A stretch of DNA of 64,000 nucleotides from assembly GCF_015690345.1 (NCBI RefSeq), contig NZ_JADPUN010000260.1, forward strand, positions 62,001 through 126,000. The letters run 5' to 3'. Shown here piece after piece: positions 1 to 64,000 of this stretch. The notes under the pieces were generated by a model, which saw only the letters and a program-made list of their open reading frames with translations, had not been told where the DNA came from and searched no databases. This DNA is from Plantactinospora alkalitolerans. Its GTDB lineage: Bacteria; Actinomycetota; Actinomycetes; Mycobacteriales; Micromonosporaceae. Position 1 is the stretch's first letter. Every line of letters begins with the position of its first letter. A program made the position numbers and the translations under genes.

Positions 1-977
1 ACGCTGTCGACGGCGGCCCGGCTGACGCCCTCGCCACCTCGGGAGTGACCGACCAGCAGGACGTTGGACATGTTCGGCACCGGGGCGTTCCGGACCACCT
101 CGGGTGCGGTGGAGCGGCCCGTGTCGGCCCAGTCCGCCCAGCGGCCCAGATGCAACCGGACCAGGGACGACCGGGCCTGCGCACCGGCGTCCTGCGGCGG
201 CAGGCCGGCACCGTCCTGGGCGTTGACGCCGTTCGCGGAGATGGAGACGGTCACGTACCCCTGTGAGGCGAGCAGTCGCTGGATCCGTTCGTACCCACGG
301 TGGCTGGGCAGCGCGTTCCAGCCGCTGGGGCAGGGCCAGACCGTGGTCGGCTCGGCCGTACCCTGGTAGCAGGTGGGGTGCCGGCCGTGCAGGATCAGCA
401 CCAGTGGGCGCTGGCCGGACGTACCCTGCGGTGCCACGACGTAGCCCCGCATCTCCACCGGCACCGCGAAGCCTGGCAGCGTCACGTCGGCCAGCGTGTA
501 CTCGCCGGAGATCGTCGAGTAGGGACCGGTCACTCCCGGGTCGACCGGGCCCGGCGGCAGTTGGGCCGAGACCGTGGACGGTGCCGTGTTCGCGCGGGGG
601 ATCGTCGGGTCCACCGCGACGTCGAGGCGTCGCCCGCTGGCACGCACCTGGAGATCGGTCAGGTTCTGCGCGGTGACGTCGTCGATGGCCAGGTGGAAAC
701 TGCGCTGGTCCTGTGCCGCTCCTGGCCGGCCGAGCAGCCGATCTCCGGCGTAGAACTCGACCGCCGCGTCGCCGGTCCGTACCAGTTGCTCCGGGTGCCA
801 GGTGAGTTCGAACCCGGACGCCGCCTTCTTCAGCGTCCAACCGTCCGGCAACGAGGCCGGAGCGATGGCCAGCGTGCCACGGTGCGTGGCACCGGGACTC
901 GCCCAGGCGGCACCGCCGCCGCCGATGGTCAGTGTGAGTGTTACCGCCGCAGTGAATACGGCTCTGCCGACGTGCAT
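1..977 (-). CDS. Secreted alpha/beta-hydrolase, C-terminus cut by window edge
   Basis: The reading frame runs leftwards off the window, so only about 325 N-terminal residues are visible. A signal peptide (basic start, hydrophobic core, Ala-Trp-Ala-Ser end) is followed by a beta-rich domain of about 130 residues, then an alpha/beta-hydrolase fold with LVLILHGRHP (oxyanion-side strand) and the nucleophile elbow VGHSRGGEG, whose Ser is the predicted catalytic nucleophile. The acid and His lie outside the window. Two in-frame ATGs occur at 983 and 977; GGGGAG sits 7 nt before the second but only 1 nt before the first, so 977 is preferred. The substrate is unknown; an ester or polyester/lipid hydrolase is the likeliest class. 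A CebR/LacI-type operator and a promoter lie just upstream, suggesting sugar-controlled expression. Confidence 0.75.
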   Translation of the reverse strand, partial: MHVGRAVFTAAVTLTLTIGGGGAAWASPGATHRGTLAIAPASLPDGWTLKKAASGFELTWHPEQLVRTGDAAVEFYAGDRLLGRPGAAQDQRSFHLAIDDVTAQNLTDLQVRASGRRLDVAVDPTIPRANTAPSTVSAQLPPGPVDPGVTGPYSTISGEYTLADVTLPGFAVPVEMRGYVVAPQGTSGQRPLVLILHGRHPTCYQGTAEPTTVWPCPSGWNALPSHRGYERIQRLLASQGYVTVSISANGVNAQDGAGLPPQDAGAQARSSLVRLHLGRWADWADTGRSTAPEVVRNAPVPNMSNVLLVGHSRGGEGVSRAAVDS

Positions 978-1026
978 GGACATGCTCCCCGTGTTGATCC
1001 GTTGTCGGCGGGAGCGACACCACCTC

Positions 1027-1039
1027 GGGAGCGCTCCCA
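1027..1039. promoter_or_regulatory. CebR/LacI-type operator palindrome
   Basis: GGGAGCGCTCCC (1027-1038) is a perfect 12-bp palindrome followed by A, matching 13 of 14 positions of the actinobacterial CebR-type consensus TGGGAGCGCTCCCA. It lies 50 bp before the secreted hydrolase start, downstream of its predicted promoter, where a bound repressor would block elongation. Confidence 0.65.
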
Positions 1040-1055
1040 GTTCAGCTGCGTCGCC

Positions 1056-1085
1056 ATCCTAGAGCGCCCGGATCACCGCGATCAA
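1056..1085 (-). promoter_or_regulatory. Predicted promoter of the secreted hydrolase
   Basis: On the minus strand TTGATC (1085-1080) and TAGGAT (1061-1056) are separated by 18 bp, a good housekeeping-sigma match for an actinomycete. The start would fall near 1049, just upstream of the operator. Confidence 0.45.
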
Positions 1086-1201
1086 TTGACGAGTGTCCAT
1101 CTGACCACTTTGGACCGAGCGGTGGGATGCGTTGCGGACACGGAACGGGAGAGTGCTGCCATCGGCCACATCGGACGGTCATGTCCGGCGTTTCGGCGCC
1201 T

Positions 1202-1259
1202 GACGGCGTCGTGCTCCGGCGTACCTGGCGGCGAGCCACCAGGTACGCCGGACGCCGTC
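1202..1259 (-). terminator. Hairpin terminator after the 6PGDH gene
   Basis: A perfect 13-bp stem (1216-1228 with 1239-1251, 10-nt loop) is extended by an 8-bp outer stem (1202-1209 with 1252-1259) and overlaps the stop codon of the 6-phosphogluconate dehydrogenase gene. There is no U-run, as is common in high-GC actinomycetes. Confidence 0.7.
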
Positions 1260-2709
1260 AGCCGGCGAGTTCGGAGCGGTCGCCGGCCCACAGGGTGTGG
1301 AAGGATCCCGGCCGGTCGACCCGCTGGTAGGTGTGCGCCCCGAAGTTGTCCCGCAGGCCCTGGATCAGCGCGGCGGGCAGTCGGTCCCGGCGCAGCGCGT
1401 CGAAGTAGGCCAGCGACGAGGAGAACGCCGGAGTGGGCACCCCGGCCCGGGCGGCGTCGGCCACCACTCTCCGCCAGCTCGGTACGCCGTCACCGATCGC
1501 CTTGGCGAAGTACGGCGCCACCAGCAGTGTCGGCAGGTCCGGCTGGTCGTCGTACGCCTCGCGGATCCGGTCGAGGAAGCGGGCCCGGATGATGCAGCCG
1601 CCACGCCAGATGCTGGCCACCGCACCCCGGTCGATCTGCCAGCCGTACTCCTGGCTGCCGGCCTGGACATGGTCGAAGCCCTGCGCGTAGGCGACGATCT
1701 TCGAGGCGAGGAGGGCCTTGCGGACGTCCTCGACGAACACGTCCCGGTCCGCCACCTGCCAGCCGGGGGTGTCGGGGAAGGCCCGGGCGGCGGCGGTCCG
1801 TTGGTCGGCGTGTCCGGACAGCGACCTGGCGAAGGTGGCCTCGGCGATACCGGTGATCGGGATACCCAGGTCGAGCGCGCTCTGCACCGTCCATCGGCCG
1901 GTGCCCTTCTGCTCGGCCCGGTCCAGCACCACGTCGACGAACGGCTGACCGGTGGCGTCGGTGTGGGCCAGCACGTCGGCGGTGATCTCGATCAGGAACG
2001 ACTCCAGTTCGCCCGAGTTCCAGGTGCGGAAGATCTCGGCGATCTCGGCCGGGCTGGCGGACAGACCGGACCGCAGCAGGTCGTAGGCCTCGGCGATGAG
2101 TTGCATGTCGGCGTACTCGATGCCGTTGTGCACCATCTTCACGAAGTGCCCGGCACCGTCGGGGCCGACGTGCACGCAGCACGGCACCCCGTCGACCTGC
2201 GCGGCGATCGACTCGAACATCGGTCCCAGCTTGGCGTACGACTCGGTCGAGCCGCCCGGCATGATGCTCGGCCCGAGCAGCGCACCCTCCTCGCCGCCGG
2301 AGACACCGGTGCCGACGAAGTGCAGGCCCTGCTCGCGCAGTGCCACCTCGCGGCGGCGGGTGTCGTCGAAGTGGGCGTTGCCGCAGTCGACCACGATGTC
2401 GCCGGCGTCCAGCAGCGGCACCAGTTCGTCGATCACCGCGTCCGTCGGTCCGCCCGCCTTGACCATCACGATGACCGCGCGGGGCCGCTCCAGCGAGTTG
2501 ACGAAGTCGGCCAGCGACTCGCTGGGCACGAAGGTGCCCTCGTCGCCGTGCTCGGCGACCAGCCGCCGGGTGCGCTCGGGCGAGCGGTTGTGCAGGGCCA
2601 CGGTGAACCCGTGCCGGGCCAGGTTCCGGGCCAGGTTCCGGCCCATGACCGCCAGCCCGGTCACCCCGATCTGAGCGCCCGTCCGCGGCGCGGTTGCTTC
2701 TTCGGTCAT
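1258..2709 (-). CDS. gnd: 6-phosphogluconate dehydrogenase, decarboxylating
   Basis: Oxidative decarboxylation of 6-phosphogluconate to ribulose 5-phosphate with reduction of NAD(P)+, in the cytosolic pentose phosphate pathway. The 483-residue length is that of the long 6PGDH form. The N-terminal Rossmann motif GLAVMGRNLARNLARHG is followed by the dinucleotide-specificity loop NRSPERT, the substrate signature GVSGGEEGALLGPSIMPGG, the catalytic Lys/Asn motif KMVHNGIEY and the all-alpha C-terminal domain with KGTGRWT. ATG at 2709 is chosen because the Rossmann strand follows directly and AGGTGG lies upstream; the open frame extends further up without homology. It appears monocistronic, ends in a strong hairpin and is divergent from the GH27 gene. 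Confidence 0.95.
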   Translation of the reverse strand: MTEEATAPRTGAQIGVTGLAVMGRNLARNLARHGFTVALHNRSPERTRRLVAEHGDEGTFVPSESLADFVNSLERPRAVIVMVKAGGPTDAVIDELVPLLDAGDIVVDCGNAHFDDTRRREVALREQGLHFVGTGVSGGEEGALLGPSIMPGGSTESYAKLGPMFESIAAQVDGVPCCVHVGPDGAGHFVKMVHNGIEYADMQLIAEAYDLLRSGLSASPAEIAEIFRTWNSGELESFLIEITADVLAHTDATGQPFVDVVLDRAEQKGTGRWTVQSALDLGIPITGIAEATFARSLSGHADQRTAAARAFPDTPGWQVADRDVFVEDVRKALLASKIVAYAQGFDHVQAGSQEYGWQIDRGAVASIWRGGCIIRARFLDRIREAYDDQPDLPTLLVAPYFAKAIGDGVPSWRRVVADAARAGVPTPAFSSSLAYFDALRRDRLPAALIQGLRDNFGAHTYQRVDRPGSFHTLWAGDRSELAG

Positions 2710-3025
2710 CCTGACCGTCCACCTTTCCTCGGCAACACCGTTTGGCATCGTGCCTTCGTGACCGTATCGCGACCGGCCGCCCTGCCGACGCCGTCGTGAC
2801 CTGGCGTGGTGCCAAATACCTCGACCCCCCGGGTCGACCTGGGATCTTATCGGTGGTGAGCGGGTTCCGTCGGCTGGATCGTCGGTGCGATCGCCGTCGC
2901 TGTCCGCTGGTGGCTCCGCCACCGACCGTCGGTCAACTATTGACAAGCCATGATGTGAGCGCTAACACTCGCTGTGGCGGGTTCCCGTCGCCGAGTCCGG
3001 ATCGACGTCCAGGAAGGGCGAACCG
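2710..3025. other. Divergent promoter region, gnd / GH27 gene
   Basis: This 316-bp spacer holds no gene. It contains a small hairpin TCGACCC-CCC-GGGTCGA (2821-2837) in the gnd leader, and the GH27 promoter with its overlapping LacI-type operator near 2940-2968. Confidence 0.6.
2940..2968 (+). promoter_or_regulatory. Promoter with embedded LacI-type operator, GH27 gene
   Basis: TTGACA (2940-2945) is a consensus -35 box, and TAACAC (2963-2968) sits 17 bp downstream as a weak -10. The imperfect palindrome TGTGAGCGCTAACA (2954-2967; 6 of 7 pairs, AGCGCT core) lies between and over them, a position for repression by a LacI-family sugar regulator. Confidence 0.55.
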
Positions 3026-4846
3026 ATGGGTCCTCACATCCGGCGGTCCGCAGGCGCGGCACTGGTGCTCGGGGTGTTGCTGGCGACGCTGGGAGAGGTG
3101 CCCATGCAGACGGAGTCGGCGGCCGGCGCGCTGCCCGACGGCGTGGCGACGACTCCGCCGATGGGCTGGAACAGCTACGACTCGTACAACTGGAACGTCA
3201 CCGAGGCGCAGGTGAAGGCCAACGCCGACTACATGAGCACCAACCTGCGGCAGCACGGTTGGCAGTACATCGTCGTCGACTGGGCCTGGTACTACCCGGG
3301 CAGCGGCACGGGCAGCCCCAACCAGGACGCCAACCTCCAGCCACGGCTGCGGCTGGACGCCAACGGGCGGATGCTGCCGGACACCACCCGCTTCCCGTCC
3401 GCGACCGGCACGAACGGCTTCAAGCCCCTGGCCGACTACATCCACGCCGCCGGTCTGAAGTTCGGTATCCACCTGATGCGGGGGATCCCGCGCCAGGCGG
3501 TCGCCGACAACACAGCCGTCCTCGGCACGGGCTATCGGGCCAACCAGATCAACAACACCACCACCGCAGCCTGGCTGAATCTCATGTGGGGCCTGAACAT
3601 GGGCCATCCCGGGGCTCAGGCGTACCTGGACTCGCTGTTCCAGCTCTACGCGAGCTGGGGAGTGGACTACGTGAAGGTCGACGACATCGCGGCGCCGACG
3701 TACCGGCAGGCGGAGGTCGAGGGGTACCGGCTGGCCATCGAACGCAGCGGCCGTCCGATGGTCCTCAGCCTGTCTCCGGGCCCGACGTCGACGGGCAGCG
3801 GCACCCACGTGGCGGCCAACGCCCACATGTGGCGGGTGGTCAACGACCTGTGGGACAACTGGGGCAGCGTGGACGCGCTCTTCGACAAGCTGCGGGACTG
3901 GACGCCGTACCGGGCGAGCGGCGCGTGGCCGGACCCCGACATGATCCCCATCGGGCGGCTGTCGAAGCAGGGGCCGGTCGGCTCGCCCCGGTACTCCAAT
4001 CTCACGGCGGACGAACAGCGCACCCTGATGACGCTCTGGTCCATCAGCCGGTCGCCGCTGATGTGGGGCGGCAACCTGGTCGAGAACCGTGCCTCGGAGC
4101 TGGCTCTGATGACCAACCCGGCCGTTCTCGCGGTCGACCAGGGCAGCACCGCGAACCGGGAACTGTACGGCGGAACCAACCGGGTGTGGACGGCGGACGT
4201 ACCGGGCACCGACCACAGGTACGTCGCCCTGTTCAACCGGGGCACCGCGACGAGCGACGTGTCGGTCACGCTGGCGGACCTCGGTATCGGCTCGGCCGGC
4301 GTCACCGACCTGTGGTCCGGGGCGGACCTCGGTACCGCCACCGGGGTCCTCACCCGCTCGCTGCCCGCCCACGGCTCCGGGCTCTACCGGCTCGTTCCGC
4401 AGTCCACGGTGCCGGTGCCCTCGGCGTACACCCTGACCGCCCGGCACAGCGGCAAGCTCGCCGACGTCTCCAACGGCTCGGCCGCCGACGGCGCCAACGT
4501 CGTGCAGTGGACGGCCAACGGGCAGGCGAACCAGAGGTGGCGGTTCCGCGACGTCGGTGGCGGCTACCACCAGGTCGTCAACGTCAACAGCGGCAGGTGC
4601 CTCGACGTGTACGGCGGAGCCGGTGCCACCGGTGACGGCGTACGGATCGTCCAGTGGACCTGTGGTACGGGTACCAACCAGCAGTGGCGGATCCAGGATC
4701 TCGGTACGGGCTACGTCCAGCTCGTCGCCCGGCACAGCGGCAGGTGCCTCGACGTGCTCAACGCCACCTCGGCCGACGGGGGCCAGTTGGGGCAGTGGAC
4801 CTGCGGCACGGGTACCAACCAGCAGTGGCGGCGCAGTCAGGTGTAG
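3026..4846 (+). CDS. Secreted GH27 alpha-galactosidase with C-terminal ricin-type CBM13
   Basis: Exo-acting glycosidase releasing terminal alpha-galactose (or, for some GH27 members, beta-L-arabinopyranose) from plant oligo- and polysaccharides outside the cell. The 606-residue protein has a signal peptide (about 1-35), then the GH27 start signature TPPMGWNSYDSYN. The catalytic (beta/alpha)8 domain carries VDYVKVDDIAAP with the predicted Asp nucleophile and WPDPDMIPIG with the predicted acid/base Asp. A beta-sandwich follows, and residues about 475-606 form a ricin-B/CBM13 trefoil with three QxW repeats (ANQRW, TNQQW, TNQQW). ATG at 3026 is preceded by a purine-rich GGAAGGGCGAACC. An upstream LacI-type operator suggests induction by sugar. 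The gene converges on the XRE gene with a 16-bp gap. Confidence 0.9.
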   Translation: MGPHIRRSAGAALVLGVLLATLGEVPMQTESAAGALPDGVATTPPMGWNSYDSYNWNVTEAQVKANADYMSTNLRQHGWQYIVVDWAWYYPGSGTGSPNQDANLQPRLRLDANGRMLPDTTRFPSATGTNGFKPLADYIHAAGLKFGIHLMRGIPRQAVADNTAVLGTGYRANQINNTTTAAWLNLMWGLNMGHPGAQAYLDSLFQLYASWGVDYVKVDDIAAPTYRQAEVEGYRLAIERSGRPMVLSLSPGPTSTGSGTHVAANAHMWRVVNDLWDNWGSVDALFDKLRDWTPYRASGAWPDPDMIPIGRLSKQGPVGSPRYSNLTADEQRTLMTLWSISRSPLMWGGNLVENRASELALMTNPAVLAVDQGSTANRELYGGTNRVWTADVPGTDHRYVALFNRGTATSDVSVTLADLGIGSAGVTDLWSGADLGTATGVLTRSLPAHGSGLYRLVPQSTVPVPSAYTLTARHSGKLADVSNGSAADGANVVQWTANGQANQRWRFRDVGGGYHQVVNVNSGRCLDVYGGAGATGDGVRIVQWTCGTGTNQQWRIQDLGTGYVQLVARHSGRCLDVLNATSADGGQLGQWTCGTGTNQQWRRSQV

Positions 4847-4862
4847 CGGTCGCCCGGCCCGG

Positions 4863-5309
4863 TCAGGCCTGCTCGTCCGGGGCCGTCGTGTCGGGATGAC
4901 CGCCCTGCATCCTGCTGATCTCGTTGACGATGCGGGCCAGCGACTGGCGCGTGGCATGGTCCATGTGCAGGGCGCGAAGCGCGATGTCCCGGACGTCGGA
5001 GTCACGCAGCGCCGCGACGAGAGCCAGTTGGGAGTTGACGTCGTCGACCACCTGGTCGTCGAAGAAGTAGGCGACCGGTACGCCGAAGAAGGCGGCGAGC
5101 GCCTCCAGATGCCGCTTCGTGGGGTTGTCGCGCTGCCCGGTACGCAGTTGCCAGACGTAGGTCTTGGAGAAGGTGCCCACGGTCAGGGCCTCGCAACCCC
5201 GGGCGACCTCTTCGTAGCTGAACTCGCGTCCCTTCGGCTGTATCGCCTTGAACAGATGATCAATCCGGTTGGCCAGCGTGCCGTCCGTCATCTCGGCCAC
5301 GGCTGTCAC
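4863..5309 (-). CDS. XRE-family transcriptional regulator, EspR-like
   Basis: Small cytoplasmic DNA-binding protein of 148 residues. Residues about 10-95 form a helix-turn-helix: FSYEEVARGCEALTVGTFSK is the scaffold, TYVWQLRTGQRDNPTKRHLE the recognition part, and AAFFGVPVAYFFDD the usual XRE tail. A C-terminal helical segment, DVRDIALRALHMDHATRQSL, resembles the dimerisation helices of EspR-like proteins. The start is uncertain: GTG 5309 (used here) or ATG 5291, neither with a strong ribosome site. It is divergent from the ImmA-like peptidase operon across a spacer rich in hairpins. By analogy with ImmR/ImmA and DdrO/IrrE pairs, the peptidase may inactivate this regulator; that is inference. 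Confidence 0.8.
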   Translation of the reverse strand: MTAVAEMTDGTLANRIDHLFKAIQPKGREFSYEEVARGCEALTVGTFSKTYVWQLRTGQRDNPTKRHLEALAAFFGVPVAYFFDDQVVDDVNSQLALVAALRDSDVRDIALRALHMDHATRQSLARIVNEISRMQGGHPDTTAPDEQA

Positions 5310-5406
5310 CGACGTTCGCTGAGATGAACATCCGCCATGACGGACACCGTATCACCACGCTTAGTTTGCAGTTATATCGGATTGTGTACGCAACACCCGT
5401 TAGCTA

Positions 5407-5587
5407 CTGTGGACGGAGTTCAGCAGAGTTGTCCACAGGGCTCCGGCCAGCATCGTCAGCACGGGGGTGTCCGATGCTGGCCGGTCATCGGCCATTTGCT
5501 CCAGCCGCTTTGCTCTCCGCGCCGTTATGACCTATGGTTTCTAATCGATGTAGCCGACTCCTTCCCCCGTGGGAGCCGGCTACATCG
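5407..5587. ncRNA. Candidate structured RNA or leader: three hairpins, two with complementary loops
   Basis: H1: CTGTGGAC (5407-5414) pairs with GTCCACAG (5431-5438), 16-nt loop. H2: a perfect 13-bp stem, 5443-5455 with 5472-5484, 16-nt loop. H3: an 11-bp stem 5546-5556/5577-5587, one mismatch, then CTCC/GGAG (5558-5561/5572-5575). The H2 loop holds CACGGGGG (5460-5467) and the H3 loop CCCCCGTG (5564-5571), exact complements, so a kissing interaction of 8 bp is possible. An alternative hairpin TGGCCG-GTCAT-CGGCCA (5478-5494) competes with H2. On the plus strand it would be the leader of the metallopeptidase gene. It may instead be two terminators or DNA sites; the strand is undetermined. Confidence 0.4.
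5408..5437. promoter_or_regulatory. Inverted pair of DnaA-box-like sequences
   Basis: TTGTCCACA (5429-5437) equals the Streptomyces-type DnaA box, and TGTGGACGG (5408-5416) is the reverse complement of CCGTCCACA, a near match. They are also the arms of hairpin H1, so either reading is possible. Confidence 0.35.
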
Positions 5588-5631
5588 CTTTAGAGATCTC
5601 CTGCCTCGTGTGCGGCGATGGGGAGTCCGCG

Positions 5632-6192
5632 ATGATCCTCCCTACCCGTCGATGGAAAGCCGCCTTGCGGTTCAGGCGGCTCCGGCGGCGCTGTGCGGCC
5701 CGCCTCGCCGCCCTGCACCTGCCGGCCACGGGCAGCATGACGATGCTCTGTGCCCACATCGGGCAGCAACGGAACCGGCCGATCCGCCTGCTCATGATGC
5801 CGCTGCACGAGGCCCGGCCGTGCGGCATCTGGCTCTCGCTGCCCGACGTCGACCTCATCGCGTACGAGGCGAACACCTCCCCGATGCACCAGGACCACAT
5901 CATCGCCCACGAACTGGCACACGTCGTCTGTGGGCATTCCGTTCTGGGTGCCGACCGGCGCCTCGACTCCCGTCAGTTCTTCCCCGACCTGGATCCCGGG
6001 CTCGTGCGTGCGCTGCTGGGCCGCAGTCACTATTCCGATGAGCAGGAGCGGGAAGCGGAGGTCCTGGCATCCCTGCTGCTGAGCCGGGTGGACCGGACAC
6101 CGGCGGACCGTGGCGGCGACAACGCGCTCACCCTCCGGCTCAAGGAGGCCCTGTTGGCCCCGAACCACGAAGGAGGCCGTACCGATGCATGA
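5632..6192 (+). CDS. ImmA/IrrE-family zinc metallopeptidase
   Basis: Predicted cytoplasmic zinc protease of 186 residues. The gluzincin-type motif HELAHVVCGH gives zinc ligands at about His93 and His97 and the catalytic Glu94; the downstream Glu in DEQEREAEVLASLL is the expected third ligand, the usual ImmA/IrrE arrangement. No signal peptide is visible. ATG 5632 is preferred because GGGGAG lies 6 nt upstream; the longer frame from 5569 starts inside a hairpin. The stop overlaps the next gene by 8 nt, so it is the first gene of an operon. Family members cleave XRE-type repressors (ImmR, DdrO); the neighbouring divergent XRE protein is the obvious candidate substrate, by inference. Confidence 0.8.
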   Translation: MILPTRRWKAALRFRRLRRRCAARLAALHLPATGSMTMLCAHIGQQRNRPIRLLMMPLHEARPCGIWLSLPDVDLIAYEANTSPMHQDHIIAHELAHVVCGHSVLGADRRLDSRQFFPDLDPGLVRALLGRSHYSDEQEREAEVLASLLLSRVDRTPADRGGDNALTLRLKEALLAPNHEGGRTDA

Positions 6193-7318
6193 CCTGATCT
6201 ACGGAGTCGGCGCGCTGGCAGGCTGGATCGCCTTCACCTACAAACTGAACCACCTGCGCCAGGACTGGACGAACTCGGCACTGCGCGCCATGGTCGCCGC
6301 GTTCGGGTTCTCGGCGGTAGCGTTCACCCTCACCGTCGGGCCGGTCTACCAGCCGATCGACGCAGCCCTGGGCGTCCCCAACCTGGCGAAACTGTTCATC
6401 CACTCGTTCATGGTCCTGTTCAGCGTGTGCGTCCTGCAGCTGCTGGCCTTCTGGCAGTACCCCGCGCCGCAGGCCCGGCACCGCGCCCGCGTGTACTGGG
6501 CGGTCGGTCTCGTCGTCGTCGCCACCATGTCGGCGCTCATCGCGGTCGCGCCGATCCACGACCGGTCCACGATCCACTTCTGGAAGACCCACGCCGGGGA
6601 GACCCTGCTGTTCTGGTACCTGGTGATGTTCCTGGTGGCGCTGAGTGCCGGGCTGCTCGCGATCGCGTACCGGTCGTGGCACTTCGCCGGGCTGACCGCG
6701 CGGATGCCGTGGATGCGCCGGGGTCTGCGGCTCACCGCCCTCGGAGCGGTGCTCAGCTTCGGATACTGCGCCTGCCGGGGCGGCTATCTGATCCTGATCA
6801 GCGCCGATGTGCGCGTCGAGCCGCTCGTCGACATCGCCCAGCCGTTCGCCAGCCTCGGTCAGATCGTCTTCTTCGCCGGGCTCACGATGCCGGGCTGGGG
6901 CCCGAAGACCCGTGTCGACCAACTCAGCGCCTACCGCGCGCTCGAACCGCTGTGGTCGGCGCTGCACGACGCGTTCCCGGGAATCGCGCTGCACTCCGCC
7001 GCCGAGGGCGACTCCGCGGCCGTGGGGGACGTGAACTACCGCCTCTACCGGCGCATGGTGGAGATCTGGGACGGGTACCTGGCGCTGCGCCCCTACCTGC
7101 CCGCCCCGGCTGCCTCCTCCGGGCCGGATGAACCGGCGGCGTCCGACGACGCGGCCAGGTCGATCATCGAGGGCCTGCGGAACCGGCAGGAAGGGTACGA
7201 GCCGGCCGTGGTGCCGCCGACCCGGCCGCCGAGCGTCCGGGACAGCGAGCTGGAGTGGCTCGTCGACGTGAGCCGGTCGTTCGCGAGGCTGAAAGCCAGG
7301 GACCTTGACCACGCGTGA
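6185..7318 (+). CDS. Seven-helix membrane protein, MAB_1171c-like (putative transporter or sensor)
   Basis: A protein of 377 residues with about seven hydrophobic segments in residues 1-240 and a soluble, probably cytoplasmic C-terminal region of about 130 residues ending VDVSRSFARLKARDLDHA. The layout resembles the actinobacterial MAB_1171c family, which is annotated as putative transporter without experimental proof. ATG 6185 has GGAGG (6173-6177) upstream and overlaps the peptidase stop by 8 nt; its own stop overlaps the NUDIX start. In this context it could be a membrane sensor or effector whose activity is tied to the ImmA/XRE pair. No catalytic motif was recognised. Confidence 0.65.
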   Translation: MHDLIYGVGALAGWIAFTYKLNHLRQDWTNSALRAMVAAFGFSAVAFTLTVGPVYQPIDAALGVPNLAKLFIHSFMVLFSVCVLQLLAFWQYPAPQARHRARVYWAVGLVVVATMSALIAVAPIHDRSTIHFWKTHAGETLLFWYLVMFLVALSAGLLAIAYRSWHFAGLTARMPWMRRGLRLTALGAVLSFGYCACRGGYLILISADVRVEPLVDIAQPFASLGQIVFFAGLTMPGWGPKTRVDQLSAYRALEPLWSALHDAFPGIALHSAAEGDSAAVGDVNYRLYRRMVEIWDGYLALRPYLPAPAASSGPDEPAASDDAARSIIEGLRNRQEGYEPAVVPPTRPPSVRDSELEWLVDVSRSFARLKARDLDHA

Positions 7319-7763
7319 GGCCACACCGGCCCGGCCGCGGATGTCGTCCGGGGCGGTCTTCTTCGACGACGACGACCGGGTGCTGCTGGTGGATCCGACG
7401 TACAAGAAGTACTGGAATCTGCCGGGCGGCGGCGTCGACGCCGGCGAGACACCCCGGGCGGCCTGCGTCAGAGAGGTACGGGAGGAACTGGGCCTCGACG
7501 TGTCGATCGGTCCGCTGCTCGTGGTCGCCTGGACGGCGGACGGTCCGGACGGAAAGCTCTTCTTCGTCTTCGACGGCGGGGTGCTCCCGCCGGAGCAACG
7601 GGCGGCGATCGTGCTGGATCCGGGGGAACTCGCCGAGTATGCCTTCCTTCCGCCCGAGCGGGCCCGGTGGCGGCTGTCGGAACCGCAGTGGGCCCTGATG
7701 GTCGAGGTGCTGGCCGCCCGTGCCGACGGCGTGACCCGGTACGTCGAGCTGGGTCAGGTCTGA
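7305..7763 (+). CDS. NUDIX hydrolase
   Basis: Hydrolase for nucleoside-diphosphate-X compounds; 152 residues. The complete Nudix box GGGVDAGETPRAACVREVRE plus ELG supplies the Mg-binding REVREE helix, preceded by the strand YWNLPGGG. TTG 7305 is used because AGGGAC lies upstream and the reading overlaps the preceding stop by 14 nt; ATG 7341 is an alternative that loses 12 residues. The substrate cannot be told from sequence. It is the third gene of the peptidase/membrane protein operon and could clean up or signal through a modified nucleotide. Confidence 0.85.
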   Translation: MTTREATPARPRMSSGAVFFDDDDRVLLVDPTYKKYWNLPGGGVDAGETPRAACVREVREELGLDVSIGPLLVVAWTADGPDGKLFFVFDGGVLPPEQRAAIVLDPGELAEYAFLPPERARWRLSEPQWALMVEVLAARADGVTRYVELGQV

Positions 7764-7783
7764 CCCCCTGGCAGGATGGTGGC

Positions 7784-8380
7784 GTGTCAGTTCTCCAGCG
7801 GTCCGCCCTGCATCCTGTCTACCCGGTCCGGACCGAGCGGTTGCTGCTGCGTCCGCTCAGCACCGACGACGTCGAGGCCCTGTTCGCCTACCGGAGTCGG
7901 CCAGACGTCTGCCGCTACGTCCCCTTCGAGCCGATGACCCGGAAGGTGATCAAGGAACGGCTCGCCACGCAGTGGGCGAACACGGAGCTCACGGACGAGG
8001 GGCAGGCCCTGACCCTCGGCATCGAGGTCGCCGGGACCGGTCAACTGGTCGGTGACGTGGTCCTGTTCTGGCACAGCCGGGAGCACCGTGGCGGAGAGAT
8101 CGGATACGTCGTGCATCCCGACTTCAGCGGACACGGTTACGCCACCGAGGCGGCGCACGGGCTGCTGCGGCTCGGGTTCGACCAGCTCGGCCTGCACCGC
8201 GTCGTCGCGCGGATCGACGAGCGCAACGAACCCTCGGCGAAGGTCGCGCGACGGTTGGGAATGCGACAGGAGGCCCGGCTCGTGCACAACGAGCTCTTCA
8301 AGGGGGAGTGGAGCACGGAACTCGACTTCGCGATCCTCCGCGACGAGTTCCTGCGCTCCGCGCCCGGCGCCGCATCCTGA
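7784..8380 (+). CDS. GNAT-family N-acetyltransferase, RimJ-like
   Basis: Acetyl-CoA-dependent N-acyltransferase of 198 residues, in the RimJ/RimL-type subgroup. It starts with the typical strand TERLLLRPLSTDDVEALFAYRS; the acetyl-CoA pyrophosphate loop is in YVVHPDFSGHGYATEAAHG, and motif B is HRVVARIDERNEPSAKVARR. GTG 7784 follows AGGATGG and is 20 nt after the NUDIX stop, so the gene probably closes the operon. The acceptor is unknown: a ribosomal protein, another protein N-terminus, or a small molecule. Quoted motifs are read in frame with no interruption. Confidence 0.88.
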   Translation: MSVLQRSALHPVYPVRTERLLLRPLSTDDVEALFAYRSRPDVCRYVPFEPMTRKVIKERLATQWANTELTDEGQALTLGIEVAGTGQLVGDVVLFWHSREHRGGEIGYVVHPDFSGHGYATEAAHGLLRLGFDQLGLHRVVARIDERNEPSAKVARRLGMRQEARLVHNELFKGEWSTELDFAILRDEFLRSAPGAAS

Positions 8381-8419
8381 TCACCGCTGGTGTCGCCGTC
8401 CCGCCCGGCCGGCGCGTTC

Positions 8420-9133
8420 TCAGGCCAGGAGCGCGGGTCTCATCTCCGCGCCCAGATTGATCGCGCCCACCACCTGTTGACCGGTCGGGTCGTAGACGTC
8501 GACGGTGTTGTTGCGTCGCATCAGTTCCCGGGCCGGGGGCGGCAGCGGCGGTGGCTTGTCCATGACCGCGCGGATCTGTCGGGCGCTGGAGATCAGCCGA
8601 TTGGCCAGGGAGGCGGCGTCGGTGTCCACCCGGACCCGGCCGTACTCCCAGCCGGCGGCGGTGAGGTCGAGCACCTCGAACACGTGGGTCAACAGCGGGT
8701 TCGGGTCGGTCACCCGCAGGAGCCGGGTCGCCCGGGTGCCGACAACCGTGACGGCCGCCGCCACCTGCACGTACGGGTGGAGGCCACACGGCAACCCGAA
8801 CAACGACCACCGCAGCTCCGGCCCGGCGGTGCGCCACAGCGGCCGGTAGTTCCGCCGGTCGACCACGAGCCGTCGGCCGGTCCGCCGGTACAGGTCGAAA
8901 GCCTGGGCGAGGAACTCCGTGTTGGCCTCGTCGGCGAACTCACGCATGATCCTGGTCGCCACGAACAGGCCGTCATCACCGTCCAGCAAGCGGGTGATCC
9001 CGTCGACCTGGTCGGAGAACCGGACCTGCACCCGAGCGCCGAACCGGGTCCGGACGTCCTGGAGCAGTGCGTCCTGTCGGCCCGGATCGTGCTGGACCTC
9101 TTTCCTACCCAGCAGAAGCCGGAACCACCGCAT
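8420..9133 (-). CDS. Hypothetical protein, 237 aa, possibly scramblase-like fold
   Basis: Not recognised with confidence. The protein is soluble-looking, without signal peptide or membrane segment, starts MRWFRLLLGRKEVQHDPG and has alternating beta-rich stretches (HPYVQVAAAVTVVGTRATRLLRV, kept here as a partial description). It ends in DVYDPTGQQVVGAINLGAE, a phrase reminiscent of phospholipid-scramblase-like beta-barrels with a DP(x)G turn; that is only a suggestion. ATG 9133 is supported by GAGGCGAG directly upstream. It converges on the GNAT gene (39-bp gap) and is followed upstream by the end of the ABC permease gene; no operon partner is evident. Confidence 0.6.
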   Translation of the reverse strand: MRWFRLLLGRKEVQHDPGRQDALLQDVRTRFGARVQVRFSDQVDGITRLLDGDDGLFVATRIMREFADEANTEFLAQAFDLYRRTGRRLVVDRRNYRPLWRTAGPELRWSLFGLPCGLHPYVQVAAAVTVVGTRATRLLRVTDPNPLLTHVFEVLDLTAAGWEYGRVRVDTDAASLANRLISSARQIRAVMDKPPPLPPPARELMRRNNTVDVYDPTGQQVVGAINLGAEMRPALLA

Positions 9134-9270
9134 CTCGCCTCGTTTCAGCAGCCGCCTCAGAACCCGGCAATGCTAGCGGAGATTCCTGCGCTGGTGCGGA
9201 GGTCGTGGTCGAGGGCTGCGGCGAGTACGTGGACGTGTGGGTGAGGGCGGTGCGGAGGCCCCCGTAGTGC

Positions 9271-9297
9271 CGGCCGGGACGTCCTCACTCCCGGCCG
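9271..9297 (-). terminator. Hairpin overlapping the permease stop codon
   Basis: CGGCCGGGA (9271-9279) pairs with TCCCGGCCG (9289-9297) around a 9-nt loop that contains the stop codon of the ABC permease gene. Confidence 0.5.
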
Positions 9298-11894
9298 CCG
9301 ATCGCGTCGACCGGAGCGGCCCGCATCGCGAATCGGGTGGCAATCCTGATCGCACCCCAGGAGAGCGAGGTGGTCAGCGCCACGATCGCGACGAGCCCGA
9401 CGAGGGAGATGCTGGGCACGGGCGACCTCGTCAGTCCGAGGCTCATGCCGATCAGCGGCGGGATCGTCGCCAGCAGACCGAACAGCAGCGCCGAGAAGAC
9501 CACGATCCTGGCCTCGCCGTTCATCATCGCGCGGACCTGGCCCCGGCTGGCGCCGAGGAGTCGCAGCATCGCGAACTCGCGAACCCGCGCCGTCGTCGCC
9601 ATCACCAGGGTGTTGACCACGGCGATGGCGATGTAACCCAGCAGCACGGTCTGGAACAGCAGGTTGAGCGCCCAGCCACCCGATCCGCCGCCCCCGGGCG
9701 CGGCCAGGAACGTTTCCCGGTCGCCCACCCGGACCGTCGGGTAGCGCTCGACGGCGCCGTCCAGCGCGTCGGAGAGCACCTTCGGGTCGGTGCCGTCCAC
9801 GGACCTGATCAGCACCGCGATGTCGACCTGCGCGGAGGTGTGGGCGACGACGAGGTCGTTGGGCAGGGTGACGTCCCCGAAGCCCAGGCCGTTCTCGTAG
9901 ATCGCCACGACCCGGGGCTTGATCATCGTGCCGTCGCCGAGGCGGAGTTCGGTCGTCCCACCGACCTCCGCACGGACGGTCTCCGCGACGACCCGGCTCA
10001 GCGCCACCGTCTCGCCCCGCAGGCCGGCGATGTCGCCCCGGATCACCGCGAGGTCCATGGTTTCGGAGAGCCGTTCGGGCGCGACGCCCTGGGCGGCGAA
10101 GACCTTGGTCGCGGTGCTGTCCTCGGACGGGAACGTCAGCAGCACCTGCAGCCGCGCCACCGGCGTCGCCACGGCGACCCCGGGAACGCCGCGTACGGCG
10201 TCCACGACCTCCGGGGAGATCCCGGCGCCGGACGACGCGGTCAGCACGTGGTCGGCCCGCAGCCCGTCGCCCTGCTGGTGCCGCGCCCCCGCGATCGTCG
10301 TGGCGGCGCCGAACACCTGCACGGCGGCCAGGGCCACACCCATGGCCAGCGGTGTGGTGGCCGCACTGAGCCGCCGCCAGTTGGCCCGCGCGTTGGACTG
10401 GGCGAGGAAGCCGCTGGCCGTGGACCTCCGGGTCAGGAGCCGGCCGAACAGCACGACGGCGCCGTTGAGCAGCAGGGGTCCGAGACACCCGACCACCACG
10501 ACGAACAACAGAACCGCGCCGGCCGAGGTGTCGGCGGCCGAGTCTCCCGGCAACGCCACGTTGCCCAAGGTCAACAGCAGTCCGAGCGGGATGAGCAGAA
10601 CGCCGATGGTCAGTCGGACCCAGCCGAGCTTCCTGGGCTCGACGGCGGCGTCCCCGAGTGCCTCGACCGGGCTGACCCTGGCCACCCGGCGCGCGACCAG
10701 CCAGCCGGCGAGTCGGGCGCTGACCATGCACAACACCATCGAGGCGAGGACGGGCAGGAACCCCACCCGCATCTGGAAATCCGGGGGCATCGCACCGGCC
10801 AGGACGAACACGCCGCGCATCACGAACGCGAGCGCCACGCCGGGGATCGCGCCGACCAGGGAGGCCACCGACGACACCAGCGTCGTCTCGGCATTGATCA
10901 TCCAGTGGATCTGCCTGGGGGTCGCGCCGATGGCGCGCAGCAGGGCCAGTTCGCGCCTGCGCTGCCGCACCGACAGCGCGAGCGTACTCGCCACCACGAA
11001 CACCACGATCAGGACCATGATGCCGCCGAACGACGCCGCCGTCTCCACCACCAGGCTGCGGGTGTCGCCCACATCCAGGAACTCCACGTCACCGCGTCCC
11101 GCGCCGGTGTGGGCCACCAGGCCCGGCACGGCGGCCGCGATGCGCTCGGCCAGCCCGTGCGGGGCGACGCCGGGCGCGGCGAGCACACCGATGGCGTCCA
11201 CCCGGTCCGGGCGGCCGGACAGCCTGGTCGCCTGGTCGTCGGTGAAGAACACGGCCGACTGCCGGTCCAACCCGTCTCCGGGCGCGCTGGCGATCCCCAC
11301 CACGCGGTAGGAGGACGGGATCGAGCCGACCACGAGCCGTACCGTCGTGCCGAGCGACACGCCGCCGCGCGCGGCGAGGTCGGCGTCGAGGACGACTTCG
11401 TCCGGCGCCGAGGGCAGGTGACCCTCGCGTACCCGGAACGGCGCGAGCGCCGCGGCGGACCAGCCGTGCCCGAGTACCGGGAAGTCGTCCGGGCCGCGCA
11501 CCGCGTCACCGTCCGGGGTGAGCAGGCTGACCTCGACGTTGACGTCGCCGATGGCGGACTGGACGCCGGGTACCGCGGCGACGGCGGCAACCTTTTCGGC
11601 GGGCAGCGTGACACGCTCGGTGTAGCGGACTTCGGAGCTCTCGTCCAGCCGGAAGGACTGCTGCGCCCCGAGGACCACCGCCGCGCCCGAGTAGCGCTCC
11701 GGGGCCACGCCGGTGCCGAGGCCGGACATCAGCAGGATCCCGCAGGCGGTGATCACCGCCGAGCCCGTGGCGATCGCGATGAAGGAGCCGACGAAACCGC
11801 CGCTGCGACCCCTGATCGTGCTCCACGCCAGGGACAGGTCCTTGGGCAACGGCACCACGAGGCGGACCAGCCGCCGGATGCTGCGGATCACCAC
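9285..11894 (-). CDS. MacB/FtsX-type ABC transporter permease
   Basis: Integral membrane permease of 869 residues with the duplicated FtsX architecture: an N-terminal TM helix, a large extracytoplasmic MacB-like core, three TM helices (first FtsX domain, near LRRAIGATPRQIHWM... region), a linker, a second core and a second FtsX domain (LLGASRGQVRAMMNGE). The RAIGA/LLGA cytoplasmic coupling motifs are present in both halves. Such systems work as mechanotransducers or exporters of antimicrobial peptides and lipids rather than importers. GTG 11894 overlaps the ATPase stop by 7 nt. With the ATPase and the divergent NarL-type two-component system it forms a typical actinobacterial stress or antibiotic-detoxification module. 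Confidence 0.9.
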   Translation of the reverse strand: MVIRSIRRLVRLVVPLPKDLSLAWSTIRGRSGGFVGSFIAIATGSAVITACGILLMSGLGTGVAPERYSGAAVVLGAQQSFRLDESSEVRYTERVTLPAEKVAAVAAVPGVQSAIGDVNVEVSLLTPDGDAVRGPDDFPVLGHGWSAAALAPFRVREGHLPSAPDEVVLDADLAARGGVSLGTTVRLVVGSIPSSYRVVGIASAPGDGLDRQSAVFFTDDQATRLSGRPDRVDAIGVLAAPGVAPHGLAERIAAAVPGLVAHTGAGRGDVEFLDVGDTRSLVVETAASFGGIMVLIVVFVVASTLALSVRQRRRELALLRAIGATPRQIHWMINAETTLVSSVASLVGAIPGVALAFVMRGVFVLAGAMPPDFQMRVGFLPVLASMVLCMVSARLAGWLVARRVARVSPVEALGDAAVEPRKLGWVRLTIGVLLIPLGLLLTLGNVALPGDSAADTSAGAVLLFVVVVGCLGPLLLNGAVVLFGRLLTRRSTASGFLAQSNARANWRRLSAATTPLAMGVALAAVQVFGAATTIAGARHQQGDGLRADHVLTASSGAGISPEVVDAVRGVPGVAVATPVARLQVLLTFPSEDSTATKVFAAQGVAPERLSETMDLAVIRGDIAGLRGETVALSRVVAETVRAEVGGTTELRLGDGTMIKPRVVAIYENGLGFGDVTLPNDLVVAHTSAQVDIAVLIRSVDGTDPKVLSDALDGAVERYPTVRVGDRETFLAAPGGGGSGGWALNLLFQTVLLGYIAIAVVNTLVMATTARVREFAMLRLLGASRGQVRAMMNGEARIVVFSALLFGLLATIPPLIGMSLGLTRSPVPSISLVGLVAIVALTTSLSWGAIRIATRFAMRAAPVDAIGGRE

Positions 11895-12646
11895 TCGCCC
11901 AGGTGTGTCATGCGCGCCGCGACCTGCTCCGGAGTGGGTCGGGTCAGCTCACCCGCGAGCCTGCCGTCGGCCAGGAACACCACCGAGTCGGCGTACGAGG
12001 CGGCGACCGGGTCGTGGGTGACCATCAGCACCGTCTGCCGCATGTCGTCCACGACGTGCCGCAGCAGTTCCAGGACCTGCCTGCTGGAGCGGGTGTCCAG
12101 CGCACCGGTCGGCTCGTCCGCGACCACCACCTCCGGATGCGTGATCAGCGCGCGGGCGATCGCGACCCGCTGCTGCTGACCGCCGGAGAGTTCGCTCGGC
12201 CGCCGCCCGCCGTGCTCGCCGAGGCCGACCGCGGTGAGCACCTCGCGGAGAAACGGTCGGTCGATCCTCCGGTCCGCCAGCCGCAGCGGCAGCGTGACGT
12301 TCTCCTCCACGGTCAGCGAGCCGAGCAGGTTGTAGGCCTGGAAGACGAAGCCGATCCGCTGACGTCGCACCTCGGTGAGCTCGACCTCGCCGAGGCGGGA
12401 CAGTTCGACGTCGCCCAGCCAGACCGAACCCGAGGTCGGCCGGTCCAAGCCGGCCGCGCAGTTGAGAAAGGTGCTCTTACCGGAGCCGGAGGGGCCCATC
12501 ACGGCGGTGAACGTGCCGCGGAGCAACTCGATGCTCACGGCATCCAGCGCCCGCACCGCACTCTTGGACGATCCGTACGTTTTCGACACGGAACCCAAAC
12601 GGATCGAATAGTCAGCGGACGTGCGGCGCCGCACAGCATTGGCCAT
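11888..12646 (-). CDS. ABC transporter ATP-binding protein, MacB/LolD type
   Basis: Cytoplasmic ATPase subunit of 252 residues that drives the adjacent FtsX-type permease. Walker A GPSGSGKST, Q-loop VFQAYNLL, signature LSGGQQQRVAIARAL, Walker B VVVADEPTGALD and switch His in VTHD are all intact. ATG 12646 begins MANAVRRRTSADYSIRLGSV, with the ATPase fold following at once. It is the promoter-proximal gene of the two-gene unit. The divergent sensor kinase starts 165 bp away, suggesting that the two-component system controls it. Confidence 0.92.
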   Translation of the reverse strand: MANAVRRRTSADYSIRLGSVSKTYGSSKSAVRALDAVSIELLRGTFTAVMGPSGSGKSTFLNCAAGLDRPTSGSVWLGDVELSRLGEVELTEVRRQRIGFVFQAYNLLGSLTVEENVTLPLRLADRRIDRPFLREVLTAVGLGEHGGRRPSELSGGQQQRVAIARALITHPEVVVADEPTGALDTRSSRQVLELLRHVVDDMRQTVLMVTHDPVAASYADSVVFLADGRLAGELTRPTPEQVAARMTHLGEW

Positions 12647-12811
12647 GCCGTCCGACGCTACGGACCAGATCGGCGCGGACCGCTACCCCGTACCACCCGA
12701 TCCGAGGTACAGCTGGCTGTAGTGCTGCCGGCGGCGGTCGCCTGGCAGACTCGACGCCGTGTCGGGAACGCGAAGGGACGCCGCCCCCGCGGAGTGGCGG
12801 ACGGGCCCCCT
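12647..12811. promoter_or_regulatory. Divergent promoter region, ABC exporter / two-component system
   Basis: This 165-bp spacer must hold the promoters of both divergent operons. No clear -10/-35 pair or palindrome was identified by eye. Confidence 0.35.
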
Positions 12812-13999
12812 GTGACGTCGGGCCGACGGTGGGCGCGGGTGCGGCGCAGCGGTGGTTACCTCCTGGTGTCACTGGCCTCCGGGATCGCCACGGTGCTCGC
12901 GTTGCCGCTGCTGTGCGTTCCGCGGCTCGCCCGGCTCTGGGCCGACTGGCACCATGATCGCGCGACCCGCCTGCTCGGGACGCCGATGGCATCGCGTCCT
13001 GCCCCGCGCGCGGCGGGTCGCCGAGCCTGGGCCGGTCCGTCCACGGGCCGCGACCTGCTCTGGCTGCCGGTGAACGCCATAACCGGGGTAGCGTTCGGCC
13101 TGACCGCGCTGCTGTGCGTGGGGAACCTCCTGCCCGCGGCGGTCGCCACAGCGCTGTGGTGGGCGTTCGAACCGGAGGATCGTCCGCGGCCGTTCGTTGA
13201 CGTTCCGGTGACCGGCTGGGCGACCGCTCTCACCCTCGGTCCACTGCAGATCATCCTGCTCACCACGCTGGCGTACCTGTGTTTCCCGATGATGGCTCGC
13301 GTACACGCCCGGATCTGCCTGGCCGTGCTGTCGCACTCGACGGCCGAACAGCTCGCCGACCGGGTCGCCGTGTTGACCCGCACCCGGGCGGACGTGCTCG
13401 ACGCGCACGGTGCGGAGTTGCGCCGGATCGAACGTGACCTGCACGACGGCACCCAGGCCCGACTGGTGGCCATCGCGATGCGGCTGGCCGTGGCCCGGCA
13501 GGTGTTGTCCGACAATCCCCGGAACGAGCAGTTCCTGGCGGAACTCCTTCGGGACGCGCACGAGGGAACCGAAGAGGCGATGACCGAGCTTCGCGGGGTG
13601 ATCCGAACCGTCTACCCGCCGATCCTCGCCGATCGCGGCCTCGTCGGGGCCCTGACCGCCGTGACCGCCCGCTGCGGCGTACCGACCCGACTGAACATCG
13701 GCGACATCGAACGGGTACCGGCGGCCGTGGAGGCCGTCGTCTACTTCGCCGTCGCCGAGGCACTCACCAACGTCACCAGGCACAGTCGGGCGACGACGGC
13801 CAGCGTACGAGTGAGCCGCGCGGCCGACCGGTTGTCGGTGGTGGTCACCGACAACGGCACCGGCGGCGCCGACGATCGGCTGGGCACCGGCCTCGCCGGC
13901 ATCCGTGGCCGGGTGCTCGCGCTCGACGGCACCGTCGAGATCGACAGCCCGGCCGGCGGGCCGACGACCATCACCATGGAGCTGCTGTGCGGGTCGTGA
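12812..13999 (+). CDS. Sensor histidine kinase, NarL/DesK-type
   Basis: Membrane-bound kinase of about 395 residues. Hydrophobic segments near residues 12-30, 85-115 and 150-170 form the sensor part. The HisKA_3 motif RRIERDLHDGTQARLVAIA carries the phospho-accepting His. The C-terminal HATPase has an N-box-like AEALTNVTRHSRA and the G1 box VTDNGTGG. The start is uncertain: GTG 12812 is used; GTG 12794 in the same frame is also possible, and neither has a strong ribosome site. It overlaps the response regulator by 13 nt, a classic co-translated pair, and is divergent from the MacB-type exporter that it probably controls. Confidence 0.85.
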   Translation: MTSGRRWARVRRSGGYLLVSLASGIATVLALPLLCVPRLARLWADWHHDRATRLLGTPMASRPAPRAAGRRAWAGPSTGRDLLWLPVNAITGVAFGLTALLCVGNLLPAAVATALWWAFEPEDRPRPFVDVPVTGWATALTLGPLQIILLTTLAYLCFPMMARVHARICLAVLSHSTAEQLADRVAVLTRTRADVLDAHGAELRRIERDLHDGTQARLVAIAMRLAVARQVLSDNPRNEQFLAELLRDAHEGTEEAMTELRGVIRTVYPPILADRGLVGALTAVTARCGVPTRLNIGDIERVPAAVEAVVYFAVAEALTNVTRHSRATTASVRVSRAADRLSVVVTDNGTGGADDRLGTGLAGIRGRVLALDGTVEIDSPAGGPTTITMELLCGS

Positions 14000-14646
14000 T
14001 CGCCGAGGACAACGTGCTGCTGTCCACCGGGCTGGAACTGCTGCTCAACCGGGTGGGCTTCGAGATCGCCGCCATCGTCGACGACGGGGCCGGCTTCCTC
14101 GCCGCGGTGCGGGACCATCGGCCCGACGTCACCATCGTCGACGTTCGGCTGCCGCCGTCGTTTCGCGACGAGGGCATCCGAGCCGCCCTGCAGGCCCGTC
14201 GAGAGCACCCCGGCCTGCCGGTCCTGGTGCTGTCGCAGTACGTCGAGCAGCAGTACGCCGCCGAACTGCTCTCCACCACCGGCGGCGGCGTGGGCTACCT
14301 CCTCAAGGACCGCGTCAGCCGGGTGGACGAGTTCGTCGACGCGCTGCGCCGCGTCGCCGCCGGTGGTACCGCGATGGACCCCGAGGTCATCGCGCAACTC
14401 GTCCAACGCGCCGGCGATCCGATCGCCGCCCTCACCCCTCGGGAACGCGAGGTACTCGCACTGATGGCACAGGGACACGACAACGGCACCATCGCCGGCC
14501 AGCTCGTCATCACCGACAACGCCGTACACAAGCACATCGGCAACATCTTCGCCAAGCTCGGCCTCGCCGTGAGCGACAGCGGCCACCGCCGCGTCCTCGC
14601 CGTCCTCACGTACCTCAACACCGCGGGCCAGTTCGACGGCCGTTGA
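13987..14646 (+). CDS. LuxR/NarL-family response regulator
   Basis: Cytoplasmic transcription factor of 219 residues. The receiver domain starts VVIAEDN (acidic pocket), and the phospho-acceptor Asp is in VTIVDVRLPP; the conserved Lys is in YLLKDRV. The C-terminal LuxR helix-turn-helix carries LTPREREVLALMAQGHDN and AVHKHIGNIFAKLGL. GTG 13987 lies inside the kinase gene. It is expected to receive phosphate from the preceding kinase and act at the divergent exporter promoter. Confidence 0.92.
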   Translation: MRVVIAEDNVLLSTGLELLLNRVGFEIAAIVDDGAGFLAAVRDHRPDVTIVDVRLPPSFRDEGIRAALQARREHPGLPVLVLSQYVEQQYAAELLSTTGGGVGYLLKDRVSRVDEFVDALRRVAAGGTAMDPEVIAQLVQRAGDPIAALTPREREVLALMAQGHDNGTIAGQLVITDNAVHKHIGNIFAKLGLAVSDSGHRRVLAVLTYLNTAGQFDGR

Positions 14647-14684
14647 TCCGGGCGATCGACGGACCCGCGCCCCCGCTCCGCCGG

Positions 14685-15353
14685 TCAGGCCGTAGCGGTC
14701 GGGCGGGCATCGGCGACGACGCCGTCGGCATCCGGATCGGCTGGCGGGGCGACGATGACCTGTACGAGGTCCCGCAGGTGCCGGCCGAGTGCGGCGGGAT
14801 CCGCCTCGCTCAACCCGTCGGTGTTGATGACCTCGCGCATCAGCCGCACCCCGGCGATCAGGGACAGCAGCAGCTCCGCGCGTTGGGCGGCGTCCCGACC
14901 GGGCAGCAGGTCGGCCAGGTGGCGGCCGGCATGGTTCCGGACCCCGGCTCGGATGATCTCCGCGGCCCGAGGGTTGGCCGCCGACCGCAGCATCAGCAGG
15001 AACGGGTCGGGCTCTTCGGCCTCGGACGCGGTCCGTGCGACCAGGGTGGCCGCGAGTCGCTCGCCCAGCGTGGAAAGGTCGTCGGCGACCACCGTAGGGG
15101 GCGCGAAGGTCCGCTCCACGACCTCGGCGAAGAGTTGCTCCTTCGACCCGAAATAGCGGTTGACCAGCATCGCGGTCACGCCTGCGGCTCCGGCTATGTC
15201 CCGCACTCCGGCGCCGTCGTAACCGGCTCGGGTGAACGCGGCCATCGCGGAGTTGAGGATCGCCTCTCGGGTGGCGCTGGCGTCGCGCCGTCGCGCGGGT
15301 GAACCGCCATTACCATCCGATGCGTCCCTGGTCACCTCTACGATCGTAGACAA
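14685..15353 (-). CDS. TetR-family transcriptional regulator
   Basis: Repressor of about 222 residues: TetR_N helix-turn-helix ATREAILNSAMAAFTRAGYD ... VRDIAGAAGVTAMLVNRYFG with the typical KEQLF continuation, then an all-helical ligand domain. The ligand is unknown. The start is uncertain: TTG 15353 (used) or GTG 15335; neither has a clear Shine-Dalgarno sequence. A palindrome TCTACGATCGTAGA overlaps the start region, and a second copy lies 32 bp upstream, so autoregulation is very likely. It follows the variant-repeat gene on the same strand by 67 bp. Confidence 0.85.
   Translation of the reverse strand: MSTIVEVTRDASDGNGGSPARRRDASATREAILNSAMAAFTRAGYDGAGVRDIAGAAGVTAMLVNRYFGSKEQLFAEVVERTFAPPTVVADDLSTLGERLAATLVARTASEAEEPDPFLLMLRSAANPRAAEIIRAGVRNHAGRHLADLLPGRDAAQRAELLLSLIAGVRLMREVINTDGLSEADPAALGRHLRDLVQVIVAPPADPDADGVVADARPTATA
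15337..15350. promoter_or_regulatory. TetR operator copy 1
   Basis: TCTACGATCGTAGA is a perfect 14-bp palindrome at the start of the TetR gene, of the form TCTAC-N4-GTAGA. Confidence 0.6.
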
Positions 15354-15367
15354 CCCTGGTCGAGGAG

Positions 15368-15383
15368 GTCTACGGATGTAGAC
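15368..15383. promoter_or_regulatory. TetR operator copy 2
   Basis: GTCTACGGATGTAGAC repeats the same TCTAC-N4-GTAGA arms, centred 32 bp (about three helical turns) from copy 1, so two dimers would bind the same DNA face. Confidence 0.6.
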
Positions 15384-15419
15384 GTGACGGGCGTGGCCGG
15401 TGCCGAGCCGTCGCCGGTC

Positions 15420-16340
15420 TCAGCGCCTGGCGCCGCCCGGCCGACCCGGGCTGGTTCCGGAGCGACGGTGGCCGACGCGTGGCGTCCGTACCACCGGGGA
15501 TTTACCAGAGGCCGAATGGAAGTCGCGCGCCGCGGCGGCCACCGCATCGTCGGGATCGTGCTCGAGTACCCGCCGGATCCGGGGCGGAACGACGTCGGAC
15601 GTCGCCATCGCCAGCCGGACGTGCACCGAACGGTCGTCGACCAGGCGCTCCAGGTCCGCGTCGGCCAACTCGAGGGCGCGGACGAGCGCCACCCGGACGT
15701 CGACCACCGGGTCCTGGGCGAGCGCGCTCCGCTGCTCGGCGGTGGTCCGGGGGTTGCGGGCGACCCCCTTGCGTACGCGTGCCGTGCGATCGGCCATCAG
15801 CGCGGTGATCACGTCGGGGTCGTGGGTGTGGGTGGCGAGTCGTTCCCGTACCTCTGGTGACACGTCGTCGACGAGCTTGGCGGCCAGCTCGGGTTCCAGT
15901 TCGCGGGTCTCCGCGAGGAGCCCCCGCAGTTCCTTGTCGGGTGCCTCCGACATCACCCGGCGAACCGACTCGTCGCAGGCCGGGTTGCCGGCAACCGCCC
16001 AGCGGATCCACCGGTCGGCGTCCTTGACCAGGCGCAGCAGGTTGCCGACGGACGTCGAGGGATTTCTCGCCACGGCCTCCCGGACCTGACGATCGTGGTC
16101 CCGGGTCAGCGGTCGCAGTGCCTGTGCGGGTGCGTCGGTCCGGGCCGCGACCGCCTTTCGGACCAGGGCCGACGGGTCGGACGCCAGGTCGAAGAGGGTC
16201 ATCTGGGGCGTTGCGGGATCCTGCGCGAGGGCGAGCCGTTCGTCGGGGCTCCCGTCCGACGCCGCGTGGGCGGTGGCACTCGACCCGGTGTGGCCGTCGG
16301 ACCCGCCGACATCCTGCTGCTTCCCCATGGGCGCAATCAT
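15420..16340 (-). CDS. Variant leucine-rich/HEAT-like repeat protein
   Basis: Soluble protein of 306 residues built of about nine short helical repeats with recurring phrases such as VRKAVAARTDAP, VREAVARNPST, IRWAVAGNPACD and VRKGVARNPRTT. These resemble LRV-type repeats of actinobacteria and the HEAT superfamily. Such repeats form alpha-solenoids that bind proteins or peptides; no enzyme motif is present. A low-complexity, charged N-terminus of about 30 residues precedes the repeats. ATG 16340 is used; ATG 16328 is also possible. Function unknown. Confidence 0.75.
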   Translation of the reverse strand: MIAPMGKQQDVGGSDGHTGSSATAHAASDGSPDERLALAQDPATPQMTLFDLASDPSALVRKAVAARTDAPAQALRPLTRDHDRQVREAVARNPSTSVGNLLRLVKDADRWIRWAVAGNPACDESVRRVMSEAPDKELRGLLAETRELEPELAAKLVDDVSPEVRERLATHTHDPDVITALMADRTARVRKGVARNPRTTAEQRSALAQDPVVDVRVALVRALELADADLERLVDDRSVHVRLAMATSDVVPPRIRRVLEHDPDDAVAAAARDFHSASGKSPVVRTPRVGHRRSGTSPGRPGGARR

Positions 16341-16341
16341 G

Positions 16342-16985
16342 TCACGCGCCGACCGGAGCAGCCGAGCCTGACCAGCGGCTGCGCAGGGTGACCGCGCCGT
16401 CCCGGCCGGCGGCGACGGCGATCTCGGTCGCGGCGCCGCCGGACCACCTGGTGTCGATCAGCCGGTGCCGCCGTCGCCGCGCGCGTTCAGCGAGATCTTC
16501 GCGGCGGCCGCCAGCGCGGGGTCCCTGAGCGCGGAGATCTGCGCCTCCGGATGCAGGGCGAACAGGTGCGACACGTGCCGGTGCTGGTCGCCCGGGTTGT
16601 CCAGGTCGGCCTTCCACTCCTGGAGCTGTCCCAGGAGCCGACCCGGATGCCGGGATCCAGCCGCTCCAGCGCGCTCCGGAGCTCCCGACGGAACGCGGCG
16701 TCGCCGCCGACGATTCCGGCTGCCTCCACACGCCCTGGAGGTTCGCCGGCAGCGAGCCGGCCCGGGACGGGGCGACCATCGCACCCAGCGCGCCGTTGCC
16801 GATCGGCAGCGCCTGGGTCTGCCAGTCGACGGCAGGTTCGTCGTACCAGAGGGTCAGCGCGTCCCCGACCCGGCCGGGTGGGTGGCAGGTCCCTGCACCG
16901 TCGGGTACCACTTCTTCGATCATCAGCCGAACGGTTCGTTGTATGAGTCCTTTCCGGCCGGACGCCCCTGGTACCGCCGTCACAG
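16342..16985 (-). pseudogene. Decayed GH95 alpha-L-fucosidase
   Basis: Fragments of a GH95 enzyme appear in order but in different frames. An N-terminal piece at about 16872-16774 includes LWYDEPAVDW and ALPIGNGALGAMV. A joined piece GSLPANLQGVW at about 16758-16726 belongs hundreds of residues further on in intact enzymes. Next come AFRRELRSALERLDPGIRVG in another frame, then EWKADLDNPGDQHRHVSHLF and AKISLNARGDGGTG in a third, and finally RWSGGAATEIAVAAGRDG in the first. Intact enzymes are about 750 residues; only about 200 codons remain, with large deletions and several frameshifts. No functional product is expected. The neighbouring secreted glycosidases suggest it once joined a plant-polysaccharide set. 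Confidence 0.75.
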
Positions 16986-17035
16986 CCTGAACCGTGGCGA
17001 CCCGAACGACGCCTGAGCCTGTATGTTCCTCGCTC

Positions 17036-18616
17036 ATGTCCTCCCTACGCCTCCGCCTGGCAGCGGGCGCCGCCACGATCGTGGTCGCCGCATTCGCCAG
17101 CGTCTCGATAGTCTCACCGGCAGCCGCGGCGGCCCCCGGCCTGAGCCTGCACTACGGCAACGACGCGGTCGACATCGACAGCACCGGTACGACCATCCAC
17201 GTGTGGGCCTACAACAACGGCGACGCCGGTGCGGCGGGGGTGACCGCCACCTTCGACCTGAGCGGGCTGCGCGACGTCAAGGTCAGCATTGACGAGTACG
17301 CCGAGAACTGCACCCAGAGCGGCAAGACCGTCACGTGCACGGTGAACGACCTGCAGCCGGAGACGGAAGAGTTCCTCTACCCGTTCACGCTCGCGAGTAC
17401 GCCGCGCGCGGCAACCGGCCCCGCCGGTTCGGTCAAGGGCACCATCAAGGGCACCGCGGCCGACGGAACGGTTCACACCGGGACCGCTGAACTCGCCATC
17501 AACATCGTGGCGACCGGCGCCGACCTGGTAGCGGTCGCCGAGAACCTCAACACGCCGGAGAAGCCAGCCGGACCGGGCGACATCCTGCCCATCAAGGGCG
17601 GCTTCTTCAACGAGGGCGACAGCACGGCCGAGGGCTTCTTCGTGCGCCTCCAACTCACCACGGGCGCGACCTTCGTCGAGGAGTACGAGGACTGCACCTA
17701 CCGCCAGACCTGGCCCGGCACCCGTCCCGAGGGATACGTCTACGGTCCCGGTGAGGTCACCTGCGTGGCGCCGTTGGAGATCCCGGTCGACCAGGGCTTC
17801 CTTCTGCACGACCCGGAGACAGGCGACGCGCTCTTCCACGCCACCTTCGGCAAGAACCTGCGGGGCCCGGCCAAGCTCGACGGCTCGGTCGAGGTCGGCC
17901 TGCTCGACGACCTCGACTCCGAGGAGGGCCTGCGGACGGCGCGCAAGGGCAAGGGCAAGTCGTTCGCCGACGCGGTGGCGGCGCTCAAGCCGGCGACGAA
18001 GTCGAAGGCGCTGCGCGAGGCCGACACCAACGACAACGTCGCCTGGTACGACTTCTGGTCCAAGCCGAACAAGCACGACTTCGCCGTGACGACGACCCCG
18101 GTGAGCGGTGCGATCGGCGAGACCGTCGAGGTGCCCTACACGGTGGTCAACAACGGCCCGTCCGACGGCTCCGGCGGCTGGACGTTCGTCGCACCCTCCG
18201 GCACGGTCCTGGTGCGCGGCGAAGACGGTGACGGCCCGTGGTGCTACTTCCAGGACGGCGGAGGCCACCCGGTCGACGAACTGCCGACGGTGAACTGCAG
18301 CACCGAGAGCGAGTGGCCGGCGACGGCCTCCGGCTACGGCGGTGTCAAGACGACGATCAAGCTCCGGATCATCTCGACCCCGGGTGACGACGGCACGCTC
18401 ACCGTCCGGCCCGGGTCGGGACCGACCGAGGTCAACCCGGACAACAACGTGGCGAAGTTGGTGATCAACGTCGGCAGCGGCGGGGGTGGCGGTGGCCTCC
18501 CGGTCACCGGCGCGAAGGCCGGTGTCGTGGTCGGCATCGGTGCCGGCGTGCTGGCCCTCGGGGCGGTGCTGTTCCTGGTGGCCCGGCGTCGCCGGATCGT
18601 CACCGTGGCCGAGTAG
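17036..18616 (+). CDS. LPXTG-anchored cell-wall surface protein
   Basis: Secreted protein of 526 residues with a Sec signal peptide (about 1-34, ending AAAAAP) and a sortase signal at the C-terminus: LPVTG (488-492), a hydrophobic helix and the tail RRRRIVTVAE. The body looks like tandem beta-sandwich, DUF11/CARDB-like domains with phrases such as VWAYNNGDAGAAGVTATFD, YTVVNNGPSDGSGG and EVNPDNNVAKL, plus paired Cys residues. The role is structural or adhesive; no enzyme motif was seen and no sortase gene is in the window. ATG 17036 is chosen because the signal peptide follows at once; GTG 16994 in the same frame would add 14 residues. No strong ribosome site is visible, so a leaderless transcript is possible. 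Confidence 0.85.
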   Translation: MSSLRLRLAAGAATIVVAAFASVSIVSPAAAAAPGLSLHYGNDAVDIDSTGTTIHVWAYNNGDAGAAGVTATFDLSGLRDVKVSIDEYAENCTQSGKTVTCTVNDLQPETEEFLYPFTLASTPRAATGPAGSVKGTIKGTAADGTVHTGTAELAINIVATGADLVAVAENLNTPEKPAGPGDILPIKGGFFNEGDSTAEGFFVRLQLTTGATFVEEYEDCTYRQTWPGTRPEGYVYGPGEVTCVAPLEIPVDQGFLLHDPETGDALFHATFGKNLRGPAKLDGSVEVGLLDDLDSEEGLRTARKGKGKSFADAVAALKPATKSKALREADTNDNVAWYDFWSKPNKHDFAVTTTPVSGAIGETVEVPYTVVNNGPSDGSGGWTFVAPSGTVLVRGEDGDGPWCYFQDGGGHPVDELPTVNCSTESEWPATASGYGGVKTTIKLRIISTPGDDGTLTVRPGSGPTEVNPDNNVAKLVINVGSGGGGGGLPVTGAKAGVVVGIGAGVLALGAVLFLVARRRRIVTVAE

Positions 18617-18630
18617 TTCTTCCGCCAGTG

Positions 18631-18658
18631 AAAGGGCACCGCGCTCGCGGTGCCCTTT
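18631..18658. terminator. Bidirectional hairpin terminator
   Basis: AAAGGGCACCGCG (18631-18643) is complementary to 18646-18658, giving at least 12 bp closed by a tetraloop and bounded by A and T runs. It separates the convergent LPXTG and sensor-kinase genes and can serve both. Confidence 0.85.
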
Positions 18659-18716
18659 CCGCGTGTGTGGGACGACGTACGGCGTCGCGTCCATTTCCCC
18701 GACCCGCGCCGGATGC

Positions 18717-20096
18717 TCACCCGCCCCTGGTCAGCCTCTCGGCGGGCACCGGGGGCGGCGATCCCGACGGCGACGGGCCGGATTCGACCGACTGGAGAGG
18801 GCGGGGACGCGTACCCCCGGATTGCCTTTCTCCTCGACCGGAGGCTCGTCCGTCTCGTCCGGGGTGTGCGGGCCGGATCGTCGGGAGTCGCACGACGAAG
18901 GTGGCACCCTCGTGGGGCCGGCTCGCCGCGGTGATCGTGCCCCGATGACAGGTCACCACCTCGCGCAGCAGTGCCAGGCCCAGGCCGAAGTTGCGGTCGC
19001 CGGCACCCGCGCCGCGGTGGAAGCGGTCGAAGAGACGTTCCGTGTCGGCGGGGTCGAAGCCGTCCCCGGTGTCCTCGACGACGAGTTCGGCGACCCGGCC
19101 GTGGTCGTCCTCGCGCACGGTCAGCTCCACACGGCCGCCGGGCGGGGTGTGGGCCAGCGCGTTCGCCAGCAGCTCGCAGACCACCCGACGCAGGGCCGAT
19201 TCGACGCCGGACACCTGCACCGGCCCGTCGGGTACCGACAGCGCCAGGGTCACCTGGCGTTCGTCGGCCCGGTCGGACTCGCTCGCGAGCGCCTCGACGA
19301 CGAGCGCCGTCAGGTCGACCGGTCCGGTCGGTGGCAGGTCGGCCGGCACGGCCGCGAGTCGGGCCGAGAGCAGCAGCTCGTCGACGATCTCGCCGAGCCG
19401 GCGGGTGGTGCCGACCAGCCGGTCCAGGTCGCGGCGGTCGGCGTCGGAGCCCTCCCGGTCGGCCCGACGGGCCAGCATCTGGGCGCGTACGTGGACCTGG
19501 GCGATCGGCGTACGCAGTTCGTGGCTGGCGTCGGCGACGAAGCGCCGCTGCCGGCCGAGCGCGTCCGCGAGGGGTGCGACGGCCCGGCGGCCCACGACGG
19601 TACCGGTGAGGATCGCGGCCACCAGGCCGACCGCGGCCGCGAGGAGGAATGCCGTGAGCAGGTGTCGACGGTCGGCGAGCTGGAACCGGGCGTCGAACAC
19701 CACCTGGACGACACCGTCACCGCGTGGCTGGGTGCGTACGTGGTAGACGGTGCCGTCGGCATGGACCTCGGTCGTCTCCGCCGTGCGGGTTGTCGCGACC
19801 GTGGCGATGGCATCGCGCAGGGGGAACCCCGGCGGCGGCGGGTTGACTCCGGTGTCGAGCCTGCCGCCGTCGTAGAGGATGATCCAGCTACAGGCGGGTG
19901 GCCCGGCGATCTTCCCGTGTTCCGCGCCCCAGGCGAGTTCGCGCTGGATCTGGCTCTGCTGGCTCTGGAACAGCACGGCGTAGGAGATGCCGCCGACGAG
20001 CGCGAGCAGCGTCCCGATGGCGAGCCCCACCAGCAGGCCGATCCGCAGGCGTGCCCGCCGGACGATGAGTTGCTCGATCGTCTGGGCGGGGATCAC
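18717..20096 (-). CDS. Sensor histidine kinase, OmpR-partner type
   Basis: Membrane kinase of 459 residues: a TM helix (about 18-42), an extracellular sensor of about 100 residues, a second TM helix (about 147-167), then the HisKA motif [19 protein letters not shown] with the phospho-His. The HATPase follows, with [13 protein letters not shown] (N box), VEDTGDGFD (G1), LFDRFHRG (F box) and [12 protein letters not shown] (G2). About 50 C-terminal residues are Pro/Arg/Ser-rich and probably disordered. GTG 20096 overlaps the regulator stop by 4 nt, so both are co-translated. The signal is unknown; the adjacent antiporter and biosynthetic cluster are possible targets. Confidence 0.9.
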
Positions 20097-20764
20097 AGCA
20101 TCCCCAGCCGGTAGCCGAGGCCGTGTACCGTCCGGATCGCGGTCCGGCCGAGCTTGCGGCGCAGATAGTAGACGTAGGTGTCCACGATGGATGCCGCCGC
20201 GGCCTCGTCAAAGACCCGCCGGCGCAGTTCGGAGCGGGAGTGCACGGTGTTGGGCCGCGCCGCGAGCACCCGCAGCAGCTCGAACTCCCGCGCGGAGAGC
20301 GCCACCCGGGTGCCGTCGGGTAGTACGGCGTCGCGCAGCGACAGGTCGAGTATGCCGGCGCCGATCCGCAGCACGTCGGTGGAGTCCGACGTGCGGCGGC
20401 ACAGTGCCCGGATCCGGGCGCTCAGTTCGTCGAGGTCGAAGGGCTTGACCAGGTAGTCGTCCGCGCCCGCGTCGAGGCCGGCGATCCGGTCGTTGACGGT
20501 ACCGAGGGCGGTCAGCATCAGCGCCCGGGCCGGTACGGCCCGGGCACGCAGCTTGGTGACCAGGTTCAGGCCGTCGAGAGCGGGCAGCAGCCGGTCGATG
20601 ACCATGACGTCGTACGGACGGGTCAGCCCGAGGTGCAGGCCGCGCTGGCCATCGGGGGCCTGGTCGACGAGATATCCCTCGTCGACCAGCGTCTCGGTGA
20701 CCATGTCGCTCAGCTCCGCGTCGTCCTCTACCAGCAGCAGCCGGGTCGACCTCGCGCCGCACAT
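20093..20764 (-). CDS. OmpR/PhoB-family response regulator
   Basis: DNA-binding response regulator of 223 residues. The receiver has [11 protein letters not shown] (acidic pair), phospho-Asp in [13 protein letters not shown], Thr in LMLTALG and Lys in [11 protein letters not shown]. The winged helix includes [17 protein letters not shown] and ends [13 protein letters not shown]...[15 protein letters not shown] 20764 has no clear ribosome site. Imperfect direct repeats just upstream may be its own binding sites. It is the first gene of the two-component pair. Confidence 0.92.
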
Positions 20765-20769
20765 TCATT

Positions 20770-20796
20770 GATGTTCGCATATATGTCGATGTTTGC
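20770..20796. promoter_or_regulatory. Direct repeat upstream of the response regulator
   Basis: GATGTTCGC (20770-20778) and GATGTTTGC (20788-20796) differ at one base and are 18 bp apart start to start, in an AT-richer spacer containing CATATATG on the minus strand. OmpR-type regulators often bind such tandem sites. Confidence 0.35.
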
Positions 20797-20829
20797 GATG
20801 GTGATAGTTGTCTCTTCAACCAATGGTGC

Positions 20830-22095
20830 TCATCGGGTACCGGCGAGCGCCGGTGGGGGTGTAGAAACGGGAAGGCGTGCCTCCCGCCGCTCGATCCAGC
20901 TCAGCAGCGGCGTCGTCATCAGCGTCGTGACCAGTGCGACCAGCACGAGCACGGTGAAGAGCGACGGATTGACGATGCCCGCCTCCAGGCCCACGTTCAG
21001 GGCGATGAGCTGCATCAGGCCGCGGGCGTTCATCAGGGCTCCGACGCGCAGGGCCACGCCGTTCGGCTCGCCGCGTAGCCGGGCCGCGGCCCAGCAGGCC
21101 CCGAACTTGCCGGCGATCGCGACCGCCACACAGGCCACGGCGAAGAGCAGCACCGCCGGGTCGCCGAACAGGCCGAACTCGGTCCGCAGCCCGGAGAAGG
21201 TGAAGAACAGCGGCAGGAAGAGCATCGAGGCGATCGGTGCGAGCCGGTCCACCACCCGGTCGGTGCGCTCCGACCGTGGCATCACCACGCCGACCGCGAA
21301 GGCCCCGAAGACCGCGTAGAGCCCGATCTCGTCGGTGTACCAGGCGACGACGAACAGCAGCGCCACCGTGCCCAGCAGCCGGGCGTTGTCACCGAGCCGG
21401 TCGCTGCCCATCAGCGCGGAGGTGACCCGCCGGCCGCCGAACCACAACACCACGCCGAAGAGGATCGCGCCGCCGCCGGTGATGATCGCCGGGCGGGCCT
21501 CGCCGGAGGCGAAGGCGAGCACCACGGCGAGCAGGATCCAGGCGACCATGTCGTCGATCGCGCCGCTGGCCAGCGAGAGTGACCCGTGTCGGGTGCCGGC
21601 CTGTCCGCGCTCGGTGATGATCCGGGCCAGCATCGGGAACGCGGTGATCGCCAGGGCGACGCCGACGAACGCGGCCGAGACCCCGAGTGAGGTGCCCTCG
21701 GCCTGTATCGGCACCGCCCCGGCGGTGACCAGCACGAGCAGGACGCCGAGCGCCAGCGGGACGGTGACCCCGGCGAGCGAGACGGCTCCGGCCGTACCGG
21801 CGAGCTTGGTGACCCGGTGCCCGGTGAAGGCGTAGCCGGCCTGGAACATGAACAGCACGAGCCCGACCTGGCCGACCACGTAGAGGATCGGGAGCAGTTG
21901 GGTGGGGAAGAGGGCGTCCTGGACCTCGGGCAGGAGCAGCCCGAGCAGCGACGGGCCGAGCAGGACGCCGGCGAGCATCTCGCTGACCACCGGCGGCTGA
22001 CCCATCCTGCCCAGCAACGCGGTGACGACTCGACAGAAGAGCAGGATCACGGCGACGGCGATGAAGAACCGTGGCGCGAGCTCGGTGGGTGTCAC
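20830..22095 (-). CDS. Cation:proton antiporter, CPA2 family
   Basis: Integral membrane Na+(K+)/H+ exchanger of 421 residues with about 12-13 hydrophobic helices. Recognisable family features are PPVVSEMLAGVLLGPSLLG in TM2-3, ASGAIDDMVAWILLA with the essential Asp pair, and NARGLMQLIALNVGLEAG near the C-terminus. GTG 22095 follows GAGGAGG and overlaps the P450 stop by 4 nt, making it the last gene of the five-gene leftward operon. In this setting it may export an acidic product in exchange for protons or protect against its effects; a general ion-homeostasis role is also possible. Confidence 0.88.
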   Translation of the reverse strand: MTPTELAPRFFIAVAVILLFCRVVTALLGRMGQPPVVSEMLAGVLLGPSLLGLLLPEVQDALFPTQLLPILYVVGQVGLVLFMFQAGYAFTGHRVTKLAGTAGAVSLAGVTVPLALGVLLVLVTAGAVPIQAEGTSLGVSAAFVGVALAITAFPMLARIITERGQAGTRHGSLSLASGAIDDMVAWILLAVVLAFASGEARPAIITGGGAILFGVVLWFGGRRVTSALMGSDRLGDNARLLGTVALLFVVAWYTDEIGLYAVFGAFAVGVVMPRSERTDRVVDRLAPIASMLFLPLFFTFSGLRTEFGLFGDPAVLLFAVACVAVAIAGKFGACWAAARLRGEPNGVALRVGALMNARGLMQLIALNVGLEAGIVNPSLFTVLVLVALVTTLMTTPLLSWIERREARLPVSTPPPALAGTR

Positions 22096-23426
22096 TGCCC
22101 TACCTCCTCGAAATAGGCGGCGCAGAGTCTCTGACGCCGGGCGTCGACGACCATCCAGGTGCCGAAGGCGAGTTGTTCGAGCGAACGGCCGACATCGGCC
22201 CACCGGTCCCGCAGACGCATCGCCGCGAGCCGGGTGCGGCCCGGTCCGGTGATCCCCGCCGGCGTGAGGTACGCGGGACCGCGACTGGGCAGTGAACGGG
22301 TGTGCGAGGCCGAGGAGGTCACCACGTACCGGCGCAGTACCTCGCGGGTGGACGCGCGCAGCATCACCGGGGCGACACCCCGGGCCGGACAGGCCCGGTT
22401 GGCGGTGACGCCGTACGGGATGAAGTGCGCGTCCCGGTGGTGCAGACCCCGCCACCGGTCCGGGTCGAAGGTGTCGTCGTCGGCCGGGCCGGTGCGCTGG
22501 AACGCCCGGTAGTTGAACAGCAGCACGGCTCCGGCCGGCAACGTGACCCGCTCGTCCACCACGATCGGCGCGGACGTGATCCGATGGGCGATGCCGAAGA
22601 GCGGATGCACCCGCAGCGTCTCGTCGATCAGCCGGTCCAGTGCGTCGTCGTCGTCCACCTGCGACCTCGCGGGCGGGTACGCGGCCGCGCAGAGCAGCAC
22701 GTGCGCCATCGCCTCGGACATCTGCACGACGGCCGTGTTGAAGTACGCCCCCTGGACGTACCAGGCCGTCTCCAGGGCGGTGAACGGCTCCGGCAGCACG
22801 ACCGGGCAGGTGCCCTCCTCGATGCGCCGGAGCAGGTAACGGGTGAGGCGCTCCCGCCGGTCCAGGTGCCGCAGGCCGGTGCCCTTCAGCGCGGTCACCA
22901 CGTCGTCGGCGTTGGCGACGATCAGTTCCCGGGCCTGCCGTGGGCACGGCTCGGCGAAGACCAGCTCGTAGTAGACCTCGGCCCAGACCGGCATCATCAG
23001 GTCCCGCAACCGGACGTGGCTGGTCCGTCCCGGGGGCAGGGTGTCGAGTACCCGCCGGGTGGCGGCGGTGGCCAGGTCGGCGGAGCGCCGGTGCCCGATG
23101 GCGAGCACCCGTCGGGTGGTCCGCGCGACGGTCCGGTAGCGCTCGCCGGGTTCCAGGTGCTCCTGGTGCATCTGTGGACCGGGCGCGAGCCAGTACCAGA
23201 ACAGGTCGGACAGCCCGGCGCCCCTGCTGCGTCCGTCGGCGGCGGGATCGGCGTAGATCCGCGCGAAGTGCTCCGCGCCGACCAGCGGACCGGGTACGGG
23301 TATGCCCTCGGTGCCGTTGATCCGGCCGAAGATCCACTCCCGGAGCCGGACGACCGTCGGCGGCAGCCACCGGGGCAGGCTCCAGAACACGCCGGCCGCC
23401 AGGATCGCGACCACGGCGACGGTCAT
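22092..23426 (-). CDS. Membrane-anchored cytochrome P450
   Basis: Haem monooxygenase of 444 residues. Unlike most actinobacterial P450s, it begins with a hydrophobic anchor (about residues 2-24). The ExxR motif is in IDETLRVHPLFG, the PERF-like stretch is FDPDRWRGL, and the haem segment is FIPYGVTANRACPARGVAP with the axial Cys. The Cys loop departs from the usual FxxGxxxCxG spacing: two extra residues, and Ala replaces the final Gly. The I-helix acid/Thr pair is not obvious (AMAHVLLCAAAYPP). The protein may therefore use a different oxygen-activation route or substrate. ATG 23426 overlaps the FMN oxidase stop by 4 nt. Confidence 0.75.
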   Translation of the reverse strand: MTVAVVAILAAGVFWSLPRWLPPTVVRLREWIFGRINGTEGIPVPGPLVGAEHFARIYADPAADGRSRGAGLSDLFWYWLAPGPQMHQEHLEPGERYRTVARTTRRVLAIGHRRSADLATAATRRVLDTLPPGRTSHVRLRDLMMPVWAEVYYELVFAEPCPRQARELIVANADDVVTALKGTGLRHLDRRERLTRYLLRRIEEGTCPVVLPEPFTALETAWYVQGAYFNTAVVQMSEAMAHVLLCAAAYPPARSQVDDDDALDRLIDETLRVHPLFGIAHRITSAPIVVDERVTLPAGAVLLFNYRAFQRTGPADDDTFDPDRWRGLHHRDAHFIPYGVTANRACPARGVAPVMLRASTREVLRRYVVTSSASHTRSLPSRGPAYLTPAGITGPGRTRLAAMRLRDRWADVGRSLEQLAFGTWMVVDARRQRLCAAYFEEVGQ

Positions 23427-24499
23427 GGGCGGGCCACCACGAGGTCACCGGTGAGGTCCGCCGGCCGCGCGGCTCCGGCCAGGGCGAGACCCTGGTCCAG
23501 CTCGGTGGTCAACCGTTGCAGCACGTTCCGTACGCCGTCGGCCCCGTCCGCGGCGAGCCCCCAGAGCACCGGCCGTCCGACCAGCACCGCCGTGGCGCCC
23601 AGCGCCAGGGCGACCAGCACGTCGGTGCCGCGCCGGACGCCGCCGTCCAGCAGGATCGGCAGCCGGCCGCCGACGGCCTCCACCACGGCGGGCAGCGCGT
23701 CCACCGTGGCCACCACGCCGTCGAGTTGCCGCCCGCCGTGGTTGGAGACGACCACCCCGTCCACGCCGTGCGCGACGGCGAGCCGCGCGTCGGCCGGGTG
23801 CAGCACGCCCTTGAGCAGGATCGGCAGCCCGGTCACCCCGCGCAGCCACTCGATCCGCTGCCAGCCGAGATCCGGGTCCATCGCGATGTTCCGGACCCGA
23901 CCGGTGTCGTCACGCATGTTCTCGCAGAGCAGACCCGGGGGCAGGTCCAGGAAACCGTTGCGCAGGTCCCGCTCGCGGCGGCCGAAGACCGGCGAGTCGA
24001 CGGTCACGACCAGGGCCCGGCAGCCGGCCGCCTCGGCCCGCTTCACCACCGACTCGGTGAAGGTCAGGTCCGGCTGCGGATAGAGCTGGAACCACAACGG
24101 GCCGCCGGCCATGGCGATCCGTTCGACCGGTGCGGTCGCGGCCATGCTGACCACCATCACGGTCCCGACGTCGGCCGCGCCCCGGGCCGTCGCGACCTCG
24201 CCGGCCGGATGCGCCAGCCCGTGGAACGCGGTCGGTGCCACGAGTACGGGTGTCGCCAGCTCGTCGCCGAACAGCGAGGTCCGCAGGTCGCGCTCCCCGG
24301 GCGACCGCAGCACCCGGGGTACGATCCGCCACCGCTCGAACGCGTCCTCGTTGTCCCGCAGCGTCCGCTCGTTCCCGGCCCCGCCGGCGAAGAAGTCCCA
24401 GTGTGCCGGGTCGAGCCGGGCCCGGGCCCGCGCGGCCAGCTCGTCGAGCCCGTCCGCGTACGCGCCGAGCCCGTCCAGGCCCGCGCCGAGTCCGTCCAC
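23423..24499 (-). CDS. FMN-dependent alpha-hydroxy-acid oxidase/dehydrogenase
   Basis: Cytosolic (beta/alpha)8 flavoenzyme of 358 residues, of the lactate/glycolate/mandelate oxidase family, oxidising a 2-hydroxy acid to the 2-keto acid. Family features: VLVAPTAFHGLAHPAGE near the FMN, LWFQLY, TVDSPVFGRRERD, the active-site Lys in LPILLKGVLHP, the catalytic His and Arg in VVSNHGGRQLDG, and the phosphate-binding DGGVRRGTDVL and VGRPVLWG. GTG 24499 lies 1 nt after the flavoprotein stop. Next to an aromatic amino-acid lyase it might act on an aromatic hydroxy acid such as hydroxymandelate; that is inference. Confidence 0.88.
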   Translation of the reverse strand: MDGLGAGLDGLGAYADGLDELAARARARLDPAHWDFFAGGAGNERTLRDNEDAFERWRIVPRVLRSPGERDLRTSLFGDELATPVLVAPTAFHGLAHPAGEVATARGAADVGTVMVVSMAATAPVERIAMAGGPLWFQLYPQPDLTFTESVVKRAEAAGCRALVVTVDSPVFGRRERDLRNGFLDLPPGLLCENMRDDTGRVRNIAMDPDLGWQRIEWLRGVTGLPILLKGVLHPADARLAVAHGVDGVVVSNHGGRQLDGVVATVDALPAVVEAVGGRLPILLDGGVRRGTDVLVALALGATAVLVGRPVLWGLAADGADGVRNVLQRLTTELDQGLALAGAARPADLTGDLVVARP

Positions 24500-24500
24500 G

Positions 24501-26063
24501 TCAGCCCTCGGCGCCGGAGAGGCAACGGCCCAGGAAGGCCGCCAAGGGCTTGACGTGCACCTCCGGTCGGTCCCACCGGTTCTCCAGGTTCTCGGCGAGA
24601 TGGTGGGTGGCGACCACCCGCCCGCTGCGGTGGTAGCGGACCACCGGGTGCAGGTACGCGGCGTCGTGCGCCCGCCCCACGGTGTCCTGGGCGACCCGTA
24701 CGACCGTGATGTCGAACGGGTCCACCTGGTCGTGGTCGGGGCCGTACTCCAGGGTGACCACGAACGCGTGCTCGTGGTCGTGGTCGGCGGTGCGGAGCCC
24801 GGACTGCACGAAGTAGTCGACCGGGACCTCCTCGTGGTAGCGCGCGTCCGGCCCGGCGACCGTCACCACGTCGGCGAGGAAGCCGAACTGCTGCCACAGT
24901 GCGGAGGTGCGGTTGATTCGGGTGATGACCGCGTCCGTCATGGACTCCGGGGTGGCGTCGAGTTTGTCCGCGGGCCACGGGGTGTCGCCGTACCGGCGCT
25001 CCAGGATCCGGTGCAGCGCGCGCACCGAGTAGCGGAAGCCGTGGATGAACCCACTCGTCGACTTCCTGAAGTCCCGCTCCTGGGAGAGCGTGCCGGCGAA
25101 GTACATGCCGGACACGTTCACCGACTCCCACTCCGGGGTCTGCGCGGGAAAACGCTCCTTGATCACCAGCTCCGGGCGGCAGGTCTCGTCGAAGATCGAG
25201 GCGTCGAAGCGAAAGCCGGTGCAGGCCAGTACGCGGTCGTAGCGCAACTCCTTCACGAACTCGTCGGCCCGGGAGAAGCTGAACGCGACCTTGAAGCCGT
25301 CGCCGTCGCGTTCGATGCTTCTGATGTTCCCGTCCAGGATCGCGTTGGCCGACTTCAACTGGTAGGTGTCCAGGAAGTTGTTGTTCACCGCACGCAGGTG
25401 CCCGACGTAGTGGGTGCGCCAGGCCATCCGTACCGCGCTGGGCCCGGCCAGGTGGATCAGCGTGGTGGTCTCCATCAGGTTCTCCGCCGTCTCGAAGGCG
25501 GAGTTGCCCTTGCCGATGATCAGCACCTTCTGGTCGAGGTAGTCGCGCGGGTCGACGGACATCACGTCGTACCCCTCGGCGAGTTCGAAGCCCGGGATGT
25601 CCGGTTCGTAGGTCCGGGACACGCCGGTGGCCACCACCAGCCGCCGGGCCCGGAAGGTCTCCCCGGCCCGGACCTCGAAGATCCCGTCCCGCTTCGAGAC
25701 GGACGACACCGGAGAGTTGTAGCGGACCCGGGCGCCGGTCCTCGTGGCGAAGTCGGCGAGATACCGGACCATCACCTCGGCGTCGGGGAAGTAGCGCTCG
25801 GTGTAGGTGGTGAACCGCAGCGACGGATCCTCGCCGAGCAGCGAGTTCCAGTCCAGTCGCAGGTTCAGTTCCGGGTCGTCGGAGCCGGTGTGCGGCTTGT
25901 TGATGGAGATGAGCTGCCGGTGCCGCGGATAGCGGGTGAAGAAGGCGCCGGGCGCGTCCGCCGCCTCCAGCACCAGGTAGTCGCGCTTGCCGTCGGCCTC
26001 CAGCAGAGCGGCGAGCTGAAGGCCAGCCGGCCCGGCCCCGATGATTACGTAGTCAAGCGTCAC
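24501..26063 (-). CDS. FAD/NAD(P)-binding monooxygenase-like flavoprotein, copy 1
   Basis: Two-dinucleotide-binding flavoprotein of about 520 residues: FAD motif IIGAGPAGLQLAALLE at the N-terminus, NAD(P)H motif IIGKGNSAFETAENL near residue 185, and ACTGFRFDASIF closing the FAD domain. The architecture is that of flavin monooxygenase/FOXRED2-like oxidoreductases; RYPRHRQLISINK is a distinctive conserved segment. It is paralogous to the protein at 27632, with near-identical stretches such as THYVGHLRAVNNNFLDTYQL. The start is GTG 26063 or TTG 26072; neither has a good ribosome site. It follows the lyase gene and precedes the FMN oxidase in the leftward operon. Confidence 0.82.
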   Translation of the reverse strand: MTLDYVIIGAGPAGLQLAALLEADGKRDYLVLEAADAPGAFFTRYPRHRQLISINKPHTGSDDPELNLRLDWNSLLGEDPSLRFTTYTERYFPDAEVMVRYLADFATRTGARVRYNSPVSSVSKRDGIFEVRAGETFRARRLVVATGVSRTYEPDIPGFELAEGYDVMSVDPRDYLDQKVLIIGKGNSAFETAENLMETTTLIHLAGPSAVRMAWRTHYVGHLRAVNNNFLDTYQLKSANAILDGNIRSIERDGDGFKVAFSFSRADEFVKELRYDRVLACTGFRFDASIFDETCRPELVIKERFPAQTPEWESVNVSGMYFAGTLSQERDFRKSTSGFIHGFRYSVRALHRILERRYGDTPWPADKLDATPESMTDAVITRINRTSALWQQFGFLADVVTVAGPDARYHEEVPVDYFVQSGLRTADHDHEHAFVVTLEYGPDHDQVDPFDITVVRVAQDTVGRAHDAAYLHPVVRYHRSGRVVATHHLAENLENRWDRPEVHVKPLAAFLGRCLSGAEG

Positions 26064-26087
26064 GGGAGTCAACGTAGGAATCAGAAA

Positions 26088-27569
26088 TCAGAGAAAACTC
26101 AGGCCTTCCATGATCTCCGCCGCCCGTCGTACGTCCGCGGCCAGCGGCCGATCGGGGTCGACCGGGGGGATGGCCGCCGCCAGCGCGTCCAGCATCGCCG
26201 TACAGCCCGGCGCGGTGGGCGTACGGGCGCCGACGTGCACTGCCTGGCGCAACCCGAGGGCGAGCGAGCCAGCGAGAAGCCGCAGCAGCCCCGCCTGGTC
26301 CAGGGCGCGCAGGGCGGCCTGCGTACCGAGCGGGATCACGTCCTGGTTGTGCAGGTTCGTCGGAAGACTCTGCATGCTGGCCGGCACCGCGTCCCGCCGG
26401 ATCTCGGTGACCAGGGCGGTCGACGCGAGCTGCACCCCCTGCAGACCGTGCTGCTGACCCGGCCCGGCGGCGAGCATCGGCGGCAGGCCACCGTTGCGGA
26501 CCGGGTCCACGAGCAGGTCGAGTTGCCGCTCGGCGAGGTTGCCGATCTGGGCGATCACCATGGTGAGCACGTCTGCGGCGAACGCGGCCGGCTGGCCGAA
26601 GAAGTTGCCGCCGTGCACCACCCGGTCGTCGTCGGGGAAGAACAGCGGATTGTCGCTGACGCTGCCGAGATCCGCCTCGACCACCCCGTCGACGAACCGC
26701 AGGGCGTCCTCGGCGGCGCCCAGCAACTGCGGCGAGCACCGGATGCTGTACGGCTCCTGTAGTGGCCGAAGCCCGGAGGGGACCGCGCCGTGCAGGACGG
26801 CGCGCATGGCCGAGGCGACGTCGATCGGGCCACGGTGGCGGTACCGGCCGATCAGCCCCGGGTCGAGGAACTGCGGGTCGCAGCCGAGCAGATCCGCGAG
26901 CAGACAGGTGAGCTGCTGGAGGACCCGGTGCGAGGTACGCACGCGCTCCAGCGCGAGAGCGGTCGCGGCCGTGGTCAGGGAGGTGCCGTTGACCAGGGCG
27001 AGCGCGTCCCGGCCGTCGAGCGGGAGCGGTTCGAGTCCGGCCAGGCGCAGCGCGTCCGCCGCCGGCATCCGGGTGCCGTCCAGGTAGGCGTACCCCCGGC
27101 CGCGCAGCGCCTGCGCCGCCGCAGCCAGCGGGATGAGGTCGCCGCTGGCGCCCACCGAACCCAGCCGGGGCATCGCGGGCACGAACGTGGTGGCGAGCAT
27201 CGCCGCCAGCGCGTCGATGACGTGCGGCGACACCCCGGAGGATCCCTGGGCGAGCGACCAGACGCGGACCAGCATCGTCGCCCGGACCACGCCGGGATCG
27301 ACGTCCGGGCCGTGTCCCGCGCCGAGGTGGGCCAGCGTGTTGTCGGCCTGGTCCCGCTGGTCGGCCCGGCCCGCGTACCCGACCAGGGCACCGAAGCCGG
27401 TCGTGTTGCCGTACACCGCGCGGTCGTCGCCGAGTACCTTGGCCAGGAACGCGCGTCCGGCGGCGACCCTCTCGCGGACCTGCGGCCCGACCACGACCGT
27501 GATCGGATCGTGGGCGGCGCGGAGGTGGGACGTGCGCAGCGGACCGGCCAGGTCTACCTTCGTCGTCAT
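26088..27569 (-). CDS. MIO-dependent aromatic amino acid ammonia-lyase or aminomutase
   Basis: Eliminates ammonia from an aromatic amino acid (or shifts the amine) using the self-formed methylidene-imidazolone cofactor; 493 residues, normal for the HAL/TAL/PAL family. The MIO triad Ala141-Ser-Gly143 lies in GSVGASGDLIPLA; catalytic Tyr53 is in VYGNTTGFG. The substrate-selectivity pair aligns by eye with His81-Leu82 (NTLAHLGAGHG), the His-Leu pair of tyrosine ammonia-lyases rather than the Ser-His of HAL or Phe-Leu of PAL. Tyrosine to p-coumarate (or beta-tyrosine) is thus the best guess. ATG 27569 faces the divergent flavoprotein/ligase operon across 62 bp. It is the first gene of the leftward five-gene unit. 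Confidence 0.85.
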   Translation of the reverse strand: MTTKVDLAGPLRTSHLRAAHDPITVVVGPQVRERVAAGRAFLAKVLGDDRAVYGNTTGFGALVGYAGRADQRDQADNTLAHLGAGHGPDVDPGVVRATMLVRVWSLAQGSSGVSPHVIDALAAMLATTFVPAMPRLGSVGASGDLIPLAAAAQALRGRGYAYLDGTRMPAADALRLAGLEPLPLDGRDALALVNGTSLTTAATALALERVRTSHRVLQQLTCLLADLLGCDPQFLDPGLIGRYRHRGPIDVASAMRAVLHGAVPSGLRPLQEPYSIRCSPQLLGAAEDALRFVDGVVEADLGSVSDNPLFFPDDDRVVHGGNFFGQPAAFAADVLTMVIAQIGNLAERQLDLLVDPVRNGGLPPMLAAGPGQQHGLQGVQLASTALVTEIRRDAVPASMQSLPTNLHNQDVIPLGTQAALRALDQAGLLRLLAGSLALGLRQAVHVGARTPTAPGCTAMLDALAAAIPPVDPDRPLAADVRRAAEIMEGLSFL

Positions 27570-27631
27570 TGACCGGACGCTAGAGACGGTTTCTCAGAAC
27601 ACTCTGAAATCGCGCGGTTAGGTTGCGCCGC
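27570..27631. promoter_or_regulatory. Divergent promoter/operator of the lyase cluster
   Basis: The 62-bp spacer drives both arms of the cluster. It contains the inverted repeat TCAGA-ACAC-TCTGA (27594-27607), a candidate operator. Confidence 0.45.
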
Positions 27632-29176
27632 ATGACGCACGACTACCTGATCATCGGGGCCGGGCCCGCGGGCCTCCAGCTCGCCGCCCTGCTGGAACGC
27701 GACGGTCATGACTACGTCGTCCTGGAGGCCGGTGCGGCGCCGGGCACGTTCTTCACCACCTACCCGCGCCATCGACAACTGATCTCGATCAACAAGATCT
27801 GGACCGGTTCCGACGACCCGGAATTCAACCTCCGCGCGGACTGGAACTCGCTGCTCACCGACGATCCCGCACTGCTGTTCAAGAACTACAGCAGGCGCTA
27901 CTTCCCGGACGCCGACGACCTCGTGCGGTACCTGGCCGACTTCGCCCGGGGCCTGAAGGTCCGCTACGACACCCGGGTCACCCGCCTCTCCCGCACCGAC
28001 GGCCTCTTCACCGTCGAGGCCGGCGAGTGCTCCTGGCGGGCCAGGCGGGTCGTCGTCGCCACCGGGCTGCCACAGCTCTACGTGCCGCCGATCGAGGGCG
28101 TCGAACTGGCCGAGCGGTACGACACCGTCAGCGTCGACCCGGAGAACTTCGTCAACCAGCGGGTCCTCATCGTCGGCAAGGGGAACTCGGCCTTCGAGAC
28201 GGCCGACGCGCTGGTCGAAACCGCCGCGGTGATCCATGTCGCCGGCCCCCGCTCGATCAGACTGGCCTGGCAGACGCACTACGTCGGGCACCTGCGCGCG
28301 GTCAACAACAACTTCCTGGACACGTACCAGCTCAAGTCGCAGAACGCGGTGCTCGACGGCACGATCGAGCAGATCACCCGCCGTGAGGACGGTGGCTACC
28401 GGGTCCTGTTCCGCTACGCGCGTACCGTCGAGTCGCTCCGGGAGCTGGAGTACGACCGGATCATCATCTGTACCGGCTTCAGGTTCGACGCGTCCGTCTT
28501 CGACGAGTCCGCCCGCCCCCGGCTGGTCATCCGGGACCGCTTCCCGGAGCAGACCTCGGCGTTCGAGTCGGTGAACGTCCCCGGCCTCTACTTCGCGGGC
28601 ACGCTCACCCAGCAGCGCGACTTCAAGAAGTCCACGAGCGGCTTCATCCACGGCTTCCGGTACGGCGTCCGGGCCCTGTACCGGATTCTGATGTCCCGCT
28701 TCGAGGACGCACCCTGGCCCGCCCGGCGACTCGATGCGACCCCGGAGGCGATCACCGAATCGATAATCGCGCGGATCAACGTGACCTCGGCGCTCTGGCA
28801 ACAGTTCGCCGTGCTCGCCGACGTGGTCACCGTGGCCGGGGACGCCGCGTACCACCACGAGGAGGTGCCGGTCGCGTACCTGACCGACGGCGGCCTCGGC
28901 CCGGAGCCGTCGTGCTTCGTCGTCACGCTGGAGTACGGCCCCGGCCACGACCAGGTCGACCCGTTCGACATCACTGTCCCGCGGATCGCCGAGAACGACG
29001 CGAGCGCCGCTCACCGGGCCAGCTACCTGCACCCGGTCGTCCGCGCGCACCACGGCGGGCGGGTCGTCGCCGAGCACCATCTGGCCGAGAACCTCGAGAA
29101 CCACTGGAACCTGCCGAGCGTGCACCAGCAGCCCCTCGCCGTATTCGTCAAGGGCGTCCTGGCCGATGTCGCCTGA
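27632..29176 (+). CDS. FAD/NAD(P)-binding monooxygenase-like flavoprotein, copy 2
   Basis: Paralogue of the flavoprotein at 24501, 514 residues: FAD motif IIGAGPAGLQLAALLE, NAD(P)H motif IVGKGNSAFETADAL, the shared TYPRHRQLISINK and THYVGHLRAVNNNFLDTYQL segments, and FAGTLTQQRDFKKSTSGFIH. ATG 27632 is preferred over TTG 27623. It overlaps the AMP-ligase start by 11 nt, so the two are translationally coupled. Two such enzymes on opposite arms of one divergent promoter could perform successive oxidations or form a heteromer. Confidence 0.84.
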   Translation: MTHDYLIIGAGPAGLQLAALLERDGHDYVVLEAGAAPGTFFTTYPRHRQLISINKIWTGSDDPEFNLRADWNSLLTDDPALLFKNYSRRYFPDADDLVRYLADFARGLKVRYDTRVTRLSRTDGLFTVEAGECSWRARRVVVATGLPQLYVPPIEGVELAERYDTVSVDPENFVNQRVLIVGKGNSAFETADALVETAAVIHVAGPRSIRLAWQTHYVGHLRAVNNNFLDTYQLKSQNAVLDGTIEQITRREDGGYRVLFRYARTVESLRELEYDRIIICTGFRFDASVFDESARPRLVIRDRFPEQTSAFESVNVPGLYFAGTLTQQRDFKKSTSGFIHGFRYGVRALYRILMSRFEDAPWPARRLDATPEAITESIIARINVTSALWQQFAVLADVVTVAGDAAYHHEEVPVAYLTDGGLGPEPSCFVVTLEYGPGHDQVDPFDITVPRIAENDASAAHRASYLHPVVRAHHGGRVVAEHHLAENLENHWNLPSVHQQPLAVFVKGVLADVA

Positions 29177-30602
29177 CGTCTGGCCCCAGGCCGTCCTCGA
29201 CCTGCTCGCCACCGGCGGCGACCGGCCGGTCTTCGAGGACGGCGACCAGATCGTCACCGCCGCCGGGATGTCCGCGCTGATCCGCCGGACCGCCGCCGGG
29301 TTCCGCGCCGCCGGGATCGGCCCGGGCGACGGTGTCGCGCTCCGCCTCGGCGTGACCGCGCCCGCGTTCGCGGCCACCATCGCCGCCTTCGCCGTCGGTG
29401 CCCGGGTGTCGGGCATCCGCCCGGACCTGACCCCGGCCCAGCTTCAGGACCTGTTGAGCCGCGACGACGCCGTCCTCGTCGACGACGCCCGTCTCGCCGG
29501 ACTGGCGGCGGCGCCGGACGACGGCGGCCCGCTCGTCGCCGGTGGACGGCCGCAGGACATCGCGCGGATCACCTACACCAGCGGCAGCACCGGCGGTGCC
29601 AAGGGCTGCGTGCAGACGTACGCGGCGATGACGGCGGCCTGGGCCGCGTACCCGGACCGGTGGCCGCCGGCCATCGCCGAACTCGCCCCGCGCCTGCGGC
29701 GGTACCTCGTCTTCGGCTCCCTGAGCAGCCAGGTGATGCTGGAGTACGGGGTGCTGGCGCTCGCGGCGGGTGGCACGCTGGTGGTCGCCCGCCCGCCCAC
29801 CTTTCCCGAGGCGATCGTCACGCAGCGGGCGACGGCAAGTGTCATCACCGTCGGCAAGCTCTATCAACTCGTCCGCGACCAGCGGGCGAATCCCGTGGAC
29901 CTGAGCAGCCTGCGCGCGCTGATGGTGTCGGGTTCGCCGCTGCATCCGGGACGACTCGCCGAGGCGCTGGACGTGCTCGGCCCGGTCGTCTTCCACGGGT
30001 ACGGGCAGACCGAGACCGGGATGATCTCGATGGTGACGCCGGCCGAGATGCTGGCGTCCCCGGCCGCGCTCGCGTCGGTGGGCCGGCCGCCGGCCGCCGT
30101 CGACGTGTCCGTACGAGACGGTGAGCTCTACGTCCGTACACCCGGGCAGGCCTCGTCGTACTGGGGCGACCCGGTGGAGTCGGCGGAGGTGTTCGTGGAC
30201 GGCTGGGTCCGGACCCGCGACCTGGCGGCGCTCGACGCCGAAGGTCATCTGCGGCTGCTCGGCCGTGCCCGCGACGTGATCATCGTCAACGCCTGCCTCG
30301 TCTACGCCGGACCGATCGAACGGGTGCTGGCCACCGATCCCGATGTGGCCGAGGCCTACGTGGTGAGTCGCCCCGACGACGGAACGGGCGAGGCGGTCCA
30401 CGCCTACCTGGTGCCGGTCGCGGGCCGCTCTCCGGACTTCGACGCGCTACGCGAACTGGTGACAGCACGCCTGGGCGGGGCGGCCGCGCCACGGACGATG
30501 ACCCTGATCGACCGCGTTCCGATCGGGGCGGGCGGCAAACCCGACAAGGCCGCGCTCGGTCCGGGCAGCCCGCACGGGGCCGGCGGCGTCCACTCCTCCT
30601 GA
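29166..30602 (+). CDS. Adenylate-forming acid-CoA (or carrier) ligase
   Basis: ANL-superfamily enzyme of 478 residues that activates a carboxylic acid with ATP. Core motifs: TYTSGSTGGAKGC (P-loop), FHGYGQTETGMIS (A5), RTRDLAALDAEGHLRLLGRA (A7/A8 hinge) and GAGGKPDKAAL with the C-terminal catalytic Lys. It is a little shorter than typical 4-coumarate-CoA ligases (about 530). No carrier protein is encoded nearby, so CoA is the likely acceptor. Next to a tyrosine-lyase-like enzyme, a hydroxycinnamate or derived aromatic acid is the natural substrate guess. ATG 29166 lies inside the flavoprotein gene. Confidence 0.87.
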   Translation: MSPDVWPQAVLDLLATGGDRPVFEDGDQIVTAAGMSALIRRTAAGFRAAGIGPGDGVALRLGVTAPAFAATIAAFAVGARVSGIRPDLTPAQLQDLLSRDDAVLVDDARLAGLAAAPDDGGPLVAGGRPQDIARITYTSGSTGGAKGCVQTYAAMTAAWAAYPDRWPPAIAELAPRLRRYLVFGSLSSQVMLEYGVLALAAGGTLVVARPPTFPEAIVTQRATASVITVGKLYQLVRDQRANPVDLSSLRALMVSGSPLHPGRLAEALDVLGPVVFHGYGQTETGMISMVTPAEMLASPAALASVGRPPAAVDVSVRDGELYVRTPGQASSYWGDPVESAEVFVDGWVRTRDLAALDAEGHLRLLGRARDVIIVNACLVYAGPIERVLATDPDVAEAYVVSRPDDGTGEAVHAYLVPVAGRSPDFDALRELVTARLGGAAAPRTMTLIDRVPIGAGGKPDKAALGPGSPHGAGGVHSS

Positions 30603-30690
30603 GCCGCGACGCGCCGATGCCAGCCTCGAGCGACCCGGTCGCCGCTCGCCGTACGCGCCGTTCGGGCTCCACGGCACGTCCGGCGGGCCG

Positions 30691-30699
30691 GCGCTAACA
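30691..30699 (+). promoter_or_regulatory. Half-site of the LacI-type operator before the GH30 gene
   Basis: GCGCTAACA equals the right half of the operator in front of the GH27 gene and sits 61 bp before the GH30 start. The left half is not conserved, so the call is weak. Confidence 0.25.
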
Positions 30700-30759
30700 T
30701 TGCCGGGAGTCGATGCCGTTCGGGCGTCGTCACCGTGCGAACGTGCCAAGGAGAGTCTC

Positions 30760-32169
30760 GTGCTTCGATCCACCACCCTCGTGGCCGCCGTCGTGACCGT
30801 GACCGCCCTGGCAGGAGCACCGGCCGCCGCCACCCCGCCGTCCGGCCTCACCGTCGACCGGACCGAGCGGCACCAGCCGATCGACGGCTTCGGCTACTCC
30901 ATCGCGTTCCAGCGCTCCTCCCTGGTCCACAACCTCTCCGAGGACAAGCGGGAGGAGGCCCTCGATCTGCTCCTGGACCGGAAGACCGGTGCGGCGCCGA
31001 GCATCCTTCGACTCGGCATCGGCTCGTCGGCCACCAACCCGTACGACTGGATGCTGTCCATCCAGCCGACCGATCCCGGCGGCCCGACGGCCACCCCGAA
31101 CTATGTCTGGGACGGCTGGGACGGCGGCCAGGTGTGGTACACGAAGGAGGCCCGGGAGCGCGGCATCGACCGGTTCTACGCGGATGCCTGGAGCGCCCCG
31201 GCGTACATGAAGGACAACGGCACCGACACCAACGGCGGGGCCCTCTGCGGCCTGCAGGGCGTCAGCTGTGCCAGCGGCGACTGGCGGGAGGCGTACGCCC
31301 GGTACCTCGTCCAGTACGCCAAGTTCTACCGGCAGGAGGGTATCCGGATCGACGAACTCGGGTTCACCAACGAGCCCGACTGGACCACGTCGTACGCCTC
31401 GATGCGGTTCACCCCGGCCCAGGCCGCCGAGTTCCTGAAGGTTCTCGGCCCGATCGCCAGGGCGGCCGGCGTGGACGTGGCCTGCTGCGACTCGTTCGGC
31501 TGGCAACAGTCGGACGCCTACGCCCAGGCGATCGAGGCGGATCCGGAGGCACGCCGGTATCTGGACGTCTTCACCGGACACGGGTACGCGAGCCCGGCAA
31601 ACCGCCCGCTGCCGACCACGGCGCGCACCTGGATGTCGGAATGGGCTCCGTCGAGCGTCGCGGACGGCTGGAACACGGCGTGGGACAGCGGCAAGGGCAC
31701 CGACGGCATCGCGCTCGCCGAACGCATCCACGACACGCTCGCCCTGGCCGACAGCAGCGCGTTCATCTTCTGGCTCGGGTCCTCCCGGGGCGGAACGGCG
31801 GCCCTGATGCAGATCGACGACGCCAACGACAGCTATCAGGTGTCGTCCCGTCTCTATGCCTTCGCGGCGTACAGCCGGTTCATCCGGCCGCGTGCCGTCC
31901 GGATCGGAGTGGACGGCGCACCGGACGGCCTGAAGGTGTCGGCCTACCGGAACGCCGACGGCACCGAGGTCGTGGAGATCATCAACACCACGAACGCGGC
32001 CGTCAGGACCGGCATCAACCTGAAACGGCCCACGGCCTACGTCACCGACTCCACCCGCAACCTGGTGAAGGCACCAGGTGTCGTGTCGAAGCGCGGCCCC
32101 CACACCACGATCGATCTGGCGCCGCGTTCCCTGACGACGTTGGTCGGCGGGCATCCCGGGCGAGGCTGA
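30760..32169 (+). CDS. Secreted GH30-family glycoside hydrolase
   Basis: Extracellular retaining endo-glycanase of 469 residues. Signal peptide about 1-26, then the GH30 N-terminal signature QPIDGFGYSIAFQRS, a (beta/alpha)8 barrel and a C-terminal beta-sandwich ending near SLTTLVGG. The acid/base Glu (about 205) is in LGFTNEPDW and the nucleophile Glu (about 294) in TWMSEWAPS. GH30 enzymes act on beta-1,6-galactan, glucuronoxylan or beta-1,6-glucan; the FGYS start and clan features do not settle which. GTG 30760 follows AAGGAGAG by 5 nt. It stands alone, facing the convergent oxidoreductase gene. Confidence 0.85.
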   Translation: MLRSTTLVAAVVTVTALAGAPAAATPPSGLTVDRTERHQPIDGFGYSIAFQRSSLVHNLSEDKREEALDLLLDRKTGAAPSILRLGIGSSATNPYDWMLSIQPTDPGGPTATPNYVWDGWDGGQVWYTKEARERGIDRFYADAWSAPAYMKDNGTDTNGGALCGLQGVSCASGDWREAYARYLVQYAKFYRQEGIRIDELGFTNEPDWTTSYASMRFTPAQAAEFLKVLGPIARAAGVDVACCDSFGWQQSDAYAQAIEADPEARRYLDVFTGHGYASPANRPLPTTARTWMSEWAPSSVADGWNTAWDSGKGTDGIALAERIHDTLALADSSAFIFWLGSSRGGTAALMQIDDANDSYQVSSRLYAFAAYSRFIRPRAVRIGVDGAPDGLKVSAYRNADGTEVVEIINTTNAAVRTGINLKRPTAYVTDSTRNLVKAPGVVSKRGPHTTIDLAPRSLTTLVGGHPGRG

Positions 32170-32240
32170 TCCGGCTCGTCCGACCCCGAATCGCCGAGCT
32201 CGTCCGACCCGAATCGGCGCGGCGGAACGCCACCCGTCCG

Positions 32241-33398
32241 CTACCTGGACTCCACGACCCGGAAGCTGATCCCCGCCGCGTCCAGCCGGGCACGCAGCGC
32301 GTCGCCCATCGCGACCGCCGTGGTGACCTGCCCGGCGTTCGACGGCAGCGGGTCGTGGGCGAGGCAGAGTGCGGACTCGGCGAGCATCTTCGCCGTACCG
32401 CCGTAGGCAGGGTCGGCGGCGGCGACCTCGGTCACCACCCGGCGATCGCCGCCGTCGGCGACGAAGCGCAGCCGGAACCAGGCCTTCGCCCGCTGCTGTG
32501 GCGTCGGGCCCGACCCCGGCGGGCGCAGGCGGCTCAGTGCCCGCCGAGCCGGCGGCACCTGCGCCAGCGCGAACACGCCGATCGCGCCAGTCCCCAGCGC
32601 GGCTGCCTTCAACGGGTTGCCCAGCGCGACGAAGTGGCCGTACGAGAAGTCCGGGCCGTAGCGGTCGAGCGCGCGCGCCGAGCGTACGACGATCTGCGGA
32701 TCGATCGTGGGCAGCGGCAGCACCCACGCCCCGGCGGTCCGGTCGTACCCGGGTCGACCGGACACCCCGCGGACCCGGCGGCTCTGGTCGACGGGTTCCA
32801 CCCGGCGGCGGCGCGCGCGTGCCACCGTGCCGGAACGCCAGCGGGCGAGGGCGGTGAGCGCCGAATCGAAGGTTCCACCGGAGGGCAGGGCGCCGATGCT
32901 GAGGTATCCGCGCATCCGGATCGGCTGCCCCTCGGGCAACTGCTGCACGGTGAAGAACGCGCCGAGATCCGCCGGAATCGCGTCGAAGCCGCAGGCGTGC
33001 ACCAGCCGGGCGCCGGTACGCACCGCCGTGGCGTGGTGGCGCAGGAAGGTGAGGTCCACGAACTCCGGCTCGCCCGTGAGATCGACGTAGTCGGTGCCCG
33101 CCTCGGCACAGGCCGCGACGACGCCCTCGCCGTAGCGGATGTACGGCCCGACGGCCGTGATCAGCACCCGGCCCGCCTCGGCGAGCCGGCGCAACGAGCT
33201 GGCGTCGGCGACGTCCGCCTCGACCACGCCCGCATCCACGCCCAGCCGGTCACGCAGGGCACGCAGCCGGCCACCGTCCCGACCGGCCAACGCCCAGCGG
33301 GTCCCGGCGGGCGCGTGCGTCGCGAGATACTCGGCGGTGAGGCTGCCGGTGAAGCCGGTGGCACCCAGGAGCACCACGTCGAACTGCCGGTCGGTCAC
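32241..33398 (-). CDS. Saccharopine dehydrogenase-like NAD(P)-binding oxidoreductase
   Basis: Cytoplasmic or membrane-associated oxidoreductase of 385 residues with the Rossmann start VVLLGATGFTGSLTAEYLA and the downstream phrases GPYIRYGEGVVAACAEAGTDY and DLTGEPEFVD typical of the trans-acting enoyl reductase/saccharopine dehydrogenase-like group. Mycobacterial relatives act on lipid intermediates (for example in phthiocerol/phenolphthiocerol synthesis), but the substrate here is unknown. GTG 33398 is preceded by CAGGGG. It converges on the GH30 gene with a 71-bp gap. Confidence 0.85.
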   Translation of the reverse strand: MTDRQFDVVLLGATGFTGSLTAEYLATHAPAGTRWALAGRDGGRLRALRDRLGVDAGVVEADVADASSLRRLAEAGRVLITAVGPYIRYGEGVVAACAEAGTDYVDLTGEPEFVDLTFLRHHATAVRTGARLVHACGFDAIPADLGAFFTVQQLPEGQPIRMRGYLSIGALPSGGTFDSALTALARWRSGTVARARRRRVEPVDQSRRVRGVSGRPGYDRTAGAWVLPLPTIDPQIVVRSARALDRYGPDFSYGHFVALGNPLKAAALGTGAIGVFALAQVPPARRALSRLRPPGSGPTPQQRAKAWFRLRFVADGGDRRVVTEVAAADPAYGGTAKMLAESALCLAHDPLPSNAGQVTTAVAMGDALRARLDAAGISFRVVESR

Positions 33399-33485
33399 CC
33401 CCTGAGGCTACGCCGCTGTCACCGGTCCTGGCCGGAGCGCCCGGGACCCGGGGGTCGGACCGGCCGACCCCCGGGTGCGGGGATG

Positions 33486-34976
33486 TCAGTACGGGTACGG
33501 TGCGTCGTCGCCGTAGTCGAAGTACACGTCGCCGACGCCGCCGGCCAGGGTGTGCTTCACGTACCAGCGACGGACCCGGTTCTCGAAGTTCTCGGTGATT
33601 CCGGGCGTGACCGTGCCGTTGCCGTCCCAGTCCGCCGGCACCGGGTAGCTGCCCCGGTTGCCGTACTTGAAGTTGATGTCGTCGAACCCGCCGGTCAGCG
33701 AGTTCTTCAGGTACCAGTGCCGGCCCCCGGTGGGATCGTCGGCCACGATCCCGGGCGTCCAGGTTCCGTTGCCGTCCCAGTCGCCGGGCACCGGCAGGGC
33801 GTTGGCGTTGCCGTACTTGAAGGTGATCTCACCAATGCCCGTGGTGTTGCTGTTGCGCAGGTGCCAACGCCGGCTTCCGGATTCGTTGACCACGATGCCC
33901 GGGGTGAAGGTGCCGTTGCCGTCCCAGTCGCCCGTGACGGGAAGCGTGTTCTTGTCGCCGTAGTCGAAGTAGAGGTCGCCGACGCCCCCGGTGTTGCTGT
34001 TCTTCAGGTGCCAGCGCCGGACGTTTCCGAAGTTGTCCACCACGGCCGGGGTGAAGGTGCCGTTGCCGTCCCAGTCGCCGGCCAGCGGCACCATGTCCGC
34101 GTCGCCGTACTTGAAGTTGATGTCACTGGTACCGCCGGCGAGGCTGTTCTTCAGGTGCCACTGCCACACCGAGCCGCTGCGCATCACGACGGCCGGGGTC
34201 ATGGTGCCGTTGCCGTCCCAGTCACCGGTCAACGCGTACATCGCCGGTGCGTTCCTGTTCAGCCACTGCTCCAGGGTCTCGCCCCGGAGCACGCTGAGCA
34301 GTGCCTCCTTGTTCTCGTAGCTCGCCACCTTGTCGCGGTCCTCGCTCAGGTGGATGTGCCACAGGTGCGAGGAGTCGGACGAGACCGCGTCGTCGTAGCG
34401 GAAGTCCCAACCCTCCACGGCGCTGTCGTTGTCGACCTGGCCGTAGAACTCCCGCCATCCGTTCAGCCGGGTGTCTCGCGAGTCCTTTCCGGCAGCCAGC
34501 AGACGACTGGAGAAACGGGCGATGTTCCCGTAGTTCGCCGCCGCCGCGTAGCCGGTGGTCGGATGGGGCAGGTCCAGTTCCGCGTTCACCTCGCCGGGGA
34601 GGAGTGCGAAACTCTGGGCTTCCGGAAAGGTCCAGTCATAGGCGGCCGCCTTGTCCGACGGCCCGCCCTTGTCCTCGGCGTCGCGCACCGAGTAGTTGTT
34701 CGAGTCGTTGGCCGCACGGGTGTTGTGGTAGCCGGACTTGTTGGCGTAGATGCCGCCGTTCTGGGAGCCGGTCTGGAGCTTCAGGAGCTCCTGCATGAGC
34801 CACCAGGAGGCTTCGGTGATCCTCGCCGGGTTCGGGTTGGCGGCGGCACTGGCCGGAGCGGGCGGCAGAACGACACCGCCGACGAGCACTGCCGCGACGG
34901 TCGTCCACACCCAGCGCTGTGGAGCCCACAGTCCTCGGATCCGGGTGGACATGGCGTGGCGTATGGAAGTTCGCAT
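33486..34976 (-). CDS. Secreted repeat protein with N-terminal WHxH hydrolase-like domain
   Basis: Secreted protein of 496 residues. Signal peptide about 1-45 ending PASAAA. A novel N-terminal domain of about 200 residues has SSHLWHIHLSED, a WHxH signature seen in phage-lysin-like and M15-type zinc proteins; this resemblance is tentative. Residues about 245-496 hold six repeats of roughly 45-50 residues with the core GDWDGNGTxTP, each followed by a RRWHLKNSxxGG strand pair and FxYG. These resemble FG-GAP/VCBS-type blades. The 6th blade ends YFDYGDDAPYPY. ATG 34976 follows AAGGAA. The gene is 40 bp downstream of its relative at 35017, in one operon. Confidence 0.78.
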   Translation of the reverse strand: MRTSIRHAMSTRIRGLWAPQRWVWTTVAAVLVGGVVLPPAPASAAANPNPARITEASWWLMQELLKLQTGSQNGGIYANKSGYHNTRAANDSNNYSVRDAEDKGGPSDKAAAYDWTFPEAQSFALLPGEVNAELDLPHPTTGYAAAANYGNIARFSSRLLAAGKDSRDTRLNGWREFYGQVDNDSAVEGWDFRYDDAVSSDSSHLWHIHLSEDRDKVASYENKEALLSVLRGETLEQWLNRNAPAMYALTGDWDGNGTMTPAVVMRSGSVWQWHLKNSLAGGTSDINFKYGDADMVPLAGDWDGNGTFTPAVVDNFGNVRRWHLKNSNTGGVGDLYFDYGDKNTLPVTGDWDGNGTFTPGIVVNESGSRRWHLRNSNTTGIGEITFKYGNANALPVPGDWDGNGTWTPGIVADDPTGGRHWYLKNSLTGGFDDINFKYGNRGSYPVPADWDGNGTVTPGITENFENRVRRWYVKHTLAGGVGDVYFDYGDDAPYPY

Positions 34977-35016
34977 CGGGTTCCTTCTGCAGAGGAGTGG
35001 TGGTCGGGATTCGGAA

Positions 35017-36435
35017 TCAGAAGGGGTACGGGTTCGGGGCGTCGTCGCCGTAGTCGAAGTACTCGTCCGCGACGCCACCGCTGACGGAGTGCTTCAGATG
35101 CCAGCGCCGCACCCGGTTCTCGAAGTTCTGCACGATGCCGGGCTCCGTTGCCGGAGTCGCCGCGTTCCAGTTGCCCGGCACCGGATAGGTCCCGTGACTG
35201 CCGTAGCCGAACTGCACATCCGCCAGACCGTCGGTGCCCAGGTCGTTCTTCAGGTACCACCGGCGCGGACCGTCGGTGTCGTCCACGACGGCAGGGGTCC
35301 ACGATCCGTTGCCGTCCCAGTCGCCCGTCACCGGCCAGGTGTTCGAGTTGCCGTAGCGCAGCGTGTGGCTGACACCGCCACCGCTGTTCGCGTTGCGCAG
35401 CTCCCACTTCCACGCACCGCCGTCCTTGGACACCACACCCGGCGTGGACGTCCGGTTGCCGTCCCAGTCGCCCACCACCGGGATGTTGTCCTTGCCGCCG
35501 TAGAGGAAGCTGACGTCCGCGACCCCGCCGCTCAGCGAGTTCTTGAGATGCCAGCGGCGGGAGTTGTTCTCGTTGGCTACGGCGCCCGGGGTCCAGGCAC
35601 CGTCACCGTCCCAGTCACCGGCGACCGGGACCATGTGCGCGTCGCCGTACCGGAACGACACGTCCGCGACGCCACCGGTCTGTGAGCGCCTGAGATGCCA
35701 CTCCCACACCGATCCGGCCCGTAGCACCACGGCCGGGGTGAACTCGCCGGTGTCGAACCAGTCCCCGGACAGGGCGTACGCCGGAGCCGGCGGGTTCCAG
35801 AGGGCGTTGACGATGATCTGCGCGTCCGATGCCTGGACCTGGTACCTGTCGGGGTATGCCGAGACCTGTACGGCCTGGCAGACCTCGCCGATCGGGGCGG
35901 TGGCCCAGGTGTTGTCCGGGTAGAGCCGGAGCATCTTGCTGAGGAATGCGTTGGTGGCCCAGGTGGGGTTGAGTCGTTCGGCGCGGGTGCCCCACGAGGC
36001 GCGTTGCTGGAACAGGCCGAGGCTGTCGTGGTCGACCTCCACGCTGATGTTCTGCAGGTGGGTTTCCACGATCACGGTGGCGATCGCGATGACAGCGGCG
36101 CGGGAGGCGAGGCCGCGGGTCTGTACGGCTTCGACGACCTCTCGGGCGCAGGAGACGCGGTAGGCGCTCATGTAGCCCTTCATGTCGGAGCGCAGTTGGG
36201 AGTTGAGCGTGGTGGCCAGGGTGGCGTCGTTCGCGGTCGGTCCGTTCGGGTCGCAGGCGACCGTCTCGTACGCCGCGTTCAGGGGAGCCAGCGCGGGGGG
36301 CAGGGCCGGTTCGGGTAGCGGACCGGCCAGGGCCGCCGGGGCGGTGACGGCCAGCACCGCTGCGGCGAGCGCCAGCGCCACACAGGCCTGGCGCGCCCGC
36401 CTCGGGCTCCCGGTCACTGAAATCGTTCCGTTCAA
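35017..36435 (-). CDS. Secreted lysozyme-like protein with FG-GAP-type repeats
   Basis: Secreted protein of 472 residues: a signal peptide ending PAALAGPL, then a lysozyme/transglycosylase-like domain of about 150 residues with IVETHLQNISVEVDHDSLGL and FQQRASWG (candidate catalytic Glu in ETH). Six blades follow with GDWDGDGAWTPG, GDWDGNRTSTPG, GDWDGNGSWTPA and similar cores, ending YFDYGDDAPNPYPF. A peptidoglycan-directed role is likely, the repeats serving binding. TTG 36435 is chosen because GGAGG (36445-36441) precedes it by 5 nt and the signal peptide follows. A hairpin (36453-36474) lies in the leader. A broken copy occurs at 44930-45522. Confidence 0.78.
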   Translation of the reverse strand: MNGTISVTGSPRRARQACVALALAAAVLAVTAPAALAGPLPEPALPPALAPLNAAYETVACDPNGPTANDATLATTLNSQLRSDMKGYMSAYRVSCAREVVEAVQTRGLASRAAVIAIATVIVETHLQNISVEVDHDSLGLFQQRASWGTRAERLNPTWATNAFLSKMLRLYPDNTWATAPIGEVCQAVQVSAYPDRYQVQASDAQIIVNALWNPPAPAYALSGDWFDTGEFTPAVVLRAGSVWEWHLRRSQTGGVADVSFRYGDAHMVPVAGDWDGDGAWTPGAVANENNSRRWHLKNSLSGGVADVSFLYGGKDNIPVVGDWDGNRTSTPGVVSKDGGAWKWELRNANSGGGVSHTLRYGNSNTWPVTGDWDGNGSWTPAVVDDTDGPRRWYLKNDLGTDGLADVQFGYGSHGTYPVPGNWNAATPATEPGIVQNFENRVRRWHLKHSVSGGVADEYFDYGDDAPNPYPF

Positions 36436-36452
36436 TCGAACCTCCGGTGAAG

Positions 36453-36474
36453 ACCAGCCACTGAGCCGGCTGGT
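36453..36474 (-). promoter_or_regulatory. Leader hairpin before the lysozyme-like gene
   Basis: ACCAGCC (36453-36459) pairs with GGCTGGT (36468-36474), 8-nt loop, ending 8 nt before the ribosome site. Confidence 0.35.
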
Positions 36475-36520
36475 GACATAGAGGCTCGTGGACGTCGCTG
36501 TACAGGGACTGGCGGGACAC

Positions 36521-36540
36521 CACCGGTACGTCACCGGTAC
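36521..36540. promoter_or_regulatory. Direct repeat with 11-bp period
   Basis: CACCGGTAC occurs at 36521-36529 and 36532-36540, an 11-bp repeat period like SARP binding sites, upstream of the lysozyme-like gene. Confidence 0.35.
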
Positions 36541-36603
36541 TACCGCAGCCGCCCGGGCGCGGACGTCCGAGGTGATCGCAGCCGGCGGCGGTGGCGGTGG
36601 TAC

Positions 36604-39144
36604 CTACCTCGGTACGTCCACCGGAACGTCGACACCGAGCCGCTTCGCGAGTTCGGCGGCTTCCGGTACTCCCAACTCCTGGTAGAGCCGGTGGGCATCG
36701 ATCAGCAGTTTCCGCGCCGCCGGCTCGCCGGCCCGTTCCGCCGCCTCGGCGAGCGCTACGAGCGCGCGCGCCCGTAGCGCCGGTACCTGCTCGTCGGTCC
36801 AGTAGCGCAGGGATCGCCGGAGCCGGTCGACGGCCCCTCGGGTACCACTGCGGACCTCGATCTCGCCGAGACTCAACTCCGTGAGGGCGAGACCCCAGTC
36901 GTTACCCCGGTCCCGGAAGATCACCGCCGCGGTGGACAGCGCCTCCTCGGCCTCGGTCGTACGGCCGGGGTTCTGCGCGAGTGACTCGCCGAGCGCCCGC
37001 AGGCTCTGTGCCGTACCGATCGGATCGCCGATTCGCGCGAAGAGCTCGGCGGCCCTCCGCGCCGCCTGTTCCGCCTCGCCGTGCCGGCCACCGGCCAACA
37101 GCGCACCGGCGAGACCGCGCAGGCTGTACGCCTGGGTGAAGGTGTCGCGGCACGACCGGGCGATGGCGATCGCGACGCGGGTCATCCGGACGGCCTCGTC
37201 GATGTTGCCCTGCTGCCGCAACACGAATCCGAGGCTGGTCAGGGCCCGGGCCTTGGCTGGGCGGCTGCCGACCCGTTCCAGCGCCTCGGTGGCGGCGCGC
37301 AGCTCGGCCTCGGCCTCGGCGAGCCGGCCGGCCAGGCCGAGCACGTAGCCGATCTCCTTGCGCGCCATCGCGGCCCCGGCCCCGTCGCCGAGATCTTCCG
37401 CCAACGTCTGTGCGGCCCGCAGCGTCGCCAGCGTCGCGTCCGACTGGTCGAGCTCGACCATGCAGCTGCCGAGCCCTCGTAGGGCCGCCGCCTCGCCGGA
37501 ACGATCACCGGCCCGCCGGCAGCAGTCCAGCGCGGCGCGCATGACCCGGTGCCAGTCGTCGTAGTAGCCGCGCAACTCGTAGAAATCGGCACCGCAACCG
37601 GCCAGGGCCCGGGTGAGCGCGGCCAGCCCCGCTGCCGCGCACGCCGGCACCAGCGCCGCCAACGCCTCCCGTTCGGCCTCGAACCAGTCGACGGGCTGGC
37701 CGGTGGCGACGGCGATGACCCGGTGGTCGGCGGCGACCGCCGGATGACTCCGGTCGTCGAGGTGGAACCGCTCGCAGTGCAGCCGGTCCTGGGCGTGCCG
37801 GGCGAGGGCCAGCCAGCCGGACGCGGTCCGGTCCAGTGCGGCGGTCCATTCGGTACGGCTGATCTCCTCCTGCTGACGCTCCCGCGCGAACAGCCGGGTT
37901 ATCTCGTGGAACCGGTAGCGCGGCTGACCGGCCCGGTCCGGCCCGAGGGTGTCCAGCAGCCGCGCGTCGAGCAACTCGTCGAGCACGGCGGCACCGACGT
38001 CCGGCGCGGAATCCAGCAGCGTGGCTGTCGGCCAGCCCGGAAAGGTCGGCACGTTCAGCGCGCCGAGCAGCGCGAACGCCCGGCCGGCGGCCGGCGACAG
38101 TCCGTGGTACGCCAGTTGCAGGCCGGGACGTACGGCAAGGTCGCCGTAGGACAGTTCGTCGAGCCGGCGCCGCTCGTCGGCGAGCCGCTTGCTGAGCGTT
38201 CCCACCGTCCAGTGCGGCCGGGCGGCGAGTCGGGCCCCGGCGACCCGGACCGCCAGCGGCAGCCCGCCGCACGCGGTGACGATCTCACTGGCGGCGACCG
38301 GCTCGGTCCGGATCCGGTCCTCGCCCGCGACCCGGCACAACAGGTCGACCGCCGAGGTGTTCGGCAGAGGGTGCAGGTCGATGGTGGTCACGCCGGGCAG
38401 CCCGGTCAGCGGCAGCCGGCTGGTGACCAGGACCGAGGTGCCTTCCGGGGGCATGAACGCCTCGACCTGGCGGTGACCGTGGGCGTCGTCGAGGACGAGC
38501 AGCGCCCGTCGGCCGGCCAGCCGGGCCCGGAACAACCCCGCTCGCGCGTCCGCGCCGGCGGGCAGCGTCGAGCCGTCGGCACCGAGCACCCTCAGCAGCT
38601 GTCCGAGCACCTCGGCCGGATCGACCGGCTGACCTCCGGTGTCCCGCAGCGCCGCGTACAGCTGCCCGTCCGGGAACCGGGTGGCGAGCCGGTGTCCGGC
38701 GTGCACCGCCAGCGCCGTCTTGCCCACGCCCGCCGGTCCGGAGATCACGGCCAACGTCGCGGCGCCGGTCGTCGGGTCGAGCACCCGGCAGAGCTGGTCC
38801 ACCTCGTCGTCGCGGGCGACGAAGTCGGGCAGGTCGGCGGGCAACTGCCGTGGCGCGGAGACGGTCGGGACGGCCAGCTTCGGTTGGGCGTTCCCGGCGG
38901 TCCGGCCGGGCCGGTTGGCCCAGAACAGCGCGCGTCCGGCGCCGACGAACTCCTCTCGGGCGTTCCCGGCCAGCTCCAGTGCCGTCGCCAGCTGCTCGAC
39001 GGTACGGGGCCGGGGGCCGCGCCCGTGGTCCCGTTCCATCTCGCGTACGGAGCGGGAACTGATTCCCGCCCGCTCGGCGAGTTCCTCCTGGGTGAGCCGA
39101 CGGTGAAGTCGATGCTCCCGGAGCAGCGCGGCGAACTTCTCCAC
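36604..39144 (-). CDS. XRE/NB-ARC/TPR transcriptional regulator (STAND ATPase)
   Basis: Cytoplasmic signal-transduction ATPase of 846 residues. An XRE helix-turn-helix (about 5-60: LREHRLHRRLTQEELAERAG) is followed by an NB-ARC domain with Walker A ISGPAGVGKTALA (about 134-146), Walker B RRALLVLDDAH, sensor TSRLPL and GxP motif GGLPLAVRVAGARL. A helical region and six or more TPRs (about 560-840) complete it. Such proteins switch on ligand and ATP binding to control secondary metabolite or peptide clusters. ATG 39144 faces the six-cysteine peptide gene across 150 bp, so it is the likely local activator or repressor. Confidence 0.88.
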   Translation of the reverse strand: MEKFAALLREHRLHRRLTQEELAERAGISSRSVREMERDHGRGPRPRTVEQLATALELAGNAREEFVGAGRALFWANRPGRTAGNAQPKLAVPTVSAPRQLPADLPDFVARDDEVDQLCRVLDPTTGAATLAVISGPAGVGKTALAVHAGHRLATRFPDGQLYAALRDTGGQPVDPAEVLGQLLRVLGADGSTLPAGADARAGLFRARLAGRRALLVLDDAHGHRQVEAFMPPEGTSVLVTSRLPLTGLPGVTTIDLHPLPNTSAVDLLCRVAGEDRIRTEPVAASEIVTACGGLPLAVRVAGARLAARPHWTVGTLSKRLADERRRLDELSYGDLAVRPGLQLAYHGLSPAAGRAFALLGALNVPTFPGWPTATLLDSAPDVGAAVLDELLDARLLDTLGPDRAGQPRYRFHEITRLFARERQQEEISRTEWTAALDRTASGWLALARHAQDRLHCERFHLDDRSHPAVAADHRVIAVATGQPVDWFEAEREALAALVPACAAAGLAALTRALAGCGADFYELRGYYDDWHRVMRAALDCCRRAGDRSGEAAALRGLGSCMVELDQSDATLATLRAAQTLAEDLGDGAGAAMARKEIGYVLGLAGRLAEAEAELRAATEALERVGSRPAKARALTSLGFVLRQQGNIDEAVRMTRVAIAIARSCRDTFTQAYSLRGLAGALLAGGRHGEAEQAARRAAELFARIGDPIGTAQSLRALGESLAQNPGRTTEAEEALSTAAVIFRDRGNDWGLALTELSLGEIEVRSGTRGAVDRLRRSLRYWTDEQVPALRARALVALAEAAERAGEPAARKLLIDAHRLYQELGVPEAAELAKRLGVDVPVDVPR

Positions 39145-39294
39145 GACAGTCGTCGACCTCCCCGTGATCCAGCAGCAGGGTATCCGAACGTCCGGCAGAA
39201 CGTCCGGTTCAAGCTCCTGGTCTGGCGGAGATCAACGGGCTTTGATAGATCAACTGGTCCGAACCAGCGTGATCAGTCCAATGAGGAGGCTTTG
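39145..39294. promoter_or_regulatory. Operator-rich promoter of the peptide operon
   Basis: The divergent spacer contains the direct repeat GAACGTCCGG (39186-39195 and 39198-39207, 12-bp period), the palindrome TTGAT-AG-ATCAA (39242-39253) and the inverted repeat CTGGT-CCGA-ACCAG (39254-39267) immediately adjoining, then TGATCA (39270-39275). GAGGAGG precedes the peptide start. Confidence 0.5.
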
Positions 39295-39492
39295 ATGACT
39301 CGTATGTTGAATGCGGTCGTCGACCGGATGGTCGGCGTCGTGGCACCGAAGGTGACCGCGCGGGCGGCCAGCGTCTGCCGGGAGAACACCTGCTACTGCC
39401 GGGGAATCAACCTGTACAAGCGGACCGTCTGTCTCTACGACGACGGCAGCGTGTGGTACGGACCCTGCAAGAACGTGGGCCCCGGCTGCTGA
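39295..39492 (+). CDS. Six-cysteine secreted peptide precursor (candidate disulfide-rich peptide)
   Basis: A 65-residue precursor. Residues 1-26 (MTRMLNAVVDRMVGVVAPKV, then TARAAS) form a cysteine-free leader with an amphipathic character and a signal-peptidase-like Ala-Arg-Ala-Ala site. The core of about 40 residues has Cys at 28, 33, 35, 46, 58 and 65: C-X4-C-X-C-X10-C-X11-C-X6-C, the last Cys being the C-terminal residue. Six Cys suggest three disulfides. The leader is not a classical Sec signal, fitting export by the adjacent ABC transporter. ATG 39295 has GAGGAGG 6 nt upstream. No Ser/Thr-rich lanthipeptide core or modifying cyclase is present. It heads an operon with thioredoxin, exporter, S26 peptidase and SARP. 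Confidence 0.8.
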   Translation: MTRMLNAVVDRMVGVVAPKVTARAASVCRENTCYCRGINLYKRTVCLYDDGSVWYGPCKNVGPGC

Positions 39493-39515
39493 TCGGGTAG
39501 CGCGTACCGGTGTGT

Positions 39516-39579
39516 CAGGGCCTGCTCGCGATGCTCCTGTTCGCCCTGCGGGAACAGGCCGCGTGGCGGGCGGGCCCTG
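39516..39579 (+). terminator. Nested hairpin, possible attenuator after the peptide gene
   Basis: CAGGGCC (39516-39522) pairs with GGCCCTG (39573-39579), enclosing CCTGTTC (39536-39542) with GAACAGG (39552-39558). It lies in the 192-nt gap between precursor and processing genes, where partial termination would give excess precursor message. Confidence 0.4.
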
Positions 39580-39684
39580 CGCGCCGGCGCGTCGTCGCTT
39601 CCCACGATGCGCCCGGTCGGTGGCAACCCCGCGCGACCCGGCGCTCTCCTCGCCCCGCGACACCATCCTTCAAGGAGAGACCCG

Positions 39685-40263
39685 ATGGCGTACCTGTCCA
39701 CGGCCATGGTCCTGTTCGGCCTGGTGGCCACCATCAACCTGCTCTTCACCTTCGGCGTCGTACGTCGGTTGCGTGAGCAGTCCGCCGAGTTGGCCGCCCT
39801 GCGCAGCGGCGGCCTGCCCGACAGCGCCCTGGCCGACGCCGCCGTGACCCACCCGGTCGGTGTGGCGGTCGGTCACCTCGACACCGCGGGCGTGGACGGT
39901 CAACGGGTCACCTCCACGACGCTCGGCACCCGCCCGCTGGTCGGCTTCTTCTCCCCGCACTGTGAACCGTGCAAGGAGCAGCTGCCCGCATTCGTCGCGC
40001 ACGCCGAGGCGCGGCCGGGAGGTCGGGACGGAGTACTGGCGGTGGTCGTCGGCACGGACGAGGAGACCGCCGAGGTGGTCGCGCGGCTTCGGCCGGTGGC
40101 CACCGTCGTCACGGAACCCGACCAGGGCCCGGTCCAGCGGGCATTCGGGGTGACCGGGTTCCCGGCGTTCGTCCTGGTCGAGCAGGGCGCCGTCGCCGCA
40201 TCCGACTTCAACCTCGTGCCGGTGGCCGAGCGGGACGCCGCGGCCACGCCGGCCGTGCGGTGA
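39685..40263 (+). CDS. Membrane-anchored TlpA/thioredoxin-like disulfide oxidoreductase
   Basis: A 192-residue protein with one N-terminal TM anchor (about 5-27, TAMVLFGLVATINLLFTFGV) and an extracytoplasmic thioredoxin fold. The redox motif Cys93-Glu-Pro-Cys96 is in FFSPHCEPCKEQLPAF and the cis-Pro loop in GVTGFPAFVLV. It would form, reduce or shuffle disulfides outside the membrane; the six-cysteine peptide encoded upstream is the obvious client. ATG 39685 follows AAGGAGAG by 5 nt. The ABC gene starts 3 nt after its stop. Confidence 0.88.
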   Translation: MAYLSTAMVLFGLVATINLLFTFGVVRRLREQSAELAALRSGGLPDSALADAAVTHPVGVAVGHLDTAGVDGQRVTSTTLGTRPLVGFFSPHCEPCKEQLPAFVAHAEARPGGRDGVLAVVVGTDEETAEVVARLRPVATVVTEPDQGPVQRAFGVTGFPAFVLVEQGAVAASDFNLVPVAERDAAATPAVR

Positions 40264-40266
40264 GCG

Positions 40267-42084
40267 GTGTCGTTCCGGGTACTCGGGCGGGCACTGGCAC
40301 TGGCCCGGGACGCCGCACCGAGGCACATCGCCGCGTACCTGGGTCTGTCGGTCTTCGCCGGGCTCGCGCCGTTGGCGGTCGCCTGGCTGATGAAACTCGT
40401 GATCGACCGGCTGACGGGCCCGGTGGTGTGGCTCGACGTGATCGGGCTGGCGGGTGCACTCGGCGGAGTCGGGATGGCAGTCGCGCTGGTGCCGCACGCC
40501 GTCCGGTACCTCCGGGCCGAGACCGATCGGCGGGTGCTCCTGGTCGCCGTCTCGCGCCTCTACGCGGCCGTTGACCGCTTCGTCGGGCTGCGTCGCTTCG
40601 AGGACCCGGCCTTCCTCGACCGGTTGCAGATCGCCCGCGCCAGTGGGGTGAGCGGCCCCGGGATGGTGGTGGACGGCGGTCTGGGCGCCACCCAGGCGTT
40701 CCTCACGGTCATCGGGTTCGCCGGCACCCTGCTCCTGCTCGGGCCGTGGATCGCGGTGACGGTGCTGCTCGCCGCCGGACCGGCACTGGCGGCGGAGATC
40801 GCGCTGAGTCGCCGCCGGGCGGCGATGGTGGCCGCGATCGGACAGGCCGAACGTCGCGAGATGTTCTACTCGGCCCTGCTGACAGATCCGCAGGCCGCGA
40901 AGGAACTCCGGCTGTTCGGCGCGGGACCGTATCTGTGGCGGCGGATGGTGGGGGAGATCCGCACGATCAACCGCGCCCACCGCAGGATCGACCGTCGGGA
41001 ACTGTTCCTCCAGGGAGGACTGGCGCTGCTCGGCGCCGCGGTGGCGGGATGCCTGTTGCTGTGGACGGTGCGCTCGGCGGTCACCGGCTCGCTGACCATC
41101 GGCGACGTGGCTCTCGTGATCGCTGCCGTCGGTTCGGTCCAGGCGGCGCTGGCCAGCCTCGTCGGCGAGGCCGTCGCCGTGCACCAGGCGCTGCTGCTCT
41201 TCGACCACTACCTGGCGGTGGTCGAGTCCGGGCCGGATCTGCCCGTTCGTCGCGCGCCGCTGCCGGTACCGCCGCTGAAGCGGGGGATCGAGCTGCGCGA
41301 CGTCTGGTTCCGGTACGCCGACGACCAGCCGTGGGTGCTGCGTGGTGTGAACCTGGTGCTTCCCGCGCAGGGCTGCACCGCCGTGGTCGGGCTCAACGGG
41401 GCCGGCAAGACGACGCTGGTGAAGCTGCTGTGCCGGCTGTACGACCCGACCCGTGGCGCCGTCCTGTGGGACGGCGTCGACCTGCGTGAGCTGGATCCCG
41501 GGCAGTTGCGGCGCCGGATTCGGGCCGTCTTCCAGGACGCGATCTCGTACGACCTCACCGCGCGGGAGAACATAGCCATCGGCGACCTGACCGCCATCGA
41601 TGACCCCGTCCGGATCGAGGCGGCTGCGCGACGAGCCGGCGTCCACGATGTTCTCGACAAGCTTCCGAACGGCTACGACACGCTGCTGACCAGGATCTTC
41701 TTCTCCGGGGACGACACAGGTGACCCGACGACCGGGGTGGTTCTCTCCGGTGGCCAGTGGCAGCGACTCGCGATCGCCCGGGGCCTCCTGCTCGAGCGAC
41801 CCGACCTGCTCGTCCTCGACGAGCCGAGTTCCGCGCTGGATGCCGAGGCCGAGCACGAGGTCCACCTGCGGCTTCGGGAGCACCGACGCGGGCGGGCCAG
41901 TCTGCTGGTCTCGCACCGCCTGGGCGTCCTACGCGAGGCCGATCTGATCGTCGTCCTGTCCGACGGACGGATCGTCGAGCGCGGCTCGCACGACGACCTG
42001 GTGGTGCGCGACGGTGAGTACGCCCGCCTCTTCAGTCTCCAGGCGGCCGGATACCACCCGTCGATACCGGGCGGCGCGGCATGA
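40267..42084 (+). CDS. Peptide-type ABC exporter, TM-NBD fusion
   Basis: Half-transporter of 605 residues. Residues about 1-320 are a six-helix type-I exporter domain; residues about 345-590 are the ATPase, with Walker A VVGLNGAGKTTLVKLL, Q-loop VFQDAISYDL, signature VVLSGGQWQRLAIARGLLL, Walker B LLVLDEPSSALDAEAE and switch His in LLVSHRLG. No N-terminal C39 peptidase domain is present, so the leader must be removed by another enzyme, fitting the adjacent S26 peptidase. GTG 40267 is 3 nt after the thioredoxin stop and the end overlaps the next gene by 4 nt. It would act as a homodimer. Confidence 0.9.
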   Translation: MSFRVLGRALALARDAAPRHIAAYLGLSVFAGLAPLAVAWLMKLVIDRLTGPVVWLDVIGLAGALGGVGMAVALVPHAVRYLRAETDRRVLLVAVSRLYAAVDRFVGLRRFEDPAFLDRLQIARASGVSGPGMVVDGGLGATQAFLTVIGFAGTLLLLGPWIAVTVLLAAGPALAAEIALSRRRAAMVAAIGQAERREMFYSALLTDPQAAKELRLFGAGPYLWRRMVGEIRTINRAHRRIDRRELFLQGGLALLGAAVAGCLLLWTVRSAVTGSLTIGDVALVIAAVGSVQAALASLVGEAVAVHQALLLFDHYLAVVESGPDLPVRRAPLPVPPLKRGIELRDVWFRYADDQPWVLRGVNLVLPAQGCTAVVGLNGAGKTTLVKLLCRLYDPTRGAVLWDGVDLRELDPGQLRRRIRAVFQDAISYDLTARENIAIGDLTAIDDPVRIEAAARRAGVHDVLDKLPNGYDTLLTRIFFSGDDTGDPTTGVVLSGGQWQRLAIARGLLLERPDLLVLDEPSSALDAEAEHEVHLRLREHRRGRASLLVSHRLGVLREADLIVVLSDGRIVERGSHDDLVVRDGEYARLFSLQAAGYHPSIPGGAA

Positions 42085-42602
42085 CCGCCGTTCTGGCCGG
42101 TGCGGGCGTGCTGCTGTTGCTCACGGTCACGACCGCACTGCTGCGTCGGCGGCTCGTCGTGGTGTCGGTCAGCGGCGCGAGCATGGCACCGACGTTGGGC
42201 TCCGGCGACCGGGTGCTGGTGCGCCGGACACCGGGCGAAGCGGTGCGCGCCGGCCAGATCGTGGTGGTCGAGGAGCCACGGCCGTGCCGGCGAGGTGAGT
42301 CGACCAGGCCGCGCCGCACCGACTGGCTGGTCAAGCGGGTGGTCGCGGTGCCGGGTGACCTGACACCGGCGTTCCTGCCGGCCTGGGAGCGGGGACCGGA
42401 CAGCCGGGTCCCACCCCGCCGTCTCGTCCTCCTCGGCGACAACGCCGAATTCAGTCGCGACTCCCGGCATTTCGGGTCTGTGTCTACCGACCGGGTGCTC
42501 GGCGTCGCCCTTCGCCGAGTAGGCGGCGGCACGCTGCGCCCCGCGCCCGTCGACGGTGCCGAGGATGCGACACGGCGGCGGGCGGGACCCGGGAGTGGAT
42601 GA
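42081..42602 (+). CDS. S26-family signal peptidase (candidate leader peptidase)
   Basis: Membrane serine protease of 173 residues. One N-terminal TM helix (about 4-21) precedes the catalytic core: Ser34 in VSGASMAPTLGSGD is the nucleophile, Lys85 in DWLVKRVVAVPGD the general base, and LLGDNAEFSRDSRHFGSV is box E. It is smaller and more divergent than the housekeeping LepB and sits in the peptide operon, so it probably cleaves the six-cysteine precursor near the Ala-Arg-Ala-Ala site. ATGA overlaps join it to both neighbours. Confidence 0.87.
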   Translation: MTAVLAGAGVLLLLTVTTALLRRRLVVVSVSGASMAPTLGSGDRVLVRRTPGEAVRAGQIVVVEEPRPCRRGESTRPRRTDWLVKRVVAVPGDLTPAFLPAWERGPDSRVPPRRLVLLGDNAEFSRDSRHFGSVSTDRVLGVALRRVGGGTLRPAPVDGAEDATRRRAGPGSG

Positions 42603-44842
42603 ACCGATCGACAACGGGGGTTGACGAGATGACCGACGGCGGAAGGCTACCCAGAACCTCTTTTGCCACCCTACTGCGACAGTATCGACAGACGGCGGGC
42701 CTCACCCAGCTCGAACTGGCCCACCGGTCGGGCCTGAGCATCACCGCGGTGCGGGACCTGGAGCAGCGACGTACGCTGCGGCCGACCCGGCGGTCGGTGT
42801 CCCGGCTGACCGCCGCGCTGGAGTTGGGGCCGCGACCGGCCGCGATTCTCCGCGGCTCCGCGACCGCCGGTACGGACCGGACGGCAGCGGCGGGGGTGGC
42901 GGCGCCCGTGGGGCGCCCGATGGTTTCCATCCTGGGACCGTTGCGGGTACAGCAGGGGGCGGTGACCGTCGACCTCACCTCGTCGCGCCAGCGCGTCCTA
43001 CTCGCCCGACTGGCCGTCTCGGCGGGCACCACCGTCAGCCGAAGGGACCTCCTCGAGGTGCTCTGGACCGGCGAGCAGCCGGAGTCGGCGGTCAACCTGC
43101 TGCACACCTACGTCGCCCGGCTGCGCCGGGTCCTCGACCCGGGCCGGAGCGGCAGGACGGCCGCCAGCGTGCTGACACATGCGTCGGGCGGTTACCGGCT
43201 GGAACTCGACGAGGACCAGCTCGACCTGCTGCGCTTCCAGCGACTCGTCCGGGAGGCCACCGAGGCCGACGGCCGGACCCCGGCCCAGGCGGTGGCCCGG
43301 CTGGCCGACGCCCTGACGCTGTGGCGCGGCGACCCGCTCGGTGACGTGGAGATGCTCTCCGGGCATCCCGTTGTCGCGTCGCTGACCACCTGGTTGACCG
43401 CGACGGCCCTGCGCTATGCCGATCTGCTCGACCAGTGTGGCGACTACGCCCCGGTGGTCGACGCGCTCCGCCCGATCGCCGGACGTTGTCCGCTCGACGA
43501 GCAGGTGCACGCCCGCCTCATCCTGGCCCTGGGCGCGACGGGTCGGCAGGACGAGGCGTACGCCGAGTACGACGGGATCGTCCGCCGCCTGGCCGACCAG
43601 CTCGGTGCCGATCCGGGTACGGAGCTGCGGGAGTACCACCAGCGGCTGCTCCGGCAACAGTGGACCGGGGCACGGCGGGCGACGGCCTGGAGCGACACCC
43701 GCCCGGCGGTACCGGTGCCGATCCAGGCCCCGGCGCCGGTGCCCGACTTCACCGGCCGGGCCGAGGAACTTCGCCGGGTCCGTGAGGTCCTCGTTCCGTC
43801 GGTGGACTGGGTGGCCCGGCCGTCGGCGCCGGTCTGCGTGATCGCCGGCCTGGCCGGCACGGGGAAGACCGCGCTCGCCCTGGTCGCGGCCGAGCAGTTG
43901 GGACCGGCATTTCCGGACGGGCAACTCTACGCCGACCTGCGGGGCCGCTCGGATCAGCCCGCGGCCGCCGGAGAGGTGCTCGTCCGCTTCCTGCACGGGC
44001 TGGGCGTGTCCGAGGACCGGGTGCGGGGCGACGACGAGAGCGCCGCCGCGCTGCTGCGCAGCGTACTGGCGGACCGTCGGGTGCTGATCGTGCTCGACGA
44101 CGCGCGGGACGCGGCCCAGGTGCGTCCCCTGCTGCCCGGTCGCGGCGGTAGCCGGGTGCTGGTTACCGCCCGGAATCGGCTGGTTGCCCTGGAGGGCGCC
44201 CGCCGGATCGACGTCACGACGTTGGACACGAGGGAGGCGCTCGACCTGCTCGCTGCGATCGTTCCTCCGGCGAGGACCGGCGGTGATCGGATCGCCGCGC
44301 TGGAGGTCGTCTCGGCGTGCGGGCACCTGCCGCTGGCGCTCCGGATCGCCGGGGTACGTCTGACGACCAGGGCTCGCAGCACCGTCGCTGACCTGAGTCG
44401 CCGGCTTGCCGATCCGCGTCGCCGGTTGGACGAGTTGCGGGTCGGTGACCTCGACTTGCGCTCCGCCTTCCGCTCCAGCGTCGACCAGTTGCCGGCCCCG
44501 GCGGCCCGCGCGTTCCGACTTCTCGCGTTGGCACCCGAACCGCTGCTGGGGCTGGCGGCCGCCGCGGCGCTGCTGGACCGGCCCACGACGGTGGTGGATG
44601 AGGAGTTGCAGCAGTTGGCGGATCTGAGCCTGCTGGTCGGCGTCGGTCCGGGCCAGTTCCGACTGCATGAACTGCTTCGGCTGTACGGGCGCGAACTCGC
44701 CCAGCGCGACGAGCCGGCCCGGGACCGCGCCGCCGCCCTCGCCCGGTTGGCGGCGTGGCGGGCGGCTCGCATCCTGCGCGATGGGGACCGGCGTCGGGAG
44801 GGTGGTACGGCGAGCGCGGCCATGGCTGATCACCGAGGCTGA
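42599..44842 (+). CDS. XRE-SARP-NB-ARC regulator lacking TPR tail
   Basis: Regulator of 747 residues with XRE helix-turn-helix (about 22-80: TLLRQYR then TAGLTQLELAHRSGLS in one frame), an OmpR-like winged helix starting ILGPLRVQQGAVTVDL (about 110-200), a BTAD domain (about 208-355) and an NB-ARC ATPase (Walker A AGLAGTGKTALAL, Walker B RRVLIVLDDARD). The double DNA-binding head is unusual. AfsR-like relatives continue for 200 or more residues of TPR; here the protein stops after the winged-helix region of NB-ARC, right before a rearranged segment, so it may be truncated. ATGA overlap with the S26 gene shows it is part of the peptide operon and may autoregulate it. Confidence 0.85.
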   Translation: MNRSTTGVDEMTDGGRLPRTSFATLLRQYRQTAGLTQLELAHRSGLSITAVRDLEQRRTLRPTRRSVSRLTAALELGPRPAAILRGSATAGTDRTAAAGVAAPVGRPMVSILGPLRVQQGAVTVDLTSSRQRVLLARLAVSAGTTVSRRDLLEVLWTGEQPESAVNLLHTYVARLRRVLDPGRSGRTAASVLTHASGGYRLELDEDQLDLLRFQRLVREATEADGRTPAQAVARLADALTLWRGDPLGDVEMLSGHPVVASLTTWLTATALRYADLLDQCGDYAPVVDALRPIAGRCPLDEQVHARLILALGATGRQDEAYAEYDGIVRRLADQLGADPGTELREYHQRLLRQQWTGARRATAWSDTRPAVPVPIQAPAPVPDFTGRAEELRRVREVLVPSVDWVARPSAPVCVIAGLAGTGKTALALVAAEQLGPAFPDGQLYADLRGRSDQPAAAGEVLVRFLHGLGVSEDRVRGDDESAAALLRSVLADRRVLIVLDDARDAAQVRPLLPGRGGSRVLVTARNRLVALEGARRIDVTTLDTREALDLLAAIVPPARTGGDRIAALEVVSACGHLPLALRIAGVRLTTRARSTVADLSRRLADPRRRLDELRVGDLDLRSAFRSSVDQLPAPAARAFRLLALAPEPLLGLAAAAALLDRPTTVVDEELQQLADLSLLVGVGPGQFRLHELLRLYGRELAQRDEPARDRAAALARLAAWRAARILRDGDRRREGGTASAAMADHRG

Positions 44843-44929
44843 GGCGGTCGACTCCGTCAGCCGGTCACGTCATTTGCTGGTGGCCACCAGCCCGGCTCGC
44901 AGCGGTGATGACCAGTTCCACTCCTCGGA

Positions 44930-45522
44930 GCCGGGTCCGCCAGGCCTGTTGGTGCTGGCGCTCGCCGCCACGGCACTGACCGTCACCGCCCCGGCGGCCC
45001 TGGCCGGTCCGCTACCCGGACCGGCCCTGCCCCCGCTGGCACCACTGAACGCGGCATACGCAACGGTCGCCTGCGACCCGAACGGACCGACCGCGAACGA
45101 CGCCGCCCTGGCCACCATGCTCAACTCCCAACTGCGCTCCGACATGAAGGGCTACATGGCTCTACCCGGACAACACCTGGGCCACCGCCCCGATCGGCGA
45201 GGTCTGCCAGGCCGTACAGGTCTCGGCATACCCCGACAGGTGCCAGGTCCAGGCATCGGACGCGCAGATCATCGTCAACGCCCTCTGGAGTACACCGGAC
45301 CCTGAACCGGTTCCGGTCCAGGACCCGAATGTGGTGCAGCAGTCGGGTGATTTCAACGGGGACGGCCGGTCTGATCTGGCGGCGATGTACCACCACTCGG
45401 ATGGTTCGATCTCGATGCAGACCGCGTTGGCGTACAGTTCGGGTGGCTTCGCCGCGTTCACCGGTAGCCTCACCGTTCCCGCCAGCGCCGCCTGGAAATG
45501 GGACGCCATCCGCCTTTTCTGA
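44930..45522 (+). pseudogene. Broken copy of the lysozyme-like repeat protein gene
   Basis: The 5' part matches the gene at 35017-36435 closely (TAPAALAGPLPGPALPPLAP; ATVACDPNGPTANDA; LNSQLRSDMKGYM). After KGYM about 85 codons, including the catalytic ETH region, are missing and the sequence resumes in another frame with LYPDNTWATAPIGEVCQAVQ. It then passes into a single divergent blade GDFNGDGRSDLAAMYHHSD and stops at 45522. A proper start and signal-peptide beginning are lost. The deletion plus frameshift makes a functional product unlikely. It lies just after the possibly truncated SARP gene, suggesting that one recombination event affected both. Confidence 0.75.
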
Positions 45523-45583
45523 CCACCAACATCAGCAGCAGGGAACTGCTCCGGTGAGCCCTTCCTGAACCACGGGAGGCGCA

Positions 45584-45617
45584 GACCACGCGGGCATGGA
45601 GTCTCGCCCGCGTGGTC
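45584..45617. terminator. Perfect 12-bp hairpin terminator
   Basis: GACCACGCGGGC (45584-45595) pairs with 45606-45617 around a 10-nt loop, after the pseudogene and before the SWIM gene. Confidence 0.75.
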
Positions 45618-45715
45618 CGCTTCCAGCCGCGCCGGCGCCGATGGGACAGCGGGTTGCGACACCGGGTGGCAGGATGCGTGGGGAATCTGGGACGGGACAG
45701 GAGAGGGATCGACGA

Positions 45716-47077
45716 TTGGGCACCCTGGCGTCGACTGTGGACACCCGCGTCTACGGTCGTGCATCGGGCCTGGCCGGCGACCATCTCGCGCTGACCACGT
45801 CCACGCCCGACCGGGTACGGGAGCAGGCGTTCTACTCCGGTTTCGTGCGTACGCCCCGGATGGTCGCCGGCGGCCTCCTCGCATTGGCCGATATCGCCGG
45901 TGCCGACTTCCGTCAGGCCCGCAACGACCCGTGGCGCGGCCGGGACCCGGTGGTGACCGGCGACGGCGAGCGACTGCGGTTCGAGGCCCTCTCGATGTGT
46001 GGCGGGCTGTACGGTCGGCTCGACCTGGCCGCCGCCGAGTTGGAGGGTGGGGCCACCGGCCGGGGCACGACGAACGTCGACATCAATCCACCGCTCTACC
46101 AGGCGTTGACGAGAGTGGGTGGTGCGGACCCGCTCCGTCTCTCCGTGGGCGCCGACGGTCTCGCGGTCGCGACGCTCGACGGCGGCATCGTCGAGAAGAA
46201 GGTGCCGCTGCCCACCGCGTGGCTGCGCGGGCTGGCCGAGGTGGCGGCGCGGGCACTGCCCCTGGATCTGCGGCTGGAGATCCCGGCGGGCCGGGCCATG
46301 GCACTGCTGGCGGAGATGTCGGCGCGCTCGGGCCGACGGGTCCGCTGGCTGCTGCCGGCCGGTTCGGCGGTGCGGGCCACGGCCGGCCCGGCGCCCGGCG
46401 GGGTCTGCGCGGCCGACGGTTTCCGGCTGTCGGTGCTGCGCCCGCTGCTACCCCTGGCCCGCACCGTGGGGTTGTACGCACCACCGCTGTCCGGGGCGCC
46501 GGCACAGGTCAGCGGCTGGGTGCTCGATTTCGGTACGGCACGGTTCACGCTGCTGATGTCGGCCGGCGCACGCGACGGCTTCGCCGGTGACGGCCAGTTG
46601 CTCGCCGACCTCGCCACGGATGCCGCAACCACCGACGTCGATGCCGACGCCGACGTGCTGAGCGCGCTGCTCGCCACGGACCCGGTCGCCTCGCGCGCGT
46701 CGGTCGGGGTGCGCACCGGCTGGGATCCGACCCGGGTCACGGCGGCGCTCGCCGCGCTGGCCACCGCCGGACAGGTCGGCTACGACATCGCCGAGGCCTC
46801 GCCGTTCCACCGGCCGCTGCCCTACCGGGCCGACGTCGTCGCGGCACTGCACCCCAGGCTGGCGGCGGCACGGGTGCTCGCCGGGGCCGGGCGGTTGGTA
46901 CGGACGGCCGCGGGAATCGAGGTCACCTCAGGTGACAACACCTATCTGGTGCATCGACGCGACGGCGAGCTCGCCTGCACCTGCGCCTGGTGGGCCGACC
47001 ACCAGGGCCGCCGTGGACCGTGCAAGCACGTCGTGGCCGCCGTTATCGTCGAGCAGTCGGGGCGATCGCATGAGTGA
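45716..47077 (+). CDS. SWIM zinc-finger protein
   Basis: Soluble protein of 453 residues whose C-terminus carries the SWIM motif CTCAWWADHQGRRGPCKHVV (CxC...CxH, zinc-binding, nucleic-acid or protein interaction). The rest is a conserved but unassigned domain with NVDINPPLYQALTRV near residue 110. TTG 45716 is chosen because AGGAGAGG lies about 8-11 nt upstream; the frame is open further up, through the terminator hairpin, where it is not credible. It overlaps the following gene by 8 nt, forming a two-gene unit found widely in actinobacteria. Confidence 0.78.
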   Translation: MGTLASTVDTRVYGRASGLAGDHLALTTSTPDRVREQAFYSGFVRTPRMVAGGLLALADIAGADFRQARNDPWRGRDPVVTGDGERLRFEALSMCGGLYGRLDLAAAELEGGATGRGTTNVDINPPLYQALTRVGGADPLRLSVGADGLAVATLDGGIVEKKVPLPTAWLRGLAEVAARALPLDLRLEIPAGRAMALLAEMSARSGRRVRWLLPAGSAVRATAGPAPGGVCAADGFRLSVLRPLLPLARTVGLYAPPLSGAPAQVSGWVLDFGTARFTLLMSAGARDGFAGDGQLLADLATDAATTDVDADADVLSALLATDPVASRASVGVRTGWDPTRVTAALAALATAGQVGYDIAEASPFHRPLPYRADVVAALHPRLAAARVLAGAGRLVRTAAGIEVTSGDNTYLVHRRDGELACTCAWWADHQGRRGPCKHVVAAVIVEQSGRSHE

Positions 47078-49751
47078 CCTGTGGGACGAGGTACGCGTGA
47101 GGATCGACGCCGCCGACGTCGACGCGCTCGCCGACCTGCTCGCCGGGCTCGGTGACGGGGACCGGACGGCTCTGGTGCCGCACCTCGACGGGCACATCCC
47201 GGCGCTGGCCGAGCCGGAACCCGTGGTCCTGCCACCGCTGGAACCGGAGCCGCTGCCCGACCTCCCGACGTCCGGATTCATCACCGTGGGCTTCGTCGCG
47301 TACGACAAGGAACTGCCCAGCGACCTGCAGGGCGTCCGCGAGATGATGGCGCGTCAGCGCACCCGGCAACGGGAGCACGAACGCGCCTGGCAGAGGCGGC
47401 GGCTGGAGGAGGACGCGCGGTGGGCCGCCAGCCGGCTGAACGACTCGCGACGGGCCGCCACCGGGTTCGCCCTCGTCGCCTGCACGTTGAAGGCACCCGA
47501 CGCGGTCAAACTGTTGCACCGCCCCTGGAGTGTGGGTCCGGCGCCACAGGTGTCGCCCGAGGTGGTGCCCGCCCTGCTGCGGGTCCGGGGGAGCGCCTGG
47601 TGCACCACGCTCGCCCGGGGACTGTTGCGCCGCACCCGCCCCCGTACCCAGGGCGTTCGGTGGGCGTTCACCGAGGCGCTGCTGCGGTCGGTGGACGCGG
47701 ACGTTCCGGACACGCCGGCCGCCGCCGCGCAGTACGTGGCGCTCGACCGGGGGCATCCGCTCGCGCCGCTGCTCGCCGCCGACCCGTGGCTCGACCACAT
47801 GCTGTCGACGTACCTGTTCGACGACGACGGCGTCGCGAACGCGTTCTCCTCCGGGGCCGCGGCCCGCGCCTGGCCGGCGGCGTTGCTCGAGTTGGCCGGC
47901 AGTGCCCGGGTCGACCGTGGCCTGCTCGTCGCGGGCTGCCTGCGCCGCCTGCGCGCGGGTGGACGTAAGGGGGTCCTGCAGTCCTATCTCGGACTGGTCC
48001 GTGACCTTGCGCCGACGGCAGAGGAGTCGGCCGGGCACACGCAGGAGCTGATCGGTCTGCTGACGGCGCCGATGTCCACGGTGGCCGACTTCGCGTACAC
48101 CTGCCTGCAAGCAGTGCACCGGAGCGCGGGTCTCGATCCGCTGTCCCTGGCCGAGATCACCCAGAACATGCTCTGCCGGCCGGAGAAGAAGCTGGTTCGC
48201 GCCCACCTCGCCTGGCTGCGGCCGATGCCACTGGACGACCTGGTCGAGGGGCTCGTCGTCGGGCTGCACCATCCGGTGCCCGAACTCGCCGAGCGCACCC
48301 TCGACCTCGTCGAGACGCGACTGGCAGGGCTGTCCGAGAAGGCCCGGGAACGGTTGGCTGCCGAGGTGCCGGCCCTCGACGGCACCGTCGGGAACCGGCT
48401 GGCGGCGGCGCTCGGCACGGCCGCGCCCGCGGTGGTACCCGCACCGGTGCTGGCCGCAGCCGAGCTGCCGAGAGAGATGCCGTCCCCGCTCGACCTCGGC
48501 GCGCTCGCCGGTGAGCTGAGCGTCCTGCTGCGTAACGGCGACACCGACCCGGTCCGGCACGAGGCCGTCCTCGACGGGCTGGTCCGGGCCGCCAACGGCG
48601 ACCGGGACCTCGCCGCCCGCGTGCTGGAGCCGCTGATCACCCACTGGTACGGGTACTGGCCGGCGCTGATCGCCGCGACATTCGGCCGCTCCGTGGGCAG
48701 TCCCGGCCGGCAGATCCCCCGCGAGCACGCGCCGCTGAGCCTGTTCGTCAACGGTCGGCTTGCCGAGTTGAGACCCCGTCTGATCCACCAGCCGCCGCCC
48801 GGGCTGCTGGCGACCCCGGCCACAGTCGCCGGTCACGTCGACCCCGCGCGGGTACTGAACCTCCTGCAACAGGCCGACCGCGACCGCTGGCAGCCCGCGG
48901 CCGGTGACCTGACCCAGGCACTACTCCGCCTGCCCCGCGAGGTCGAGCCGGCCGTCCACGCCGCCGCGGCGCGCCTCAGCTCGCCGGCCGGGCGTCGGTT
49001 CGCCGCCTGGCTGGCCGACGGCGTCACCGACGCGCGTACCTGGATCGAGGAGGTCGACGAGACCACCTACGACCGCTCGCGGCGCATCGCAATGCTTGAC
49101 CTGGCGGGACTGCCAGCCGAGATCGGCGACGCCCGCACCGCGGCTGAACGCTCGGCGTCCGCCTGGCACATGCCCTCGCTGGCACTGTGGCCGATGATCA
49201 CACCGTCACACCGGGAGATCGCCGCCGCACACCTGCAGCCGGTCGTCGCCCTCGCGGTGGATCACCAGAATCCCGGCACCGGCTTCCTCGACGGCCTCGC
49301 CGCCGCCGACGGCCCCGCCGGCCCCGCGACCGCGTTGACGATGGTGTACGCCCTTGCGAACCGCCGGGAGGGTGTCCGACTGGCGGCCGGTGACGCCCTC
49401 AGCACGTTCGCCGCTCGCCCCGGTTGGGACAGCACCGGCATCGGCGTGGAACTCGGCATCCTGGCCGGCTCCGACCGCATCGTCCTGCAACGTACCCTCC
49501 AGCCCCTGACCGAGGCGCTCAAGGCCGGCGCCCACGACGCGGTCTGGCAGATCGCCTCGGCGGCACTGCCCGACCTGCTGGCCGCCAAGCCCCGCCCGGG
49601 ACTGCCCGAGTTGCTCACGCTCGCCGCTGATGCTGCTCGGCTGGGCCGGCACACCGGGCAGGAGCCGCCGGGCCTCGCCGCGATCACGGGCAGGCCTGGC
49701 CGGAGCCAGCTCGCCACCGCCGCCCGCAAGCTCGCCGAAGCTCTTCGATAG
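47070..49751 (+). CDS. Large DUF6493-like alpha-solenoid protein, partner of the SWIM protein
   Basis: Soluble, mostly helical protein of 893 residues without signal peptide. A short N-terminal DUF6493-like region (SDLWDEVRVRIDAADVDALA) is followed by an Arg/Glu-rich coiled segment near residues 90-120 and long HEAT-like helical arrays (VPELAERTLDLVETRLAGLS). No nuclease, ATPase or protease motif was found. The assignment rests on the SWIM neighbour and overall form. The pair is known near MoxR/VWA genes in some genomes; those are absent here. Function unknown. Confidence 0.6.
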   Translation: MSDLWDEVRVRIDAADVDALADLLAGLGDGDRTALVPHLDGHIPALAEPEPVVLPPLEPEPLPDLPTSGFITVGFVAYDKELPSDLQGVREMMARQRTRQREHERAWQRRRLEEDARWAASRLNDSRRAATGFALVACTLKAPDAVKLLHRPWSVGPAPQVSPEVVPALLRVRGSAWCTTLARGLLRRTRPRTQGVRWAFTEALLRSVDADVPDTPAAAAQYVALDRGHPLAPLLAADPWLDHMLSTYLFDDDGVANAFSSGAAARAWPAALLELAGSARVDRGLLVAGCLRRLRAGGRKGVLQSYLGLVRDLAPTAEESAGHTQELIGLLTAPMSTVADFAYTCLQAVHRSAGLDPLSLAEITQNMLCRPEKKLVRAHLAWLRPMPLDDLVEGLVVGLHHPVPELAERTLDLVETRLAGLSEKARERLAAEVPALDGTVGNRLAAALGTAAPAVVPAPVLAAAELPREMPSPLDLGALAGELSVLLRNGDTDPVRHEAVLDGLVRAANGDRDLAARVLEPLITHWYGYWPALIAATFGRSVGSPGRQIPREHAPLSLFVNGRLAELRPRLIHQPPPGLLATPATVAGHVDPARVLNLLQQADRDRWQPAAGDLTQALLRLPREVEPAVHAAAARLSSPAGRRFAAWLADGVTDARTWIEEVDETTYDRSRRIAMLDLAGLPAEIGDARTAAERSASAWHMPSLALWPMITPSHREIAAAHLQPVVALAVDHQNPGTGFLDGLAAADGPAGPATALTMVYALANRREGVRLAAGDALSTFAARPGWDSTGIGVELGILAGSDRIVLQRTLQPLTEALKAGAHDAVWQIASAALPDLLAAKPRPGLPELLTLAADAARLGRHTGQEPPGLAAITGRPGRSQLATAARKLAEALR

Positions 49752-49753
49752 TC

Positions 49754-49779
49754 GGTCGGAACGGCCGCCGTGGCCGACC
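49754..49779. terminator. Hairpin after the solenoid gene
   Basis: GGTCGG and ACGG pair with CCGT and CCGACC around the loop CCG, with small bulges, 3 nt after the stop codon. Confidence 0.4.
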
Positions 49780-49825
49780 AGACCAGCCCTGGATGGTCAG
49801 GCCGATCGCGACGGGGGAGGAATGG

Positions 49826-49951
49826 TCAGTTGGACCAGGTGTATCCCGCCACGTCCGATACGCTCTGAGCCTGGCCCAGGGCGAGGACGACCGCCACGCC
49901 GGCGGCGACGACGAGGGCGGCCACACTGGTGATGATGCTTCGCAGACGCAC
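49826..49951 (-). CDS. 41-residue single-pass membrane peptide
   Basis: A small gene: GTG start at 49951 with CTCCTC (49958-49963) giving GAGGAG 6 nt upstream on its strand, and TGA at 49826. The product begins MRLRSIITSV, has one Ala/Val-rich hydrophobic helix (about 6-25) and ends SVSDVAGYTWSN. It could be a small membrane protein or a secreted peptide after cleavage near LGQAQ. It lies between the solenoid gene and the LPMO, on the LPMO strand but after its terminator. No family recognised. Confidence 0.5.
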   Translation of the reverse strand: MRLRSIITSVAALVVAAGVAVVLALGQAQSVSDVAGYTWSN

Positions 49952-50097
49952 GACGATCTCCTCTGCTTTCGCGCGTGATTTCGTATCGCCAGGGTACCCG
50001 CGCATCGACGATGCGTTTGCTGTCGATCACCGTGCGAAATGCCGCGACTGACTGCTGCTTTCGTCCGGCCTGGCCCAGTTCGACGCGGGAACGCGGA

Positions 50098-50129
50098 ACG
50101 GGGGCGGCACCGGTCGGTGCCACCCCCGT
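50098..50129 (-). terminator. Hairpin terminator of the LPMO gene
   Basis: ACGGGGG/CCCCCGT (50098-50104 with 50123-50129) and GGCACC/GGTGCC (50106-50111 with 50116-50121) form a 13-bp stem with one mismatch and a tetraloop, 12 bp beyond the LPMO stop. Confidence 0.75.
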
Positions 50130-50140
50130 CGCAGGTGCTG

Positions 50141-51193
50141 CTACCTCGAGGTACAGGTCAGGGTCGGCGCGGTGTTCGTGCCGTTCCAGGAACCGTTGAA
50201 CCCGAAGCTGGTGCTGGCGTTGGCGCTCAATGCGCCGTTGTGGCTGACATTCGCGGCGGTGACCGATGACCCGCTCGAACTTATCGTCGCGTTCCACGAA
50301 CTCGTGATGCTCTGGCCGTTGGGCCAGGTCCAGCGCACCGTCCACCCGGAGATGGCGGCGTTGCCGGCCCGGACCGTGACCTGGGCACCGAAGCCGCCGG
50401 TCCACTCGCTCGTCCTCGCGTACGTCGCGGTGCAGCCGCCGTTGCCGGCCGGCGGAGTGGTCGGCGGGGTCGTCGGCGGAACGGTCGGCGGTGGGGTCGT
50501 CGGCGGGGTGGTCGGGTCGGTGCCGCCGCCGCCGAAGGTCACGTCACTGCACAGGTAGTACGGCTGGTCGAGGTGGCTCGCCTGCCAGATCGTGTACACG
50601 ACGTGCCGCCCGGTGCGGCTGCCCGCGTTCACCTGGGTCTCGTACAGTCCGGTGGTCGGGTAGCTGCCGGTACGCAGTACCAGGTCCAGATTGCCCCAGG
50701 TCAGCGGCTGGGTGGCCGGGTTGAAGCCCTGCTTGGTGATGTAGATCAGCATGTAGTCGGCACCGTGCCGCGCACCGTCGGTCAGCGTCAGGGTGAAGTT
50801 GTTCGGCATCGGCTTGGCGACCCATGCGCCGACCGCGTCGAGCGAGGCGTAGAGCCCGTTCTGGGTACGGCCGCCGCTGCAGAGCTGCCCGTCCGGGACG
50901 GCGGCCTGGTGGTTGCCGCCGACGTTCTCGCGGTACAGGCCGTTCCAGTTCCACATCGTGTTCGGGTTGGCCTGCCAGGCCTGGGCGCACATCGGGTCGG
51001 TCTGCGCCATGTTGGGGTTGAGGTGGTCGTCACCCCAGCGCTCCCAGCATCCGTAGTTCCGGGACGGCGGGTTGGTGACGGACCCGTGCGCCGAGGCCGG
51101 GCCGGGCTGGTTGACGACGACCATCGCGAACCCGGCGACGAGGACGGCGACCGCACCGAGTACCAGACGGCGGGCTGTTCGTGAGACTTTCAT
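50141..51193 (-). CDS. Secreted AA10 lytic polysaccharide monooxygenase with CBM2
   Basis: Copper enzyme that oxidatively cleaves cellulose or chitin outside the cell; 350 residues. The signal peptide ends PASA, exposing His36 (HGSVTNPPSRNYGCW) as residue 1 of the mature protein; the second histidine-brace residue is probably His143 in DGARHGADYMLIYITKQGF. A Thr/Pro linker (about 220-250, PTTPP repeats) leads to a CBM2 module with paired Cys (GGCTATYARTSEWTGGFGAQ at its start, TLTCTSR at its end) and conserved Trp residues. CBM2 and the sequence type suggest cellulose, but chitin is possible. ATG 51193 has GGAGC upstream. The gene is monocistronic, with a strong terminator. Confidence 0.92.
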   Translation of the reverse strand: MKVSRTARRLVLGAVAVLVAGFAMVVVNQPGPASAHGSVTNPPSRNYGCWERWGDDHLNPNMAQTDPMCAQAWQANPNTMWNWNGLYRENVGGNHQAAVPDGQLCSGGRTQNGLYASLDAVGAWVAKPMPNNFTLTLTDGARHGADYMLIYITKQGFNPATQPLTWGNLDLVLRTGSYPTTGLYETQVNAGSRTGRHVVYTIWQASHLDQPYYLCSDVTFGGGGTDPTTPPTTPPPTVPPTTPPTTPPAGNGGCTATYARTSEWTGGFGAQVTVRAGNAAISGWTVRWTWPNGQSITSSWNATISSSGSSVTAANVSHNGALSANASTSFGFNGSWNGTNTAPTLTCTSR

Positions 51194-51472
51194 CAAAGCT
51201 CCAGCGTTCCGCCGACGCCTGTGCCGCTCGACGGGGTGCCCGAGCCCGCGAGGAAACACGCGTCGATCAATGTGATGGACCCCGGAAGCGCAGGCAATAC
51301 GGCTGTGTTGCCAGCGGTGGGTGGGTGGCTCCCGCGATGATGCTACCAAGCATATAGATAACTGCGAATCTTGGGGCCGGAACCTGCGGGACCTGCGAAA
51401 CCTGCGGGACCTGCGGAACCTGCGGGATCCGCGCGAGGTGCTCGGCCGATCGGTGACGGCCGAGCCCGGCGT
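51194..51472. other. Upstream region of the LPMO gene
   Basis: No gene. This 279-bp stretch must contain the LPMO promoter; no AGCGCT-type operator was found. It also holds the 9-bp tandem repeat at 51379-51432. Confidence 0.5.
51379..51432. repeat. 9-bp tandem repeat, six units
   Basis: Units GGAACCTGC, GGGACCTGC, GAAACCTGC, GGGACCTGC, GGAACCTGC and GGGATCCGC follow each other without spacers. Noncoding minisatellite between the LPMO promoter and the end of the MocR gene. Confidence 0.85.
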
Positions 51473-52915
51473 CTACGGCATCACCCTGCACAGGGCGTCC
51501 AGCGCGCCCGCCCACGCGCTGTCCGGAAGAGCCGCGTAGTTGACCACCAAGGCGTCCTGCTCGGGCAACTGCCAGCCGGAGTCAGGCACCTCGTAGCGGA
51601 ACTGCGCCATCCCGATGACCGACAGGCGCTGTCGGGCCGCCGCCTGGACGACCGAGCGTTCGGTTCCGCGTGGCAGTTCGAGGACCGCCTGGAGCCCGGC
51701 GGCCAGGCCGGTCACGCGGATGCCGGGTGCCCGCTGTGCCAGGGCCGCGACCAACTGGTCGCGGCGGCGCCGGTAGCGCAGCCGCATCGAGCGCACGTGC
51801 CGGTCGTACGCGCCCGAGGCGATGAACTCCGCGAGCGTCAGTTGCTCGAGCGCGCTCGACCAGTCGACGTGCCCCTTGGCCGCCAGAACCTCCGGAACCA
51901 TCTCGGCTGGCAGCACCATCCAGGCGAGCCGCAGCCCCGGCGCCAGTGACTTGCTCGCGGTGCCGAGATACACCACCCGCTCCGGGTCGAGCCCCTGTAG
52001 CGCGCCCACCGGCTGACGGTCGTACCTGAACTCCCCGTCGTAGTCGTCTTCGAGGATCACCCCGCCGGTGGCACGTGCCCAGTCGACAGCCGCCGCACGC
52101 CGGTCCGGGTGCAGCGCGACCCCGGTCGGGTACTGATGCGCCGGGGTGAGCAGCAGCGCGCAGGCTCCGCGCAGTCGCGCCAGATCCTCGGTGCGCGCGC
52201 CGTACTCGTCGACGAAGAGGGGAGGGGTGCTGAGTCCGGCATCGGCCAGCAGATCGCGATAGACGTCGAAGCCGTACGACTCGACGGCCACCGTCCGTAC
52301 CCGCCGGGCGCGCAGTACCCGCGCCATCAGCATCAGCCCGTGGTGGAAACCGGAGCAGATGACCACCCGCTCCGGAGTGGCGTACACCCCGCGGGCCCGC
52401 GCCAGGTAGTCCGCGAGGGCGGTGCGCAGTTCTACCCGGCCGAGGGCCTCGCCGTAGCCGAAGGCGTCGTGCGGCGCCACGGTCAGCGCCCGGCGGGCCG
52501 CGGCGAGCCACTGCGCGCGGGGAAACCCGGCGAGATCGGGCGCGCCCGGCAGCAGGCCGTACGTGGGACGGCGCCGGGTCGGTTTCGTGCCGGGAGCGGT
52601 CGGCCCGGCCGCGCGCGGGTCGGCCCGTCTCGCCACCCGGGTCCCGGAGCCCTGCTGGGCGGTGAGCCAGCCCTCGGCGATCAGTTCGGCGTAGGCGTTG
52701 GCCACCGTGTTGCGGGCAATGCCAAGATCAGTAGCGAGTGACCGGGACGACGGTAGCCGGGTGCCGGGCGCCAGACGCCCCGTCCGCACGGCCTCTCGCA
52801 GGGCGTCCATGAGCCCGGAGCGCAGACCGGGGCCCTCCGCAGCCAGTTCCAGGTGCAGGTCGGCACCGGACACGGCAGGCGGGCCAGCCGCCGAATTGGC
52901 CCATTGATCCGTCAT
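51473..52915 (-). CDS. MocR/PdxR-type GntR regulator with aminotransferase domain
   Basis: Cytoplasmic PLP-binding transcription factor of 480 residues. The GntR winged helix is at about 25-95 (LMDALREAVRTGRLAPGTRL; NTVANAYAELIAEGWL). A fold-type I aminotransferase domain follows, with DYDGEFRYDRQPVGALQG and the PLP Lys in YLGTASKSLAPGLRLAW. MocR proteins sense PLP or an amine and often regulate a divergent gene; here that is the AhpD-like gene, 47 bp away. ATG 52915 is used; the frame is open further up, across the divergent gene, without homology. Confidence 0.88.
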   Translation of the reverse strand: MTDQWANSAAGPPAVSGADLHLELAAEGPGLRSGLMDALREAVRTGRLAPGTRLPSSRSLATDLGIARNTVANAYAELIAEGWLTAQQGSGTRVARRADPRAAGPTAPGTKPTRRRPTYGLLPGAPDLAGFPRAQWLAAARRALTVAPHDAFGYGEALGRVELRTALADYLARARGVYATPERVVICSGFHHGLMLMARVLRARRVRTVAVESYGFDVYRDLLADAGLSTPPLFVDEYGARTEDLARLRGACALLLTPAHQYPTGVALHPDRRAAAVDWARATGGVILEDDYDGEFRYDRQPVGALQGLDPERVVYLGTASKSLAPGLRLAWMVLPAEMVPEVLAAKGHVDWSSALEQLTLAEFIASGAYDRHVRSMRLRYRRRRDQLVAALAQRAPGIRVTGLAAGLQAVLELPRGTERSVVQAAARQRLSVIGMAQFRYEVPDSGWQLPEQDALVVNYAALPDSAWAGALDALCRVMP

Positions 52916-52932
52916 AGAAGTGGACCGTACCT

Positions 52933-52943
52933 CAGTGCCACTG
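52933..52943. promoter_or_regulatory. Candidate MocR operator
   Basis: CAGTG-C-CACTG is a perfect palindrome in the 47-bp divergent spacer, with a further AGTGG (52919-52923) in direct orientation. Confidence 0.4.
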
Positions 52944-52962
52944 GCTCGGTAGCGTTGCTGAC

Positions 52963-53463
52963 ATGACGATGGACCATGCACACGACAGCAGGGAGCGCGT
53001 CGCGGCACACGCACCGCGTCTGAACTGGGCGAAGCTCGCTCCCGAGGCCTACAAGGCCATGATCCGCCTTGACGCGGCCGCGAGGCACGGCGTCGAGCCG
53101 ACCCTGTTCAACCTGATCAAGATCCGCGCGTCCCAGATCAACCGGTGCGCCTTCTGCCTGGACATGCACAGCAAGGACGCGCTGGCAGCGGGCGAATCGG
53201 CGGAGCGGATCATCCAGCTCGACGCGTGGGCGGAGTCGAAGCACTTCTACACGCCGAAGGAGATCGCGGCGATCGAGCTGACCGAGGCGATCACCGTGCT
53301 CACGGACGGATTCGTTCCGGACGAGGTGTACGCGAGGGCCGCCGACCAGTTCGACGAGACCGAACTGGTCGGCCTCATCGTCGCGATCACGACGATCAAC
53401 GCCTGGAACCGCTTCGGGGTGTCCACCCGGATGGTCCCCGGCCACTACACGCCGGCCTCCTGA
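52963..53463 (+). CDS. Carboxymuconolactone decarboxylase/AhpD-like protein
   Basis: Small all-helical protein of 166 residues of the CMD superfamily. The redox-active motif is in INRCAFCLDMHSKDAL (CxxC with the downstream His), typical of AhpD-like alkylhydroperoxidase reductases. ATG 52963 or the ATG six nt later would serve. It is divergent from the MocR regulator, a frequent pairing in actinobacteria, and may be induced through it. The exact peroxide or thiol substrate is unknown. Confidence 0.88.
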   Translation: MTMDHAHDSRERVAAHAPRLNWAKLAPEAYKAMIRLDAAARHGVEPTLFNLIKIRASQINRCAFCLDMHSKDALAAGESAERIIQLDAWAESKHFYTPKEIAAIELTEAITVLTDGFVPDEVYARAADQFDETELVGLIVAITTINAWNRFGVSTRMVPGHYTPAS

Positions 53464-53535
53464 CCCACCGGCCGGTCGGGCCGCCGCCCCTCCGCCCTGC
53501 CAGCACCCCTGCTCATTCCCGGGACACGTGACACG

Positions 53536-54273
53536 ATGACAGCAGCCTCCACCTTCCGCGCCCTGCACCGGAACCGCGCCGCCGGCGACCCGCTCGTCCT
53601 GCCGGGACCGTGGGACGCGGCCAGCGCCCGGGTCTTCGCCGACGCCGGTTTCCCCGCGCTCGCCACCCCGAGCGCCGGGATCGCCGCATCGCTCGGCTAC
53701 GAGGACGGCTCGATCCCGCCGGACGAGATGTTCGCCGCGGTGGCGAGGATCGTGCGGGCCGTCTCCGTGCCGGTGTCCGCGGACATCGAGGGCGGTTACG
53801 GCCTCGCCCCACGAGAGTTGGTCGAACGGCTTCTGGAGACGGGCGCCGTCGGCTGCAACCTGGAGGACTCCGAGGAGCACACCACGCTCAAGGACCCCCG
53901 GCGGCACGCCGAGTGGTTGGCCGAGGTACGGGCGGAGGCCGGCGAGGCCCTGTTCATCAACGCCCGGGTGGACACCTTCCTCTTCGGTACGGGTGACCCG
54001 GCCGACGCCCTGGCCCGCGCCCGGCTGTACGTGGCCGCCGGCGCCGACTGCGTGTACCCGCTGCTGGCGCCGCCCGAGGTGTTCCCGGTGCTGCGGAAGG
54101 GCATCGACGGCCCGCTGAACATGGCGGCCGAACCGGACGAGGAGTCCGTGGCCGAACTGGCCCGGCTGGGCGCGACGCGGATCACCTTCGGTCCCGGGAT
54201 GCAGCGGCGGGCGATGGCCGCGACCGGCGAACTCGCGGCGCGGCTCCGGCGGGGAGACCGCGCCGGTCGGTGA
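53536..54273 (+). CDS. Isocitrate lyase/PEP mutase-family protein
   Basis: TIM-barrel enzyme of 245 residues of the ICL/PEP-mutase superfamily that makes or breaks C-C or P-C bonds of oxo acids. Features: LVLPGPWDAASARVFADAGF, Mg-binding VPVSADIEGGYG and GCNLEDSEE. The ICL-specific KKCGH motif is absent, and the PEP-mutase loop EDKxxxKxNS is also not seen, so it belongs to the common uncharacterised 2-methylisocitrate-lyase-like group. ATG 53536 lies 72 bp after the AhpD-like gene and may be co-transcribed with it. Confidence 0.85.
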   Translation: MTAASTFRALHRNRAAGDPLVLPGPWDAASARVFADAGFPALATPSAGIAASLGYEDGSIPPDEMFAAVARIVRAVSVPVSADIEGGYGLAPRELVERLLETGAVGCNLEDSEEHTTLKDPRRHAEWLAEVRAEAGEALFINARVDTFLFGTGDPADALARARLYVAAGADCVYPLLAPPEVFPVLRKGIDGPLNMAAEPDEESVAELARLGATRITFGPGMQRRAMAATGELAARLRRGDRAGR

Positions 54274-54677
54274 GCGGCCGGCTGGGTCCGATCCGGTCGG
54301 GGGTGCGGACCGAGCCCCAGCACCCTCGGATGAACGTCAATCCGGTGCACAGTGCTCGATCCAGAACGTCGGCGGCCCGTTCCCAGGTGTCGCGCCAGGA
54401 CATGGCGGCTGACCAGCGCGCGGGCCGGCGGATATATCGACGGTGGATATGTCTGTCCTATCCGGATGATTCGCCTCCGTTACACAACCGTTACCTGGAT
54501 TAATGTCACTGGCATATTCCGGCCTGCCCACAGACGGCCATAACTTTGTCCAACGACGAACAGAATTCGGCGGTCGGCGCCTCGACGGGCTCCGACCGCT
54601 TTTCCCGCACCCCGAGACGGTGATCGGTGTACCGGCCCGGGACCCACGATGTCCTTACCGGACGAAGGAGATCCTTC
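54274..54677. other. Upstream region of the giant ThuA/PQQ protein gene
   Basis: This 404-bp spacer has no credible gene. AT-richer DNA at 54430-54520 contains GGATAT twice (54430, 54445), the direct repeat CCGTTAC at 54477-54483 and 54488-54494, and probably the promoter. A palindrome covers the ribosome site. Confidence 0.5.
54477..54494. promoter_or_regulatory. 11-bp-period direct repeat CCGTTAC
   Basis: CCGTTAC-ACAA-CCGTTAC: two heptamers with 4-bp spacing, the classical SARP/OmpR tandem-site geometry, 184 bp before the start. Confidence 0.35.
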
Positions 54678-54678
54678 G
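54663..54678 (+). promoter_or_regulatory. Palindrome sequestering the ribosome-binding site
   Basis: CGAAGGAGATCCTTCG is a perfect palindrome that contains the AAGGAG ribosome site and reaches the first base of the GTG start. Confidence 0.4.
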
Positions 54679-57600
54679 TGTCCCATCGCCGAACCTCCGG
54701 CACCCGTCCTTCCCACCGCCCCCGCAACAGACTCACCCGCAACCTCCTCAGCATGGGCGCGGCCGTAGCCCTCGGCATGACCGCACTGGTCGCCACCCCG
54801 CCGGCCGCCTCGGCCGCGCCCGCGGCCCTGCCCGTCCGGGCACCGGTGCAGGCGCCGGCGCAGGCACAGGCGGATCCGTTCGCCGTCCTGGTCTTCTCCA
54901 AGACCGCCGGCTTCCGGCACGACGCCATCCCCGCCGGCATCGCTGCCATCAGGCAACTCGGTGCGGAGCACGGGTTCACCGTTGACGCGACCGAGGACGC
55001 CACGGCGTTCACCGACGCCAACCTCGGCAGGTACCAGGCCGTCATCTGGCTCTCCACCACCGGCGACGTACTCGACCCGGACCAGCAGGCCGCGTTCGAG
55101 CGGTACGTCCAGGCCGGCGGCGGATACGTCGGGGTGCACGCCGCCTCGGACACCGAATACAACTGGCCCTGGTACGGCGAACTCGTCGGTGCCTACTTCG
55201 CCTCGCACCCGGCCAACCAGCAGGCCACGGTCAAGGTCGAGGACCCCGCGCACGAGTCCACGAAGGCGTTGCCGGCCGAGTGGTCCCGGTACGACGAGTG
55301 GTACAACTTCCGCGACAACCCGCGCGCCGACGTGCACGTGCTGGCCACGCTGGACGAGACCAGCTACGCCCCCGGCACGGGCGCGATGGGACACGACCAC
55401 CCGTTCGCCTGGTGCCAGGACTACGACGGCGGCCGGGCCTGGTACACGGCCGGTGGACACACCCAGCAGTCGTACGCCGAGCCGGAGTTCCTGGCCCATC
55501 TGCTCGGCGGCATCCAGACCGCGGCCGGTGCCGTGGAGGCCGACTGCTCCGCCTCGCTGACCAGCAGCTTCGAGAAGATCACCCTGGACAGCAACACCAA
55601 CAACCCGATGGAGTTGGACATCGCCGCAGACGGGCGGGTCTTCTACATCGAGCGGGACGGCCGGGTGCAGATCATCAAGCCGGACACCGGCACCACGGTC
55701 ACCGCCGCGGACCTCGACGTCTTCACCGGCAACGAGGACGGGTTGCTCGGAATCCGGCTCGACCCGGACTTCGCCACCAACAGGTGGGTGTACCTCTACT
55801 ACGCCCCCAGCGGCGGCGGCCCGCGCAACTACCTCTCCCGGTTCACCGTCACCGGCGACACCCTCGACCTGGCCAGCGAGAAGGTGGTGCTGCAGGTCGA
55901 CACCCAGCGCAACACCTGCTGCCACGCGGGCGGCAGCATCGCGTTCGACGGCGCCGGCAACCTCTACCTGGCCACCGGCGACAACACCAACCCGTTCGAG
56001 TCGAGTTCGTTCACCCCGATCGACGAGCGCACCGGCCGGCAGGACTACGACGCCCAGCGCAGCGCCGGCAACACCAACGACCTGCGCGGCAAGGTCCTCC
56101 GGATCCATCCGGAGGACGACGGCTCCTACACGGTCCCGGCGGGCAACCTCTTCGCCCCGGGCACCGCGAAGACCCGCCCGGAGATCTACGGGATGGGCTT
56201 CCGGAACCCGTTCCGGATCGGCGTCGACCCGAAGTCGGGCACCCTCTACGTGGCCGACTACGGTCCGGACGCCGGAGCGGCGAACCCGGACCGTGGCCCG
56301 GAGGGAACCGTCGAGTGGAACATCCTCGGACAGGCCGGCAACTACGGCTGGCCGTACTGCCACGGGGCGAACTACGCGTACAACGACTACCAGTTCCCGT
56401 CCGGGCCGAGCGGAGCGAAGTTCGACTGTGCCGCACCGGTGAACAACTCGCCGAACAACACCGGGCTGACCGACCTGCCGCCGGCGATCCCGGCGACCGT
56501 CGACTACGACTTCAGCGGCAACCCGCTGTTCCCCGAGATCGGCGGCGGCGGCGCCCCGATGGGCGGGCCGGTCTACCGGTACGACCCGGCGAACACGTCG
56601 GACCGGAAGTGGCCGGCGTACTACGACGGCAAGGCGATGTTCGGCGAGTGGAACCAGAACAAGATGTACGCCTTCCAGGTCACCGACGACGGCAAGTCCC
56701 TGGTGGACATCAACCAGATGCTCACCGGGATGACCTTCCTCCGGCCGATGGACTTCGAGTTCGGCCCGGACGGCGCGCTGTACCTGATCGAGTGGGGCAG
56801 CGGCTTCGGCGGCAACAACGACAACTCCGGGATCTACCGGATCGACTACATCGCCGGTGACCGGGCCCCGATCGCCGTCGCCACCGCCGATCCGACCTCC
56901 GGCCCGTCCCCGCTGACCGTTGCCTTCTCCAGCGCGGGCTCCCGGGATCCGGACGGTGGTCCGATCACCTACGCCTGGACCTTCGGTGACGGCGGCACCT
57001 CGACCGCGCCGAACCCGACGCACACCTACAGCGGACCGGGCAACTACACCGCCCAGCTCACCGTCACGGGCGACACCGGCCGGACCGCGGTGGCGAACGT
57101 ACCGGTGACGGTCGGCAACACCGCCCCGACGGTCTCCATCGAGTTCCCGCCGGAGGGCGGCTTCTTCGACTGGGGCGACCAGGTCAAGTACACGGTCAAG
57201 GTGACCGACCCGGAGGACGGGACGATCGACTGTGACCGGGTGAAGCTGCAGTACTTCCTCGGCCACGACGAGCACGCCCACCCGATGGGCGAGCAGGCCG
57301 GCTGCGAGGGCGTGGTGCAGACCTCGCTGGCCGCCAGCCACGGCGCCGACGCCAACGTCTTCGCGGTCCTCGAGGCCACCTACACCGACGGCGGCGGGGT
57401 CGGCGGCTCCAAGGCCCTGACCGGCCGGGCGATCGAGCAGTTGCAACCGAAGCGGAAGCAGGCGGAGTACTACGCCGCCACCGGTCGGGCGCCGGACGGT
57501 GTCGGCACCGGTGACCCGGGCGTACAGGCCCAGGCCACCACCGACGTCGAGGGCGGCTTCCAGAACATCGCCTTCATCGAGGACGGCGACTACTGGACCT

Positions 57601-60548
57601 TCGACCCGACCAACCTGACCGGGATCACCGGGTTCCGGTTCCGGGCCTCCTCGGCCGGCGGCGGCGCCCGGATCGAGGTGCGGGCCGGTGCGGTCGACGG
57701 GCCGGTGCTGGCCACCGCCACCGTGCCGGACACCGGCGGTTGGCAGACCTTCACCAACGCCACGGCCGAACTGGGCACCCCGAGCACGGCGAGCGGACCA
57801 CTGTTCCTCGTGGCCCGCAACCCGGTCGGAGCCACCGGCACCGGCGCGATCCTCAACGTCAACTGGGTCGACTTCCTCGGCCGGGGCATCACCGAGAACG
57901 CCCCGCCGACGGTGACCGTCACCGCCACCCCGGTCACCGGCACCGCGCCGGTCGCGGTGAGCTTCGACGGCACCGCCACCGACGCCGAGGGCGACACCCC
58001 GCTGACGTACGCCTGGGACTTCGGTGACGGTGGTACGTCGAGCAGCCTCGACGCCAACCACACGTACACCGCCCCGGGGAACTTCACCTCGACCCTGACC
58101 GTGACCGACGCGCGCGGCGCGCAGTCGTCCGCGTACGTCAGGGTGAAGGTGGAGGCACCGAACACGTCCTGCTTCGGGGCCCGATCGGACGAGTTCACCG
58201 GCACCGCGCTGGACAAGGCGCGGTGGTCGACGGTGGTCCGGGAGGACCAGTCGTACGCGATCCGGGACGGCGCCCTGGTGCTGCCGACCTCGGCCGGCGA
58301 CCTGTACGGCACCCGCAACGACGCCACCAACCTCGTGCTGCAAACCGCCCCGGGCGGAGCCTGGCAGGCCACCACCAAACTGAGCCTCGCGGCGGCGGCG
58401 GACTACCAGCAGGCCGGTCTGATCGTCTACGGCGACGACGACAACTACGCCAAGCTGGACCTGCTCTACAGCGGCAGCCGGCGGGTGGAGTTCATCCGGG
58501 AGACCGCCGCCACGCCCCGCAACGGCGCGGCCGACGCGACGGCCGCACCCGCGGGCGACTCGATCTACCTGCGGCTGACCAGCGACGGGACGAACCTGAC
58601 GGCGGCGTACTCGGCCGACGGGCAGAACTTCACCCCGGTCGGGCAGTCGGCGGCGTTGGCCGGCATCGAGGCGCCGAAGGTGGGGGTGTTCGCGCTGAAC
58701 GGCGGCACCACCGCCCCGGTGGTGGATGCCACCTTCGACTGGTTCCAGGTCACCCCCGACGAGCCGGCCGGACCGGTGTCCCCGTCCGACGAGTTCAACG
58801 GGAACACGCTGGAGAAGTGCCGGTGGGACGGGATCGTCCGGGAGGACCCGGCCGCGTACCGGGTCGCCGACGGCGCGCTGCACATCGACGTGCCGAACGG
58901 CGACATCTACACCGGCAACAACACCGGGCCGACCAACTTCATCCTCCAGTCCGCGCCGGACGGCGACTGGACCATCCAGACGAAGGTGGACGGCAGCCGG
59001 CTGGACGAGCAGTACCAGCAGGCCGGGCTGATCGTGTACGGCGATGACGACAACTACCTCAAGTTGGACTTCATCGCCGACAACACGGTCGGTTCGCCGG
59101 TGAGCCGGCGGATCGAGTTCCGCAGCGAGATCGCGGCGGTGGTGCAGGACCCGCAGCCCCAGGTGACCGGCCTCACCGAGTCGGTGTGGCACCTGCGGCT
59201 GGCGAAGGTCGGCGACACCTACACGGCGGCGTACTCGGCCGACGGAACGACCTGGACGACGTTCGATCCGCTGACCAGTACCGCCCTCGGTGCCACACCG
59301 CGGGTCGGTCTGTTCAGCCTCGGCGGCGCGCAGACCGCATCGAAGACCGCCTCGTTCGACTACTTCTGGCTGACCCAGCCGGGCGGTGAGCAGGACGAGA
59401 CGGCTCCGGTGACCACCGCCACCGTCTCCGGTACGCCGGTGGCGGGCTGGCACACCGGCCCGGCGACGGTGACCCTGGCCGCTACCGACAACGCCGGTGG
59501 CAGCGGGGTGGCCCGTACCGAGTACCAGCTCGACGGCGCGACCACCTGGACCGCGTACACCGAACCGGTGCTGGTCGCCGGGGACGGCACGCACGTGTTG
59601 CGGTTCCGGTCGGCCGACGAGGCCGGCAACGTCGAGGAGACGAAGTCGGTCGAGGTGAAGATCGACGCCACCGCCCCGGTCAGCACCGCGGCGTTCGCGC
59701 CGCCGACCGACGACGGCTGGCACAGCGGCACCGTCCCGGTGACGCTGACCTCGACCGACGCCGGATCCGGCGTAGCGAAGCTGGAGTGGTCGCTCGACGG
59801 CGGCGCCTGGACGCCGTACACCGAGCCGGTGAACGTGACCGGGGACGGGCAGCACGAGCTGCTCTACCGGGCCACCGACGCCGCGGGCAACGCCGAGACG
59901 CTCAAGTCGGCGATCCTGAAGATCGACGGCGTGAAGCCGACGGTGCTGGTCTCCGGGCTTGCCGACGGCCAGCTCTACGGTGACAGCCAGGACGTCCGGG
60001 TGAACTGGTCGGCGGTCGACCCGATCTCCGGGATCAAGGCGACGGTGGGCACGCTGGACGGTCGGCCGTACCAGCCGAACACCCTGCAGGCGATGTACGA
60101 GCTGTCGCTCGGCCTGCACGAGCTGACGGTGACCGCGACGGACAAGGCCGGCAACTCGACGACCTCGGCCGTACGGTTCTTCGTCAGCACCTCGTTCCGG
60201 GACATGCAGCAGTTGCTGGACCGGTTCAAGGCGACCGGTCGGCTGTCGGCGAAGGGGCACAAGCAGTTGTCGAACAAGCTCGCCACGATCCGCCAGGCCG
60301 AGGCGAACGGGAACGACAACAAGGCGATCAAGGAGCTGGGCCAGTTCAAGCAGCTCGCCGCGGACACCAAGTTGGTCACCGAGGCGGAGGTCCGGGACGT
60401 ACTGGTCCGGGACGCCGACGCGATGATCGTGCGGCTCGGCGGCACCGCCAGCGCCACCGGGGTCAGGGCCAACGACGGCAGGTCGGTGCAGGGCACCGGC
60501 CGGCTGGCCGAGGACCCGACCCGGGTGAAGCGGGGCGGAAGGCTGTAG
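54678..60548 (+). CDS. Giant secreted ThuA / PQQ sugar dehydrogenase-like / PKD / FIMAH protein
   Basis: Secreted multidomain protein of 1956 residues. In order: signal peptide (about 1-48); ThuA-like domain (about 68-284, LVFSKTAGFRHDAIPAG; GGGYVGVHAASDTEY); PQQ-dependent glucose/sorbosone dehydrogenase beta-propeller (about 298-728; NTCCHAGGSIAFDGAG); PKD (731-812); Ig-like (813-918); CBM6-like (931-1068); PKD (1075-1158); two similar concanavalin-like domains (1165-1358, 1368-1565); three OmpL47/Ig-like repeats (1575-1835); and a FIMAH helical bundle (about 1840-1920). It probably binds and oxidises plant sugars at the cell surface. GTG 54678 follows AAGGAG. A 14-bp stem terminator ends the gene. 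Confidence 0.88.
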   Translation: MSHRRTSGTRPSHRPRNRLTRNLLSMGAAVALGMTALVATPPAASAAPAALPVRAPVQAPAQAQADPFAVLVFSKTAGFRHDAIPAGIAAIRQLGAEHGFTVDATEDATAFTDANLGRYQAVIWLSTTGDVLDPDQQAAFERYVQAGGGYVGVHAASDTEYNWPWYGELVGAYFASHPANQQATVKVEDPAHESTKALPAEWSRYDEWYNFRDNPRADVHVLATLDETSYAPGTGAMGHDHPFAWCQDYDGGRAWYTAGGHTQQSYAEPEFLAHLLGGIQTAAGAVEADCSASLTSSFEKITLDSNTNNPMELDIAADGRVFYIERDGRVQIIKPDTGTTVTAADLDVFTGNEDGLLGIRLDPDFATNRWVYLYYAPSGGGPRNYLSRFTVTGDTLDLASEKVVLQVDTQRNTCCHAGGSIAFDGAGNLYLATGDNTNPFESSSFTPIDERTGRQDYDAQRSAGNTNDLRGKVLRIHPEDDGSYTVPAGNLFAPGTAKTRPEIYGMGFRNPFRIGVDPKSGTLYVADYGPDAGAANPDRGPEGTVEWNILGQAGNYGWPYCHGANYAYNDYQFPSGPSGAKFDCAAPVNNSPNNTGLTDLPPAIPATVDYDFSGNPLFPEIGGGGAPMGGPVYRYDPANTSDRKWPAYYDGKAMFGEWNQNKMYAFQVTDDGKSLVDINQMLTGMTFLRPMDFEFGPDGALYLIEWGSGFGGNNDNSGIYRIDYIAGDRAPIAVATADPTSGPSPLTVAFSSAGSRDPDGGPITYAWTFGDGGTSTAPNPTHTYSGPGNYTAQLTVTGDTGRTAVANVPVTVGNTAPTVSIEFPPEGGFFDWGDQVKYTVKVTDPEDGTIDCDRVKLQYFLGHDEHAHPMGEQAGCEGVVQTSLAASHGADANVFAVLEATYTDGGGVGGSKALTGRAIEQLQPKRKQAEYYAATGRAPDGVGTGDPGVQAQATTDVEGGFQNIAFIEDGDYWTFDPTNLTGITGFRFRASSAGGGARIEVRAGAVDGPVLATATVPDTGGWQTFTNATAELGTPSTASGPLFLVARNPVGATGTGAILNVNWVDFLGRGITENAPPTVTVTATPVTGTAPVAVSFDGTATDAEGDTPLTYAWDFGDGGTSSSLDANHTYTAPGNFTSTLTVTDARGAQSSAYVRVKVEAPNTSCFGARSDEFTGTALDKARWSTVVREDQSYAIRDGALVLPTSAGDLYGTRNDATNLVLQTAPGGAWQATTKLSLAAAADYQQAGLIVYGDDDNYAKLDLLYSGSRRVEFIRETAATPRNGAADATAAPAGDSIYLRLTSDGTNLTAAYSADGQNFTPVGQSAALAGIEAPKVGVFALNGGTTAPVVDATFDWFQVTPDEPAGPVSPSDEFNGNTLEKCRWDGIVREDPAAYRVADGALHIDVPNGDIYTGNNTGPTNFILQSAPDGDWTIQTKVDGSRLDEQYQQAGLIVYGDDDNYLKLDFIADNTVGSPVSRRIEFRSEIAAVVQDPQPQVTGLTESVWHLRLAKVGDTYTAAYSADGTTWTTFDPLTSTALGATPRVGLFSLGGAQTASKTASFDYFWLTQPGGEQDETAPVTTATVSGTPVAGWHTGPATVTLAATDNAGGSGVARTEYQLDGATTWTAYTEPVLVAGDGTHVLRFRSADEAGNVEETKSVEVKIDATAPVSTAAFAPPTDDGWHSGTVPVTLTSTDAGSGVAKLEWSLDGGAWTPYTEPVNVTGDGQHELLYRATDAAGNAETLKSAILKIDGVKPTVLVSGLADGQLYGDSQDVRVNWSAVDPISGIKATVGTLDGRPYQPNTLQAMYELSLGLHELTVTATDKAGNSTTSAVRFFVSTSFRDMQQLLDRFKATGRLSAKGHKQLSNKLATIRQAEANGNDNKAIKELGQFKQLAADTKLVTEAEVRDVLVRDADAMIVRLGGTASATGVRANDGRSVQGTGRLAEDPTRVKRGGRL

Positions 60549-60576
60549 CCGCAGTGGTGCAAACAGTCAGGTAGGC

Positions 60577-60610
60577 GCGGGGGCGGTCACCGGTCGGTGA
60601 CCGCCCCCGC
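60577..60610. terminator. 14-bp perfect hairpin terminator
   Basis: GCGGGGGCGGTCAC (60577-60590) pairs with 60597-60610 around a 6-nt loop, between the convergent giant gene and the lipoprotein pseudogene. Confidence 0.85.
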
Positions 60611-60653
60611 ACCGGCTCCGGCGGTGAAGATCTCTCGCGCGCGGCGGCCGGAG

Positions 60654-61432
60654 TCACTCGACATCGATGACGATTTCGGTCCAGTTGCGTCGGTCCGCCT
60701 GGCCGGTGCCGAGGTAGAGCCGGTGCGGGCTGGTCAGCGTCGTCAGGGCCAGGCCGCCGTCGGCGAGCAGATCCACCCGGTCCAGCCCGGCTGGCAGTCG
60801 CGACTCGGCATGCCAACTGCCGTCCGTACCGACGTAGCCGAGGCCGCGCTTGGCACCTGCTGCCCGACCGAACCGAGTCCGTCCACACCGATCGGTCCAC
60901 CCGGGCCGAACTTCTTCGTCGACGGTGTGAACGTCCGGCCGGCATCGACCGACTCGTAGTACCGTCTGCGAACATTCAGCAGTAGTTCGCGGGGACCGAG
61001 GGTGGTCATCAGCCAGTCGTCGCCGTCGACGTCCGGCAGAGTGCCCATCGACCAGCTCCGTCCGGCATCCGCCGTCGCCGCCAGGGCACCCCGGCAATGC
61101 CGATCGGGTCGCCGCAGGCTCACGGTCACGTAGCGGAACGGGCAATCGGACAGCAGCGCGTAGCCGTGGTCGGTGTCGTGGAAGAGGAGCCGGTACGGGC
61201 GCAGCCCCGGCCCGACCCGGAGTACTGTCGCCCGGCGCTGCACGGTGGCCCCTACGGGTTCCGGCGAGCCCGACCCGACCGCCCATACGCCGGACGGGGG
61301 ACTGGCCAAGGGCGTGGCCGACGGCCGTACGGTGTGGGCGACCGACGGTGCGTCGTCCCGGTACTGGTCACACCCGGCCGTGGCAATCAGCACCGTGGCC
61401 AGCAGTACGCCAAGGTCACGCCGTCTCGCCAA
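60654..61432 (-). pseudogene. Frameshifted lipoprotein with beta-propeller-like repeats
   Basis: TTG 61432 with GGGGGAGCGGAG upstream starts a lipoprotein signal peptide (LLATVLIATAGC lipobox). About 190 residues resembling WD40/sialidase-type blades follow (GRSWSMGTLPDVDG, DAGRTFTPSTKKFG, VDGLGSVG). Around 60851-60875 the reading moves to another frame, which continues convincingly with KRGLGYVGTDGSWHAESRLP and ends GTGQADRRNWTEIVIDVE. Both parts have protein character, so a single-base indel (mutation or sequencing error) splits the gene. Intact, it would be a surface lipoprotein of about 258 residues. Confidence 0.65.
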
Positions 61433-61623
61433 CTCCGCTCCCCCCGGGGGATACGGCCGGTGCGGCCGGCCCGGCACGCTCCCTGTCGCACCGGGAATCG
61501 ATTCTGGACGACCGGTCATAGCGGCTCGTCGATGCGCTGCCTGCTCCAGGTCGCCGCCCCCGGGCGGCGGAGGCTGTTGATGACCATCCGGATCCGGCTC
61601 TCGGACCGGGCCGGGTGTGACCC

Positions 61624-61660
61624 GGTGCCGGATGCGGGCGTGGCGCCCGCATCCGGCACC
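61624..61660 (-). terminator. 17-bp perfect hairpin terminator
   Basis: 61624-61640 is the exact complement of 61644-61660, with only TGG between, directly after the stop of the gene at 61667. It is the strongest hairpin in the window. Confidence 0.85.
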
Positions 61661-61666
61661 TGCCGC

Positions 61667-64000
61667 TCAGAGTTGGCGCACCCTGATGTTGCGGAACTCG
61701 ATCAGGTCGTTGGTGCCGTGGTTCTGCAACCCGACGAAGCCGCTGAGGAACTGCCGCAGGTCGGTCGGCGGGTCGCCCTGGCGGGACGACTGCTTGCCGG
61801 GCGTGTTGTCGAACTCGCTGATCACCACACCGTTACGGATCATCGTGTAGTGCTGGCCGACCACGCGGACCTCGTAGTCGTTCCACTGGTTCTTCGGGGT
61901 CGCCCCGGCCCTGTCCAGGGTGTTCGGCGCGAAGTTGTAGACCGAGCCGGTCTTCTGCGGCTCCCCGGTCTCCCCGTCGTAGATCTGGATCTCGTGACCG
62001 CAGTAGATCGCGACCCAGGCCTGTGAGGTGCGGGCCGATCCCACCGTGCCGCAGCTGCCCGGAGGACGCTGGTCCAGCGGCGTCCTCGGGTCCGGGAACC
62101 GGACGAGGAGCCCGCTGTTGGCCCGGACGTTCTCCGGAGAGACGTCGCGGAACTGCACCTTGATCGAGTAGTCGGCGAGCTGCTGGTCCGCGTACCACAG
62201 CATGCCGAGGCCGCCGGAGCTGCGGATCGAGCCATCCGGACGCAGTGTGAACGACCCGCTCGGTGCCTGGCGCCAGCCGGCCAGCGACTTCGCCGAACCG
62301 TCGAAGATCGGCTGGTAGCCGCTGGTGGCACCGATCGGGGACTGGGTTCCGGCCCTGCGCAGCGCCCTGGACTCGCGGTTGTCGATGACGTGGGCCGCGG
62401 TCAGTTCGGCGAGCACGCCGTCGAGGTGGGTGACGAACGACGCCCGGTTCGGCCAGGTGGTCTCGTCGTCGATCAGGTCGTTGATCGTGCAGCCGCCGCC
62501 GGCCTGCCGGTTGGCCACCCCGGTGTCGCTGTCCAGCATCCAGACCGTCGGTCGAGCGTCGGCGGCACCGCAGCCCGCGTTCACGTCGACCTTTCCGGTG
62601 ACCACCTCACCGTCGGCGTAGGTCACCTTCAACGTCGCCGAGAAGGTGCCGTAGCGCTTGTAGGTGTGCGTCGGATGAGCCGCCGTCGACACCTTGCCGC
62701 CGTCGCCGAAGTCCCATTCCCAGGCCACACCGCCGACCCTCGCCGCCGAGAACCTGATGGTCCGGGGTTGGCCCGGCGCGACCGACTGCGCAGTGGCCAG
62801 GCTCGGGTTTGGGGTGGCCTGGCCGCCCTGGTAGGTGATGCGGACCAGCTTCTGGTTCGCGTGCAGGCTGAAGAACCCCCTGCCGTAGTCGAGCATGTAG
62901 AGCGCGCCGTCCGGCCCGAACTTCGCGTCCATCCAGGAGTCGAGCTGGTTCGCGCCGGTGCCGCCGGAGATGATGCTGCGCAGGTCCTCGGCGAACGCCG
63001 GTGCCCCGGCCTCCCTGACCGTGCCCGGGTCGACGGTGACGGCGATCCGGTTGTTGGCGTTGGACTGGTCACCGATGAACCACTTGTCGTCCCAGTACGC
63101 CGGCCAGGCGACGCCGCTGGTCACGTCGACCTTTTCGCGCTGGTACGTCGGGCCGTCCATGATGGCCTGGCCGCCGCCGCTCAGGTACGGCTGGGTGAAG
63201 GTCGCGTCCTCGGCCTTGTACGTCGGCAGGCCGCTGCCGTCGGTGCGCTTCGGGAAGACCGGGCCACCGCCCTGCGGCGAGTACCAGATCATGTTGTCCC
63301 GCACCGGCGGGAGGTTGACCAGACCGGTGTTGCGGGGCGACTCGTTCTTCGGGTTGTCGCAGTCGTACCAGCCGGTCAGCACGGTGGCATCGGTGCTGCT
63401 GCGGTCCCGGTACGGCTGCCGGTTGCCCATGCAGTACGGCCAGCCGTGGTTGCCCGCCGAGGTGATCACCGTCGCGGTCTCGTACTTCGCCGGGCCGAGG
63501 GTCGGGTCCGGTGCTCCGGCGTCCGGGCCGACCCAGGCGGCGGTGAGCCAGTCGTTGACCGGGTCCCAGGCGATCCGGGCGATGTTCCGCACGCCCATCA
63601 CGTAGATCTCCGCGCGGGTCTTGCCGCCGCCCTGCTCCTGACCGGTGAAGAGGTTGTCCTCGGGAATCGTGTAGGTCCCGTCCGGTTCGGGGTGGATCCG
63701 GAGGATCTTTCCGTTCAGGTCGTTGGTGTTGCCGGCGGTACGACGGGCGTCCTGGAACGAGGTGCCCGCGTACTCCTGGGTCCAGTTGTTACCGGAGTAG
63801 CCGCTCGACCCGCCGGAGGAGTTGCTGTCGCCGCTACCGATGTAGAGGTTGCCGGACTCGTCGAACGTCATCCCGCCGCCGGCGTGGCAGCAGCTGTGGA
63901 TCTGGGTGTCCCAGTGCAGCAGGTCCTTGCGGGTGCCCTGGTCGATCGACTGCTGCGCGTGGTCGTAGGTGAACCGGGAGACCGTACGCTGACCGATCCG
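61667..64000 (-). CDS. Secreted PQQ sugar dehydrogenase-like / PKD / DUF1080 protein, N-terminus beyond the window
   Basis: The frame enters at the right edge, so the N-terminus is missing; 777 residues are visible. Visible domains: PQQ-type beta-propeller (IHSCCHAGGGMTFDESGNLY; GWPYCMGNRQPYRD; KFGPDGALYMLDYGRG), a PKD domain (VAWEWDFGDGGKVSTAAHPT), a helical linker and a C-terminal DUF1080/3-keto-disaccharide hydrolase-like concanavalin fold (FDGSAKSLAGWRQAPSG; YEVRVVGQHYTMIRNG; GFVGLQNHG). The combination of propeller, PKD and DUF1080 is typical of secreted sugar-oxidising proteins of actinobacteria and planctomycetes. It is a distant relative of the giant protein upstream. A 17-bp terminator follows. 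Confidence 0.88.
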   Translation of the reverse strand, partial: RIGQRTVSRFTYDHAQQSIDQGTRKDLLHWDTQIHSCCHAGGGMTFDESGNLYIGSGDSNSSGGSSGYSGNNWTQEYAGTSFQDARRTAGNTNDLNGKILRIHPEPDGTYTIPEDNLFTGQEQGGGKTRAEIYVMGVRNIARIAWDPVNDWLTAAWVGPDAGAPDPTLGPAKYETATVITSAGNHGWPYCMGNRQPYRDRSSTDATVLTGWYDCDNPKNESPRNTGLVNLPPVRDNMIWYSPQGGGPVFPKRTDGSGLPTYKAEDATFTQPYLSGGGQAIMDGPTYQREKVDVTSGVAWPAYWDDKWFIGDQSNANNRIAVTVDPGTVREAGAPAFAEDLRSIISGGTGANQLDSWMDAKFGPDGALYMLDYGRGFFSLHANQKLVRITYQGGQATPNPSLATAQSVAPGQPRTIRFSAARVGGVAWEWDFGDGGKVSTAAHPTHTYKRYGTFSATLKVTYADGEVVTGKVDVNAGCGAADARPTVWMLDSDTGVANRQAGGGCTINDLIDDETTWPNRASFVTHLDGVLAELTAAHVIDNRESRALRRAGTQSPIGATSGYQPIFDGSAKSLAGWRQAPSGSFTLRPDGSIRSSGGLGMLWYADQQLADYSIKVQFRDVSPENVRANSGLLVRFPDPRTPLDQRPPGSCGTVGSARTSQAWVAIYCGHEIQIYDGETGEPQKTGSVYNFAPNTLDRAGATPKNQWNDYEVRVVGQHYTMIRNGVVISEFDNTPGKQSSRQGDPPTDLRQFLSGFVGLQNHGTNDLIEFRNIRVRQL

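What the first reader, a model, noticed from the sequence alone, without database searches (positions are those of the whole stretch)
39295..44842. Operon for a six-cysteine secreted peptide with its own oxidoreductase, exporter, leader peptidase and SARP regulator
Seen: a 65-aa precursor (C-X4-C-X-C-X10-C-X11-C-X6-C, Cys-free leader with an Ala-Arg-Ala-Ala site), membrane TlpA-like CEPC protein, ABC exporter without C39 domain, divergent S26 peptidase (Ser34/Lys85) and a SARP regulator, the last four nearly or actually overlapping. Known: each family. Inferred: the peptide is exported by the ABC protein, cleaved by the S26 enzyme and folded by the thioredoxin. No lanthipeptide, lasso, sactipeptide or YcaO enzyme is present, so it does not fit the common peptide classes I know.
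Basis: partly seen in the sequence, partly recalled or inferred. Interest (0 to 1): 0.88.

Follow-up and report, generated by a model that had tools for sequence, protein, structure and literature searches.

The report
Bacterial disulfide-peptide family with shared exporter
The small gene belongs to a large, apparently undescribed family of cysteine-rich peptides in soil actinobacteria, with a constant leader, highly varied cores and a linked exporter, leader peptidase and disulfide helpers; some genomes carry dozens of such genes but only one such exporter.

Summary
In detail: a 65-aa six-Cys precursor (39295-39492), TlpA-like protein, C39-less ABC exporter, S26 peptidase and SARP lie where stated. 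The precursor belongs to a large family: a leader of fixed pattern (D-R-x6-P-x3-A-x-A) and a hypervariable core with an even Cys number in 134 of 138 anchored members. Conservation stops at A-x-A, where a signal-peptidase-type S26 enzyme would cut. Outside four hub genomes, 48 of 58 precursor loci have TlpA+ABC+S26 within 6 kb; 0 of 20 control loci do. Four genomes have one detected exporter of this family but 9-55 precursors. The predicted core is a four-stranded sheet whose top, though not significant, matches are the three laterosporulins, defensin-like bacteriocins. Pfam, NCBIfam and ten searches of open-access papers gave no description; the nearest printed hint is a decRiPPter candidate class (PMC7794033). 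Export, cleavage, disulfides and target are inferred, not shown.

The parts
36604..39144 (-). divergent regulator, HTH + NB-ARC + TPR (AfsR/HaaT-like, no BTAD match)
   Evidence: a regulator similar to this one or to the SARP lies within 6 kb of the precursor in 39 of 58 non-hub loci
39295..39492 (+). precursor peptide gene; leader 39295-39366 (residues 1-24, ending A-R-A), core 39367-39489 (41 aa, six Cys)
   Evidence: family alignment; anchored columns; dN/dS
39496..39657 (+). remnant of mauE: relatives L036-L038 have an open mauE of about 520 bp here; 337-355 bp are missing in the window and two small gaps shift the frame
   Evidence: DNA alignment A3; homologue L036:8199-8717 matches PF07291 MauE, E 4.3e-26
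39685..40263 (+). membrane-anchored TlpA-like thiol-disulfide protein, CEPC, cis-Pro160
   Evidence: both Cys and the Pro conserved in homologues
40267..42084 (+). ABC exporter (membrane + nucleotide-binding part), no C39 peptidase domain listed
42081..42602 (+). S26 signal-peptidase-like presumed leader peptidase, Ser34/Lys85, N-terminal hydrophobic segment
   Evidence: dyad never substituted where homologues align
42599..44842 (+). AfsR/SARP-type regulator (HTH, Trans_reg_C, BTAD, NB-ARC), no TPR match

Best explanation
The locus encodes a leader-dependent, disulfide-rich secreted peptide. A conserved leader (D-R-x6-P-x3-A-x-A) directs the precursor to a C39-less ABC exporter; on the outer face the neighbouring S26 peptidase cuts after A-x-A, and the TlpA-like protein, accompanied by MauE in about half of the related clusters, helps the six-Cys core form three disulfides. 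The leader is the constant handle and the core is free to diversify, so one exporter-peptidase pair can serve many precursors. The mature product is most likely a defensin-like antimicrobial or otherwise antagonistic peptide. Shown by sequence: the precursor family, gene linkage, leader/core boundary, even Cys number, conserved active-site residues. Inferred: export route, cleavage, disulfide bonds, activity. In the window the loss of mauE means that the cluster borrows MauE from elsewhere (an intact cluster copy is on contig C243), does without it, or is decaying.
For: Linkage: TlpA+ABC+S26 within 6 kb of the precursor in 48 of 58 non-hub loci, ABC in 52, at least one of the three in 56, MauE in 31; 0 of 20 other loci from the same genomes (Fisher p 1.5e-11, loci not fully independent). 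ABC-first check in plasmids: 29 records matched; the 3 opened each have leader-bearing precursors (five in all, six Cys each), MauE, TlpA and S26. Leader: of 138 anchored precursors Ala at +4 in 133, Ala/Gly at +6 in 137; information 4.20 bits at +6, 1.03 at +7, 0.22-0.49 at +10 to +13. Core Cys even in 134 of 138; among precursors outside the second profile 65 of 73 as extracted, against 2084 of 3483 other small ORFs with 4-12 Cys. S26 Ser 70 of 70 and Lys 69 of 69 where aligned; TlpA CxxC 75 of 76. One exporter with many precursors. Top fold hits are three laterosporulins in both models.
Against: No experiment. mauE is broken in this very locus. 10 of 58 non-hub loci lack the full set; 5 of 43 non-hub genomes showed no complete set at the loci read. 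Of 20 loci fetched mainly around ABC genes, 8 had no precursor at E up to 1e-3 (four of them the exporter loci of hub genomes), 18 had S26 and 16 TlpA. The exporter loci of G007 and G026 (first copy) have ABC+S26 but no TlpA or MauE detected beside them. Foldseek E-values are 0.12-0.77, VIA Z only 3.1-3.5 and tied with unrelated folds; only 4 sequences fed the models and the five models of each job disagree (pLDDT 71.6 to 40.8; 93.2 to 41.1). Four anchored precursors have an odd core Cys number. No gene recurs beside most scattered precursors that could give immunity.
Confidence: 0.8

Rival explanations
1. The product is a modified RiPP (lanthipeptide-, sacti- or glyco-type): the Cys are consumed in other cross-links by enzymes encoded elsewhere, and TlpA/MauE only keep thiols reduced until then.
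For: TlpA/ResA-type proteins are often reductants (general knowledge); the regulators score with RiPP-associated regulator models, below their cut-offs (HaaT, FxSxx TPR).
Against: No such enzyme among the operon proteins; none of the recurrent neighbour groups of scattered precursors reaches more than 4 of 26 loci (within 4 kb, 12 largest groups shown). Even Cys parity fits pairwise disulfides. The rest of the genome and the cluster loci were not searched for such enzymes.
Confidence: 0.08
2. The Cys-rich cores bind metal (metallothionein- or metallophore-like) rather than form disulfides.
For: Cys makes up 18.6% of core residues; CC and CxC motifs occur.
Against: Even parity with very variable spacing, linkage to TlpA and often MauE, predicted folded sheet.
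Confidence: 0.06
3. The peptides are secreted signals, developmental peptides or enzyme inhibitors rather than antimicrobials; hypervariability reflects specificity groups or target variety.
For: AfsR/SARP-like regulators lie near 39 of 58 non-hub loci; no common neighbour that could give immunity; dozens of variants in some genomes.
Against: No common neighbour that could be a receptor either; the fold hint points to bacteriocins.
Confidence: 0.3
4. Ordinary Sec secretion: the leader is a weak signal peptide, the S26 protein a spare signal peptidase, the ABC protein unrelated.
For: A-x-A is typical of signal peptidase I; the S26 protein scores over the TIGR02227 cut-off; two stronger S26 genes lie elsewhere in the genome.
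Against: The leader has D-R inside and no long hydrophobic stretch: the longest run free of D,E,R,K,N,Q,H,P is 6 residues at the median, 6 or fewer in 131 of 138, 9 at most (a run-length count, not a signal-peptide predictor). The ABC is near 52 of 58 non-hub precursor loci, and it lies beside an S26 gene in the exporter loci read from the hub genomes (L189-L194).
Confidence: 0.06

Closest known systems
decRiPPter candidate families with mauE/mauD homologues in Streptomyces (PMC7794033, section 7 read in both parts)
   Same: Three candidate families with a mauE homologue, one also with mauD (TlpA-like), each with a predicted precursor of at least 8 Cys; the filter used required a transporter, a peptidase and a regulator
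Laterosporulins (Brevibacillus defensin-like bacteriocins; PDB 4ozk, 6lwy, 6lwz)
   Same: Six Cys and four strands in a twisted sheet with three disulfides (PMC8529825, passages); first three Foldseek matches of both models
   Different: Leaderless by PDB title; Cys spacing differs (recalled); no match by sequence; fold matches not significant
Actifensins (Actinomyces defensin-like bacteriocins; PMC6989792, passages read)
   Same: Actinobacterial six-Cys peptide with a leader, ABC genes nearby and up to six homologues in a genome
   Different: Motif C-X5-12-C-X3-C-X9-10-C-X4-5-C-X-C, G-X-E before the mature part, subtilisin-like protease, LuxR regulator; the words peptidase and thioredoxin do not occur in its main text
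Prochlorosins/synechococsins (PMC10783134, passages read)
   Different: The machine is a lanthionine synthetase (ProcM/SyncM), products carry thioethers, precursors are of the Nif11 family
C39 double-Gly exporters (PMC6363468, start of abstract only)
   Same: ABC exporter plus leader removal
   Different: There the peptidase is a C39 domain of the exporter cutting at double Gly; here a separate S26 serine peptidase and an A-x-A site

Membership tests
Leader-dependent exported ribosomal peptides (RiPP-like logic) | conserved N-terminal leader and separate variable core | tested here: met
   information 4.20 bits at +6, 0.22-0.49 at +10 to +13
RiPP in the strict sense | dedicated modification enzyme beyond disulfide formation | tested here: inconclusive
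   none among operon proteins and no widely recurrent neighbour of scattered precursors; rest of the genome not searched
Defensin-like bacteriocin (laterosporulin type) | four-stranded sheet with three disulfides | tested here: inconclusive
   predicted strands E3-12, E15-23, E29-31, E35-39; first three hits laterosporulins but E 0.12-0.77 and Z 3.1-3.5; disulfide pairing not seen
Defensin-like bacteriocin (laterosporulin type) | antimicrobial activity | not testable with these tools
   needs purified peptide
Actifensin family | Cys motif C-X5-12-C-X3-C-X9-10-C-X4-5-C-X-C | tested here: not met
   window core is C-X4-C-X-C-X10-C-X11-C-X6-C
Double-glycine/C39 peptides | C39 peptidase domain and double-Gly-type site | tested here: not met
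   no C39 match listed for the ABC protein; Ala at +4 with Ala/Gly at +6 in 132 of 138
Sec-secreted peptides | uninterrupted hydrophobic core of the signal peptide | tested here: not met
   longest run 6 or fewer residues in 131 of 138, 9 at most; run-length count only
decRiPPter MauE/MauD candidate families | mauE (and mauD-like) gene beside a precursor with 8 or more Cys | tested here: inconclusive
Any curated Pfam or NCBIfam family | match of the precursor to a model | tested here: not met
   21 precursors, best E 0.073 (NCBIfam) and 0.11 (Pfam), each to an unrelated model

The most novel reading that the evidence does not exclude
A bacterial counterpart of the conotoxin strategy: a fixed leader plus free-running disulfide-rich cores, with one general exporter-peptidase pair able to secrete dozens of very different peptides from genes scattered over the chromosome (55 precursors counted in genome G007, about 40 of them read, one exporter of the family found in it).
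Probability: 0.6. Interest if true: 0.92.

Novelty: new variant of a known kind. Interest (0 to 1): 0.82.

Why it matters
It defines a peptide family that the curated models scanned and the papers searched here miss, with a leader/peptidase logic (A-x-A and S26) unlike the usual double-Gly/C39 one. It gives a simple rule for finding new disulfide-rich peptides, possible antimicrobials (168 precursors in seven genomes alone), and points to a natural secretion platform that seems to accept very different Cys-rich cores. The hub genomes make it testable whether one exporter really serves dozens of peptides, and a cluster on Streptomyces clavuligerus plasmids offers a workable laboratory strain.

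Tried and rejected
Chance ORF: rejected by homologues, dN/dS and linkage. Known family: Pfam and NCBIfam scans of 21 members gave only weak matches to unrelated models (PHROGs and PADLOC were not scanned); a PDB sequence search found nothing for the profile and only unrelated weak hits for P0001. RNA element at 34000-50000: none at Rfam's gathering scores. Immunity or other constant neighbour of scattered precursors: comparison of frames of 70 aa or more within 4 kb in 26 hub loci gave groups of at most 4 loci, several of them made of frames overlapping the precursor itself (12 largest groups printed). Recurrent further genes in the non-hub clusters were not sought, beyond MauE. Common promoter in hub genomes: upstream stretches were read by eye only; a GTGTACAC-like word recurs in a few. 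L039 (Prevotellaceae) was judged a spurious short match. Phylum-wide: 11 of 396 genomes matched at E up to 0.01; apart from the own one only G376 was convincing. Other defensin structures did not appear among the fold rows shown, which excludes nothing.

Choices made after seeing data: the hub genomes G004, G007, G026 and G083 were set apart; without that split the full set stands near 48 of 84 precursor loci. The 84 loci were taken from the best-scoring matches and several come from one genome. One hub exporter locus, L190 of G083, was fetched by its ABC gene and so is outside the 84; it does have a precursor beside MauE-TlpA-ABC-S26. G026 has two ABC genes.

Rows dropped: six of 144 precursors could not be anchored and were left out of the column counts. 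One 3-Cys sequence (L141) looks degenerate; by the anchored split it counts as even with 2 core Cys. Of the eight odd cases among the 73 precursors outside the second profile, three came from in-frame Cys upstream of the likely start (L154, L202, L205), one is that L141 copy, and four are real exceptions (L133 twice with 7, L160 with 5 and 7). First-look limits: 17, 15, 24 and 150 candidates per genome were scored, so genome counts are lower bounds.

Literature: searches (open-access PubMed Central only) listed no description of this family; subscription papers and supplements were not visible. Seen: PMC7794033 section 7 in both parts and passages; passages of PMC6989792, PMC8529825, PMC10783134 and PMC13192320; all others as listings or abstract starts.
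Full report
What is there. The five genes are at the stated places: precursor 39295-39492 (65 aa), TlpA-like protein 39685-40263, ABC protein 40267-42084, S26 protein 42081-42602, SARP 42599-44842. Pfam and NCBIfam agree with the families named: Peptidase_S26 E 1.3e-19, ABC_tran E 1.8e-26 with no C39 domain listed, BTAD E 3.6e-27; the TlpA-like protein has Redoxin and AhpC-TSA matches just below the curated cut-offs. Upstream and divergent is an HTH-NB-ARC-TPR regulator (36604-39144, minus).

The precursor is one of a large family. P0001 finds close relatives in Dactylosporangium aurantiacum (78%), Thermoactinospora rubra (75%) and Microbispora hainanensis (75%); the first two belong to different orders. 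With a profile of 21 members, 122 of 354 genomes of the window's family match at E up to 0.01 (17 candidates per genome scored). I take the family to be Micromonosporaceae because contig C71 of G081 has the length of the Dactylosporangium record and the same match. In the order, 30 of 249 genomes match at E up to 0.001: 19 of the same family, the own genome included, and 11 of four other families. In a spread of 396 genomes of the phylum, 11 matched at E up to 0.01 and only the own genome and G376 were convincing. None of 21 members matches a fitting Pfam or NCBIfam model.

Anatomy of the precursor. I collected 144 distinct precursors, of which 138 could be anchored without gaps on a Pro with Asp/Glu eight residues before it. 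Arg follows the Asp/Glu in 115 of 138. Ala stands at +4 in 133 and Ala/Gly at +6 in 137, both in 132. Information is 4.05 and 4.20 bits at these places, then 1.03 at +7 and 0.22-0.49 at +10 to +13. Anchoring uses the Pro and the Asp/Glu, so their own conservation is partly built in; that of A-x-A is not. The core is 28-56 residues (median 40) with 18.6% Cys. The core Cys number is even in 134 of 138: 8 in 67, 6 in 46, 10 in 15, 12 in 3, 4 in 2, 2 in 1. Among 73 precursors outside the second profile, 65 were even as extracted, against 2084 of 3483 other small ORFs with 4-12 Cys. The leader has no long hydrophobic run (median 6, maximum 9), so it does not look like a Sec signal peptide. Among the four close orthologues the core is under purifying selection, dN/dS 0.05-0.30, and all six Cys are kept.

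The partners. I compared 84 precursor loci. Outside four hub genomes, 48 of 58 loci have TlpA, ABC (E below 1e-90) and S26 within 6 kb; 56 of 58 have at least one of these, 31 MauE and 39 a related regulator. None of 20 control loci from the same genomes has any of them. Of 43 non-hub genomes or records, 38 have a complete set at one or more of the loci read. Seen from the exporter, of 20 further loci fetched mainly around ABC genes 18 have S26, 16 TlpA and 12 a precursor at E up to 1e-3. The S26 catalytic Ser and Lys are never substituted where aligned (70 of 70, 69 of 69), and the TlpA CxxC is complete in 75 of 76. A search of plasmid records with the ABC protein alone matched 29 records. 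In the three I opened, each cluster has precursors with the leader (two, two and one; six Cys each), MauE, TlpA and S26. One is a Streptomyces clavuligerus plasmid, where the two precursors are annotated only as hypothetical proteins.

Relatives L036-L038 have an open mauE between precursor and tlpA (the L036 one matches PF07291 with E 4.3e-26). The window keeps only its start, about 160 bp; 337-355 bp are gone and two small gaps shift the frame. The same genome has five MauE matches elsewhere, one of them in a cluster of this family on contig C243. So the locus may depend on MauE in trans, do without it, or be decaying. Two more signs point to rearrangement: the SARP lacks the TPR end of the AfsR model, and a broken inverted copy of a flanking gene lies at 44950-45298 (92-96% complementary to parts of 35787-36380).

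One machine, many peptides. Scoring 150 candidates per genome gave 55 precursors in G007, 32 in G026, 25 in G083, 23 in G075, 15 in G004, 9 in G066 and 9 in the window genome. ABC genes of the family at E up to 1e-90 number 1, 2, 1, 20, 1, 1 and 7. So there are two styles: many clusters, often each with its own exporter (G075, the window genome), and a single exporter with many precursors (G007, G083, G004, G066; nearly so G026). Of 26 precursor loci read in G004, G007, G026 and G083, 0 have the ABC within 6 kb and 1 has TlpA and S26; the exporter locus of G083 itself does have one precursor (L190). I read about 40 precursors of G007. Apart from a few similar pairs their cores look unrelated by eye, and most have a purine-rich stretch before the start. 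No neighbour common to many of them was found. In G007 and at the first exporter of G026, ABC and S26 stand without TlpA or MauE detected beside them, which suggests ABC+S26 as the minimal pair.

Fold. The core predicted alone (four sequences) has mean pLDDT 93.2 in the best model and four strands; within the full precursor the first 22 residues are under pLDDT 50. Both best models retrieve laterosporulin3, laterosporulin and laterosporulin10 as the first three PDB rows, with E-values of 0.12-0.77, TM-scores of 0.59-0.66 by query length for the core model, and Z 3.1-3.5 in a second aligner, tied with unrelated folds. None is significant alone; the retrieval of all three twice is a lead. Laterosporulin is described as four strands with three disulfides (PMC8529825, passages).

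How it most likely works. Leader recognition by the ABC exporter, passage through the membrane, cleavage after A-x-A by the membrane S26 peptidase, and oxidation of the core with TlpA and, where present, MauE. The sequence shows the parts, the boundary and the parity; the order of events and the bonds are inferred. Whether TlpA acts as oxidase, isomerase or reductant is open. I think an antagonistic role (defensin-like antimicrobial) most likely; the absence of a recognisable immunity gene leaves targets unlike the producer, enzyme inhibition or signalling open.

Known or new. The nearest printed statement found is the decRiPPter paper, which lists three candidate Streptomyces families with mauE homologues, one also with mauD, each with a precursor of at least 8 Cys (PMC7794033, section 7). 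That section names no leader motif, no S26, no scattered precursors and no product for them. Prochlorosins are nearest in logic (one machine, hypervariable precursors that can be scattered; PMC10783134, passages), but they are lanthipeptides. I therefore call it a new variant of a known kind: leader-dependent exported peptides with a different leader, peptidase and redox pair.

Noticed in passing
window 35787-36380 (-) and 44950-45298 (+): The cluster is bracketed by inverted copies of part of a 505-aa gene (three blocks, 92-96% complementary, 8.6-9.2 kb apart); the right copy is a broken fragment. Neither frame has a Pfam match.
   Followed up: partly
window 42599-44842: The SARP matches the AfsR model only over positions 30-630 of 986 and has no TPR match, possibly cut short by the rearrangement at its right side.
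   Followed up: no
L067:1984-2536 (genome G000, contig C54): Two tandem precursors (the first weak, E 6e-3) beside regulators but without TlpA/ABC/S26 in the stretch read, so the window genome may also have orphan precursors.
   Followed up: partly
upstream of precursors in L154, L155, L159: A GTGTACAC-like word recurs upstream of several scattered precursors in two hub genomes (by eye); it could be an operator of a shared regulon.
   Followed up: no
L137, L138, L140: A subfamily with V-A-K where other leaders have V-P-K, whose cores are alike between genomes of two genera, unlike the usual hypervariability.
   Followed up: no
L130:7174-9616 (genome G376): Cluster with two TlpA-like genes around the precursor and MauE; the second has a Thr in place of one CxxC Cys.
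   Followed up: partly
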